Assembly (NCBI RefSeq): GCF_000003605.2 | Contig: NW_003147276.1 | Span: 358,118-422,117, forward strand | Direction: 5' to 3' | From: Saccoglossus kowalevskii | Lineage: Eukaryota > Hemichordata > Enteropneusta > Harrimaniidae | Length of the DNA: 64,000 bases | In this document: positions 1-64,000 of the stretch, piece by piece | Layout of the letters: the number at the start of each line of letters is the position of its first letter | Position numbering within the stretch: the first letter of the stretch is position 1 | Program-made: the position numbers and the translations under genes | The notes under the pieces: model-generated | Told to the model about the DNA's origin: nothing | Seen by the model: the letters and a program-made list of their open reading frames with translations, nothing else | Databases searched by the model: none

Positions 1-1950
1 TATTAATGACCCATATAAGCTCAGGTTTTGTTGGCAAGTCAGCTGTTTCTTCAGTGTCAGTGTCATCACCAGATTGTTTACTCACAGAAGCATCAATGAC
101 CCATGTAAGCTCAGGTTTTGTTGGCAAGTCAGCTGTTTGTTCACTGTCAGTGTCATCACCAGATAGTTTACTCTCAGAAGCATCAATGACCCATGTAAGC
201 TCAGGTTTTGTTGGCAAGTCAGCTGTTTGTTCAGTGTCAGTGTAATCACCAGTTTGTTTACTCTCAGAAGCATCAATGACCCATGTAAGCTCAGGTTGTG
301 TTGGCAAGACAGCTGTTTGTTCAGTGTCAGTGTCATCACCAGATTGTTTACTCTCAGAAGCATCAATGACCCATGTAAGCTTAGATTTTGTTGGCAAGTT
401 AGCTGTTTGTTCAGTGTCAGTGTCATCACCAGTTTGCTTACTCTCAGAAGTATCAATGACCCATGTAAGCTCAGGTTTAGTTGGCAAGTTAGCTGTTTGT
501 TCAGTGCCAGTGTCATCACCCAATTGTTTACTCGCGGACACATCAATGACCCATGTAAGTTCAGGTTTAGTTGGTATGTCACCTGTTTGTTCAGTGTCAG
601 CGTCAGTTTCATTACCAGATTGTTTACTCTCAGAAGCATCAATGATCCAAGTAGGCTCAGGTTTTGTAGGCAAGTCAGCTGTTTGTTCAGTGTCAGTGTC
701 ATCACCCAATTGTTTACTCTCAGAAGCATCAATGACACATGTAAGCTCAGGTTTTGTAGGCAAGTCAGCTGTTTGTTCAATGTCAGTGTCATCACCAGAT
801 TGTTTACTTGCGAACAAATCAATTACCCATGTAAGTTCAGGTTTAGATGGTAAGTCAGCTGTTTGTTCAGTGTCATAACCAGATGATTGTTTACTCTCAG
901 AAGCATCAATGACCCATGTAAGCTCAGGTTGTGTTGGCGAGTCAGCTGTTTGTTCAGTGTCATCAACAGATTGTTTACTCGCCGACACATCAATGACCCA
1001 TGTAAGTTCAGGTTTAGATGGTAAGTCAGCTGTTTGTTCAGTGTCAGTGTCATCACCAGATTGTTTACTCTCAGAAGCATCAATGACCCATGTAAGCTCA
1101 GGTTTTGTTGGCAAGTCAGCTGTTTGTTCAGTGTCAGTGTCATCACCAGATTGTTTACTCTCAGAAGCATCAATGACCCATGTAAGTTCAGGTTTTGTTG
1201 GCAAGTCAGCTGTTTGTTCAGTTTCAGTGTCATCACCAGATTGTTTACTCTCAGAAGTATCAATGACCCATGTAAGCTCAAGTTTTGTTGGCAAGTCAGC
1301 TGTTTGTTCAGTGTCAGTGTCATCACCAGTTTGTTTACTCTCAGAAGCATCAATGACCCATGTAAGCTCAGGTTTTGTTGGAAAGTCAGCTGTTTGTTCA
1401 GTGTCAGTGTCATCATCAGATTGTTTACTCTCAGAAGCATCAATGACCCATGTAAGCTCAGGTTTTGTTGGCAAGTCGCCTGTTAGATCAGTGTCAGTGT
1501 CATCACCAGATTGTTCACTCTTAGACACATCAATGATCCACGTAAGCTCAGGTTTTGTTGGCAAGTCTGCTGTTTGTTCAGTGTCAGGATCAATGATGGA
1601 TGCGTCATCGGCTTTTTTGCTTTCAGAGTCATCTACAATCAATGTTAATTTGGGTTTTGCAGGAATGTCAAAAGTTTGTTTACGTTCAGCATCATCAATG
1701 ACCCACATAGACTTAGGTTTAGTCAATGGGTCACTAGTTTGTTCAATTTCAGAGTTATCAATGACCCATGTAAACTTGGGTTTTGTTGGCATGTCACCAG
1801 TTTGTTCACTGTCGGCAATATCAATGACCCACGAAAGCTTAGGTTTTATTGGCAGGTCATCAGTTTGTTCAATCTCAGCATCACTGATGGTCTGCTCTTC
1901 AACATCATCAACATCACATATAGTTTGATCAATGGCCCAGGTAAATGTCT
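1..1950 (-). repeat. 90-bp coding tandem repeat, 18 regular copies plus degenerate copies
   Basis: The plus-strand anchor aatgaccca recurs at 5, 95, 185, 275, 365, 455, 545, 641, 731, 821, 908, 992, 1082, 1172, 1262, 1352, 1442 and 1532. Spacing is 90 bp except for 96, 87 and 84. Beyond 1600 the copies are older: spacing is 63 bp between anchors near 1697, 1760 and 1823, with further remnants near 1634 and 1931. Confidence 0.93.
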
Positions 1951-2187
1951 TGTATGACTCAACATCTGATGTTTTCTCAACACTATATTCTATAGAGAGT
2001 TTGTCAGATACAGATACAACGTCAAGTGATGCTAAATTAGATTGTTCAGTGACATGAGCATCCTTCCTTCGAGTAAAGTCTGTTTCCACCAGTGTGTAAT
2101 TGGACTTGGGTGGTGCAACATCACATTCACTAACCCATGATGATGATAACTTAATTGGTATCTCTGGTTCATCCTTTCTTTTTGTTT
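1..2187 (-). CDS. Exon 66 (partial): acidic 30-residue tandem repeat region
   Basis: Continuously open on the minus strand from the TTTCAAATAG acceptor to the left edge (codons on plus positions 2-4, 5-7 and so on), so at least ~728 residues. After ~85 unique residues (start ETKRKDEPEIPIKLSSSW) come repeats of the form DLPTKPELTWVID followed by ASESKQSGDDTDTEQTA. No in-frame ATG occurs in the repeats, so ATG-based calls report only shadow frames here. The three changes in unit length (96, 87, 84 nt) all keep the frame, which supports a real coding role. Probably a disordered acidic spring in the place where titin has PEVK; that placement is inference. Confidence 0.9.
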
Positions 2188-5100
2188 CTATTTGAAATAT
2201 TACAATACAGATAGATAAGACAGAAAATTGTACAGTAAGCGATAATTCTCTTTTTTTATGGAAGTGATTAGCAAGTTTTAAACATGCGCATCGTTGATTG
2301 TGACTACAATGATCTGATGAGATGGTGCACTGCATGAATAAACAGACACTGCTTTGTTTAAAACTTTTTATTTCAAGCCATACAATATGTTTAAAAATAA
2401 TGGTTGTAGAATAATCATTTTAAAATGAAGAACAAAACATGTAAAAAGATGGTGTGGATGAAATAATGTGGCAGAAAGTGGCTCATATGAAATCACTTTT
2501 GTGTAAGCAGTGTATATGCTGATGCAATGTATATTAATCTCTGCGGCATTGCAGCTTCAGTAGCAGAAAACTTCTTTCCAAGTGACTGTGCTGGTGAGCT
2601 GTGAAGATGTTTGCATCACATGCAGCAAAGTCTCACCATTACCTTCAAATGCTAGACTTGTAGTAGAAACTTCTCTATCATTAACAAAGCATGTATACTG
2701 GCCTTCATCATTAAGGTTGACATCTTTAATGACAAGCACCACTTGGCCACTTTTATCCACAACATCATATTTTTCCTTATCTGACAAATCAATTCTAGAC
2801 CCATTCTTGAACCAAATAATGCTATCAATTTCATCAGATGCACAAGAGCTTTCAATTTTTATTTCTCTCATTGTCTGACTGATCAGCTTCTCTTTTCCCT
2901 TGATGGTGATAAAAGGAGGGAACAAACTCCCAAGAGTAGATTGGTCTTTATCTTGTGGCTTTTCTGTCATAGTAACTCCATCAGCAACAATAGATCTTAA
3001 TCTTTGTGGTTGAGATTCTAAAGTAAACATTTCACAACAACATCACAATGACGAAAATAAAAAAAGAACAGTCAACACAATAGAAACAGATAACAATTAT
3101 ACTTAAATAATTGTACCTTCATCTGTTGGCATGGTAACCACTTGGGTAACTTCATTTCCAACCTTACAAGAATATGTTGATAGTTTATTTTCTTCCATAT
3201 CCTTCAATACCAAGGCAACATGGCCTTGAGACGTTGTGATAATATATTTATCAGAATTGGTAACATCAATTTCTTTGTCATCTTTGAACCAAGTGATATT
3301 GCTGACATCATCAGATGGTATATCAGTGTGCAAAATAACCTGTTTCTGCTGTTGGTCATCTAATGATGGAAATGGTCTAACTTCATCGTCCTTATGCTCT
3401 GAGTGAGTAAAACACCAGCATTATAACCCTTCAGCAGAGCAATTTGAAAGGGTTTTCTCAAATGTGTGTAATTTAGTGCAGCACGGTGAACTGAAGGATC
3501 TCTTTAAGTGATTTGAAAGGCACCGTTGAGAATTTGTGTAATGCAGTGCAGAATGGTGAATTGGAGAACCTCTTTAGGTGATTTGTGTGAATTTGTGTAA
3601 TGCAGTGCAGAATGATTTTCATCTGACTTCATACTCATCAGATACAAGAATACTAAACTTCAGCTTAACATCACTCTTTAATTTGGAAGGCATAGCTATC
3701 AGACTTTCCCTCACTATGCCATGAAGTGGCTCTGGGAGAATAGGGTCAAATTCTTTTACTATACCAAGGTTGCAAAAGAGAAATTTGCATTAAGTGCTTG
3801 GCCAACTTTTCTCAACTCTGAAGTGAATTAAAAGTATGGTAGTGTGAAGGAAAGTGTGCAGTAATGATGTGTGAAATTGTGACAGAGATGCTAAAAAGTA
3901 CAGCAACATTTGTGTGTAAGTTGCACATCCTGGTGCTCAGTGAGAAAATGTACTTCAATAAACAGTATGTACAGCAATGTGAGGTGATCGGGCATGAAGT
4001 TGTGCAAGAGATTTCTTGAAGATTTGTATGTAAGTAATACCATAGTGATGCGTGCTGACATCCAGTGTGGTGATCAAGACTGCTTCAGGAATGATGGTTG
4101 CTCCTTAGGTGCTAGATAATTAGTAAAGTATCTCAGAAGATTAGGGAGTGATAAACGTATCACAATGCATCTGAAGTACCGGTGCTATGAAAGAATATTC
4201 ATACTACTAAGTGCTGATGATCCAGTGTGGATGATGATGAAAACTGGATGCAGAGTTTTACCTTCTATCACAAAACTGCCAACAGACTTCTTATTACCAA
4301 CTTGACAAGAATATGTAGATTCATCCTTTCCATCTAAGTAATTGATGACCAGAACAGGCTTTCCATCTTCTATCATTGCTTTGTAATTTGTAGCAATATT
4401 TATATTGAGTTCCTTATCATCCTTGAACCACTTCACCATGTCAGGATTATCCACAGGAATATTACACACAACTTTCCCTAATAACTGTTCCTGCCCAGAT
4501 GGGTCTTTAAGTATGTGTTTAGTACATAAAAGACGTGAATCGTCAGCTTCTGTAAGTGCAATTCAAGCCTCCTCAAGATTAACTGAGAGTACACAGTACC
4601 TGTTAACCAATCTTACATTCTATATACAGTATAAAGGCAATTGAACTGGGATCATATGATCTCAAATTAGAAATTTATTGACGAGAAGAGTACATGCCGT
4701 TCTTCACCTAACTTTAACTCCACTTGACACACAAGAACACTTACCTGATACAAAAAGTCCAGCTGTACTTGTGCTTGAACCAACAGAAACAGTGTAGTCA
4801 CCTTCGTCTTCAAAGCTCACATCATGAATGATCAACGAGACTTTACGTTTGGCTTTTAGCATTTCATACTTGTCTCCAGGAAGCAATTGTTCATCATCTT
4901 TGCTCCACGAGATGTCATCATCAGAAACATCTTGGTTAATTTCACAATCTAGCCTTGCAGTTTGGTTTTCTTCAACGTCAGTGTCTTTTAGTTTGTACAA
5001 GAATTTGACAGGAGCTGAAAATGCAATAATCATTCTGTCTAAGAGTTTATACTAAAATAGTAGGGGGTAATATCCCATGCTGAGTGATTTGGTGTTGAAA

Positions 5101-8100
5101 AATCCTGAATGAGGAAGTGTAGTGATACAAGATGCAGGAGAAGGTATACTGTAAGTAGGAGCTGCAAAAAAATTAGAAGATCAATACATATAGATGTCAT
5201 TAGAGTTGGACATCACTTATTGTGTGTTTATAGATAATCTAGAATGGAGGTAATAATGATTGTTAGACATGATAAGCATAAAAACTTATTTATCATAGCA
5301 GTTTGAATGTAGTGTGAACACATTCACTACAAACAAAACTAGGAGCTAAGTCCAAACAATATTTGTGCAGATAATGTAATATAGGTTATGATATTCACTA
5401 CCACAGCATTTTACTTTATCTTACCTTATCTAATGATTCACAATTATTACATTAAACCACACATGTGATTAACCCATGCGTCTTTACAACTAACCCATGC
5501 CTACCTTCTGCCTCTTGTTTATCATCCTCTTTTTCCTGTATATCAATGGCAGCCACCAAGACAGGCTCAGCAATTACCTTCTGTTTTGTTGATTCACTTT
5601 CAATTTCCCAAATTTCTGATTTTAAATCAAGTTAGATATAAATACCCATACTATACATACCTTGTTCATGCAAATATCCCAAATCACAGGCATTAGATAT
5701 ACAGTATGATATTACGTTTTTTTAACACACATTTAATTATATCTATGTCAACTAATTAATCTATTATGACATGTATTTTGGTAAATTGCCCAAGAATTGC
5801 GGAAACCACAAAATTCAACTCTAACATAAAAAACCTTATAATCTAGAAAACCACACTTTTAATTTTTTTTTACATTTTTATATACAATTTATTTATCTAT
5901 TCACTAATTCAAGGCATTTAAATTTAATTTATTCACACTTTTGAAGGCATCTTCACTTAGAACCCAGTAATTGTAGTTGTCAACTTTGCATGCATTAGTA
6001 ACACAGTATATTTCTTGAACCTTTATACTATACTTCACGACATGCTTCAGAACCAACACAAAAAAAAATTTCATTTAGCAAGAAAGAAATCTTCACACAC
6101 TTTCGTTTTCACAATTTACAGATTATTTATAAAGCTCTTATTTGACTCCAACCTTTTATGACAGGTTCACATACTGCAGGTTTTAATTCAACATCAACAG
6201 AACCTGGAGTAAGACTTTTAACTTCGAGGGAATCTTCATACAGAGCCTCAACTTGACTTGGTTCTAAATTAATTTGACGTTTGATATAATATGTATTTTG
6301 ATTAATGATGGATTGACTTTGCATTCAGAATAACACAGTATTAAACTAAAACTTCAAGGAACAGTTATCAAATAATATTCATATAGACACCAACATCAAA
6401 CATTTACTAGTAAATAAATTAACCCCAAAATTATATTTTCATATAATCATGCTAATTGTTTCTCAATCTAATTTAAATAATAGTTATTTATTAAATTATT
6501 ATGGAAATTACTATCAAAAATAAAAATGAAATATTGTACAAAAGTTTTTATTAAAACAATAATCCAATTTAACATGATATTTTAATCTGGCTCATTAGTA
6601 GATTTATATATTAAACTTAATAAATGATTTTAAGAATTATTTTATCCTTTATCTACTTATAATTATTATTTAGCAAGATACCATCATTTTTATTGCTAGA
6701 CTTACCTTGTACTACCACGTGAGATGAAATCTCAGATTCTGTCCTGGGACTATTTTTTTCTAATGACTCAGTTAAAGCTAAACTACACTCTTCATCATCC
6801 ATCAGTTTCATCTCAATCTCCCCGTCAACCACCTTATCATCATTATCTACAGTTTTTTGAAACGTTGACTTTTGTTTATCAGCAACATCATCATCTAAAT
6901 GTTCTTGGGGAGATAGTATAATTTCTTTTTCTTTTTTTTCTCTCAGTACAGGAGGCAATTCTGTTGTGACACATTGCAATTTGACAATCAATAATTATTT
7001 ATAGTCAACTAAAATTATAAAAGCCACGATTTAGAAAAACATAGTGGATTTGACATTAAATTAATATTTTATTTTACTGCTTAAATTACCCACACAATTT
7101 GCTACAAATAATTAAACCCAATTCACTGTGCATTACTTTTTAAAATTACTATTTAACATTGCTGTTGATTCTCATAATCCAGCATACCTGTTATATTAAC
7201 CCTTTTTAACCTTTTCACCACCAGTTCCCTCTTCTTGTCATCACAAATTCACAAATAGTCAGGTTTGTAGTCTGCACTTTCCTTCAGAAGACTGGGACAA
7301 AAAAAGCCTAAATTTGTTGACTAAAAACTGAACACTGACTCAAATTTTTTCTGTTGGCTCCAAAATTAGGATTTATTTCCAAAAATATTGAAGCAAATAA
7401 GAAAAAAAGTGCAGAAAAACTTGGGCAAGGAAGCCTGGAGACGAAAAGGTTAGGTAATGTATAGTGAATGATCAGGAGTGAGTTACAATCTTGCTCATGA
7501 TATTCACAAACACATTTTACTATTTACATACACACACACTTAATATTAGGATTCTGGTTAGTGAAAGCCAACAAGTAGAATATCAAAGCAGTGTGTGGAT
7601 TTACCTGATACACATCTCATTATTTATATTATGTGACTTATACAAACCTTCAACGCTGCAACATTATACTGTACCCATGCAATAAATAACTTCACACAAT
7701 TTTACTAAATATCATCTACAGACCCAGTCAAAAGTCTGGCAAAAAAAAAAGATTTTCCAGGGCATAACTCATTGCTAAATTTGCTAAATCTGTGCACAGC
7801 AAACAAGTTTTGCATAACAGTCAGATTACCTATGGTAGCCTCCTCTAGGCTTGTGACTGGTGCACAAACCACTGTCACTTCTTCAATTTCTGGTATAGGC
7901 TGAACTTTGTCTATAAAGTTTAAGACCATATGGATAATAAATAAAATTGTTATACTACCTTATTTGTGCAGTGTGCAAGTGCACTACATGCAATGCATGT
8001 CTTAATGCTAGCGACCAAGTGGCAGGTCAGAATCCACACAAGGAAGGTGTTTTCCCCATGGAGAGGGGAATGGAGAGAAGGAAGGATCATGGTGACTCCA

Positions 8101-11100
8101 AATAAACAGCAATTGTGAAGGATTGTATAAGGAATGGAAGCATGCACCAAGCATGATATCAAATAATCAATAAAATAATGTAATAAAATAATAAAAAATC
8201 CTGCTTTGCACAAGCAATATATCATATACATGCAATCTCATATGCAGACTTTCCCACACCTTTGGCAGTAGCAGCAGAGTTGCTTATTTTGTTGAACCTT
8301 GTCTGGAATTCAGTTCCATTTCTAAATCCTATTGAGCGAAAACCCAAGTTAATAACTCACCCAAATCAGGCTCAAAGGCAGCAGTAACCTTTTCTGAGTG
8401 TTCAGGTAGATTTGCTGAATCAAGTTCACTGGCTATGGCAGCCAGAAATAACTGTTCAGAATCAGGCATATTTTCAATGTTAATATCTGCATTTGATGGC
8501 TGAAGCAATTTTGATGAAGCATCGGCCTGGTTTTCCAGTTCAATTGCTGATTTACTGCGGGTGGATTCCATGGGTGCAAAAAGCTTTTCTATGAAATCAA
8601 CATGCAAAAACATAATAAAAACATGCACAACATGCAAGAACAAAGTAGGCATGCAAAGCCACGTAAAAAATATTAAAATAAAAAAGAAATAAAATCAGCA
8701 TATGACATAAATAGCATAATGATGCTGCTATTTGGGCAGCAATTTATTTTTTTTGGAAGGGAAGGGGGGTCAATGCTTGTCACCATCTCACCTTCAACAA
8801 AGAGTTCGGCAGTGGTACTAGTATCACCGACCACACATGTATATTCTGCCTCGTCTTTGACAGTGGCGCTCTTTAGACACAAAGATCGACGTCTACCAGA
8901 TGATTTAAATTCATATTTGTCATCATCTGGTTTAATCTCAACACCATCCTTTAACCAAGACACCTCAGCTTTTTCATCTGAGACTTCACAGGTGAGTTCA
9001 ACAGCTTCATTTTCAACGACTTCAACATCCTCTAAATCTTTCACAAAGTTATACACGACTACATAGTATAGAAATACATACAATACAATGTCACACTCAG
9101 TCTCCAATCGTTTTACATGCATACACTTGTGCAATCTGAGGAAACAATGCAATTTGTACCATTCTTTATGTATGGTTATTATATTATACCAGAGGTACAT
9201 TACTTGGGGTTTGCAACTACGGTGTCATGATACCAAGATCCCATTTCAATCTCGCTCTCGCATAAGCGTTCCAACTCAGAAAGATGCAAATGTGCATGCC
9301 CGAGGTAACTAGGATACTGGAATGTCCAGGTGGATCAAAATAGTTGCTCACGATATGACGGATTACGATAACTATATTTTCTGTATGTATTATATTTTTT
9401 CACTATGAATGTGGTAATACATGTTTTATTGATTATTAAAAACCGCCTAATTCATGTCAGAAGGTCGTAGCATCAGTCTCGCTATCTACGAGATGAGACT
9501 TGAATGGGATCTTGACATGATGTCACCATACAGTAATATGTGCGTTGCAAACCCCAAGTAATGTACCTCTGATTATACATACAATGTCCCTAAATAGAAG
9601 AATAGTATTTCTTAAATATTCTATTAAAAAATTTTGGTCAGCACTCTGGAACCATAAATATTAAACTAGTATTGTAGTAAAAGGTCTTACAGACTTACCA
9701 GACATTTTTTTAACTCTTTTTTTTTAATTAATTAATTTTAATTAATTAATGTTGGTACAAACCACATTATACTCCTGCAACACACTCACTGTGAAATTCA
9801 CCTTAAGGCCATGCTTACGCAAACTACGCTTATCTTTTCTACTGTCCACAAGTTATCTGTTGCTCTTTATTCTTGTTTGAATGTTGATGTGATTATAAAA
9901 GAAATTGATAATTATTTAACGATTAGTTCCACTTTGTCAACATCATATACATGTGTACTGACAAAAATGTACTGAGTAATTTAATGGACAAGTATGGCCA
10001 ATAGCACCTGTGATTATATAATGTGATTTTCAAAAAGAACAGACACCTGTAGGCAATTGAGAACACTACCACACACATTGTATTTGTTAACCTACAACTA
10101 AAGTTGTCAAATACAATAAGCAAAAGACAGGATTATTTCTCTAGAAGTAGATGTGCAAAGTGTAAAAGCACTGACTGGCAATGACTACAATTAAAACACA
10201 AGTGAGCATGCCCTGTGATGATTCACCTGTACCAGTGAACCTCTTACTAAGAGAAATTGATGCATCAAGAAATCACACAACACATCAACACACATTCCCA
10301 TGCTCTCATAGTGTAGATACATTTGTGCAGGAAACTTGTGCACATGCCCATTTAATGGCACACATTCTGCTGACATTTGAGGCACTGTGAGCATGTGAAA
10401 AAATATCTAAGTTAAACATGTGTCTACATCACACTCTCACAAAACCAGAATAAAATGTATGTTTAACTACTTGTAGTTATGAAGTAGAAATATGACAATG
10501 CATGTGAGTGTGGTGATTGAATTATAAATGTTTTTCAAATCGTGGTAGCACATTGACAGCACATTGGTGGTGAGTCCTGGGTTAACAGCCATGCTGCCGG
10601 ATCAAGTTGTACCTAATTCCATGAAAGATTGTGTGGTCTTATATGATTGTGAGTGCAGTACATATAACTGTGAGTGCATCACATATAACTGTGAGTGCAT
10701 CACATGTGACAGTGAGTGCATCACATGTGACAGTGAGTGCTACGTGTCCGACAATAAAACAGTGTTTTTATAGGTGCTTTGCTAGAAAATGTGTGGTGCA
10801 ACGTTGATGCATGCCAGATGCTATCTTTACCTTCTTCCGTTTTTACTGCTACTGTCAACTGTGGGGCTGCAGAAACTGTCTCAATTTCAGCTTTGGTGGG
10901 GAGAAAAATGAAAAAGCATGTAGTACCACACTAAAACATTTAGTAACATTGCATGTATACATTACATTGCACATTATATTATTTTAATAGGACTCCACTA
11001 TGGCCATCATTAAGTGTCAATGAAATTTAAAATCGCAAACATGGAAGGGCTTTATAAGTAAAATTGTTTCATCTTCATAAGGCAAAAAAAAACTGATGTT

Positions 11101-14100
11101 GCCCTCAAATCAGAAAATTGAGAAATTAGGTCGGTCAGTCAGTCATTTTTTTTTTTTTCAAACTTGTGAAAACTAAGGGTATCGTAAATAGCCGAGGTAT
11201 ACGGAAATCAATCAAACGCATGCTAGATATTAAACACAAAAATCAAAGTGTTTCTTTCAGTCCTTTGTATTTAAATACAGATCAACTGGAGGTTCAAAGT
11301 TGCCACTTATCCCACCGGGGACCCGGGGGATCAAACAACAGTCCGGGATCGTAAACTTTTAAAGGAAACACTTTTTACAGCTTAAAATGGTGAGCTTTTA
11401 ATATTTGGGCCTATTAAAAAAAAAAACGTGATTCATATTTTTCGGTCGGTCGCTGAGAGCAACAAAACTATTTTTTTTTTGCCTAACAGTATAATTAAAC
11501 ACATAGCTAGTGAGAAATCCACAAATTAAAGATAAATATTCTCTCAAATTACCTTTTACAACTTCAACTTCAGGTTCAACAATTGGTTTAATTTCTTCTT
11601 CTATCTTCTTCTTTTTCATCATTTCTATATGCTGTAGAATGACTCTAAAATCATGGATGCCATGTTTTCTCAGAACCAGTTCATAGTCCTTCACAGGTAC
11701 TCCAGCTAGAAGTTCTTCAATATCAATATCTTCAGGTTTTGTTTCAACCTTCACCTGAGATGGTCTCCTAGTAAAATAACAATTTTTAACATTTGATTAT
11801 GTTTCAGAATGAGATATGGTTGGGGCCACAAGTGGAGCAGGACATGCTCACCTTCTTTGTTGCATACTTATCCATTCATTCACTGGTTTGACTGTTTTAT
11901 AAATATTTTATGTCTATTGGTTGTAATTGTTTTGTGTTTCTATTTTCCCATAGCAACTTTTGAGTACTGTAAAATACTTTATTTTCACTTGGAATTAATT
12001 TTCGCTAATTTTGCTGAAGGAATGATTCAGTGAAAATAAAATCCAGTTAATATACCATTTTTTCTGTATTTTACAATCAACTCGTCAAAAATCTGTGAAA
12101 ATAAATTCCATACAAAACATCCAAAATATCTTTTCAGCAAAAATTAATTCCAGCTAAAATAAAGTATTTTACAGTATGTTAATTCTATTTTAGAAGAACT
12201 GAGCAAGAAATCGGAGAGTGAACAGAATATAGTGACTGTGGAAAGGAAATAGGATGGCCTAAAAACAGAAGACAAAAAAATTATATCCTATTTCTACTTT
12301 CCAATAGTATGCAAAACTCCAAAATGACACTCAACTCAATGTTTCACTTTGACTTCAATTAAACTAGATTAGTTTTTAATGAATTTGAGTTGACACAGTT
12401 ATTATCAATGATTTCCATTAAAGTTTTTTAGACAAATATTCACTTGCACTTATGCAAACATGTAATTACCGGTACATACATGAATCATAACATCACAAAG
12501 GTTTCTAGCAACATCAAATTACATGTACCTCTTCAACTTCTTCATAAACTGTGGTTCTTCAGCTGGTTTCTCCTGCACCATCAATGACACAGGGACTTTC
12601 TGCTCACCCATCTCATTGACAGCTTTGACAGTGTATTTGCCAGCATCTTTAATTGTTGTTTTATTAATTATCATTGTATGCTCTTCAGTTTCTTCATTGT
12701 ATGTTATTGTGTATTCATCACATTCTGTGCACTGCTTCCATCCTTTAGACCATGATATTACAGGTGTCGGATAACCACCAACTTTACAACGGAATTCAGC
12801 AGGAGAATCTGTCAAATGATTTGATATTAAATAAATCATGGCCCATCAGTGTGCATGATTTTTTAGGGATCTTGAGTCAAAAATCAAGTTGGGTAATAAT
12901 GTTGACTGATGAAGAAAAAATCAAGACAATGTGTGGCTGTAGGTAACTGTGACGGAGCCCAAAAAATGTTGTAGCTGCTTCTTCATATTCACATTTGTAT
13001 GGGAAATGTTAATTTTACGTTAACCAAATTGTATTATATTTATTTTCAAAGTATATAAGACTTACCTTCGACAACATCTGCAAATTTCGGTTTTTCTATG
13101 AAGAATGGAGCAATTTTAGCAGCTGGAAGAGAAAGGGATCATTTACATCAAATTTAAAATGTTATCTCTGTGAGGCAGATTGAGCTCACATCATAAAATA
13201 TCAATAACAAATAAAGATGTAAAAAACACCACAAATTGCTTGAATTTGCAAATTTGAGAGCAATGACGAATATTTATAGCAGTGAATGAGGTTCCTACAC
13301 ACAGCTAAAGGCACCTTTTCTTTGGAATGCCCTATTTTGCATAATTTTTCCAAAAATATAGACTAAAATTAGCGAGTAATTTTGTGAAAGGTGACATAAG
13401 TTTAATTAGACAATCAAAAGATTAATAAACAAATTGAGGAAATTATCTAGCCACAAATTCAACAGTTCATCTTACGTTCAACGTCTAACGTGGCTGTCGA
13501 TTTCTGGTCCTGGAGCATGACAGAGTACTCTGCCTTATCATCAAATGCCAGATCACTGATCACAAGCTTTCTTATCTTTCCTTGTGATACTGAGGTATAT
13601 TTTGTTTCATCCAATGTAATTGGTTCACCATTTTTCAACCATGTGACTTTAGCTCTTTGGTCAGACACTTGACATTGGAATGTCCCAGTCTGTTTTTCTT
13701 CTGCACTTGCATCATGAAGTCCTTTAGATATCTCAAATGGTGGTACTAAAAATAACAAGTATTATACATAAATCATAAAATACAGTATGCCATAATAATC
13801 ACACTCCTACCTTCAATTGCAAGTTCTCTATAAAATGATGCAAAATTCCTAAGATAGTGTCAACATATAACAATGTGAGGTGAAAAAGTTCCAAATACTT
13901 ATTAGGGAGACTGTCTTCAGCTTTGATTTAAAGCACCACAGTCATGTCATGTTCAACAGTGGTCCCAATGCATATGATGCATTTAAAAAAACACTGTTAA
14001 CAAAAAATGTGAAAGCCTGCTGCCTGATAAATGTAACTCTTTAAAATATCAATTGTAAAAAATAAGCTTCTTCTTGAGGACATTAAACAAGATCATGATA

Positions 14101-17100
14101 ACATTCACTAGATACTCACGCTCAACATTCATTTTCGCAGTGGAAGTTGCATTGCGAACTTTGACACTAATTTCGCCTTCATCCTTGTCGACCACATCCT
14201 TCATTACAATCGTTGCCTTGGTACCAGAGACCTTGATAATGACATTACTCGTCTCCTTCAATAGTTCATTATTCAAAAAGAATTTCACTTCATGTTTCTG
14301 GATTGGCAGTGAAAATTCACACTCGTATGTAGCTGTCAGATGTTCTTTGACAGTCTGGTCTGTCAGAGATTTGATGATCTTCACTGGTTCTAAAGAAGGG
14401 ATAAAGTATGGGCGGTGTAGTTATATTGCTGACTGTTGACTAGAAAATACTGAAATACAAAACACTATTTTTCACAAGTGTTTCCTAATTGGCTTGACAG
14501 TTAAGTATCAAGTTTGAGTGGCCAATCAGGAACAAACTTGTGAAGCACTTCTTGCTCACCAAAAAATGCAGCAAGTTGTTTCATGATTGGCTTGCTAGTT
14601 TCAGTTGGATTGTCAGATAGGTATCAGGGTTGAGTAGCCAATCAAGGAAATCTTGTAAGGCTCAAATTACTCACCAAAATAAAATTCCAAGGTGTTCTAT
14701 GATTGGCTTACAAGTTAATTATCAGGGTTGGGTAGCCAATCATGGACAATCTTGTAAAGCACTCCTTTACAAAATAAAGAAGGAGGTCTTTCATGATTGG
14801 TTAGGTATCAGGGCTTGAAAGCCAATCAGGGACAACCTTACCAGTCACTGCTAATTCATCAAGCAAAGAAGCAATGTGTTCCCTGATTGGATTGTCATTT
14901 AGGTATCCTGGTTGGTTAGCCAATCATGGACAATCTTGTCATTTCTAACTCACATCTATTAGCACAAGGTTGTTGCATCAAACATTTGTTGCTAATATGT
15001 TAAAAGATCAAAGTTAATAGTGATTAAAACTGCCTTGCGTACAATCAACATCCATGAAGAAAGTTGGTTGAATATATATTACCTAAAAGTACATGATGTA
15101 CATAATACAGACATGATAGTTTTGATTTTGTTCAAATCAATATATTAGTCATGAGTGTGTGTAATAACATAATGTTACACAATATTTTAGCTACTGTGGA
15201 ATACTTTTTTTTCGCTGGAATTAATTTTCGCTGAAAAGGCTTTTTGGGCGTTTTGCTTGGAATTTATTTTCACTGATTTTTTCATGAGTTTAATGTGAAA
15301 TATAGGAAAAAAAGTATATTCACTGGATTTTATTTTCACGGAATCATCCCTTCAGCGAAAATAGCGAAAATAAATTCCAAGCGAAAATAAAGTATTCTAC
15401 AGTATATCAGACCAAAGATTTATAAGATGAAGATATGCAAGTGATATGATATGTAATTCAGATCTCACAAGAATTTAAGAAGTCACACAAATTGTGAGAT
15501 AATCACAAAATCACAAATATACATTTCTAGAAATATTCAAGCAGATGAGTCTGTGAAAGAACTGATTAGTGTTCTTCTTAGGCTGGCTGTTTTTTTTTTC
15601 AGTGCCCTTACATACAAGATTTCACAAAGTGTGTATTACGTATGTATTTTGTTTTTAAACATAGCAATACACCTATTCATTTCTATTTGTTCTAAAATAT
15701 TATCTCATTATCACTGTACATGGATATCAAAGCTGATACCCTTACCCTGCTTTCTTATAAATCTTTGACGGGATACATAAATAGTAACAGTAACCCAGGT
15801 TATTTATGTTGATAATCTGGAAGATTATGTGAAAAACAGACACATGTTGTAGCACATCAACATTGAAACTTTTTGAAATTGAAAATCAGAATTCATGAGC
15901 TTGTAGACTCTGGATGCCCAGAAAGCATTTCATACATGTATATTTTAGCAGTTGCCACTATTTAATGGGACAAAAGCCAACTTACTCACATGTAGTTTCA
16001 AGCAATATCAGCAACAAGTAACAGCATGTACGTTTTTTTTTTTTTTATGTCAATATTCACTAAAGATTACATAATCAAATGCCTGCCAATCAGCTCAAAT
16101 CGTATACACAGACTAACACATTTTACACTGACACATTTCATGCTAGCAAGTAAAATGTTGAAAGCATATAGCGAGGAGCTAAGTAAACCGACTTGTATCA
16201 AACCGACAGACAGTCTGGACAGGATAACATTACCTAAATATATAAGCTCTGAGACCGAAACTTTGTCACCAATGGCACAAGCATAGTCAGCCTCATCATC
16301 TGACTCAATATCGTGAACTAGTAAACGCCTCACATGGCCATCACACTCAACACTATATTTCTGAGAGGGTTCAATCTCTACCCCATCTCTAAACCATTGT
16401 ACGACAACTGTCTCATCAGAGACTTCACATGAAAACTCTGCAGTTTCATGCTCAGTAGCTGTTACTGACTTTATGTCACTGATGGTGATATGGGGTTTTA
16501 CAGGCTTCATCTCTGGAACTGTTAACAGAGGGTGGAGGGAAGAAATGAAAATAGAAATAATAAAAGTATAAAAAAAATATAAAAGAATAGGAAATGATAT
16601 TACAGTACTCTTTGAATGTCATGACATTTCTTGCCAAAATTTTGCACTATTCTGCAATTTGAATNNNNNNNNNNNNNNNNNNNNNNNNNNNNNNNNNNNN
16701 NNNNNNNNNNNNNNCTATCTGCATTTGAATGTCTCTAATATAACTTCTTTTCTAATTTTGGATCAAATGGATATAATCATCCATTGAATACACATCTTGG
16801 TCAAAAATTTTAAAATAAATATGAAACAAATTATGTGAGTTTATTATTTTCTGAATGGTGGAAAAGGTTGACATTCAAAAAGTTAAAGAATAAGAATGTG
16901 CAGTGAATTGTGAAAAAATAAAATCATCATTTATGAAACTGAAAATCATTAAAAATATGGGAAGAATGAAATGATTTTTGCATTAAAAATGATTGAAGTA
17001 TGAAATTATAAAATGAAAGAAAAGCATGCTGGGAATGATACCTCTATATGTGAGATGAGCTGTCGACCTGTCATCACCAAGTACACATGTATAGTCTCCT

Positions 17101-20100
17101 TCATCATCATCAGAGACATCATAAATTATTAAAGAACGCCTCTTTCCGACACTTTCAATATCATATTTATCAGAGGGACCAAGCTCAACAGTTTCCTTTA
17201 ACCAATTAACATGAGCATTTTCATCTGAAACCTGGCACTCAAATTTAACAGTTTCTCCTCCAGCAACCTCCATTGGACAGAGAGGAACTAATATCTGCAT
17301 TTTGGTTTCTGGTAGAAGAAAAATGAGTTCTAGGTGAGGAGCCATGTGACTGCGCAAACATGTGCTTGAAAGATAACAATATAAGAAGCCAGGAATACAT
17401 AAACTGGTATATCACAACACTTGGAAAAATTACTATATGATAGACACAAAACAAACATATAAATCAAGACATGAGAAAGCTGAGAAACCTAAGAAAAAAA
17501 TAGGTGTCCCATACTAGTAAATCTACAGACATGAGGTGATTCATACAAACTAAATGAAGCCTTTCTGTATCTGCAACTATATCAAGAAATCACAAGATCC
17601 ATGATTGTACTAAGTCTCCAAATCACATTATATTCCTACTTCACACTAACAGTGGAGTATACAACCACCAGCATTGACACAGTGGCAAACAAAAAAATCC
17701 CATATACATGCAACTAAAAAAAACAATCTCCACTGTTATTTGCAACCTTGTAGACCAATTACTGCCAAACTCACCATACACAAGTTGAGATGTACATTTT
17801 TTATCTTCAACAACAGCTGAGTACGACCCTTCATCCTCAGCTGTAGCACCATGCACAAGCAGCGACCTGTGCCGACCTTCAACTTTAATCTCATATTTCT
17901 CAGAAGGCATAATTTCAGTATCATTTTTATACCATTTAGTAACAGCTTTAGCATCAGAAATTTCACAGACGAATTTCACAGTCTCTTTATCTTGGACTTT
18001 CACTGATTGTATTTCTTTCAGGAAAGTCACAGGTGCTGTAAAATAATTATTTTCATCAACTTTTGACAACATTTTAAGCCATATTTGAAAACCATTAAAT
18101 AGCACATTCCGTGAAGCATTTAACAAACCTCTATGCTAAACAACCAGTGCATGATAGGTTCCAAAACTTAACGTCTTAACATGATGCACAACACAGTGCC
18201 ACTCAAGGAGCCACTCGGGGTACTGTAAAAGAGGACTAGTGTTTCTGCTGGAAGAAGATGCTCTATAGATCTACAAAGCTTCATGAAGACGTCAAAGCTA
18301 ATTGCCTATATGCCCAAAAGTTTGCCTTGAGTTCTTAGACAAATACAGATAATCCCTATGAAATTCTAATACATGTATGTTTTTGAAGCAATTTCTGTAC
18401 CTTGAATTTGAGTGCACTCTAAACCCAGACATTAAGGTCTTATATACAATTTTTAAAAATTGTGAAAAAAATTTTCAGTATTGACAATAACTTGCCATAT
18501 ACCGTAAAATCTGTATTAGAAGCCGCATCCCTAATAGAAGTCGCATCCATTCTATTTGAATAGTTGAGAACCAAAAATTCATCATTTCTCATATGTGCAG
18601 ATGCTCTAATAGAAGCCGCATCCCCTCTGTTGCATTGTACCATTTTAATAGAAGCCGCGGCTTCTAATACAGATTTTACAGTACTTAATTTCCCAGCAAA
18701 AACAAGTCTCTATGACTAAATACAAGAAGTGATCATTTTAAATATGATAAAAAAGATCTGTGTGCTGAGATAACATTTCTCAAAGTTTGAATAGATAAGG
18801 AAATTAAAATACCTTGTTTATTTATAACACAATAAAAGAAAAATATGCTATTATCATTAATAAAAGCAATATTTTCCTGTTAGTAAAATTAGAAAAGACA
18901 CACATTAGACTGTGAGTCAAAACACACTCAAAACATCGTAAAGTAAAATCAACAAATTTCATCAGTGACTTTATACAATGTACCACAAATTGATTTCTGC
19001 ATTTAGAAATTTAAATTATTTTAATTTCTGATCAACAATTTGCCAATTTCTATAAACACAGGTTCAAATTTGTGATTTCTTTAAAAGCAGTGTTAACACA
19101 CACAATAGTGCAAGCAGAGAAAAATTCTCCCATACCTTTGTAAAAGAGTTCAGCTGCAGTTTTGTCCTCATCAACTGTACATGTGTAATCTGCTTCATCA
19201 TCAGATGAAATATTATGGATTGTGAGAGAGCGTCTTCTTCCTTCCACTTTGATTTCATACTTCTCAGATGGTTCAATTTCATCCCCATCTTTAAACCATG
19301 TAGCCTTACCAGTCTCATCTGAGACAACACACTCAAACATTACAGTCTGCTCAGCAGTTGCCTCTTTGGTCTCAATTCCATCGACAATGGTCACTTTGGT
19401 CTTGATTGGTTCCACTTCTACAAAGTAAAAAACAAAAAACACTCAACAAATAAACAATTTTTTGGTATTTTTTCAAAGAATTTGATTAAAACCAGTAGGT
19501 TATGAATAACTATGTTTATTTGGTTCCAATCTGATCAAAATAAGAACCTGGTTGGCTTAATTTTTTTTTATATATAATTACTATAATTATTATTCATTTT
19601 AATTATTTTTTTTTAATTTATAACAAAAAAAAATTAAGCCAACCAGGATTTTATTTTAATCGGATTGATTTGGTTCAAAATTAAAAAAAAAAATTACAGA
19701 AAAATACATGAAATTGTGCAAAATTTGTACCAAAATTCTGATGGGGAAAATTCTGGCATTCAAAAGGTAAATATTGGCAAGTTGAGTAATTTTTGGACAA
19801 AACACTGGAAGACTAAAGTTTATAGAGAATGTATTCATATCAACTTTCCACTTGAAATAATGTGATATTAGATTAATTGATTACCCATACGCACAAATGC
19901 TTTTATTAATATCACTTATTCAAAGCAGCTGTTAAGCCAATCGAAATGTTACTTTATGCATAATTTACTACCTTCATCCTCAGCCGTAGCACCATGCACA
20001 AGCAGTGACCTGTGCCGGCTTTCAACTTTAATCTCATATTTCTCAGAAGGCATAAGCAGCTGTTAAGCCAAGCGAATGTTGACTTTGTGCATAATTTTTG

Positions 20101-23100
20101 CAAAGCTAAACTACTATTAAATTTTAAAATCAAGATATTCCAATTGATTGTCAATTGTTGCATGCAGTAATAAACTAACCTTCCACAAGCAGTTCAGCAG
20201 TAGTTTGTAACTCTCCAAGTTGACAGGTATACTCGGCTTCATCCAAAATAGTTGTATCTTTGACAACAAGAGAGCATCGTCTTCCGACTTTCTCAATGAT
20301 GAATCTTTCATCACCTGGCTCGATAATCTGACCATCTTTCATCCACGTCACCTCAGCTCTTTCATCCGTCACTTCACAAACAAGTTGGGCAGTGTCTTTT
20401 TCAACAACTTCAACATCTTTCAACGGCTTTGCGAAAGCAAACGTGGGTACTTCACTGTCTTCTGGAATTGTCTCTCTTGCTAATGCCATCACCTGTGGTC
20501 TGTCAGCATGTACTTCTTGTAGCTTTACAGGTGCTGCAATAGTTTCCTCAGCTAGGACCTCTTCCCAACCTTTAAGCTTAGGTAAGTCTAATTCTTTATC
20601 CCCTTGCTGTTTCAGCCACTCAATATGTTTTAAGATTACACGGAAGTCATGAATACCATGTTCTAATAGCACTTTCTCATAGTCTTTTGGATCCACATCT
20701 TTCAGAAGTTCATTGATGTCAATTTCTTCAGCCTCCATACGTGCTATTTCGGAAGGTCGTCTACGAAAAGAAAGTAAGTTAGTAAATAAGTAAGTACCAC
20801 AGATTATTTGCACTGTATTCAACATAACGTAATCTGGTTAATTTTTGCTGCTATAAATTTTTGTGATTGGATCATTTTATGGCATTCATGAAAACAAAAT
20901 GCTGTAAAAGTTGCAATACTAATGGTAACCGAGAAATTTTCAATGCTACAAAATGTCATGATGTTCACAGACTTGCAAAAATTTGTCACTAAATTATTAC
21001 AGTTTACAATACTTTTCATGAGTGGATGTTTGGAAATGAATGTGGATACAGGTGTTTATGAATTGGTAAATTATATTATTTTCGATTTATACAGTTAAGG
21101 ATCAGATTTTTTTCAGGACAGTTATAAACCTGGTACAGCACATTTTGATTTGCCACATAATACACCTTTAGCATTCTCATCAATATATATAGAGTATTAC
21201 AACATGCTGACATGATGTTCTTCCATGTTCTCAATCATCAAGTACTCTACTGCAAACATTATACAAAAACCTGTGAAAATGTTCAGGCAAACACAAAATA
21301 AAATAAAATTCAATGGATAATTACCTTTTCAGAACTTGGGTATATTGTGGTTCTTCTTCTGGTTTAACCTCAACCAACAATGGTACATTAGTTTTATCAG
21401 CACCGACCTCATTCTCAATCTTAACTGTGTATTTCCCAGAAGAATTACTTCGAGTTTCCTTAACAATCAACACATGCTCCTCTGTCTCTTCATCATATTT
21501 AAGTGTAAACTCTCTTCCATCTGTGAGTTGTCTCCATCCTTTGTTCCATGTAACTTTAGGAGGAGGATATCCACCGACTTTACAACGAAACTCAGCAGGT
21601 TCACCTAAAAGCATTGAGGAGTATTCATGTGAATACAAAATACAGTGAGCTCAAATTAATTATTAATTGCGTCATTAACCATTTTACTCCATTTACACTT
21701 ATTCCTGTGATCACGTGACTTGGTATTTACATAAATTAAAAAAAAATTGCATATTTTCAAAGTTTGAAACAGGATCTTTATTATGGTATATAACATGTAT
21801 GGGTAAAATGTATGTTTCAGTCTGTGTACTAAGGCCAAACAATTGAACCAGCGAACATGTGCTAACCCTTTAAATCTCATTATTTGAGCAAGTTTTCCTT
21901 TAATGTAAAACATTTAACAAAATCAAATCACTATAAAATTATTTAAGTTACTAAGAGCACATTTGCTTAAAGAGAACTCAAATGACAAAGTCATGGTGAG
22001 AGTCAGTTAATCATGTATATTTTTTGAGTGTCTATGAGTGAATATTGCAAAATATATAACGATCAAATAATTAACTCGTAATAGTCTCACCTTCAATAGA
22101 TGTTGTTTTCACTGGCTCTTGAATAAAGAATGGAGGTTCTTTAGGTTTGTCAGGATCAATTGGTATTTCAGCCTGTACTGTCTCAACTTTCTTTGGTTTA
22201 ATTAGGAATTCAGCAGCAGCCTCTTCTGGTGCTATTTTAAAAATTGTAAACAAATTGTAAACACTTAATAATAAACAGAAGAAATTCAATAGTAAAAGTG
22301 GATATTGTATTTGAAACTAGAATCACCTACAGTCGATTTTAACAAGTTCCTGTGTTTTTATGTTTTGTCACCTGGAACAAATAAAGCCACATCATTTTTT
22401 TCCAAAAAACTGTGATTAATACTTGAACCCCCAAAAAATTTGCAAATTAATTATAGGAAAATACACAAAAAAATATTTAGTTCAAGAGTTTATATTTACT
22501 AAAGAAGAATTATGAAAATGAAATTGATATATGGTCAAGAATAGAAACACCCAGAATATTTTGCAGTCCAGTGAACCATGCTTGTTGTACTTTCTACATT
22601 ATGCAGTGAATGATTGTTCATGATAGCGATCATTATCAAAGTTAAGATGGGTTTTGTTAGCTGTTAACAACTAAACTTTATGTATATTGATTATCAGGCA
22701 TGTAACAGCAACATAAAAGCCTGAATACACTTCTAAAATGGATGAAATGATCTTCTGCACAAATGGTCATATTCAGTCAGTGATACATAATATCTTACTT
22801 TCTATTAAGACTTCAGCAGCGCATTCAGTTTTACCAACAGGATTCTTTGCCCTGCATGTGTACTCTGCATCATCATCCAAGTTGACATTTGCAATGATCA
22901 AAGTACACTTATTACCATCACGTTTAGCGTAAATGTGACGACTGTTTTTGATTTCACAATCATCCTTATACCTATAATAAAGAAAACCTTTATGTGAGGC
23001 AATGTGACTGTGATTTGAGAATTCTCTGGATGTGAGTTACTCATGCGTCCATGTGCCGGTATGTGTAGCAGCAATATTTCAACTGTGAAGAAACCATACA

Positions 23101-26100
23101 CACCTACAGTAGACACTAAATCCTAGAAGATAACATTTATACTGTCATGAAATTAACTAATTAATTTGCATAAATTAATACAATAGACAGTTTAACTCAC
23201 CAAGTAACTTCAGGTTCAGGCTTGCCAGTAACAAGACATTCTAATCTTGCTGTTTTGCCTTCAATGAGCTCTAAATCTTTGAATTTTTCAACAATCTTTG
23301 GAGCTTCAAACTCTTCAACAGCTGGAGGTGATTCTTCTGGTAATTCTATTTGTTTTCATAATGAAACAATATTTACGGTATAAAATGATGAAATAGAAAA
23401 TGGAATCAATTGAACAAAACTATGAGATGAGTCTTTTAGATTCAGAATAATCACAGTTTGATAATCACTATAATCACTATGTAAGTTTTTATAGACATTG
23501 TGTATTTTGTTTTCATAGCCCATACATTTACTGTCTGTATAAAATGATATACACTTCATACAAAACAGTGATTGAATTTGCATTTTTGAGTAGTGAGTCT
23601 TTAATTACAGATGACACCCACTCTTGTACTAAAATGGGGGTTCCTCTCTAATATTATGTGATCAGAAAGCCGAGTATGGGAGTATCACAATAATTGCAAA
23701 AGTGCAATTGTCCTGCAAGTCAAAAAAACTCATATCATAAACCCATACATTTTGAATACATCATCATAGTAAGCAATGAGACAGTTGTTTTATCATAATA
23801 TTTGAAAAAAAAATAACATTTGATAAAAGAGTTAGATAACATGCAGGTATGGCTCCATCTGAAAGACAGGAATTATGAGATTAGTGCTGTAACAGTAATT
23901 TGGCGAGTCTTGTAATAATAAAATGGTGATTGTGTGTACCCTCTACTCTGAGTTTAGCTCTGGTCACTGCATCGCCAGCTGGATTGACAGCTTTACAAGT
24001 ATATCTGCCAGCATCATCTGGGAACACCTCAACAATGTCCAGGACAGCAATTTCATTTGTGTAAGTCTGCTTGAAGTCTTGTGATGGTTTGATTAATTCA
24101 TCATTCCTGTAACAGAAAATAGGTACATTACTTATTTTTAGTGTAGGACAATACAACAACAGACATGCATTTATGACTGACTTTTACTTCAAATTTAACT
24201 TGAATGCGATTCCACAGGTGGTTGTGAACAGAACATATTAAAGTGTTTTCCAAGTTGACTTTATAATGTCCTACATAATAAATAGAAAATATTACTGTTG
24301 TGGAGTTATTCACTGATTAATAAACATGTTTTACCTGTACCAGGTGATGACAGGAAGTGGTTTACCAGTCACTTTGCAGACAAATTGAACAGGATCTCCA
24401 TCAGTCGCATCCTATTGTGAAAAAATAATAAGAACGATATTGTAGAAGGAGAAATATTCACTCAATTTAGTATTAATAGGATTTGATGCTGCAGGTTTAT
24501 AATTCACTGGTTTGAGAAAGAAATAATATAAGGTGCAGTTAACTTTTTCAAGTGATGCAGTGAAATAATTGAAACTAAAACCAAGTCTAAATATATATTT
24601 CAATTTTTTAATAAATCATTCATATCAACAAAATTTGACAGTGCTTGATTCTTATCTTATACAGACCTTTTTTGCATGGATAATACCATTTTTTTTTAGG
24701 ATGGGGTATTAAATGTACACATCATTTCTTCCATAAAGGAAGCAATTATTCGTAAGATTCTGTGCTTTTTCAGTGGCTAATAATTTCATACAAAATGAAT
24801 TGCATGATACCCACCCCCTAAAAATATTGGTATGCCCCTAATATAAATCATTTTTACCATCAGGAACCAAGTAGTGAATGTTTGAATTACTGGAGTTTAG
24901 ACCTCCTCCTCACACTGACACATTGTTTTTTAAGTGACTGTTCAACAATAAAAGACTATTATTTCTATAAATTACACCATTGTAAATAAAATCTGATGTA
25001 GACTTACTTTATCCTTCAGCTGATCAATAAAGTATGGTGCCTTCAGTGCTAGAAAAAAAATCAAATTATTCAGAATAATACCGTACACATGGGTAGATAA
25101 AGAGCTACACATGCAGCTCCAAATATGGGGGAAGGTCAGTCCAAGGTGCATGGAATATCAACATGATGAAAGTTAGGTACTAGTACTAGTACTCATTCCA
25201 TTTCCATAGACAGTTTGAACTAAGTCATGTGACAGGAAGTTGTTCTGTTTAATGAGCCACCTTTGTCCCGAGTGTGAAAATTGATGGTGAAAGACAATAG
25301 AAAAACTTGGCTAGTAGGTGATTTCAAACTTTGAAGGGCAAGTCGCAGAATGACTGCATGTATAGGTAAGCACATTGTTTGCAGAATGAATAAACACATG
25401 AGATTGTTAAATTACGTGTCTTTTTTGACATGTAAGGTAATATTTCCAGCAAAAGCATCAGCACAAAGCTGTTTTTTTAAGATGCTGTTTCTTTTTCTAT
25501 CTTACAGTCTCAGGGACTGGAAACATCTAGTGCATTATAGTCCTAGCATTCAAAACTATATTACTTGTCAATTATAATGATTGAGTAGGTATTGTAAAGA
25601 GCATTTACAATAGTAACCAAGGAGTACAACAGATATAAACTCAAGTGCTGTAAACTTATAAAGATAACTGGTGATAAGAACCAGTTCCTTCATTGAGGGG
25701 AGGGGGGGGGGGATTAAAGACGATAATTGCAGTGTTTTTCTAATTCCTGTTTCAAAACTTGTATACTGACTTTATTTTAGTCCATGATTAATCAGTTCCT
25801 AATTATCAAGTGACACAATAGAAATTCTGTGCTAAATTTATCTGTGATTCATACTTCTCAATACCATATGTAAAGAAGGAACATTGGCCAGGCCAAGTAT
25901 ATAAATCATACTCATACTCACCTGATTTATTTATTTATTATCAAACCAGAGACAATATACTACTGCATGTGCAATGTTTTAAACTGGGAATGGGGTATCA
26001 AATTAATGAGGAGAAACTTCCAAGCCCAGGGATTGCACCAAAGAATCATGGGACACTATTGTTTATGTTGTTTACAAAGTTAATCTATCTTTTGTCATTG

Positions 26101-29100
26101 TCAATTTAATCTAGAAAGTAAATCTGTTGTGAGATAAGACTTAACTGGAAGTGCCCTTTTAAGGACATGAAGGAACACACAGTGAAGACACTTAATCACC
26201 CTATTTAAGTATATATTATTGTTTCTCATTATTCTGCTTATATTTTGTGTTTGTATGAATAACAGGGTAAGCTGCCTGTAAAAGAATGTTTACATAATAA
26301 TGAAACATTCTTTTGTCTTTCACAACAGGAAGTTGTGCACATAAGTGAAATGCATCATGGGAGTGTCACCATCTTGTAGGGTATTTTCACTTTGCATGAA
26401 CATGCAGAAAAATTCTCATCGACTCCTGTAAGCATCATGACAAACTTTGGATTTTGTACAGTTCATGAGAAATCTGTAACCCAGTTTCAGTGCATGCTGG
26501 CTTCATTGCTCAATGTTTCAGAATTTGATACCAAATCAATGATTTTATCATTTTTCATGATGATTACAATAATCAGTGAGAGGTGTTCTACATATACTAC
26601 AAAGTGGGAATGTAATTTTAATAAAGTAGAGGAGTTGAAGATTTATGTAAAATTATGGATATTTTCGTTCAGCTATCTTTTCAAGAAGCTAATACCCATA
26701 CCCATGAGATAAAACTATTGCAGTGTAGATGTTCAATTGAAGGATAGTTTTGTTTAGTGCATACTAACACCTAATTCTAATATCACATAAGAAACTGAGG
26801 TACAGAAATATAATTATCAAGATATAATACAGAATATGGTAAGAAGACATGCAAATAATGACCATACTTCAATGGATGGACTATTGCTCAAATAAGGAAA
26901 TGAATTCAACCCCAATACTGTAAAATACTTTAATTTCGCTTGGAATTAATTTTCGCTTTTTTCGCTGAAGGAGTGATTTAGTGAAAATAAAATCCAGTGA
27001 ATACACCTTTTTTCCTATATTTTACATTCAACTCACAAAAAAATCAGTGAAAATAAATTCCATACAAAACACCCAAAAAGTTTTTTCAGCGAAAAATTAA
27101 TTCCAGCTAAAATACAGTAATCATAAACAACAACATTTATTACTATGGTTCTGAATAGTATTTTTTTGTGGAATCTTCAGTTACTACCATGATCTATTTC
27201 TAATTAAGATTAGCTAGATTAGACTGTAAATAATTCAATTGTGATTATTCATCATCTAAATAATAGCAAGTTGCTAGCTTGTATAATGAAATACAATATA
27301 TCTGAAATCAAGTATTTGTATTTGTATTTATTTATTTGTATTTATTTATTGCTACTTTTGATTTTAAAATTGTGACATGAATTATTAATGATGGTGAGTA
27401 GACAAAATGAGGTTAAAGAAAACAGACAGAGAGAAATGATGGTGGTCAAAGAAAAAAACAGCAGGCAAAACACAAAGTAATAAAATAAATGCAAGCAAGA
27501 CACAATCAGTTCAGTTATCATGCAATGTATTCAATATGTCAGTAATAACATAAAAATACAACACTATGTGATAATAATAACTTATAATATTCAACATGAA
27601 TGCAAAATCAAATTGCAAAAAAATAATAATCGTCTATTATATATAATTCGAAGAAAGATACAATAATTTTTCATGGTGCTCCAATTTTATACAAATATGA
27701 TGAATGATAACATGCATATTTCCACAATAATGTTCGAGCTACAAAAATGAAACGATGACTGTACAAACTATGAATACAAAAAATACACAACTAAAAAAAT
27801 GATATATTGCATTATGGGTAACATTATTAGGCAGTTAATAGCGTGGTGGCAAATTTAAAATTTCATAAAACTGAAAAATGATGAGACAAATATCAAAATA
27901 TACACCCTGTGATCCAGAATACAATAATGCTCTGTTTTCTTACTACTAGTATTAAAAAACAACAAAAATTACCAGTATATACAAACTCAAAATTTTCCAA
28001 GTAAATATTAGAGCATATATTAATTATTAATTTTTGATATGATTGTTAATAAATCACAGGAGTGAAATAATATTAAATATGCCAAAGGATTACAAATCAA
28101 ATTTTAATGAAACTGCTTTCAATTGATTTTGTTTCTTCAGGTGCTATCACACATCATAATGTGCAGTGGAGTCAATTAAGACTAAAGAAAATATTCTCTT
28201 ATTGTTAAAAAAAGTTTTATATTTTTTAAGAATAATAATTAAATGAAACACAACACAACACAAGAGTGATTAAAATGTTTAAAAAAACACATAATTAATT
28301 TTCACAAAGAACACAAATGAGTGAAATGTATCTTTGATTTGTGACTTGTATTTACTGACATAGCAACAATGAAATGTATTATGAGTATATGTATTGAATA
28401 TTAGTAAGTTGGTAGAGTTATTGTTATGAAAAATAAAAGTTGAGGGAAAAGCCAAGAATGAATTAGTAAGTGTAATTATAACATTCATATCACACTGCTC
28501 CAAATATATTGCAAGTATTTACATTTTAATGTCATTGTTTTATTTTATACAAGCTAGCAACAACTTTTATTTTGTGGTGAAAAATCACTCAATGGAATGG
28601 AATGAGATTAATATATTATTGGTACAAGCACAGACATAAATCTATTCGTCTCAATTAAAGCTACAGTTGTTCACATATATAACAAAACTACTGGGTATAA
28701 CCAATAAAACTTTACCTACCGGTATCTCATTATGTTATAAGAAATATTATGATATTAAAATACTATCCAAGGAATATTTATCATGAATTGGTTATGCTAC
28801 AACACAATTAAAACATAATTTTGTGAGTACTGCCAATATTATCCTGTCTAGACCATCACTTCATTTGATTTATTTGTAGTAACAAATGTTTCAAGTGAGA
28901 ATTGATTTCTCATCTACATTTTGTGACAACTGATATTTTGGTTACTTAACTGTACGTGTTGGATTTTTAGTGGGAGATTTATGGGCCTCTGTTGTTAGGG
29001 GTTACAAGATGAAGACAAGAACATAACACAATGCAATGAAGATAATGAGTAACAAAGCAATGTCCCATTCAAGAGGAAATGGTAGAATACCTTCTTGTGG

Positions 29101-32100
29101 TTCAGCAACTTTCTCAGCAGCTACTTCAGGTTCTGAAAAAGATTAGAATTAATGAGATTTTTGATTTGATAATAACTCAACTCTCCAACAATTTTTATTC
29201 AAAGCAAGTAAATAGTAAGCAGCAATCATTAGAATCCAAATCCAATAATCATCTATATGGGCAAATATAAAAAATAAGGCAATTGTGACAATTACTCACC
29301 TGGTTTTTTAAGAGTGTTGACAATGTCAGATTCTGGACTAGGTTCACTCACACCAACAACATTTTCTGCACTCACACGGAACACATATTGTGTATCTGGT
29401 GCCAAGTTTTTCACAGAGTACGTTGTGGTCTTGTTGCTAGTTGTCAATACAGTCCAAGTGTTTGTGGTCACATCACACCTCTCAATGATGTATGATGTAA
29501 TGGGACTTCCGCCATCAGATGTTGGTGGCTCCCATGTCAGAGTCAATGTGGATGGAGTGATGTCAGAAACTTCTGGTTTACCTGGTGCAGAAGGTTTATC
29601 TGAAAGAAGAAACACAACTCATCAACTGGTTCTAACTGACGGTAGGCTGCTTGTCACTCAAATTTGTAGTCAGGAGACTTCAATAACTCAAATGTTTATT
29701 AGATTTTCAAATTTATTCTGGTCCTGACATGTAGTCATACTTATAGCAAGGTAGAAAATTTTCACTGGTCCATTTATATATAGTTCCCAATTGGACCATT
29801 TTCCGTTGACTGCGAAAATCGCACGTTATGCGTGAAATCGAACGTAAAAACAGGACAAACAAAGGTCATAGCGTCGTAGTGGCGTCAAACATCGCGTGGG
29901 ATTCGACAAACGCGAAGTATTTTGGGGGACATTTCCATGCATAATAATGTGCTGCCCACATTTCATGATAGGCAATTTCGATTAAGTAAGGGTATTCGGA
30001 AGCAATATTCCTCTGTCGAAGATCGGCCGGTCGTTGTGAGTTACGAAATAAAGAAATTCTAGTTCAAAATCTAATTGTTCGACTTTTGCGGCAGAGGTTC
30101 GACGCGTGTCTTTCATACATCTCGCAATTGTACGGAAAATCACCTATTGGTGAAATGCACAGCACATTTTTACCTTCCAGGGATCATACAACCCCACCTG
30201 CCATAAACAGGCACACATGGCTTAAGTGCCAAATATTCCATGTTGGGTTCTTAATTCCACAAAGGTAGTTCCTTGCCAAAGATACAACACCATGGCAGGT
30301 TTTTTTCTGAAATGGAGAACAGGGGCGCAGCGTCCTGATACTCTCGGCTGACACCCCCTTACCGAATTGCCAATTGCCTTACCGAAAGTCATAAATATAT
30401 TTCTTGAGCCGCACACTTCCGTGCTGCCGTACAACATGAAATCTTTCTCAAATATATTTTTCTCTCCAAAAACTACCCATCAACACCAAATAAACTAAAA
30501 TTACTGCAAAAATATTTCATTAGCAATAGATACACTGTTAAAACGGCGCAGAAACTTTCCGATATGGCGGTTCCCTGTTGATCCGCCATGTTGTTTTTGT
30601 GCTAGCTACTCTCTTTCCACTCCTCGTATGTGTGTGCTCCCTCTTGTTCATTTTTTCTAGAAAAACCCCTATGGTATAGCCGGGACCAAATTGACAACTA
30701 ACACACACCACCCAGCCACAGGATCATTCAAAAACTCACCATATACTGTAATTGTCAGTTTATGTTGATCCATCCCATGTTCATTTTCCACTTCCATTGA
30801 GAATTCACAAGAATCATCTGGCTGAATGTCTTCAATCGTTAAAATGGAATAGGTCTCTTTCACCTCAATAGCGTATCTACCTGTAGATTCTATCTCGTTC
30901 TTTCCCCGATACCAGAAAACATCTGGTTTGGGGATGCCACGGAAAGTACATTTGAGAGGGATAGTATGTCCACGTTTCACTGACATGTTAGCAGGCCCTT
31001 CTGTAATCTTTGCTGCCACTGTTGGGTAGAGAGAAGGCAGTTAAAGAGTTAAAAAGCTTTCATTGATGTCAGTTCATTTTGCCAGTAGAAATTAGTTGTG
31101 ATTTTAGATAGACTTGGTAACATGTCAGTGAGAGTTTGCATGCATAGGCCTGTACTAGTAGTTTAATTTTGCTGCAAGCTGCAGCCATTGAAGCACCCCA
31201 TCACCAGGCAACCACCATTTTAACAGGACTTGGGATTTAAGTGGAATAGTCTAGATGGCAGATTTTGAATATGGTGCAAATGGTTTCAACTCATGCAAGT
31301 AGCATTTCATCGTTTGAGTGCAGACAGAAACAAGAATCACACATGTGCACACATCACACACACAATGCAGATTAGATGTGCGGAAAAACAGCAGGCAGAA
31401 AAGCTTGATGGTGTTTAAATTATACAAAACAATTTGTTAACTATAAATTGGGCATTTTAATTTTCCTACAGATAAATTTCCATTAATTTTCTGAGAAACA
31501 GAAAATTTGTGTTGCAGCGAAAATTATATTGGTGTTCATTAGGCAATTACCAATAGACGGTCAGCATGACCTCCAAAATGTCACACACATCCATTTTAAG
31601 AATACAATTCACTATTAATGAGAATTCTCCATTATTTTACCTAAAAAATGAAAGCAGCTGTCATTTGTCGTTGAAGTTCAAGAATATTTAATGATAGCAA
31701 GGTATAATTTTGGAAATTATTGCTTTGATAGAGCATGAATGTCCCTATAAAGTACCAGGATGTGTGACCTTTAGGGGTCATACATAACACCAGGATGTGT
31801 GACCTTTAGGGGTCATACATAATACCAGGATGTGTGACCTTTAGGAGTCGTACATTGTACTAGGATGCGTGACCTTTAGGGGTTGTGTATAATGCCAATT
31901 GGTCATTGCCTAATAAACCCCAATTTTATTTTCACTGCTACACAAATTGTCTGTTTCTCGTAAAATTAATGGAAATTTATCTATAAAAATGAATGTTTGG
32001 TAACAGTACCGGCAGATATCACACTGCAGGGATGTCATAACAAGTTTCCAAAACTTTAATATCCACGAATCTATCAAATTATTAATAATATATGCCATGC

Positions 32101-35100
32101 AAAACAAGCTATGTGCCAAAGTGCAGAGAGAATGTTTTAGGTACATAATGCATAAATAAACAGTAGATTAGTTAATGTATTAAAGACAAAAAGATCTTCA
32201 ACCTTGTCCACCCCTACATGTATTTGAATGGCTAAGCCCCTATGTTGACAAATATAGGGTTATACGAAAGTGTGAGGGTGAACATGTTGAAGCAAATACA
32301 AAAGCGGTTCCAAAATAGTACATGTACAACCAAAAGATTTTACTACAAGGGTGACAGCATATTGATAACAGGCGCGGGAGATTGGAAGTTTCAGGTATAT
32401 TGGAATAAATTATGAGCATGCAAGACTGAAACATTATGAAGAATCTGAAGGTGAAAGGTGAACTGGCAAAGCAGAATCATGTGAAATGGTCAATATGTCA
32501 CTACAATTGCATGTCAATCTTCCATGAAAAATGTACAGGATTCAATGCAAGCAATTCAGTTCACATTAACAACATTTATTTCAAACTAAAAAAAGTTATA
32601 TCCAGTAATTGCTCAAAAAAAAAAATTGAAGCTAAAGATGGATAGTTTAGGGATCAATGCACTTAAATTAGCATGGATAAGTTTGCTATAATTCCAGATA
32701 AAAAGAATGCAAAAGCAAAGCATAAAATAAGAAAAGACTACAAAAAATTACTGCTTGCCAAGCCAATACTAATCTCTACAGATGATATATAATAATTTAC
32801 TTGATTATAGTACATCTAAGGCATATATAATTCATATTTATGTTGAGTTATTAGTTCCTGAATAGTGCCAAATTCAAAATTAGAATTCAATATTTGTAAG
32901 AATGTTACATAAACATCATAATTTACAATCATAGCTGTAACAACAAGTCTTTTATTAATTGGCAAACTCGGCATTTTAAAATAAAATCATTCCACTTTTA
33001 TATGCTAGGCATATACAAATTTATATGCTCAAACACAAATTCAATTTCTTCAAATCACAAGCATAAACAGTTCCGAAATTAAAAGTAACGATTATCCTTC
33101 AAAAGGTAGAGTGTGTTTTTTTTTCAGGAACATGTAATTATAAAAATATTTTATAGAAGCTGCGATTTGGATCAACTGGATGAAGATAAACCATACCTGG
33201 GAAGAAGCAAAAAAAGAACCAGAAAGGGTATAAGCAGCGAGCTGAAAATGAGAAGAATATAGTGCAGCAGCTGTTGGCAAGACTATGCCACTGAAGTTCT
33301 ATTTACAAAATAATGAAAAACAAGACAGCAAGACTAACCTTGTAAGATGAGTTCAGCAGATGTTGATGCTTCTCCCACTTTGTTGGTTGCTTTACAGGTG
33401 TAGGTAGTAATATCATCCAAACCAAGATTATGCAAAGTTAGCATACAAACTCCATCATCGGTGTACTCAATCACTGTGCGGGCAGTTATCTTGACTTTAG
33501 CTTTTTTCTTGAACCACTGCACATCTGGTCTTGGTAAACCAGTGACTTTACACTTCATAGTGACACTAGTTCCTTCAAAGGCATTGGCTGGTTCAAGTTC
33601 CTGCACAAACACAGGTGGTTCTTGTAGAATTGTGATAGTGCACACAGCTTTGTCCTCACCTAGATCGTTAGTTGCTTTGCACGTGTATTTGACCACAGTC
33701 CTTTTGTTTCAATTCATTGACAATAAAACTGTGTTCATCTTTTTCATCGTCATAACTGACATTATACTCGGCTCCTTGTTGGCAGTGTTTCCATCCTTTA
33801 AACCATCCAATGGTGGGGTCTGGATTTCCAGTCACTCGACATCTCATTTCCGCAGGAACACCTTTTTAAACAAAAAAAGTTCACATTATTGTAACAAGAA
33901 ACACATTGTATATCTCCAGTACTATGCCGAAAAGAAATGACTCTTTAATTTTGCTCTCTAAGACCATTACTGAAGCTTTACCAGGGTCTTGGGGATATCA
34001 TGTGGAATATTTGATGATCTGAATAGCAATTAATTGCGGAAAATAGTTGCTATTTCACATGGATGTGTCTTTTATTCTGAATTAATAGAAAGGATGGTGA
34101 TTTTGATTACATTATCAAGAGCATGGCACAGACATCACATGTCATCTAAACACATTCACATGCAAATATGAAATATATTGTTTACTGCATATACACTTTG
34201 GACTTTACACTAGCTCTGTATTGTGTACGTGGCAAAAAAATATTGTATCATATCTTACACTTATCTGATATTATCAAAAAGAGTTGCAAAATAAAGAGAG
34301 ACTCACCTTCAGGAGCTGAAATATCATTTGGTTTCACAATGAACATTGGTGGCCTCAAAGCAACTGTAAACAAATCCAATAAATCCAATGTTATGATTGT
34401 AATAACACGGTTAATCATGTGCAAATTAAGAAAACATAAAAGTTAATAATTAATCAGACTACATGTAATAAGCCATGAAAAAAAGATGTCTTCTACATGA
34501 GCTAAATATATTAAGATAATAAATAAAACTTTCAAAATTGAAACATACCTTCCACAATAAGTTGAGCTTTAGTAATGGCTTCCCCGACAACATTAGTAGC
34601 TTTACAGGTGTACATGTTTGCATCTCCAACACTGGCAATCTTGATAACCAAGACACATACACCACTATCACTGTACTCAATCCTAACATTTTCTCTCTCT
34701 TCAATCTCAACACCTTCAAGATACCATTTCACTTCTGGATGAGGTCTTCCAATAACTTGGCATTCAAAGTGTACCATCTTTCCTTCAGTAACAGTTATGG
34801 TTTGTAGTTCCTTGGTGAACACAGGGGCTTCTTTAGCAGGTTCAATAATGACCTCAGCTCTTGTGACTGCTTCACCTGCAGGATTAACAGCTTTACACAT
34901 GTACTCAGCTTCATCCTCAGCAGTAGTGTGTTCAATGTCCAAAGTAGACTCCATTTCTTTGGGGCAGCCAATTCTAAGGTGATCATCTGCAGCAACCTCC
35001 ACATCATCTTGATACCAGGTCATAGTTGGCAGCGGTTCTCCTTTAACCTCAACATCCAGATGCAGCTGACAGCCTTCTTCCACTGTGATAGGGACCAACT

Positions 35101-38100
35101 CCTTCACGAAAACAGGAGGGGTCAAGTCAAGAACTTCTTCAACCTTTTCTTCCACAACTGGTTTCACCTCTTCCTCAACCTCAGGTTTCATTTCCTCCGC
35201 TGGTATTTCTACTGCAAAATCAACAGTGTCAAATTTATCTTCTGGCTTTTCTTCCTCAATTTCTTTCTTGAGAGTAAACTCAACCTCTTCCTCAGGAACA
35301 TCAACCTCAACTTTCACAGGCTGAACTTTCAATGTAACCTCAAGTTGTTCATCAACAGGTGCTTCGACTGCCATCTCAGTTTTCACAGTCACTTCTTCCT
35401 TAACAACTTCGTCTAACGCAGGAAGAGCTTCTGCAACTGGTGTCTCATCTTCAACTGCAATCTCAGTTTCTACAGTTACTTCTTCCTTCATAACTTCTTC
35501 CATAACTGGAACTGCTGCTTCAATTGGGGCTTCTTCTTCAACAAACTCAACGACCTCTTCCACTATAGGCTCAGGTTCTGGGACTGGTTCTGAAATACAA
35601 AATATTAACAATGTAAATATCTCACACTGTCAATGCTTAAATAATTATTAATAATAATAAATAATTTGTGATCAATTGCTCTCTTATATGATGAAAGTCA
35701 GAGATTCATAGATGTCTTCAAGCAGCATTTCCAATGATAATACAAAGCATTAAGATCATTACATATTTTTTAACAATGTCAGACCAATGCAACATGATAT
35801 AAACCAAGAACAATACTGTTCATAAACAAATATTTAGCAATGTTAGGTTGATTATTAACACATCACTCCATGCTACTTACCAGGTGTTGTTGGCTTTTCA
35901 ATTAGTGTAACTGTAAAACTAGCTTTTTCTTCACCCAAGTCATTTGTAGCTTTACACACATATTTACCACCATCTTTAGGTTTGCTCTCTTTAATAATAA
36001 AGATGTGTTCATTGGTGTCTTTATCAAAAGTCACAGTGTATTCATTGCCTTCTTGACAGTGTTTCCATCCTTTGAACCAGCTCACAGTTGGAGTTGGGAT
36101 GCCATGGACTTTGCAGCGAATCTCAGCAGGATAAGCTATATAACAATCAAATAACATAATATCATTATAGGTAGGTTTGAAAATGAAATGACACAAATGG
36201 TACTTATGCTTATAAGTAATCTACTTGTCTATGATCAAAGCTACTTTTCAATAATCAAATCATTTTTTTATAATAATCATAGAAGATAAACTCACTTTTG
36301 ACAGCTTCTTTGTCTTCAGGTTTAATGACGAATGTTGGTGGGCATTTAGCAGCTGAAGTAAAAAAAAAAACAAGTAAATAAGATAACCTGATTGTGATAG
36401 AAACTTTAAATAGTTAACTGAATTAAGCATGGGAACTTATTCATATTTAACAATCAATGTTACTAATAAATAACTTACGCAGAACAAACAGTTCAGCTCT
36501 GCAGGTTTCAGATCCTACTTTATTCACAGCCTTCACTTCAAATTCTCCTTCATCATCCATACTGACTTCCACAATTTTCAAAGTACAGATGCCACTCTCA
36601 CTGTATTCTACCACATAATGGTCATTTTCATCGATTTGGACACCATCCAAATACCATGTCACTTCTGGTCTTGGAGATCCTGTCACTTCACATTCGAATA
36701 CAACACGTTGTCGTTCTTCAACTTCTTGTTCTTCAATTTTTCTGACAAACACTGGTGGTTCAAGAGCTTTTTCAATCTCAATGGCTTCTTTTCTGGCTTG
36801 GAAACCTCTGAATGCAGCTTGAATCTGAACAGCAGCTTTTTCAACATCTTTGTCTTCTAAATCAATGTCAATAACTTCCTCTTCATCTCCAACTGGTGCT
36901 TCAATCAAATCAGCCTCTACTAAAGTTGGTTTGGGTTTCTCTTCTGGTGTCAGCTCCAGTTTAAAGCTTACTTCCTCTGATGGCCCTTCAAATTCTACTT
37001 CAGCAGAGGTAACNNNNNNNNNNNNNNNNNNNNNNNNNNNNNNNNNNNNNNNNNNNNNNNNNNNNNNNNNNNNNNNNNNNNNNNNNNNNNNNNNNNNNNN
37101 NNNNNNNNNNNNNNNNNNNNNNNNNNNNNNNNNNNNNNNNNNNNNNNNNNNNNNNNNNNNNNNNNNNNNNNNNNNNNNNNNNNNNNNNNNNNNNNNNNNN
37201 NNNNNNNNNNNNNNNNNNNNNNNNNNNNNNNNNNNNNNNNNNNNNNNNNNNNNNNNNNNNNNNNNNNNNNNNNNNNNNNNNNNNNNNNNNNNNNNNNNNN
37301 NNNNNNNNNNNNNNNNNNNNNNNNNNNNNNNNNNNNNNNNNNNNNNNNNNNNNNNNNNNNNNNNNNNNNNNNNNNNNNNNNNNNNNNNNNNNNNNNNNNN
37401 NNNNNNNNNNNNNNNNNNNNNNNNNNNNNNNNNNNNNNNNNNNNNNNNNNNNNNNNNNNNNNNNNNNNNNNNNNNNNNNNNNNNNNNNNNNNNNNNNNNN
37501 NNNNNNNNNNNNNNNNNNNNNNNNNNNNNNNNNNNNNNNTCTCCCACATCTTTCTTGATCTCAAATGACACCTCCTCCATTTGCTGTTGATCAATGGAGA
37601 CATCAAATTCAGCTCTGGCTGGCTTCATCTTCATTTCGATCTCAACTTTCTCTTCACTGACTGGTTCTACCTTCAATTCAGCATCTACCACAGCTGGTTT
37701 GGGCTTTTCTTCTGGTGTCAGTTCCAGTTGAAAGCTTACTTCCTCAGATGGTCTTTCAAAGTCTACTTCAGCTGATGTTACCTGTGGTTCTTCTACACTT
37801 TTCTTGATCTCAAATGACACTTCTTCCATTTGCTGTTGCTCAATGGAAAGCTCAAATTCAGCTTTTGCTGGCTTCATCTCCACTTCAACCTCTACTTTCT
37901 CTTCACGTACTGGTTCTTCTACAGGTACTTCAACCTCAAGTCTAACCTCTTCCTGAATTACAGGTTCTTCTTCAACAGGTTTGGTAATTTCAACTGGCAT
38001 AATTTCTTCCACAGGTTCTGGCCCTTGTACAGGTTCTATAGAAAAGTAATATTATGTGATATGTATGAAAAGCTCAAAACAATACACAGTAAATACACTG

Positions 38101-41100
38101 TAACATTCAGTAAAGCATTTGTGAACATACATTACAATGATATGTCAAATAGTTGATGTGGCCTTAACAATGTGTTATAACCTCCAAGATGAATAGTCAA
38201 AGTTTAAATTATTTACAACTTACAAAAAACATTTACTTACTGAATTGTCATAGTAAGCATTCTAACTGGTTTTAACAAATATTGTGATGATGGTATATGA
38301 TTGGTTATTCTGTTGAGCTTACTTTACACATCATCAAGTATTTAGGCGTATAAAACTAACTTTAATCTATGACATATAATTCCATTCTACTTACCAGGTG
38401 TTGTTGGCTTTTCAATTAGTGTAACTGTAAAACTAGCTCTTTCTTCTCCCAAGTCATTTGTAGCTTTGCACACATATTTACCACCATCTTTAGGTTTGCT
38501 CTCTTTAATAATAAAGATGTGTTCATTGGTGTCTTTATCAAAAGTCACAGTGTATTCATTGCCTTCTTGACAGTGTTTCCATCCTTTGAACCAGCTCACA
38601 GTTGGAGTTGGGATGCCATGGACTTTGCAGCGAATTTCAGCAGGATAAGCTGTAGAATGAGAAAGTTCCAGTAAAATCATACTCAGGCAGTTCAGGATAG
38701 CATCACCCTCCACTGAGCACCAGCCGATACAATTACCATACTGCCTCCATGCATACTTTGAAGTGTTCTCGTGATAACTTCATTTTATTGCAAGTTTTGA
38801 AAAGCAACCAAAAGACAAAAAATAATCCTATGTATTGTAATACATCGACTCCATAAAGATTTCACACAATGCAAACACTTTGTCAATATTATAGTGATGA
38901 ACTAAGTTCAACAGCATGATTGTGTGTTTCTAGTGAAAACAGAGATTTCAATGTTCAGTATATCTCACTTATACACAATAAATTAACCAAATTAACCAAT
39001 GCATAGTATAGTATACTGACCTTTGACAGCTTCTTTGTCTTCAGGTTTAATGACAAATGTTGGTGGACATTTAGCAGCTAAAATATAATTATAAGCATAT
39101 GAGACATAAACACATGTAAGTTGTTGAAAACCAATAATTTAAAATTGTCAGGGAAATGTCCTAATCATGAAAATTGTTTCTTTTAACACCTTATTTATAC
39201 TTCAATAATACTAATAAACAACTTACGTAGTACAAACAGTTCAGCTCTGCAGGTTTCAGATCCTACTTTATTCACAGCCTTCACTTCAAATTCTCCTTCA
39301 TCGTCCATACTGACTTCTACAATTTTCAAAGTACAGATGCCACTCTCACTGTATTCTACCACATAATGGTCATCTTCATCTATTTGGACACCATCCAAAT
39401 ACCATGTCACTTCTGGTCTTGGAGATCCTGTCACTTCACATTTGAATACAACACGTTGGCGCTCTTCAACTTCTTGTTCATCAATCTTTCTGACAAACAC
39501 TGGTGGTTCAAGTGCCTTTTCAATCTCGATGGCTTCTTTTCTAGCTTGGAAACCTCTGAATGCAGCTTGAATCTGAACAGCAGCTTTTTCAACATCTTTG
39601 TCTTCTAAATCAATGTCAATAACTTCTTCTTCATCTCCAACTGGTGCTTCAATCAAATCAGCCTCTACTAAAGTTGGTTTGGGTTTCTCTTCTGGTGTCA
39701 GCTCCAGTTCAAAGCTTACTTCCTCTGATGGCCTATCAAATGCAACTTCAGCAGAGGTAACTTGTGGTTCTCCCACGTCTTTCTTGATCTCAAATGAAAC
39801 CTCTTCCATTTGGTGTTGGTCAATGGATACATCAAATTCAGCTCTTGCTGGCTTCACCTGCATTTCAACCTCAACTTTTTCTTCACTGACTGGCTCTACC
39901 TTCAATTCAGCATCTACCACATATGGTTTTGGCTTTTCTTCTGGTGTCAGCTCCAGTTGAAAGCTTACTTCCTCGGAGGGTCTTACAAATTCGACTTCAG
40001 CAGACGTAACCTGTGGCTCTTCTATGTCTTTCTTGATCTCAAATGACACCTCTTCCATTTGCTGTTGCTCAATGGAAACCTCAAATTCAGCTCTGGCTGG
40101 CTTCATCTCCACTTCAACCTCTACTTTCTCTTCACTGACTGGTTCTTCTACAGGTACTTCAACCTCAAGTCTAACCTCTTCCTGAATTACAGGTTCTTCT
40201 TCAACAGGTTTGGTAATTTCAACTGGCATAATTTCTTCATCTATTTCACAAACTTCTTCTACTGGTTCTGGCTCTGGTACAGGTTCTGTAGTAAAAAAAT
40301 GTTCTATTACATGTATGAAAACAGAGAGCACAGTAAAGGGAGAAAAACATTCAAATCAATAATTGTGATCATACATTAGGATGATGTATCGAATATTTAA
40401 TTTATTCTTCAGGTACCCTTAACAGTGGGTTGATTCAACAAGATGAAAACTAAATTGTGGCAGTTTACAAGAACTTCATTGATTGTGGCTTAGACTGAAA
40501 TGTGATCACTTTTTTTTCAAACAAACAAACAAACAAACAAACATGACATATCTTCCTTGCTGTATGCCTTTAATCTTTCACCAACTGAATCTTTAGTTAT
40601 TAGCTGTTTTATAACCTGTCTCTCAGTTGTTTGTTTCTTTGTTTTACTTCACATATTGCGAAGGATGTCAAGATGTTGTTTCTACTTACATATCAACATG
40701 TTTTTTTTTTATAAAAACAAACTTAATTCAATAACATATTATATAAGGTGACTCACCAGGTGTCGGTGGTTTCTCAATTAGTGTAACTGTAAAACTGGAT
40801 TTTTCTTCTCCCAAGTCATTTGTGGCTTTACACACATATTTACCGGCATCTTTAGGTTTGCTTTCTTTGATAATAAAGATGTGTTCATTGGTGTCTTTAT
40901 CAAAAGTCACAGTGTATTCATTGCCTTCTTGACAGTGTTTCCATCCTTTGAACCAGCTCACAGTTGGAGTTGGGATGCCATGAACTTTGCAGCGAATTTC
41001 AGCAGGATAAGCTATAGGACAAGAAAATGCAATAACATATAATTTTCAACAGGTTTGAAAAGCTGCAAATGACAAACAACCGACATTACAATTGAAATTG

Positions 41101-44100
41101 ATGCCTTAGTAATTAATTATTAGGTCATTCACATTACTGAAAGCGGTAAAAACAATGTTTTCAATAGCAAGAATAGTAAAAAAAAAAGTACTATGGTCAC
41201 AATTTGCCATGAGGTTACTCATCAAACAAACATTGGCATGGCAAACACTAGTATATTCGCCTATGTCTAAGTAAATGACGTATACGTTATAACTGATAAC
41301 TTTCAAAGAATGTCTGAATCACATTTTTTATCCCTGCTGCTACCTTAAATTAATCAAAGACCAGCACAATAAACTCACCTTTCACAGCTTCTTTGTCTTC
41401 AGGTTTAATGACAAATTTTGGTGGACATTTTGCAGCTGAAATAAAATAACAAGTATATAAGATGTACATAAGTTGATAGACAAGTCCTTGTCAATGACAT
41501 ATTCCCCATTTATATATTTGGCTGAATTAGTATTCGAATATACCATTGTTTCAATACAATTGGCCCTGGGATGCCTGAGAATGACTGCTGATATGTTAAA
41601 ATATAGTGATTTGAGTATTTTTTTGGACAAAAATGGTGGCCACTCAAACTGAACAAAATTATTTACACCACAATTTTTGTCTTAACTTTGCACACACAAA
41701 AAAAAAGTGAAAGTGTATCTGAGAAACAGGTAGCACGGACAAAAGTTTGTTTTGGATCTAAAAAAATAGCGAGTCAGTCAAATGTAAATATAACCCAAAA
41801 CAAAGGACATCCATATGTATGTTATTTTAGACTTGCTTTTGTACCACGTTCAACAAAATCCTTTGAGTTTTCTGAAAAATTATGTTGAATAGAAGCATGC
41901 ACTGCCAATGTGTTTTACATGACAGGTCCAATAAGGACTAAAAAGCAAGAATTTAAACTGTTGAGAATTAAACAAATCAAGATAATTGATTTTGGTACAC
42001 TAATTATTTTTCACTTCAATAGTACAAAAAACAACTTACGTAGTACAAATAGTTCAGCTCTGCACACATCAGATCCTACTTTATTCACAGCCTTCACTTC
42101 AAATTCTCCTTCATCGTCCATACTGACTTCTACAATTTTCAAAGTACAGATGCCACTCTCACTGTATTCCACCACATAATGGTCATCTTCATCGATTTGG
42201 ACACCATCCAAATACCATGTCACTTCTGGTCTTGGAGATCCTGTCACTTCACATTCGAATACAACACGTTGTCGTTCTTCAACTTCTTGTTCTTCAATTT
42301 TTCTGACGAACACTGGTGGTTCAAGAGCTTTTTCAATCTCAATGGCTTCTTTTCTGGCTTGGAAACCTCTGAATGCAGCTTGAATCTGAACAGCAGCTTT
42401 TTCAACATCTTTATCTTCTAAATCAATGTCAATAACTTCCTCTTCATCTCCAACTGGTGCTTCAATCAAATCAGCCTCTGCTAAAGTTGGTTTGGGTTTC
42501 TCTTCTGGTGTCAGCTCCAGTTCAAAGCTTACTGCTTCTGATGGTCTTTCAAATTCTACTTCAGCAGATGTAACCTGTGGCTCTTTTACATCTTTCTTGA
42601 TTTCAAATGACACCTCTTCCAGTGACTGTTGATCAATGGATACCTCAAATTCAGCTTTGGCTGGCTTCATCTTCATTTCAATCTCAACTTTCTCTTCACT
42701 GACTGGTTCCACCTTCAATTCAGCCTCTACCACAACTGGTTTGGGTTTTTCATCTGGTGTCAGCTCCAATTCAAAGCTTACTTCCTCAGATGGTCTTACA
42801 AATTCGACTTCAGCTGATGTAACCTGTGGCTCTTCTATGTCTTTCTTGATCTCAAATGACACCTCTTCCATTTGCTGTTGGTCAATGGAAACCTCAAATT
42901 CTGCTCTGGCTGGCTTCATCTCCACTTCAAAATCTACTTTCTCTTCACTGACTGGTTCTTCCACAGGTACTTCATCTTCAAGTGTAATCTCTTCCTGGAT
43001 TACAGGTTCTTCTTCAACAGGTCTGGCAATTTCAACTTTCATCACTTCTTCAACTAGTTCCAAAACTTCTTCTACAGGTTCCGGCTCTTGTACAGGTTCT
43101 GCAGAAGACATTGGCAGAATATCAAGTAGTGTTATGAAAGTTAAAACAAAATCAGGATGCAAAACTAAACAAAGAATATACTTGTTAAGACAACCTCATA
43201 ACATATTGAAGCAATACTGAATTCATACAAAACAACTTTCAGAAAATCTAAAAGTCAAATGAAGGAATAAATCAAATACCAGGTATCTTACCAGGTGTAG
43301 GTGGTTTCTCAATTAGTGTCACTGTAAAACTAGCTTTCTCTTCTCCCAAATCATTTGTAGCTTTACACACATATTTACCACCATCTTTAGGTTTGCTCTC
43401 TTTGATAATAAAGATGTGTTCATTGGTGTCTTTATCAAAGGTCACAGTGTATTCATTGCCTTCTTGACAGTGTTTCCATCCTTTGAACCAGCTCACAGTT
43501 GGAGTTGGGATGCCATGGACTTTGCAGCGAATTTCAGCAGGATAAGCTATATAACAATTAAATAACATAATATCATTATAGGTAGGTTTCAAATGAAATG
43601 ACACAAAATGTAGAGAACTTATGCATCTCTATTAAGGAACATGATTATAAGTAATCTACTTGTCTATGATCAAATCTACTTGTCAATGATCAAATGGATT
43701 TGTTTATAGTAATTACATAAGATAAACTCACCTTTGACAGCTTCTTTGTCTTCAGGTTTAATGACGAATGTTGGTGGGCATTTAGCAGCTGAAGTAAAAA
43801 AAACAAGTAAATAAGATATACTGATTGTGATAGATAACTTAAATAGTGAACTGAACTAAGCATGGGAACTTATCCATATTTAACAATCAATAATACTAAT
43901 AAATAACTTACGCAGTACAAACAGTTCAGCTCTGCAGGTTTCAGATCCTACTTTATTCACAGCCTTCACTTCAAATTCTCCTTCATCGTCCATACTGACT
44001 TCTACAATTTTCAAAGTACAGATGCCACTCTCACTGTATTCTACCACATAATGGTCATCTTCATCGATTTGGACACCATCCAAATACCATGTCACTTCTG

Positions 44101-45647
44101 GTCTTGGAGATCCTGTCACTTCACATTTGAATATAACACGTCGTCGTTCTTCAACTTCTTGTTCTTCAATTTTTCTGACAAACACTGGTGGTTCAAGAGC
44201 CTTTTCAATCTCAATGGCTTCTTTTCTGGCTTGGAAACCTCTGAATGCAGCTTGAATCTGAACAGCAGCTTTTTCAACATCTTTGTCTTCTAAATCAATG
44301 TCAATAACTTCCTCTTCGTCTCCAACTGGTGCTTCAATCAAATCAGCCTCTACTAAAGTTGGTTTGGGTTTCTCTTCTGGTGTCAGCTCCAGTTCAAAGC
44401 TTACTTCCTCTGATGGCCTATCAAATTCAACTTCAGCAGATGTAACCTGTGGCTCTTTTACGTCTTTTTTGAACTCAAATGACACCTCTTCCATTTGTTG
44501 TTGGTCAATGGAAACCTCAAATTCAGCTTTGGCTGGCTTCATCTTCATTTCAATCTCAACTTTCTCTTCACTGACTGGTTCTACCTTCAATTCAGCCTCT
44601 ACCACAGCTGGTTTGGGTTTTTCTTCTGGTGTCAGTTCCAGTTGAAAGCTTACTTCCTCAGATGGTCTTACAAATTCGACTTCAGCGATGTAACCTGTGT
44701 CTCTTCTATGTCTTTCTTGATCTCAAATGACACCTCTTCCATTTGCTGTTGCTCAATGGAAACTTCAAATTCAGCTCTGGCTGGCTTCATCTCCACTTCA
44801 ACCTCTACTTTCTCTTCACTGACTGGTTCTTCCACAGGTACTTCATCCTCAAGTGTAATCTCTTCCTGGATGATAGGTTCTTCTTCAACAGGTTTCGCAA
44901 CTTCAACTGTTATCTCTTCTTTAACTATTTCAAGAACTTCTTCTACAGGTTCTGGCTCTTGTACAGGTTCTATAGAAAAGTAATATCATGTGATATGTAT
45001 GAAAACCTCAAAACAATAAACAGTGAAGACAGAATAATAATTAGATAAACTTTTGTGAACATACATTAACATGATATGTCAAATAGTTGATATGGCCTTA
45101 ACAATGTGTTTTACCACCAAGATGAAATGTCAAAGTTTAAATTATTTACAACTTACACAAACCATTAATTTCCTGAATGTTGATAGTAAGCATTCTAACT
45201 TGTTTTCGCAAATATTGTGATGATGGTATATGATTGGTTATTCTGTTGAGCTTACTTTACACATCAGCAAGTTTTTAGGCGTAAAAAACTAACATTAATC
45301 TATGACATATAATGCCATTCTACTTACCAGGTGTTGGCGGCTTTTCAATCAATGTAACTGTAAAACTGGCTTTTTCTTCTCCCAAGTCATTTGTAGCTTT
45401 ACACACATATTTACCACCATCTTTAGGTTTACTCTCTTTAATAATAAAGATGTGTTCATTGGTGTCTTTATCAAAAGTCACAGTGTATTCATTTCCTTCT
45501 TGACAGTGTTTCCATCCTTTGAACCAGCTCACAGTTGGAGTTGGGATGCCATGAACTTTGCAGCGTATCTCAGCAGGATAAGCTGTAAGACAAAAGAGTT
45601 TTAACATTAGAAACAATTCACTGATCAAATAGATTGCCATTGAAATA

Positions 45648-45702
<55 letters not shown>

Positions 45703-48700
45703 TGGTAAATTAAATACATGAGAAAAAAATCGTGCATGTCATGTAACAAAATAATAGTATCAACACAATCACTTGATCATTTCATAATAGTTTCTTTTAT
45801 AATGTTGATATATTTTTGTCTTATTCACTTCATACAATGTCTACATTAACACCAATTAATAGCACCCACCTTTGACAGCTTCTATATCTTCTGGTTTCTT
45901 CACAAATATTGGAGGACATTTAGCAGCTGATTAATATAAAAAGGTACATGAGATATGAAAAGTCATTACTTATCCAAATAGAGATGTTATCAGAGTTTAC
46001 ACATTTATGATGCATATGGTTCAAACATTTATACAAACACAAATGTGGGAATGCTTTGATCAACTGCAGACTCATGGTGTACAACTCAGTCAGTTATCAA
46101 TGGAACATTAAAGAGCCAAATGATTGTCAACTGAAGAATAATATTATTCAAGAACATTATCCTAGTATTCAGCAAAAATAATTTTAGCAAAGAACTTACG
46201 CAGTACAAACAGTTCAGCTCTGCACACATCAGATCCTACTTTATTCACAGCCTTCACTTCAAATTCTCCTTCATCATCCATACTGACTTCTGCAATTTTC
46301 AAAGTACAGATGCCACTCTCACTGTATTCTACCACATAATGGTCATCTTCATCTATTTGGACACCATCCAAATACCATGTCACTTCTGGTCTTGGAGATC
46401 CTGTCACTTCACATTCGAATACAACACGTTGTCGTTCTTCAACTTCTTGTTCTTCAATCTTTCTGACAAACACTGGTGGTTCAAGAGCCTTTTCAATCTC
46501 GATGGCTTCTTTTCTGGCTTGGAAACCTCTGAATGCAGCTTGAATCTGAACAGCAGCTTTTTCAACATCTTTGTCTTCCAAATCAATGTCGATAACTTCC
46601 TCTTCATCTCCAACTGGTGCTTCAATCAAATCAGCCTCTACTAAAGTTGGTTTGGGTTTCTCTTCTGATGTCAGCTCCAGTTCAAAGCTTACTTCCTCTG
46701 ATGGTCTTTTAAATTCAACTTCAGCTGTTGTAACCTGCGGTTCTCCCACATCTTTCTTGCTCTCAAATGAAACCTCTTCTATTTGCTGTTGGTCAATGGA
46801 TACCTCAAATTCAGCTTTGGCTGGCTTCATCTTCATTTCAATCTCAACTTTCTCTTCACTGACTGGTTCGACCTTCAATGCAGCCTCTACTACAGCTGAT
46901 TTGGGTTTTTCTTCTGGTGTCAGCTCCAATTCAAAGCTTACTTCCTCAGATGGTCTTTCAAATCCTACTTCAGCTGATGTAACCTGTGGCTCTTTTACAT
47001 CTTTCTTGATTTCAAATGACACCTCTTCCATTTGCTGTTGGTCAATGGAAAGCTCAAATTCAGCTTTGGCTGGCTTCATCTTTATTTCAACCTCTACTTT
47101 CTCTTCACGTACTGGTTCTTCCACAGGTACTTCAACCTCAAGTGTAATCTCTTCCTGGATGATAGGTTCTTCTTCAACAGGTTTGGCAACTTCAACTTTC
47201 ATCACTTCTTCAACCATTTCAGCAACCTCTTCCACAGGTTCTGGCTCTGGTACCGGTTCTACAAAAAAGGCAACAAAATATTCACTAAATAAATAATCTG
47301 AAAAGATTCCATTCCACAAAAGAAAGCAATATTTCGAATATTAACAGCTGACAATAAAATAAACCATAAATAATGAATTTTCTATGAAGTGTTATTTATG
47401 TACTTTATTGCATCATGTGTGGTATGATGTTCAGTGTGTCTGCCAAGTATTGCGTATTTCACTCCTGTGGTCAGCAGCATACTCAGCAATAAAAAAAGTG
47501 CATGCTGCACAATTGCCAAATTTGCACACATCTAGTTGGGTTTTGGTATACAAAACAGGAGACTGACTGACTGTGTTTGCTTTTTCTGTCTTCAATGCAT
47601 GTTAGAAGATCAAAAAATTCTCAAATAAAGAGTCACAGACATTCTGTGGCATTATTGGCTTGTATGACTCAACCACAAAAACAGAATATGTGAAAGTGTT
47701 TGGCATGGACGACAGTATGATTCATTTCATCAAAGCTACTTACCAGGTGTGGGTGGTTTTTCAATTAGTGTCACTGTAAAACTGGCTTTTTCTTCTCCCA
47801 AGTCATTTGTAGCTTTACACACATATTTACCACTATCTTTAGGTTTGCTCTCTTTAATAATAAAGATGTGTTCATTGGTGTCTTTATCAAAAGTCACAGT
47901 GTATTCATTGCCTTCTTGACAGTGTTTCCATCCTTTGAACCAGCTCACAGTTGGAGTTGGGATGCCATGGACTTTGCAGCGAATTTCAGCAGGATAAGCT
48001 GTATAATAAAGAAAGCATAGTTCAACACATACATCAAACATAGATGCTGTTAGGTTTGTTCAGTACTTATTCAAACAGGACACTATCTCATAACACAAAG
48101 ACATTGATTTTCAGAATGTGATTACACATCATATTAAGCTGCATGTCAATCTTCTCTGTTTCAAAAACTTTCTCTATAAAAGAGAAAACAAACCTTTGAC
48201 AGCTTCTATATTTTCTGGCTTAATCACAAATGATGGAGGACATTTTGCAGCTGAAATATTGAAGAAAAAAAAAACATGTTACAAACATGAAAACAGTGAA
48301 AACACACCAACTACATTCATTCTACCCAGCAACCAAAAAACTTTGAAGATGCAGGATTTACACACATAATCTTGACAAAGTGCCTCACCACTGTTAGCAC
48401 ATGTGTACCTTGGTGTCAGTAACTGCTCCGAAAAATTTGCTTCAAAAAGCATGAAATAAATGCAACTAACAATGACTAGACGGATGTGCATAAGCCAGAT
48501 CACTGATGTCACAACCTACATACATATAAAGCCAATAATTCAGTCAGTAAGACCTACCCAGTTATCATTGCCCTCAGGACAAGTTCATGTCCACCAAAAG
48601 ATATTAAATTATGACAAGTTCATGTTCAACAGCAGTAAATGATTAATGCCAAACTTACGCAGTACAAACAGTTCAGCTCTGCACACATCAGATCCTACTT

Positions 48701-51700
48701 TATTCACAGCCTTCACTTCAAATTCTCCTTCATCATCCATGCTGATTTCTGCAATTTTCAAAGTACAGATGCCACTCTCACTGTATTCTACCACATAATG
48801 GTCATCTTCATCTATTTGGACACCATCCAAATACCATGTCACTTCTGGTCTTGGAGATCCTGTCACTTCACATTCGAATACAACACGTTGTCGTTCTTCA
48901 ACTTCTTGTTCTTCAATCTTTCTGACAAACACTGGTGGTTCAAGAGCCTTTTCAATCTCGATGGCTTCTTTTCTGGCTTGGAAACCTCTGAATGCAGCTT
49001 GAATCTGAACAGCAGCTTTTTCAACATCTTTGTCTTCTAAATCAATGTCAATAACTTCCTCTTCGTCTCCAACTGGTGCTTCAATCAAATCAGCCTCTAC
49101 TAAAGTCGGTTTGGGTTCCTCTTCTGGTGTCAGCTCCAGTTCAAAGCTTACTTCCTCTGATGGTCTTTTAAATTCTACTTCAGCTGATGTAACCTGCGGT
49201 TCCCCCACTTCTTTCTTGATCTCAAATGAAACCTCTTCCAGTGGCTGTTGATCAATGGATACCTCAAATTCAGCTTTGGCTGGTTTCATCTTCATTTCAA
49301 CCTCAACTTTCTCTTCTTTCATTGGTTCCACCTTAAATTCAGCTTCAACCACATCTGCTTTGGGTTTCTCTTCTGGCGTCAGCTGGAAGCTTATTTCCTC
49401 TGGCTTGACTTCTACTGTCGTTGTAGTTGTAGTTGTTTCAACCTTGACAATTTCTTCTACTGTTTTAGTTTCTGAAAAAAAATCCAAGACAGATAAATGA
49501 AGAAAATAGTTTTTTTTTTCAAGTAATACTCCATAGAAGATTATGTAACCATTAATAAAGGAGAATGTTGACACTAATTTCAAAATTATTACCTTTGCTA
49601 ATCACAAATATGTCAGTAGAACATGAAGCAGAACCGAAGTCATTTGTAGCTTTACATGTGTACTCAGCATCATCATCTTCTGTCACAATGGGTATAATCA
49701 GGGTACAATTGCCTTCATCATCAGTAATAACAGAGTAGTGTGGGCTTGGCCTGATCACATCCTCGTCCTTATACCAGCAGATATTAGGCATTGGTTTACC
49801 AGCTACTTTACAATCTAATGTAGCTTGTTCCCCTTCTGGGACCTCCACTCCAGTAAGTTCCTTCACAAACTTAGGTGGCTCACCGCTTGGTAGTTCAAGT
49901 TGGAATTGTACCTCTTCAGGAGCAGTTTCTATTTCAATCTTTTGTTCAGTAACAACTTCTTTCCTCTCAACAGTGATTTCTTTCTTTATTTTCACTTCTT
50001 CCTCTTCTATAACATAAACATAAGATACATTGCATTGGAGTTGCATTAACTTACAAGATCCTAAAATAAAGGAAGTTGACTATAAAAAAACAGCATCACT
50101 GCATATTATCATTCCAATATTGATGGATTTGTTGATTCAAACTAATAATATTCATTAAGAGAAAGCTGTTTAACCAGCATATTTACACATATGAAACAAT
50201 AGAATGAATTGCCCTGTATATGTAAGGGCAGACAGATATCAAAAAAAGTTAAAGGGCGCCATTTAACATTTAGAAAAAAAGCTGACATAATAAGAATATG
50301 CTGAAAAAAATAAAAAAACAGTAATTTAAAGAAAATGTAAAAATATTAAGTTTCTAGCACAGGTTTGATCGATCGATCACCCACTCGCAAAGCAAACTAA
50401 CTAACAAACTAACTAACCACTAAACTATGACGTTTCCCTAATAGACAAAATACACTTAAAAAAACTTTAGTCACAAAAAATATACAGTTAACTATTTTTA
50501 GAATATCAACTCCAAAATCTATACAAGCCAAGTGCACCTACAATCAGTTTGATATTTTTGGAGTTATCACGCCCACAATAAAAGTTTGTCAATGGCGCCA
50601 GATGACAGTGATTTTGCCACCTCTTGTAACTTTCACTTCATAACGGGAAAGCCAAAAATACATTAAAATATGCATATTAATTGCTTCATACCTTCTCGAA
50701 CATTAAGTTGTACAGAACATTTAGCCTTTCCAACAGGATTAACTGCTTCAATTGTAATTGTACCAGTATCCTCAGGGAAAGCTTCTGGTAGTGTCAAGCT
50801 ATAAACATCAACATCATCATGCTTTGATATAAAGACTTTATCATCACTAACTGGTTTGTCATCATGTAACCATATAATATCTGGTTTCGGTTTACCAATC
50901 ACTCGACATTTGAACTCAGCCTTTTCTCCTTCTGTGATTGTCTGACTTTGAGGAAGTACAATAAATTCTGGAGGTTCCATTGGTTCCACTGGCAGGGGTT
51001 CTATAGAAAGAAGATATTGGATGAATTACTGAATAATGTATGTACCAAAAGAAATCACCATGCATCATGCAGTTTACTGTCTCTGTAGTCTAGCACTAAT
51101 TTTATGACTTCTTTAGTGAAATAGCTGCATCATATGAAGTATATTTGACTTGTTTTTATTCCAGATTTGTTAAGAAAATTTAACGACACTTTTGTTATTT
51201 GTCAATAATTTGTAAAGTAAGAGGAAATTGATATTACAATATTTTATTTACTGATGTTGAAAAATACACAAACAAATATATACCAAATATGATATTTATT
51301 GAAATATGAAACAAGTTGATAAAGGCAGATTTGATAATGATAAAATCAAAATCAAAATTTCATAAAAGTTAACACAGCTTCAACAAAAAAAGACATAAAT
51401 GCTACTCAAAGCTTGAACCTCAGTACTGTTCTTACAAAACTGAAAAAACAAAATTAAAACTGATGCAAAAAAACATAAAACGAACAAAATAAAAGTGTGC
51501 AGATAAACCCTATAAAATAGAAATCGTAAACCAGGGAAAATATTGAACTCAAAATTACCCAGCTAAATACATATATCCAAAGTGCAATCTATAAATCAGG
51601 AATGTCATTAGACATTTCTTGAACTTGTGACTGTTATATATTTATGTATGTGATAATTTACATGTTATTGAAATTACCAATTATTTTATTCAGTATATGC

Positions 51701-54700
51701 TATATGACAATTATATAACAGTGAACACATACTGATTTGTGATGATTCCAATTATTATCAATATTAAAATTGTTTTAAAAATGGTACAATGTATCAATAT
51801 TTGCTACTGTAATGGTAGTTTTCATTGATACTTTTCTGATCAAACAATCTGATTATAATAAGATTATTTTTTAAACGTTTTATTTTAATTGATTATTAGC
51901 TGGTATCCAAACATATTATTATGTAATAAATAATAAAAGAAAAAATATAAATAAACAATGAAATCAAATTCTACATCAGATATGACAGACATCAATAATT
52001 GGTCATTTCAATAACATTAATGTAGGCACTCAAAATGAACTAGAAAAGTATGTGCGAAAAAATGCAGCAGCATTATTTTTTAAATTAGCAGGAGATTTAA
52101 TGATGATATATCTTAGTTAACAACATCACCTGTAGTACTAATAATGCCATGAGTGACAAGAGGTGTCACGCCTTTAGTCAGGATACAGCAGGTACGCCTC
52201 AATGCAGCATGCTCTGATACTCAATGAATAAGTCATACAATCTAAGTATTATCTAGTTCTATGGCATGGATGAAAGGCACTCAAACAACAGCAATTAGTC
52301 AATCAATGAATACAATGATAAGGACATAGGTTTTCTTCTGCTCTCAAGCATTCTGCACTTCTTGGAAGAGTTATTTTACAAATCAGAAAATATATCAGCG
52401 TACCACTTGTACTTTACAGCAACAATCAACATGAAAGACATGTGAAGCCAAATGGTATTTTACTGTATTAAATATGTTTCAATTGTAGTACAATACATTT
52501 ATTGCTTTTAATAATTTATGAATTATACCTGAGAGCAAAGAAGAGAATCTGATATCCCACTTGAAGATGTATATTATACGATGTATGATGGAATTATTAT
52601 ATCAATGCTTCAAATTAATATTTTAACATACATGGGAATCAGCAGATTAATGAGGTTATATTTATTATTATATTAAGTGGAACTGAGGATGATCACAGAA
52701 AAGCAGGAAAATATTAGTAATATTTCTTGGAGATTAAATTATAGCAAAAATCAATAATCTAATGTAATTATATAAAAAACACTGATCTTTAAGGATCAAT
52801 CTAAATGTTATGTGATGTTAGCAAAAGATGCATTTGATTTGAAGCCACAATGCTGTAATATCTTTTTTGCATTATATCCACATCTCCCAGCACACCCAGG
52901 TAATTATCGGTATTGAAATGGTAAAGTGTGTAATAGTTATTAAGGTTTGGGTTGCTTTATACTGTTAGAAACCATCTTGTCCCAAACATCCAACAACATT
53001 AGATCATTGATTAGAACTTAATATATTAATGGCAGGGAACAGAGGTATTTGTTGTGGTAGTACAATTATCTGTACACACCCTGATATGACATGGGTGAAT
53101 AAAACAATTACAGGTAACAATACCATACTGGAATGAAAAAATTAGTCCTATATACACCTAAATATGACCCCGGAAAAAAATTGGTAACAATGTCATGTTA
53201 TACACCTAATGATGAACAAGTTTACAACAATAACACAGTGTGAATACATATATCAATGAACACATCATGAAGTATTAGTCTGTAGAAAAAGAAAAAATAC
53301 GACATACATCAGTTAGGTCAACAACTGTCTCATTGCAAACTATGAAACTTGTAAAAGAAAGGGATATACACTTAATTTGAGTAACAATATATTGTATAAC
53401 TCACCTATGACACTTAAATTCACTGAAGACGTTGTCTCCCCTTCTTTATTCTTGACTTCTACTCTGTAAATGCCAGCATCATCAAACGTCACATCATTTA
53501 TCTCCAAAGACAAGAAATACATGTGGACATCTGCATAAACACTCAAGTGAACACGTTTTGTGTCTTCTAACAGTTGGTCATTGTGATACCAAACAACATT
53601 AGGTCTTGGTGCAGCAATCAGTTTATACTCAAAGCTAACATGCGTCTGTCCTACTGGAACTTCCTTTGGTTTACCAACTTCCATGAAAGCTGGTTTGATT
53701 CCCTCTGGCTCTTCTAGTGTTGATTCCCTGTGAAATTGAATGACAATATGACATATTTTTTATATATCTTTCATCATATCTCCATAACTTGCAGCATTCT
53801 GTAATTTTGTGGTATTGCACAGGGTATCTGCATTCCACCTTATTTGGAAAGGTAAATTTAAAATATGGAACAAATACATATTATTTCCAGCATTGCAGTT
53901 ATGGACTTCATACACCAAAGTCAGATAGAAGAATGCAGTCTGATACATGCTCGGCTGACCACTGCTATGCATGAACAACTTTATGTTTACATATAGGTTT
54001 GATCACGGTCCAAGGGGTGTGATCTAACCGACTTAGCACTGGTCATTCAACCCGAGAAAAGATTTGTATTAGCCAATTAAAGAATGACATTTTGACAGCA
54101 ATCAAATTTGTGAAAAACATTTAGTACATTATGTTACATTAACAAAATGTTGCAACGATGGCCTATGTGCTGCCAGTAGTGTCAGTTGAATCGAGCATAA
54201 CTCAATGGAGACTTTGTATCTGATCTACATGTTATAAATAAATTGTTACAATTATTAATTTATTAATTGTTACATATTACAATGATATGACCAAATATGC
54301 ACTTAGACGATATGCAGTTGCATAAAAATCCACTATACAACAGCCTGTAGACTGTCCGTATGTGCATAGCAAAAAAAATCAGAGATAGAGTGAGATTGAG
54401 CATCCGATCATACAAATCATACAATACAACATTTACCTTGACAAGGTCCTTCTCGACACCAGAGTTTCACTGCTCTCAGCATCGGACAGGGTAACTGAAA
54501 TTGAAAAAAAAACATGATGTGAAAATCAACTTTGCTTTTTATTTAAAATTTTCAAATGAATGATTTTGACTGAAATGATTTATTGAATTGACATGTGGAA
54601 TAAACATGTAAGCTACTGTTAAGAATAAAAGGCTAATTCTTAACCAATCACAAACTTGTGTTTTGCAGTCCAGTGGCAAGCATTCAAAATTTTACTAACT

Positions 54701-57700
54701 TGAGTTATCAATACCTTCAACAAGTAGTTCTGCACTACTGGAAGCCATTCCAGCTTTATTTTTCGCAACACATGTATACTTTCCGGAATCTTCTGGGAAA
54801 ACTTCTTTGATAAGCAAAGTACAAATACTACCATTGTAATCTAACTTGAAATCTTCAGAATCAGGTATCATGGTGCTTTGTCTGTACCAAGCTATAGAGG
54901 CTTAGGATTGCCTTCAACGCGACATTTCAATGTCACAGGTTTGCCATCTTTGGCACGTGTAGTGTTCAATAAGTCAATGAAGTGAGGAGGAACAAGATCA
55001 CCATCAAATGGTTCATCTGAGAAGAACGTGATTCATAATATTATAAAAGGTCAATACAAATAAAGATGCACATGCAGCATTCAAATTAAAATTATAACAT
55101 TGAACGATACAAATTCTACATAATAATATGAATCAAACAATATTGTACTATAATAATAATGATAACATTAATGAAAACAAAAAAAATCATTCACTTCTAA
55201 ATTATACAAATTTCGATCAGTTTACTGTTATTAATCAAAAACATCTAACACTACTTTTCAATGGGATTCTTATCAGTAAGCTCATTATTTGTTGCTTTGT
55301 TGTTTTTTATTATTATTATTTGACATGTGTTATGCAGATTCAAAGATGGACAGGCAAGTCACATCTCAAGAATAGTTTTCAATGGCAACAAGTTTGATTT
55401 TACTGATAGATATATTAGCACATTAGTTTGCTTACATAACTAAACACTACAAAATCACAAACTACAAGCAGCGTAATGTAAGCAGGTAAAACTTGAACAA
55501 GAATGTTTACCAGTTGTTAGTTTGTCACCCATTCCAATGGTCATACCTTCTCCCTCGGGCAGTGCGGCCATACTCTCAGCAAGCTGGTCTTTCAAATGTT
55601 GCTCATACGTCTCAAGTGTTTCTAAATAGGAGCCGGGCACCCAACCTTCTTCTCCATTTGGACGGCGGACTAACCACCAATCACCATGGTTACGTTCAAT
55701 CACAGTGAGTTCTTCACCTTCTCTTAACGACATTACTTCATCAGTCTCAGCGAGGTAGTTCCCAATAGCAACATAGGCTAGTGAAATTTCTTTCTTTTCT
55801 TCCTGCTCTTTTTCTGCAGATGAATTTAGAACAAGTTTAGAAACAAGATGTCAAATGAAAAATCAAGCTCTTTAGAAACCCTATAAATAACATAAAAACT
55901 TCTCACATTGCAAAAACATGCATATGTATGTACAACAGTGCAAATGCCATTATGAATGAGAGGATCAATACAAATAAAATAAACATTATAGCCTACCTTC
56001 AGTCACTTGTAATTCTTTCTCAAATACAACTTCCTATGATGTAAATGTATTTAAAAAAAGAAAATTAATAGAAATTATAGAAAAAAAAAAAAAAAGAGAA
56101 CACAAAATACAGTGAGAAAAAAATTAACAAATGCTGTGTTTTCACAGACATACTGTCAACTCTTATACATAGTGCAAGGAAAAGTAAATGCATGCCATAA
56201 TAACTCTTTCATAGCCACTGTGCATGTTCATCAAAAGGTGATACAATTTGGTGTGGAAGACATGGCAATGAAAGTGTTACTGTGCTGGATTCCATTACCT
56301 GTGTCTTTGGTTCAATCACAGTGGTTTTAATCGTCTTAACAATGGTCTCAACACCAGTAGGACTAGTGATGATCTCCACGATCTCTTCTTGAATTGTCTC
56401 TGGTTGTTTCATGTGTATAGTTTTCTAAACAATAATTTATTGATACTGATCATCCATGCTATACATGGTCAGGGCTAGTGGATCAGTTTTGAGCTAAACA
56501 CACTTTAGTTGTGGTAGTTCGTGCAAGTGGTAGTGCATGCAAGTGTACACCATACATTCACATATGTGCACACATTATTCCATCTCTTCACTTTCACACA
56601 AATACAATACATGTTTAGAACAGAAACAACAAAGTATTTAGTGGTCTAGTTGTATTGACCGCTAGTCTAGTATGACCACTAGTCATACAGGTTGTTGCTA
56701 TGCAAAAAACAGTTATTCAATTTGGCAGTCATCCCCAAAGTTAGCATGTAGTTTGTTAACAATTGTTAACTGTGATAGCATATCACAACACATATATCCA
56801 CTAAAAGGCACATATTAAAAATAGTACAGCCTGTATATGAGTGTTTGCCCTTCTAACATTGGCATATGATCACTCGCACTCGAGCACAGTTGCCAAAATT
56901 TGGTCAGTCGTATATGAACCACAATCATGTATCTACATGCATTATTTGTAGCGAATTTCCAGCCTAATTAGTGATTAGCTCACAAAGTTGTAACAGCTCT
57001 AACTTGACTGTTAGTTATATTTGTGTTTAATAGAGCAACATTTAAATCTTTTTTAATCTCTACTATTTTGTTTGTTTTCATATGATTCAGTTTCCTGTTT
57101 GGAGACAATATCAAAAACATCAAAATAACTGCAGACACTACATGTTTCTGAAGTACGATGAACACTGTAAGAGTTACTAAGCTTTATATTAAAAAAAATC
57201 TTTGACAATACATTAGGTAGAACAGTGTCTCTCTGAAGGCAGGGTCTAGTGAAAACAAACTAGAACAAACTTCTGCGTACAAACCCCAAAAAGAGTCAAT
57301 CATGGTAAGTAAGTATATTAAAATACACAACATTGATGACAAGTAAAATGTTTTTTTAAACCCATATATATGAATTAGACGTGAATGAGAACCATGATTC
57401 ATACCTTTACAGTGTCAGGCTTTTCTTCAATGGTCATTTTAGTCACTGTAACTTCTTCTTTTGTAATGGTTTCTTTTTCAATGACTTCTTTATCCGAAGT
57501 AACTTCTACAGTGAAAAATGACAACAATTGTAAGCAGCTATTTTATAGATAAACTTTTTCTACACTTTACTCGTATGTCATTCCACAATAATGAGTAATC
57601 TTTTTCTGAATCTTTTCTGATAAATGAAAACCCAGACATTACTTTAATAATGCTTATCGATAAAGGAAACTATGATTATTTATAGTGCATTAGTTGTATA

Positions 57701-60700
57701 TATGAATACACTGTACTGATATATACAAATAAAATGTGATTTTATGGATTTCTTGTTGGAATCAAAATTAGAAAACATCAGAATCAGCTAAACCTACAAT
57801 ATATTGTGTGAATAGAATACATGACAAATGAAATTTACAACTATTAATTATTACAATGGTGTGGTGTTCTCATGTCAACTGTTCCAAGATTCATAAACTA
57901 GCTTGGTCATATCTCAATGCATACTAAAATGTATTGTCAAACAGGTGAGTTGAGAGACACCAATATTAGTACAAAGGGGAAAACAAGAAAATGAATGATT
58001 AGGAGCACAGAAAATAATTCCATGCCAGGTATGCTGCATTAACAAAGTAGGGGAACATTAACAAACATAAATATTGACTTACATGCATTATATACTACAA
58101 GACAAAAGCACCGATATATGAAGAAGTGTATAAAATTCAGAGTGATGTGTGACCATGTCCATGTTAAATACATAACTTTGTGTGTAAAGCAGTATGCCAT
58201 GGTAACATTCAATGACAGCCAATGCATTTCAGGCTGCATTATCAACATGTGATTATTATTACATGATATTTAATTTCACTACTGTGCATGACGCTGAGTA
58301 AATATGCCACCAAGAGGACAAAAAATACCGTATTTGATCTATTAGAAGTGCACATAAAGAACAGATTACATTTATTATATACTGGATGATTCAAATATAA
58401 TTAATTTTTACCATAGACTTGTTTATGTGCGCTATCAATAGAGAAAATATGGTACGTAAATAAAGCATCATAGATTTGTCATCACATGCATGTATTACTA
58501 TGACTTGGTTCATCTCTGATGGCGCAACTGTCATAACAGCGAATGGGAATGCCCAATGAAGCAATGATGCGGCTTACAATGATGATTTTACAGACAGGAG
58601 AGAGTAGATATAGCGGGGTACAAAGGACAGATGTATGATTGAAAGAAATCTAGTCTAGGATTGATTCCAAGTGACTCAAACCTTGTATGGTCAGTGTTGC
58701 TAATGTTGATGTCATTCCAGCAGGATTAGTTGCTCTGCACTCAAACTCTCCAGCATCTTCAGGAAATACTTCCTCCAATGTGACAGTACAAATGCCGTTG
58801 TCAAAAGTTGTGGAGAATTCTGGAAGCTCTAATAAATTTTCACCATCACGGAACCAAGTAATTTCAGGAGTTGGCATTCCTTCAACTTCACAAACCATCT
58901 TCAGTGGCTGACCATCTTCCACTGTGGTTGATTTTAATGGCCGAACAAAAGATGGTGGTAGCAATGTTACTTCTTTTTTATCTATATCTTTAACTTCTTC
59001 TGTGTCATCGCATACTCTCAATTTTAGTGTGACTTCTTCAGGCAGTTGTTCTGGTCCCTCAATATCAATATCAGCTGTTGAAATATCGGGTGATGGTATA
59101 ACAAATTCAGAAGGTGGTGATATCTGTACTGGTCTGTCAATTTCCATGACTTCTGATGTTACAGGGGTGGTCAAAGTAATAACATCATCATGTGGTTTAA
59201 CGACTTGCTCAAAAAGATCCACCACCACAGGAGATGCCTTTTCTTTATCATCAAGGTGCAATGTGATGTCATCAGGAACTTTGGAATCCCCTTCAATATC
59301 AATCTCAGTTGCAGAAACCTCATGTGATGGTATCTCAATTTCAGATGGTTGTGACATCTGTATTCTAGAAACATCGGTGACCATGGGTGTTGGTTTTTCC
59401 TTCTCACCAACTTGTAGGTGCAATGTGATGTCTTCTGGAAGTCTGGAATCATCTGCAATATCTATCTCAGTAGTGGAAACCTCATGTGATGGTATCTCAA
59501 TTTCAGAAGGTTGTGATATCTGTATTCTTGAAACATCGGTGACCATGGGTGTTGGCTTTTCCTTCTCATCAACTTGTAGATGCAATGTGATGTCTTCCGG
59601 AAGTCTGGAATCATCTTCAATATCTATCTCCTTTGTTGAAACCTCATGTGATGGTATCTCAATTTCAGAAGGTTGTGACATCTGTATGCTTGAAACATCA
59701 GTGACCACAGGTGTTGGTTTTTCCTTCTCACCAACTTGTAGGTGCAATGTGATGTCTTCCGGAAGTCTGGAATCATCTTCAATATCTATCTCAGTAGTGG
59801 AAACCTCATGTGATGGTATCTCAATTTCAGAAGGTTGTGACATCTGTATTCTTGAAACATCGGTGACCACAGGTGTTGGTTTTTCCTTCTCACCAACTTC
59901 AAGGTGCAATGTGATATCTTCTNNNNNNNNNNNNNNNNNNNNNNNNNNNNNNNNNNNNNNNNNNNNNNNNNNNNNNNNNNNNNNNNNNNNNNNNGATTGT
60001 GATATTTGTATTCTCGAAACATCGGTGACCATGGGTGTTGGCTTTTCCTTCTCCCCAACTGTTAGGTGCAATGTGATATCTTTTGGAAGTCTGGAATCAT
60101 CTTCAATATCTATCTCAGTTGTGGAAACCTCATGTGATGGTATCTCAATCTCAGAAGGTTGTGATATCTGAATCGGTATGCCCATTTCCATAACTTCTGT
60201 TATCATAGGGGTCGCCATAGTAATAATATCATCAACCTGTGGTTCAACAAATTCATCATAAATTTCCTCCACTATAGGTGTTGTCATTTTTGTGTCGAAT
60301 TGAAGCTGCAATGATGGGTATTCAGTCACATCATCAATCTCCTCAATAACAGGGGTAACTACTTTTGGCTCTTCTGCAGATTGTTGAAGTAATGTATCAT
60401 CAATTTGGAGCTTCAAAGTTACTTCTTCAGTAAGTCCAGGAGATTCATCAATATCTACTGTGGTCATCTCATGGGATGTCTTTTCCAGAGAAACTTCAAA
60501 ACGTGCTTCAAATGGCTTTTTCACTTGAGATATGTCTGTTTCTTTAATATCTTCAGGCAATGTCACTTTTTGCTGTACTGCAAATGTAGGTTCATCCTTT
60601 GGTCGAGGAATATCTAAGTGAAACTCAACCTCTTCTGGCTGTTGTAGGACAGAGTCAACCAATACTTCTATTTGAGATGATTCTCGTTCATCTTCAGATG

Positions 60701-63700
60701 GTACACTTGGAACCACTGTCTTTTGCAGATTAAGCCCATCTATTGATACCTCACTAATAGGTCCATAGAGCTCATCTATGTTAAGCTGAATTTCAAACTC
60801 CTCAGGTAGTTGCGGTGATGACTCAATCTCCATTTCTGTACTAGATATTTCAGTCAGTGTTTCATCTGCAACACCTGGTTCTGATATTTCATACTCTATC
60901 ATTCCCATATCGATACTATCCCGAGTAGCTTCATCTGATTCTGAACAGACTAATATCTCTTCTGGTAGCAAAGATGGTCTTTCTGGTTTCAAACCTGCAG
61001 ATGATATCTCAGTGTCTGGTCGTGGCACTTCAATAGACATCCTGATATCACCAACATCAATTTCACGTGGAAGGCAAGGAGGCTGATCAAGCTCGAGTTC
61101 AGTAATTGACACTTCAGTAACAGAGTCATCAGGTTCTGTTGGAGTGTATGCTGTGTCAAAATCATCCAAGATATGGTCAAGTTCATCTAGGTCTAGATTA
61201 ACCAAAACCAATAATAAAATAACATGCATGTGTTATCAGGACTCACTTCACACTGCATTTGCCACAGAAGTCTTCACAACAATGGACAATATTTTTGTAA
61301 TAGAATCAGAATGTGATAATAAAAATATAATGCAATGAGTACTGAATTGCTCAGACTATTGTGGCAAAATGCTTTCACCAAAAAACTAAGAAAACATTAT
61401 AAGGATTATTATTTGATAATGGTAAAAGTAAAAGGAATTGTCACTATAGAATTATTAGGAGCCACACAATATATGATTTGCTTACCTCTAACAACAAGAT
61501 CACCTGTACAAGCAGCTTCACCAGCAGGATTGACAGCCTTCAAGTAATCTTACCCGCATCTTCTGGGAATACTTCAGGCAACTCTAGTGTACATGTACCA
61601 TCATTCGCACGGCGAATCTTGTAGTCTGGTCCATGCTCAATAGGTTTGTTGTTCAGTAGCCATGTCACTTCAGGGAGAGGTTTGCCAGTTACAGTGCATT
61701 CAAAAGTAACTCTTTCACCATCCAGAACACTCTGGCTCTCAAAAACTTTGGTCACATTTGGTGGTTCATATTTATCCATATCTAATGTAAATTCAATGTC
61801 CTGTAGAGGTGTTTCGATTTGGAATTCTTGAGACACAGTCTCCGTCTTTTGTGGAACAACTTCACTTGTACTCGTCACTGTTGTTGTCACTTTCTCTGAA
61901 ATTGTAGTTACTTCATGTATACTTTCTTCTGCACTTTCAAATTCTGAAAAAGAAATTGTATAATGTGAAGATGTCAGCTAACAAACACACTTTATAATTG
62001 TTCTGTAAGAAACTTGGAAAATAGAAACTTTATATGTGCAAAGTGCAAAAAGAATGATGTGTACAAAGATGATAAATTCAAACCCACAGCAATGAGTGAG
62101 ATGGAATAAGATAAAGAAGCTTACAACCCAACACCAAAACGATTTACTGACCACATAAAAACTATTTATTAGGTGGGACAACCTTAACATTAGTAACCAA
62201 TACTGAAGAGTTCCATATCAAACCTTTAAGGACAACTGTGATATCAGCCCCATATGTAGTTTTACCAACACAATTTGATGCTTCCACTTTGTAATGGCCG
62301 ATATCTTTGTTTCCAAAATGCTTTATAATAAGTTTCCCAGTTCCATCTAATTTGTCCACAATGTATACATTGTCATCTGGTTGTAAGAATCGTCCATCTT
62401 TAAACCATGTGAGCATAGGGGTTGGCACACCATCAGCTTTACAGGTTAAGATTACAGTTGAGCCAAATACAGCTTCAAAATCGTCTGGCGTTTCAATAAA
62501 CCTAGGTAAACTAGCTTCTATTGATTTTCTCATTTCTACACTACTCTGTGATTTTATTGATGATGTACGTAAACGTTTTGGAGAATCTATTAGGTCTAAT
62601 TCAACAGCAATCCCCCGTGGATATTCAGCCCCAATACTACTTAGATCAGTATCATCTCCATTATCATCATGATCATGCAGTTCAAATGACAAAGTCATTT
62701 CAAATGGGTCAAGTTTTGATGAGTCTGATTCTGAGTTAATTTCATCTTTTGTTGTCTGCGTATAAAACTGAGTATCATGATTAGTTGTGGACTTGGTTAT
62801 GTAAAATGGATGTTCTATTTCTTTGCTGTGAGGCTTGATGATGGCTTCCTGTAGCTCTGTTTCATCAGTGTCGTCTCTTACACGCTGAATAGTCATCACT
62901 TCTTCATCACTTTCAAATAGAATTTCTTCGATAACATGTGTCATATCACGCCGGGTGACAGTTTTACTTTCATAAATCTCAGTCTGAAAATCTAATTTTT
63001 CTGGATCCAGCTCATCAGTGACAGGTTGCACTTTGCCATCACTTGGAATGTATTCAGCTCCATCTGAGGTGGATGATGAACTTCGCTGACTTTCTGATTC
63101 TAACTCTAATGAAAAGCAACCATTCAATCAATCATAAAAAAAAAAAACAATTCAAAGGAATTTAACCTGCATTTTCATAGTATTAATATATCATGTGTAT
63201 TTTATGTCAACAGCAAGCCTCCAGTTTGGCTATAAATTACATATACCACAGTCTTCTGAGATAGCAAAGAAAGATAAATATGTTGCAATGGATGGGTAGA
63301 AAGTGAAGCAGAAATAACAATCAAAAGAATACATATATAGAGAATTATACGATGAATATTATAATCATTAATAGCTAAACTAATTACAAGGTAAGTAAGC
63401 CTGAACTTAACCTATTTTATTATTATTTCATGTAAATTTGTTCATATATATATTATATTTCTCCATAAGTGATTTCTTGTTTATCAAAATTAAGTTTATT
63501 TTTTGCACACATTTTAGTCCGCATTTGTTCATTTTTCCTCATAATTTGAAGATAAACTGTAGTACTTTCTCCAAAATGAATATTGCCTGGGCCCTTTTAC
63601 ATAAACCCCACTTATTTGAAAATATAAGAAAAGACAGACAGCAATATGCATGAAGGTGTATGTATGAAGGCATGAACTGTATTTTCTCTACTAGGAGTGC

Positions 63701-64000
63701 ATCTCAAATAGAAACACATATAAATTAAACAGTTCATTTGTTGTATATTTGTATATTAAAACATCACTTGTTATGACCATAGGCACATCTCTGTCATTTA
63801 TGTAAGCTTAATAGAGCATATTAAGCAGTATTAAAATAAACTGATACAATCTGTTATTCCAATAAATACTATTGGAAGTAGTTTCATATAAAACTCACTT
63901 ATATTCCCTATTTTTGTTAGTTGGCGTTCTATTTAAATTTTTAGTAATAAATAAAAAGCATGCAAACCTTCAACTAGGAGTTCAGCAGTACATGTTGCCA
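1..64000 (-). CDS. Titin-like giant Ig-domain muscle protein gene, internal part (66 exons)
   Basis: The whole window is one minus-strand gene open at both edges. Exons were joined by GT-AG junctions. Almost all introns are phase 1 and almost all exons are multiples of three, typical of titin family genes. Domains seen: about 41 Ig I-set domains, SH3, Fn3, six IQ motifs, two helical segments resembling the titin N2A unique sequence, and PEVK-like and other charged repeats. Such proteins span the I-band of striated muscle, tie the Z-disc to thick filaments and give passive elasticity. Obscurin is less likely because the SH3 is not followed by RhoGEF and PH domains and lies upstream of the IQ and Fn3 parts; twitchin or projectin is unlikely because there is only one Fn3. 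I see no promoter, start codon, stop codon or poly(A) site for the gene. Orthology to titin as opposed to Sallimus is inference. Confidence 0.88.
2188..2642. other. Intron between exons 65 and 66
   Basis: 455 bp, AT-rich. I see no exon, repeat or RNA gene. Confidence 0.7.
2643..3017 (-). CDS. Exon 65: linker plus Ig domain
   Basis: 125 codons, phase 1 to 1. About 35 residues of linker (ESQPQRLRSIVADGVTM), then an Ig: FPPFITIKGKEKLIS, IESSCASDEIDSIIWFKNG, NDEGQYTCFVNDREVS. This is the last folded domain before the acidic repeat exon. Confidence 0.9.
3117..3398 (-). CDS. Exon 64: degenerate Ig domain
   Basis: 94 codons, phase 1 to 1: QKQVILHTDIPSDDVSNITW, FKDDKEIDVTNSDKYII, KLSTYSCKVGNEVTQ. 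The B-strand Cys is not evident; F-strand Cys present. Confidence 0.87.
3464..3614. repeat. Intronic imperfect direct repeat
   Basis: Two and a part copies of a unit beginning gtgtaat(g/t)(c/t)agtgcag at 3466, 3535 and 3595, within the 863-bp intron 3399-4261. The rest of that intron shows nothing I can name. Confidence 0.65.
4262..4549 (-). CDS. Exon 63: degenerate Ig domain
   Basis: 96 codons, phase 1 to 1: GKVVCNIPVDNPDMVKWFKD, then KPVLVINYLDGKDESTYSCQ, then VGSFVIEG. It pairs with exon 64 as a diverged Ig subtype. Confidence 0.88.
4745..5014 (-). CDS. Exon 62: Ig domain
   Basis: 90 codons, phase 1 to 1: APVKFLYKLKDTDVEENQ, RLDCEINQDVSDDDISWSKD, EDEGDYTVSVGSSTSTAG. F-strand Cys is Val. 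Confidence 0.91.
5505..5615 (-). CDS. Exon 61: 37-residue linker
   Basis: 111 nt, phase 1 to 1, the same length as exon 60: EIWEIESESTKQKVIAEP, then AIDIQEKEDDKQEAE. No domain recognised. Confidence 0.68.
6153..6263 (-). CDS. Exon 60: 37-residue linker
   Basis: 111 nt, phase 1 to 1: EPSQVEALYEDSLEVKSL, then GSVDVELKPAVCEPVIK. The donor (AAAG|GTTGGA) is weaker than most. Confidence 0.62.
6706..6960 (-). CDS. Exon 59: acidic/Lys-rich unique segment
   Basis: 85 codons, phase 1 to 1: ELPPVLREKKEKEIILSP, then HLDDDVADKQKSTFQ, then DGEIEMKLMDDEECSL. Disordered by composition. No domain recognised. Confidence 0.72.
6961..7829. other. Intron 58/59 with a possible degraded foldback element
   Basis: About 7197-7453 is bounded by imperfect inverted ends (taaccttttcaccaccag and its partner ctggagacgaaaaggtta). 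It could be an old TTAA-type DNA element. Otherwise no feature. Confidence 0.4.
7830..7910 (-). CDS. Exon 58: 27-residue linker
   Basis: 81 nt, phase 1 to 1: DKVQPIPEIEEVTVVCAPV, then TSLEEATI. No domain recognised. Good ATAG|GTAAT donor. Confidence 0.65.
8361..8588 (-). CDS. Exon 57: acidic unique segment
   Basis: 76 codons, phase 1 to 1: EKLFAPMESTRSKSAIELE, then INIENMPDSEQLFLAAIASE, then HSEKVTAAFEPDLG. No known domain; a short amphipathic helix around LFLAAIASEL is possible. Confidence 0.75.
8792..9058 (-). CDS. Exon 56: tandem Ig domain
   Basis: 89 codons, phase 1 to 1: YNFVKDLEDVEVVENEAVE, LTCEVSDEKAEVSWLKDGVE, RRRSLCLKSATVKDEAEY, TCVVGDTSTTAELFVEG. Closely similar to the Ig in exon 45. 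Confidence 0.93.
9190..9571. mobile_element. Non-autonomous hAT-like DNA element
   Basis: 382 bp with perfect 28-bp terminal inverted repeats starting CAGAGGTACATTACTTGGGG. The 7-bp sequence attatac flanks both sides (9183-9189 and 9572-9578) as a target duplication. CAGRG-type ends suggest hAT, although hAT duplications are usually 8 bp. Further imperfect inverted homology extends inward. No transposase ORF. Confidence 0.85.
10649..10745. repeat. 21-bp tandem repeat, about five copies
   Basis: tgagtgc recurs at 10649, 10670, 10691, 10712 and 10733 (unit tgagtgcatcacatgtgacag). Intronic, with no splice sites to suggest coding. Confidence 0.85.
10831..10890 (-). CDS. Exon 55: 20-residue linker
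   Basis: 60 nt, phase 1 to 1, encoding AEIETVSAAPQLTVAVKTEE. Small and of unknown role; supported by splice sites and phase only. Confidence 0.6.
11080..11484. mobile_element. Foldback DNA element with AGGCAAAAAAAAA ends
   Basis: 405 bp bounded by inverted ends AGGCAAAAAAAAA, then TTGCCCTCA on the left and TTGCTCTCAG on the right. Inside lie GC-rich sequence (cggggacccggggg) and paired ggtcggtc / cggtcggtc, unlike the AT-rich surroundings. No ORF of note. Probably a MITE. Confidence 0.65.
11553..11767 (-). CDS. Exon 54: second N2A-like helical segment
   Basis: 215 nt, phase 2 to 1. Residues ~10-55 read IDIEELLAGVPVKDYELVL, then KHGIHDFRVILQHIEMMKK, a second copy of the segment in exon 45, here without an attached Ig. 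The tail is acidic (IVEPEVEVVKG). Predicted mainly helical and charged. Confidence 0.88.
11965..12176. mobile_element. TACTGTA-family MITE, copy 1
   Basis: 212 bp, near-palindromic. Ends are TACTGTAAAATACTTTAT and its inverse complement, with inner inverted ttggaattaatttt/aaaattaattcca. Related to copies at 15192 and 26916. Confidence 0.85.
12529..12808 (-). CDS. Exon 53: Ig domain before the second N2A-like segment
   Basis: 280 nt, phase 1 to 2: SPAEFRCKVGGYPTPVISW, SKGWKQCTECDEYTI, GKYTVKAVNEMG, ending LKR across the intron. Same length and phases as exon 44. Confidence 0.92.
13066..13122 (-). CDS. Exon 52: 57-nt first strand of an Ig
   Basis: 19 codons, PAKIAPFFIEKPKFADVVE, phase 1 to 1. 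Same class as the 57-nt exons of the IQ array and completed by exon 53. Confidence 0.84.
13476..13745 (-). CDS. Exon 51: tandem Ig domain
   Basis: 90 codons, phase 1 to 1: PPFEISKGLHDASAEEKQ, GTFQCQVSDQRAKVTWLKNG, FDDKAEYSVMLQDQKS. F-strand Cys is Val. Confidence 0.91.
14120..14389 (-). CDS. Exon 50: tandem Ig domain
   Basis: 90 codons, phase 1 to 1: EPVKIIKSLTDQTVKEHL, TYECEFSLPIQKHEVKFFLN, DKDEGEISVKVRNATSTA. The usual C-strand Trp is Phe (VKFFLN) and the F-strand Cys is Val. Donor GAGC|GTGAG. Confidence 0.88.
14472..14945. repeat. Array of five hairpin units with ATTGGCT / AGCCAAT arms
   Basis: Units start at about 14484, 14582, 14699, 14792 and 14882 (spacing 98, 117, 93, 90 bp). Each has atgattggct on the left and agccaatcat 35-60 bp later, so each can fold. 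The first has longer arms (ttcacaagtgtttcc with its partner). Looks like a tandemly amplified foldback element. Confidence 0.8.
15192..15404. mobile_element. TACTGTA-family MITE, copy 2
   Basis: 213 bp, ends TACTGTGGAATACTTTTT and ...AAAGTATTCTACAGTA, the same inner segments as copies 1 and 3 but in places more diverged. Confidence 0.82.
16234..16518 (-). CDS. Exon 49: tandem Ig domain
   Basis: 95 codons, phase 1 to 1: PEMKPVKPHITISDIKSV, AEFSCEVSDETVVVQWFRDG, DDEADYACAIGDKVS, ending ELIYLG. Both cysteines present. Confidence 0.92.
16665..16714. other. Assembly gap
   Basis: 50 undetermined bases within intron 48/49; the round number suggests a placeholder length. Confidence 0.95.
17042..17308 (-). 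CDS. Exon 48: tandem Ig domain
   Basis: 89 codons, phase 1 to 1: VKFECQVSDENAHVNWLKET, RSLIIYDVSDDDEGDYTC, STAHLTYRG. Both cysteines present. Confidence 0.92.
17775..18035 (-). CDS. Exon 47: tandem Ig domain
   Basis: 87 codons, phase 1 to 1: APVTFLKEIQSVKVQDKE, VKFVCEISDAKAVTKWYKND, EDEGSYSAVVEDKK, ending LVYG. F-strand Cys replaced by Ala. A partial copy of this exon lies in the intron upstream at 19971. Confidence 0.92.
18500..18683. mobile_element. Palindromic MITE with TACCGTAAAATCTGTATTAG end
   Basis: 184 bp. The right end is the inverse complement of the left (TACTGTAAAATCTGTATTAG, then AAGCCGC). Inside, aatagaag(c/t)cgcatcc recurs as short direct repeats. The end sequence links it to the TACTGTA family. 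Confidence 0.85.
19136..19417 (-). CDS. Exon 46: tandem Ig domain of I-band type
   Basis: 94 codons, phase 1 to 1: ATAEQTVMFECVVSDETG, ATWFKDGDEIEPSEKYEI, SLTIHNISSDDEADYTCTV, ending ELFYKG. It belongs to the short tandem Ig class, whose loop runs DExGxATWFKDG, found in titin I-band and obscurin. Confidence 0.93.
19526..19668. mobile_element. AT-rich foldback element
   Basis: Arms of about 46 bp: caatctgatcaaaataag then ctggttggcttaatttttt on the left, inverted as aaattaagccaaccagg then ttttaatcggattg on the right, around an AT-only loop. Confidence 0.7.
19971..20054 (-). pseudogene. 84-bp partial copy of exon 47
   Basis: Matches 17828-17911 of exon 47 with about four mismatches (minus-strand reading MPSEKYEIKVESRHRSLLVH, then GATAEDEG). 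It lacks both ends of the exon, and a phase-1 reading from the nearest acceptor hits a stop, so it is not a usable exon. It sits between two 44-bp direct repeats (19923-19966 and 20054-20097). Confidence 0.88.
20180..20760 (-). CDS. Exon 45: N2A-like helical segment plus Ig domain
   Basis: 581 nt, phase 2 to 1. Residues ~10-50 read IDINELLKDVDPKDYEKV, then GIHDFRVILKHIEWLKQQ, closely like the unique N2A segment of vertebrate titin, which precedes Ig I81 and contains ELLKNVDPKEYEK and GITDFRGLL. A ~50-residue linker follows, then an Ig (AQLVCEVTDERAEVTWMKDG, AEYTCQLGELQTTAELLVEG). In vertebrates this region binds ankyrin-repeat stress proteins and calpain-3; that role here is inference. Confidence 0.92.
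21325..21604 (-). CDS. Exon 44: Ig domain before the first N2A-like segment
   Basis: 280 nt, phase 1 to 2: EPAEFRCKVGGYPPPKVTW, NKGWRQLTDG, GKYTVKIENEVG, ending VLK plus a split Arg. It is a close relative of exon 53, with the same unusual exit phase. Confidence 0.92.
22091..22231 (-). CDS. Exon 43: Pro/Lys-rich linker and Ig first strand
   Basis: 47 codons, phase 1 to 1: PEEAAAEFLIKPKKVETVQ, then PPFFIQEPVKTTSIEG, which is the Ig A-strand completed by exon 44. It corresponds to the 57-nt exon class with an added linker. Confidence 0.85.
22799..22971 (-). CDS. Exon 42: second half of the Ig
   Basis: 173 nt, phase 2 to 1: WYKDDCEIKNSRHIYAKRDG, DDDAEYTCRAKNPVG, ending AEVLIE. Its donor is A|GTAAG. 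Confidence 0.88.
23201..23345 (-). CDS. Exon 41: linker and first half of an Ig
   Basis: 145 nt, phase 1 to 2: ELPEESPPAVEEFEAPKIV, EGKTARLECLVTGKPEP, ending in the Trp codon split by the intron. Confidence 0.87.
23940..24106 (-). CDS. Exon 40: end of a three-exon Ig
   Basis: 167 nt, phase 2 to 1: NDELIKPSQDFKQTY, FPDDAGRYTCKAVNPAG, AKLRVEG. With exons 38-39 it makes a full canonical Ig. Confidence 0.9.
24335..24411 (-). CDS. Exon 39: middle of a three-exon Ig
   Basis: 77 nt, phase 0 to 2: DATDGDPVQFVCKVTGKPL, ending in ITWY plus a split Arg codon. The intron lies right after the C-strand Trp, a position where exons 41 and 42 are also split. Confidence 0.85.
25008..25048 (-). CDS. Exon 38: first strand of a three-exon Ig
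   Basis: 41 nt, phase 1 to 0, encoding ALKAPYFIDQLKDK, a typical A-strand. It continues in phase into exon 39. Confidence 0.75.
25049..29090. other. Largest intron (37/38)
   Basis: 4042 bp, AT-rich, with MITE copy 3, a G-run (25696-25714) and TTTA/TTTGTA low-complexity (27305-27350). No exon with an Ig or Fn3 pattern was found in either direction. Confidence 0.6.
26916..27119. mobile_element. TACTGTA-family MITE, copy 3
   Basis: 204 bp, starts TACTGTAAAATACTTTAAT and ends in ...CCAGCTAAAATACAGTA. The inner sequence is very close to copy 1 (aaataaaatccagt, cagtgaaaataaattccata). Confidence 0.85.
29091..29132 (-). CDS. Exon 37: 14-residue acidic linker
   Basis: 42 nt, phase 1 to 1, encoding EPEVAAEKVAEPQE. 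Supported only by the CTTTTTCAG acceptor, the GAAG|GTATT donor and phase. Confidence 0.6.
29300..29599 (-). CDS. Exon 36: fibronectin type III domain
   Basis: 100 codons, phase 1 to 1. Clear Fn3: DKPSAPGKPEVSDITP, LTLTWEPPTSDGGSPI, YIIERCDV, YVFRVSAENVVGVSEPS. This is the only Fn3 in the window, so the A-band-like Fn3/Ig super-repeats of titin are not here. Confidence 0.95.
29745..30690. promoter_or_regulatory. CpG-rich block in intron 35/36, possible internal promoter
   Basis: Against an AT-rich background this block has many CpG (gcgtcgtagtggcgtc, ttcgacgcgtg, ccgccatg). It carries a CACTTCCG ETS-type site (30414-30421) and two facing ATGGCGG motifs (30564-30570 on plus, 30583-30589 on minus, the latter reading AACATGGCGG as in YY1 sites). 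It lies just upstream of the Fn3 exon for a minus-strand transcript. A transposon of different composition is an alternative; weak inverted ends (agttcccaattggacc / gggaccaaattgacaact) hint at that. Confidence 0.35.
30740..31018 (-). CDS. Exon 35: Ig domain
   Basis: 93 codons, phase 1 to 1: KITEGPANMSVKRGHTIPL, KCTFRGIPKP, VFWYRGKNEI, CEFSMEVENEHG. F-strand Cys absent. It precedes the only Fn3, as in Ig-Fn3 pairs of titin-like proteins. Confidence 0.9.
31467..31985. mobile_element. Non-autonomous DNA element with 88-bp inverted repeats
   Basis: 519 bp. Arms 31467-31554 and 31898-31985 are inverted copies with about 85-90% identity (agataaatttccattaattt inward to aggcaattaccaat). Between them lies a 35-bp tandem repeat. 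No transposase. Confidence 0.85.
31754..31893. repeat. 35-bp minisatellite, four copies
   Basis: Unit accaggatgtgtgacctttaggggtc... starts at 31754, 31789, 31824 and 31859, exactly 35 bp apart, inside the element 31467-31985. Confidence 0.92.
33339..33861 (-). CDS. Exon 34: two Ig domains, one-base frame break
   Basis: 523 nt where a multiple of three is expected. First Ig: VPAEMRCRVTGNP, IGWFKGWKHCQQG, ending KATNDLGEDKAVCTIT. Second Ig: PPVFVQELEPANAFEG, MKCKVTGLPRP, TTYTCKATNKVG. Around 33690-33700 one extra base puts the YTC strand out of frame with what precedes it. Both splice sites are good and both flanks are open. Confidence 0.82.
34307..34363 (-). CDS. Exon 33: 57-nt first strand of an Ig
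   Basis: 19 codons, VALRPPMFIVKPNDISAPE, phase 1 to 1. Same exon class as exons 15, 18 and so on, and completed by exon 34. Confidence 0.82.
34549..35589 (-). CDS. Exon 32: PEVK-like linker plus two Ig domains
   Basis: 347 codons, phase 1 to 1. About 165 residues of Glu/Val/Pro/Lys-rich linker (EEVTVETEIAVEDE, EEEVKPVVEEKVEEV) without an IQ motif, then two canonical Igs: MTWYQDDVEV / AEYMCKAVNPAG and VKWYLEGVEI / NMYTCKATNVVG. It has the architecture of an array exon without the IQ and with an extra Ig. Confidence 0.92.
35881..36135 (-). CDS. Exon 31: rest of module 6 second Ig
   Basis: 85 codons, phase 1 to 1, same Ig as exon 28, ending EKPTTPG. This is the last copy of the array. Confidence 0.92.
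36296..36352 (-). CDS. Exon 30: 57-nt first strand of module 6 second Ig
   Basis: 19 codons, AKCPPTFVIKPEDKEAVK, phase 1 to 1. The donor is AAAA|GTGAG, so the split codon becomes Thr in place of the Gly or Ala found in other copies. Confidence 0.84.
36479..38035 (-). CDS. Exon 29: module 6 linker, IQ motif and Ig, with internal gap
   Basis: 1557 nt including 526 N at 37014-37539. Starts EPVQGPEPVEEIMPVEIT, seven residues shorter at the start than exon 26. The gap lies inside the sub-repeats. Two further 249-bp copies would need 505 nt, so the exon probably carries about four sub-repeats where the others carry two. IQ motif and Ig are intact. Confidence 0.9.
37014..37539. other. Assembly gap inside the sub-repeats of module 6
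   Basis: 526 undetermined bases. Coding sequence on both sides is the same 83-residue repeat in compatible frames, which suggests the assembler could not resolve near-identical copies. Confidence 0.95.
38395..38649 (-). CDS. Exon 28: rest of module 5 second Ig
   Basis: 85 codons, phase 1 to 1, both cysteines, ending EKPTTPG (exons 16, 19, 22 and 25 end EKPPTPG), shared only with exon 31. Confidence 0.92.
39021..39077 (-). CDS. Exon 27: 57-nt first strand of module 5 second Ig
   Basis: 19 codons, AKCPPTFVIKPEDKEAVK, phase 1 to 1, TTTTAG acceptor and AAAG|GTCAG donor. Confidence 0.84.
39227..40285 (-). CDS. Exon 26: module 5 linker, IQ motif and Ig
   Basis: 353 codons, phase 1 to 1. Starts EPVPEPEPVEEVCEIDEE, with two 83-residue sub-repeats, the IQ motif and an Ig (FKCEVTGSPRP, VTWYLDG). 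Confidence 0.93.
40757..41011 (-). CDS. Exon 25: rest of module 4 second Ig
   Basis: 85 codons, phase 1 to 1. Reads back to YPAEIRCKVHG before any in-frame ATG, so an ATG-based call starts too late (MSWFKGWK). Confidence 0.92.
41379..41435 (-). CDS. Exon 24: 57-nt first strand of module 4 second Ig
   Basis: 19 codons, AKCPPKFVIKPEDKEAVK, phase 1 to 1, with good acceptor and donor. Confidence 0.85.
42040..43098 (-). CDS. Exon 23: module 4 linker, IQ motif and Ig
   Basis: 353 codons, phase 1 to 1. Two 83-residue sub-repeats; their boundaries in DNA are 249 bp apart (42501 and 42750). IQ motif and Ig as in the other copies. Starts EPVQEPEPVEEVLELVEE. Confidence 0.93.
43292..43546 (-). CDS. Exon 22: rest of module 3 second Ig
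   Basis: 85 codons, same Ig as exon 16 with both cysteines, phase 1 to 1. Its upstream intron closely matches that of exon 31. Confidence 0.92.
43732..43788 (-). CDS. Exon 21: 57-nt first strand of module 3 second Ig
   Basis: 19 codons, AKCPPTFVIKPEDKEAVK, phase 1 to 1, CTTCAG acceptor and AAAG|GTGAG donor. Confidence 0.85.
43912..44969 (-). CDS. Exon 20: module 3 linker, IQ motif and Ig, one-base frame break
   Basis: 1058 nt, one less than exons 17, 23 and 26. The 5' part (from EPVQEPEPVEEVLEIVKEE) and the 3' part are each open, but one base is missing near 44686, where the other modules read ACATCAGCTGAAG. The 3' part holds one whole sub-repeat, the IQ motif and an Ig (FKCEVTGSPRP). In an array this similar, an assembly error is likely. 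Confidence 0.85.
45328..45582 (-). CDS. Exon 19: rest of module 2 second Ig
   Basis: 85 codons, phase 1 to 1, near-identical to exon 16, with IRCKVHG, WFKGWKHC and YVCKATND. Confidence 0.92.
45650..45695. repeat. (AT)n microsatellite
   Basis: About 23 AT units in the intron between exons 18 and 19. Confidence 0.95.
45870..45926 (-). CDS. Exon 18: 57-nt first strand of module 2 second Ig
   Basis: 19 codons, AKCPPIFVKKPEDIEAVK, phase 1 to 1, flanked by an AATCAG acceptor and an AAAG|GTGGG donor. Confidence 0.83.
46200..47258 (-). CDS. Exon 17: module 2 linker, IQ motif and Ig
   Basis: 353 codons, phase 1 to 1. Starts EPVPEPEPVEEVAEMVEE, then two copies of the 83-residue sub-repeat (signature EEVSFELELTPEEKPK), an acidic spacer (DEEEVIDIDLEDKD), the IQ motif and an Ig ending ELFVLR. 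Confidence 0.93.
47744..47998 (-). CDS. Exon 16: rest of module 1 second Ig
   Basis: 85 codons, phase 1 to 1: YPAEIRCKVHGIP, VSWFKGWKHC, GKYVCKATNDLGEE, ending EKPPTPG. Canonical Ig with both cysteines and the WFKGWK signature. Confidence 0.92.
48194..48250 (-). CDS. Exon 15: 57-nt first strand of module 1 second Ig
   Basis: 19 codons, phase 1 to 1, encoding AKCPPSFVIKPENIEAVK, the A-strand of an Ig completed by exon 16. Acceptor ATTTCAG, donor AAAG|GTTTG. The same exon type recurs in every module. Confidence 0.85.
48659..49471 (-). CDS. Exon 14: module 1 linker, IQ motif and Ig
   Basis: 271 codons, phase 1 to 1 (CTGC|GTAAG donor). A Thr run (TTTTTTTVEVKPEE) replaces part of the PEVK-like linker found in later modules, leaving little more than one copy of the 83-residue sub-repeat. 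Then comes the IQ motif VQIQAAFRGFQARKE, which fits IQxxxRGxxxR, and an Ig (FECEVTGSPRP, VTWYLDG, DDEGEFEVKA). Confidence 0.92.
49593..50006 (-). CDS. Exon 13: charged linker plus canonical Ig
   Basis: 138 codons, phase 1 to 1. The linker (~45 residues) contains TAPEEVQFQLELPSGEPP, the same motif that builds the downstream repeats. The Ig has both cysteines (TLDCKVAGKP, AEYTCKATNDFG) and the Trp in ICWYKDE. Confidence 0.9.
50692..51000 (-). CDS. Exon 12: Ig domain
   Basis: 103 codons, phase 1 to 1: PPEFIVLPQSQTITEGE, AEFKCRVIGKP, IIWLHDDKP, PEDTGTITIEAVNPVG. The B-strand Cys is present and the F-strand Cys absent. It lies after a 2.4-kb intron with no exon I could support. Confidence 0.88.
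51001..53404. other. Intron 11/12
   Basis: 2404 bp of AT-rich sequence; no exon, element or RNA gene recognised. Confidence 0.6.
53405..53727 (-). CDS. Exon 11: Ig domain lacking both canonical cysteines
   Basis: 323 nt, phase 2 to 1. Ig fold by pattern: KPAFMEVGKPKEVPVG, VVWYHNDQLL, FDDAGIYRVEV. The B-strand position is Tyr (VSFEYKL) and the F-strand position is Val (IYRVEV), so no core disulfide can form. Confidence 0.85.
53728..54436. other. Intron 10/11
   Basis: 709 bp; nothing recognised. Confidence 0.6.
54437..54494 (-). CDS. Exon 10: 19-residue linker
   Basis: 58 nt, phase 1 start and phase 2 end (TCAAG|GTAAAT), encoding VTLSDAESSETLVSRRTLS. The split Arg codon joins to exon 11, which starts in the matching phase. 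Confidence 0.7.
54715..55016 (-). CDS. Exon 9: Ig domain, one-base frame break
   Basis: Ig domain beginning PPHFIDLLN with VTLKCRVEGNPKP, then after the break IAWYRQ, FPEDSGKYTCVAKNKAG and AELLVEG. The length is 302 nt rather than 303. Reading straight through gives a stop at PKPL-TAG; one extra base near 54896-54900 restores the frame on both sides. Both splice sites are good. Confidence 0.8.
55511..55813 (-). CDS. Exon 8: SH3 domain
   Basis: 101 codons, phase 1 to 1. After an acidic start (EKEQEEKKEI) comes an SH3: SLAYVAIGNY stands for the ALYDY strand, then MSLREGEELTVIE, the GDWWLVRR Trp pair, and GWVPGSYL. A ~35-residue tail follows. SH3 domains bind proline-rich ligands. One SH3 inside an Ig chain is known from arthropod Sallimus/I-connectin and from obscurin; the absence of RhoGEF and PH domains after it argues for the former type. 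The partner cannot be told from the sequence. Confidence 0.9.
55997..56033 (-). CDS. Exon 7: 12-residue linker microexon
   Basis: 37 nt, phase 0 to 1, encoding EVVFEKELQVTE. It is too short for ORF calling. It is supported by the TCATAG acceptor, the GAAG|GTAGG donor, and by restoring phase 1 before the SH3 exon. Confidence 0.6.
56299..56424 (-). CDS. Exon 6: short linker with EEIVEIITSPTG motif
   Basis: 126 nt, 42 codons, phase 0 to 0, acceptor TTGTTTAG and donor CAG|GTAATG. It encodes a charged and valine-rich segment (IQEEIVEIITSPTGVETIV). The function is unknown. Confidence 0.7.
56425..57404. other. Intron 5/6
   Basis: 980 bp; nothing recognised beyond short runs. Confidence 0.6.
57405..57505 (-). 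CDS. Exon 5: short Glu/Lys/Thr-rich linker
   Basis: 101 nt, phase 1 start and phase 0 end (AAG|GTATGA), encoding EVTSDKEVIEKETITK and a similar stretch. No known domain. Support is clean splice sites and agreement of phase with exons 4 and 6. Confidence 0.7.
58326..58454. mobile_element. Foldback element with TACCGTA end
   Basis: 129 bp. Left arm taccgtatttgatctattag then aagtgcacataaa; right arm is its imperfect inverse (tttatgtgcgctatc ... atatggta). The TACCGTA tip and ctattagaag resemble the element at 18500. It lies in the 1176-bp intron 57506-58681, which otherwise holds nothing I recognise. Confidence 0.68.
58682..61192 (-). CDS. Exon 4: long acidic repeat linker ending in one Ig domain
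   Basis: 837 codons including a 72-N gap (59923-59994), phase 1 to 1. The N-terminal ~330 residues hold degenerate copies of an E-I/V-x-L-P-E-E-I/V motif. The middle holds a tandem 54-residue repeat, and the last ~97 residues are a canonical Ig (MVCEVEGMP, ITWFRDG, FECRATNPAG). The repeat portion is rich in Glu, Asp, Ser, Pro and Thr and is probably disordered, acting as a spring or spacer. Confidence 0.88.
59290..60180 (-). repeat. 162-bp coding tandem repeat (54 residues), about six copies
   Basis: The same plus-strand anchor (ctcatgtgatgg) recurs at 59319, 59481, 59643, 59805 and 60129, exactly 162 bp apart, with one copy falling in the 72-N gap; the gap length keeps the period. Each copy reads IEIPSHEVSTTEIDIEDDS, then LPEDITLHLQVGEKEKPTP, then VVTDVSRIQMSQPSE. 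A more diverged copy follows at about 59040-59110 (plus strand). Confidence 0.9.
59923..59994. other. Assembly gap inside the 54-residue repeats
   Basis: 72 undetermined bases. Flanking repeat anchors are 324 bp apart (twice 162), so the gap length is right to the base. Confidence 0.95.
61486..61943 (-). CDS. Exon 3: linker plus Ig domain, one-base frame break
   Basis: Open from a TTTTTCAG acceptor through a ~57-residue linker into an Ig (VTFECTVTGKP, VTWLLNN, PEDAGK). The length is 458 nt, one short of the 459 expected for a phase 1-1 exon. Just before the F-strand Cys the frame slips: PEDAGKIT is followed by a stop, while one inserted base near 61540 gives the normal C-K-A-V-N-P-A-G end and a proper donor. 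Assembly error, polymorphism and true damage are all possible. Confidence 0.8.
62224..63105 (-). CDS. Exon 2: acidic linker plus one Ig domain
   Basis: 294 codons, phase 1 to 1, acceptor TTTTCATTAG. The first ~200 residues are a Ser/Glu/Asp-rich linker of no recognisable fold. The last ~93 form an Ig with the B-strand Cys (VILTCKADG) and the C-strand Trp (LTWFKDG). The usual F-strand Cys is replaced (GHYKVEA), so the canonical disulfide is absent. Confidence 0.88.
63106..63967. other. Intron 1/2
   Basis: 862 bp, AT-rich; no exon or element recognised. Confidence 0.6.
63968..64000 (-). CDS. Exon 1 (partial): end of an Ig domain
   Basis: The exon runs off the right edge. The visible part encodes ATCTAELLVEG, the G-strand end common to I-set Ig domains, and stops at a GAAG|GTTTG donor in phase 1. 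It shows the gene continues upstream. Confidence 0.75.

Follow-up and report, generated by a model that had tools for sequence, protein, structure and literature searches.

We propose that six tandem cassettes in the DNA analysed here (the window, 64,000 nucleotides from the hemichordate Saccoglossus kowalevskii) are internally duplicated units of a muscle-type giant protein of the titin/MLCK class. On sequence grounds this is the probable reading: each cassette combines an acidic spring, a PEP-19-type helix, which is predicted to dock calmodulin and to tune its calcium kinetics, and two Ig domains.

The cassettes occupy positions 35881-49471 of the window on the minus strand, which is also the strand of the flanking exons given below. 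Exon borders come from a splice model built in this analysis on the genomic sequence, and the outer borders coincide with those of the original prediction. Each cassette consists, in order, of exon A (encoding a PEVK-like acidic linker, the IQ motif and a first Ig domain, Ig-a), a 57-base mini-exon and a 255-base exon C. The mini-exon and exon C together encode the second Ig domain, Ig-b, and all module exons are phase 1 in the splice model. The order originally claimed, of linker, IQ, Ig and second Ig, is found in all six modules by splice model and Pfam; the presence of the second Ig was correctly foreseen, while its splitting by an intron had not been recognised.

In module 1, exon A (48659-49471) encodes the linker, the acidic+IQ segment (IQ at 48972-49004) and Ig-a (48663-48938); the mini-exon (48194-48250) supplies the first strand of Ig-b, and exon C (47744-47998) the remainder, which is of the KGWKHC type. 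Module 2 has exon A at 46200-47258, with an 83-residue repeat in the linker, acidic+IQ (IQ at 46513-46545) and Ig-a, followed by the mini-exon at 45870-45926 and exon C with Ig-b at 45328-45582. Exon A of module 3 is placed at 43912-44969 by motif scan and Pfam, the splice model starting it at 44625 instead. It carries a one-base frameshift at about 44686, in the linker upstream of the IQ (44225-44257) with its acidic stretch, and ends in Ig-a; the mini-exon is at 43732-43788 and exon C, with Ig-b, at 43292-43546. Modules 4 and 5 have the same content of linker, acidic+IQ and Ig-a in exon A, at 42040-43098 (IQ at 42353-42385) and 39227-40285 (IQ at 39540-39572), with mini-exons at 41379-41435 and 39021-39077 and Ig-b in exons C at 40757-41011 and 38395-38649. 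In module 6, the linker of exon A (36479-38035) contains a run of 526 N (37014-37539), followed by acidic+IQ (IQ at 36792-36824) and Ig-a; the mini-exon lies at 36296-36352 and exon C, with Ig-b, at 35881-36135. Apart from module 3, every exon A was assigned by splice model, motif scan and Pfam together, and all mini-exons and exons C by the splice model. The array is flanked on both sides by exons without an IQ: before it, a short linker and an Ig (49593-50006, splice model), and after it a linker of the array kind with two Igs (34549-35589, splice model and Pfam).

Module length in the splice model is 457 residues in modules 2, 4 and 5, 375 in module 1 and 623 in module 6. The linkers are 62% P+E+V+K with a net charge of -20 per 100 residues, measured over 1098 residues in six linkers: five from the array (modules 1, 2, 4, 5 and 6) and the one behind it that has no IQ.

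The original prediction of a perfect IQ motif in each of the six modules is borne out. The sequence IQAAFRGFQAR occurs six times, always on the minus strand, and no other site in any of the window's six frames matches [FILV]Qxxx[RK]Gxxx[RK]. The profile searches suggested at that stage, against IQ and I-set models, place six of six copies above threshold for both: 26.0-26.2 bits for the Pfam IQ model PF00612 (gathering cut-off 20.3) and 84.9-86.6 bits for I-set (cut-off 23.7). A chance match for the IQs is ruled out, all six passing Pfam and the acidic+IQ segment being invariant.

The IQ is a real motif but not a bare one, being preceded by an acidic stretch, overlooked in the original prediction, to form a PEP-19-like acidic+IQ segment. 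When a profile was made from 11 acidic+IQ copies, the best PDB match was PEP-19 (PCP4), with an E value of 4.2e-11 over positions 2-32 of 35. In a single-sequence PDB search the segment aligned with PEP-19 without gaps, the positions of the hydrophobic plug being matched (E 0.0019); two ciliary IQ proteins and Sp17 scored better in that search. The IQs of myosin-5A and myosin-Ic were among the weaker matches in both searches. When the acidic part of PEP-19 was shuffled, none of 20,000 trials reached the real score with the contig's six distinct copies; with the window copy alone, 4 of 20,000 did. Of the copies on the contig (C3771), all 12 that are readable, representing 6 distinct sequences, have the acidic stretch and plug at a fixed distance before the IQ, and so do five of five copies tabulated from two other loci.

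In PEP-19 the plug is formed by Phe30, Ile32 and Met34; the chain is coil over residues 30-36, and its helix begins at residue 38, eight residues ahead of the IQ Ile46 (PMC5122967). The corresponding plug residues in the window copies are Ile, Ile and Leu. Pro37, required for the full effect of PEP-19 on calcium kinetics (PMC5122967), is Lys in all six window copies and Pro in the six other readable copies on the contig, as well as in copies from the two other loci. AlphaFold2 predicts a helix from residue 21 to residue 49, which thus starts ten residues ahead of the IQ Ile and stops close to where the first Ig strand lies (residue 52); pLDDT is 68-80 for the helix and only 51-58 for the acidic part. 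The window segment resembles the acidic+IQ segment of PEP-19/PCP4 (a type that neurogranin shares) in its gap-free alignment, in hydrophobics at -16, -14 and -12 with alternating acidic residues, and in a helix that starts after the acidic part. It differs in sitting six times inside a giant Ig protein, in the Lys for Pro37 and in that calmodulin binding is here a prediction. Our paper search found no literature on neurogranin together with igloo.

It could be supposed that the alternating acid/hydrophobic composition of the linker is the sole cause of this likeness: 22 of 1068 linker positions show the five-residue pattern H[DE]H[DE]H, which taken alone is therefore not especially uncommon. 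The order dependence seen in the shuffles and the existence of Pro-bearing copies argue against this.

Across the six copies, none of the 51 residues of the acidic+IQ segment varies, and 9 codons differ synonymously (p about 4e-6 for nine of nine changes being synonymous, with codons assumed independent). In the adjacent 30 linker residues dN/dS is 0.51, and in Ig-a 0.21. These values bear on the idea that the array grew by largely neutral repeat expansion, carrying the IQ as a passenger without function. The region has clearly been duplicated in tandem (a block of about 6.93 kb is repeated), and module 3 carries a frameshift. Gene conversion can keep exons alike, and the identity of the copies could come partly from it rather than from strict protein selection. 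However, 32 of 45 intron pairs are as dissimilar as shuffled sequence, which makes a recent origin improbable for much of the array, and yet acidic+IQ is without amino-acid change; we regard neutral expansion as quite improbable.

The description of the locus as titin-like stands for its tandem I-set Igs and PEVK-like springs, and not beyond that broad class: the window has one Fn3, the locus a MyBP-C-type tri-helix bundle, and a kinase of the MLCK type is found downstream. From sequence the locus is best called a titin/MLCK-class giant, canonical titin identity not being established. The resemblance to the titin I-band includes the four best PDB matches of the IQ-Ig segment, all titin fragments; in contrast to titin, the linker repeat is of 83 rather than 28 residues, and the window holds a single Fn3. 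In the readable part of C3771:1-200000 (88662 bases are N), three ORFs have Fn3 matches (E 9e-15, 2e-5 and 0.01). The kinase, at C3771:192786-193307 on the strand of the array, has MYLK4 and twitchin as its best PDB matches. Further acidic+IQ copies occur on the same contig and strand at 136k, 189k and 213k, with three at 224-225k; the one at 189k, in which no IQ could be scored, lies 3' of the kinase and 5' of an Ig.

The Drosophila stretchin-MLCK locus combines numerous Igs with PEVK-rich repeats, has hardly any Fn3 domains and carries an MLCK kinase at its 3' end. The likeness to the present locus is one of layout, and stretchin-MLCK is not known to contain an IQ array. Sallimus, the I-band part of Drosophila titin, likewise has Igs and long PEVK stretches but differs in its five C-terminal Fn3 domains, and the word calmodulin is absent from the text of the paper on it (PMC9886281).

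Obscurin is a giant Ig protein with an IQ: in a 2019 account it is described as having, 'unlike titin', a calmodulin-binding IQ motif (PMC6509138), in agreement with the original statement that vertebrate titin has no IQ array and obscurin has an IQ. The locus might be a relative of obscurin whose single IQ-Ig has been multiplied. Vertebrate obscurin carries SH3, IQ and Ig domains (PMC12812942), and an SH3 that passes Pfam is present in the window within the same run of exons as the array (55512-55811); in addition, the contig has, at its far 3' end, two more kinase-like regions, identified by motif and eye only. However, the SH3 is several exons 5' of the array, and no RhoGEF or PH was found in the ten window exons scanned. 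Described obscurin has one IQ near SH3, RhoGEF and PH; the present locus has six, arrayed along a spring. An obscurin relative seems very unlikely.

Searches of the literature on titin and IQ terms gave, in the texts as available, no description of a titin-type IQ array. Papers on Schistosoma and octopus contain 'titin' and an IQ term, but apart, and the same holds for the available text of papers on repeat expansion, single-helix springs and cardiomyocyte calcium. Within that partly accessible literature we found no precedent for the combination of a spring with a PEP-19-like IQ, nor, in our searches, any paper on a tri-helix bundle with MyBP-C in invertebrates. Among sequences, the IQ-Ig protein gave 2 pattern matches in viral contigs and 45 in bacterial and archaeal genome contigs, none of them confirmed, which is what one would expect if the gene belongs to an animal. 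With NCBIfam, two window proteins were tried without a match, and the C2531 protein had a single match, far under cut-off. The 5' stretch C3771:428101-430200, where matches began within the pre-Ig part of the query, has Igs and acidic linkers, with no IQ motif seen by eye in the open frame. A mitochondrial COX1 locus of this genome contains in-frame TGA; of its nine ATA codons, five align with Ile, two with Val, one with Leu and one with Met in the best mammalian match, and its single AAA aligns with Lys. Together with the adjacent ND1 frame, identified by eye, this codon use is a weak hint of a hemichordate.

How might the helix act? The original prediction was of a calcium-switched spring, in which calmodulin binding and release at the IQ helices mainly changes stiffness. 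The position of the helix, in series between PEVK-like linker and Ig with its predicted end close to the Ig, is consistent with this, and according to a review, S100A1, which is linked to calcium, binds the PEVK of titin (PMC3859903). However, PEP-19 binds calmodulin in its apo form, and neurogranin binds it whether calcium is present or absent (PMC5122967), so one would not first expect occupancy to change greatly with calcium. The helix also makes up only about 29 of 457 residues per module, and the length change would therefore be small. We consider a calcium switch of stiffness doubtful as the main function.

IQ motifs accept EF-hand proteins in general. The ligand might instead be a myosin-type light chain, or some other EF-hand protein, that stiffens the helix or links the spring to another filament, and the weaker matches to myosin IQs agree with this. 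The better and longer profile match, acidic part included, is to the calmodulin binder PEP-19, and a light chain is in our judgement an unlikely ligand.

The PEP-19-like acidic+IQ unit points first to apo-calmodulin docking and tuning of calcium kinetics. On the PEP-19-type reading preferred here, we suggest that calmodulin, or else a closely related EF-hand protein, would dock on the IQ helix even at resting calcium. The acidic stretch would then lie beside calcium site III of calmodulin and speed calcium exchange, as in PEP-19. Six such docks in series may concentrate calmodulin on the filament and hand it over quickly to calcium-dependent partners; the MLCK-type kinase, downstream on the strand of the array, may share its transcript. 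Since helix and spring are arranged in series, calmodulin occupancy may, as a secondary effect, also shift the stretch at which the helix unravels.

A more tentative extension, possible but less likely than not, is that a giant elastic muscle gene took up a neuronal-type calmodulin tuner, the PEP-19/neurogranin acidic+IQ segment, which then multiplied along the spring and beside the MLCK kinase. The filament would then be a stretch-exposed store of calmodulin that sets the speed of calmodulin's calcium response in the sarcomere.

If the cassettes bind calmodulin, a passive muscle spring would double as a calcium-signalling element. Its docks would be arranged in series, and the structure of PEP-19 with apo-calmodulin would serve as a template for testable predictions. 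It would also mean that the acidic+IQ segment of small brain proteins can spread by exon duplication within a giant scaffold.

The exons of a giant immunoglobulin (Ig) protein lie on the minus strand of the window, which is C3771:358118-422117 within the 572-Mb assembly. A profile of six window Igs matched 45 stretches between 62.5 kb and 2.7 kb, every one of them on the minus strand. The match at 59460-59603 is a linker repeat, and several others are pieces of an Ig that was matched in two parts. The joining of the exons is a prediction from a simple splice model of the genomic sequence.

Six tandem modules occur between 49471 and 35881. In each, exon A encodes an acidic PEVK-like linker, an IQ motif and an Ig (Ig-a), a mini-exon of 57 bases encodes the first strand of a second Ig (Ig-b), and exon C, of 255 bases, encodes the remainder. 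The mini-exon was detected because a short intronic element recurs in all six modules. The original prediction of six IQ motifs associated with Ig domains is borne out, the Pfam cut-offs being passed by IQ and by Ig in six modules out of six. Within the window, the strict IQ pattern is confined to these six copies. The splice model places the module exons in phase 1 at both ends, so that module gain or skipping could keep the frame.

Modules 2, 4 and 5 are 457 residues long, module 1 has 375 and module 6 has 623 (N run included), and module 3 lacks a single base of the 457-residue length. The linkers contain an 83-residue repeat. That of module 3 carries a one-base frameshift upstream of the IQ (~44686, minus strand), which is either an assembly error or real. 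Further repeats occur outside the modules. At 5-1587 (minus strand), 17.6 copies of a 90-base repeat encode, in an open frame, a 30-residue unit TWVIDASESKQSGDDTDTEQTADLPTKPEL; this exon gave no Pfam match. At 59254-59921 (minus strand), a 162-base repeat (4.1 copies) encodes an acidic unit of 54 residues; the open frame around it spans 860 residues, has an Ig at its end and includes a 72-base N run. An intron also carries about four tandem copies of a 35-base unit (31711-31920), and there is a pair of 111-base inverted arms (31467-31577 and 31875-31985).

All six copies share the same 51 residues around the IQ, and the nine codons that vary among them differ only synonymously. Under free random change, nine synonymous out of nine would arise by chance with a probability of ~4e-6, a figure that assumes nine independent codons and would be weakened by gene conversion. 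The dN/dS is 0.21 for Ig-a, 0.045 for exon C, 0.11 for the mini-exon and 0.51 for the last 30 linker residues. Among 45 intron pairs, identity is at least 0.85 in three: introns 1 and 2 of modules 3/6, and intron 3 of modules 2/5. In 13 pairs it exceeds the top shuffled identity for that intron (0.57, 0.54 and 0.52 for the three introns, with one shuffle per pair), and in 32 it does not. As judged from the three pairs at 0.85 or above and the 32 at shuffle level, part of the array stems from the later duplication of a block, spaced at ~6.93 kb; an old age is probable for much of the array, whose exons are selected, homogenised, or both.

The Pfam scan covered ten window exons and found one Fn3. 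An SH3 exon at 55512-55811 (PF00018, 47.6 bits against a cut-off of 22.9) belongs to one run of exons with the array. A MyBP-C-type tri-helix bundle followed by an Ig is at 20181-20759 (PF18362, 34.7 bits), and a second, sub-threshold bundle is at 11554-11766 (19.4 bits, cut-off 25), all three on the minus strand. An MLCK-type kinase lies downstream of the array and shares its strand (C3771:192786-193307; best PDB match MYLK4, E 1.4e-62, with twitchin at 2.1e-52). It is followed by a stretch that we take to resemble the calmodulin-binding segment of MLCK, and then by a further acidic+IQ segment (an acidic stretch plus IQ) and Ig in an open frame (C3771:188812-189447, minus strand). Two more kinase-like regions occur on C3771, near 22k (by motif) and near 10k (by eye); 88,662 of the 200 kb read downstream are N bases. 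On the basis of the SH3, the single Fn3, the tri-helix bundle and the downstream kinase, we class the gene as a titin/MLCK-class giant. The layout probably resembles that of Drosophila stretchin-MLCK. A single transcript carrying the array, SH3, Fn3, bundle and kinase exons is possible.

Acidic+IQ segments recur elsewhere on C3771, on the same strand as the array. The readable copies are at 136k, 189k, 213k and 224-225k (three), and the distinct sequences on this contig number six. The 136k copy ends a 1402-residue open frame, and those at 189k and 213k each share an open frame with a following Ig. The Pfam IQ test covered the 136k, 189k and 213k copies and two at 224k: the cut-off was passed by the 136k copy and both 224k copies, the 213k copy fell below it (18.4 bits against 20.3), and the 189k copy had no listed match. 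Similar units gave 7 matches on contig C2531 (L030, 37701-38800, with five units in one 291-residue open frame) and 8 on C4558 (L031, 306201-307200), each locus being read in part; these units may resemble neurogranin/igloo proteins. A separate observation concerns contig C4830 (L034), which carries mitochondrial COX1 and, on the other strand, ND1 (the latter recognised by eye). Of the nine ATA codons of COX1, five coincide with Ile and one with Met in the best mammalian match.

When a 42-residue segment around the IQ is searched against the PDB, PEP-19/PCP4, aligned without gaps through the acidic part, ranks below Sp17 and two ciliary IQ proteins. PCP4 is the first PDB match for a profile of 11 copies (E 4.2e-11); five of these rows come from C2531 and C4558, so this match is a test of the family rather than of just the window. 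Shuffling the order as a control gave 0/20,000 for the six distinct C3771 copies, 0/20,000 for the other loci and 4/20,000 for the window copy alone. In PEP-19, residues 30-36 form an extended coil and the helix starts at residue 38; Phe30, Ile32 and Met34 plug the space between calmodulin helices E and F, and the acidic part accelerates calcium exchange (PMC5122967). The window copies have Ile, Ile and Leu at equal distances from the IQ. They differ at position -9 from the IQ Ile, which is Pro in PEP-19 and in all six other readable C3771 copies but Lys in all six window copies. The structure predicted for the free chain (mean pLDDT 86, from a 14-row alignment with six rows nearly identical) has neither helix nor strand in residues 1-20 (pLDDT 51-58) and one helix, spanning 21-49 (68-80); the Ig begins at residue 52 (95-98).

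In published work, an IQ motif is ascribed to obscurin, unlike titin (PMC6509138, 2019), and a review on giant muscle proteins from 2013 mentions that PEVK binds S100A1 and that obscurin has an IQ domain, the term 'IQ motif' being absent from its text (PMC3859903). No such array is described in the papers on titin and IQ that were covered; most subscription papers lie outside this coverage, and absence here is not proof.

The original prediction proposed that calcium would alter the stiffness of the spring. This is possible because helix and spring are arranged in series, the helix being a small part of each module. The parts of the cassette, their order, their conservation and their match to PEP-19 are observed. 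It is most likely that calmodulin would dock on every cassette, both at rest and in activity, and that the acidic part would accelerate the calcium exchange of the docked calmodulin, perhaps less than PEP-19 does, because the Pro is missing from the window copies. The row of docks would most likely serve as a local store of calmodulin beside the MLCK-type kinase.
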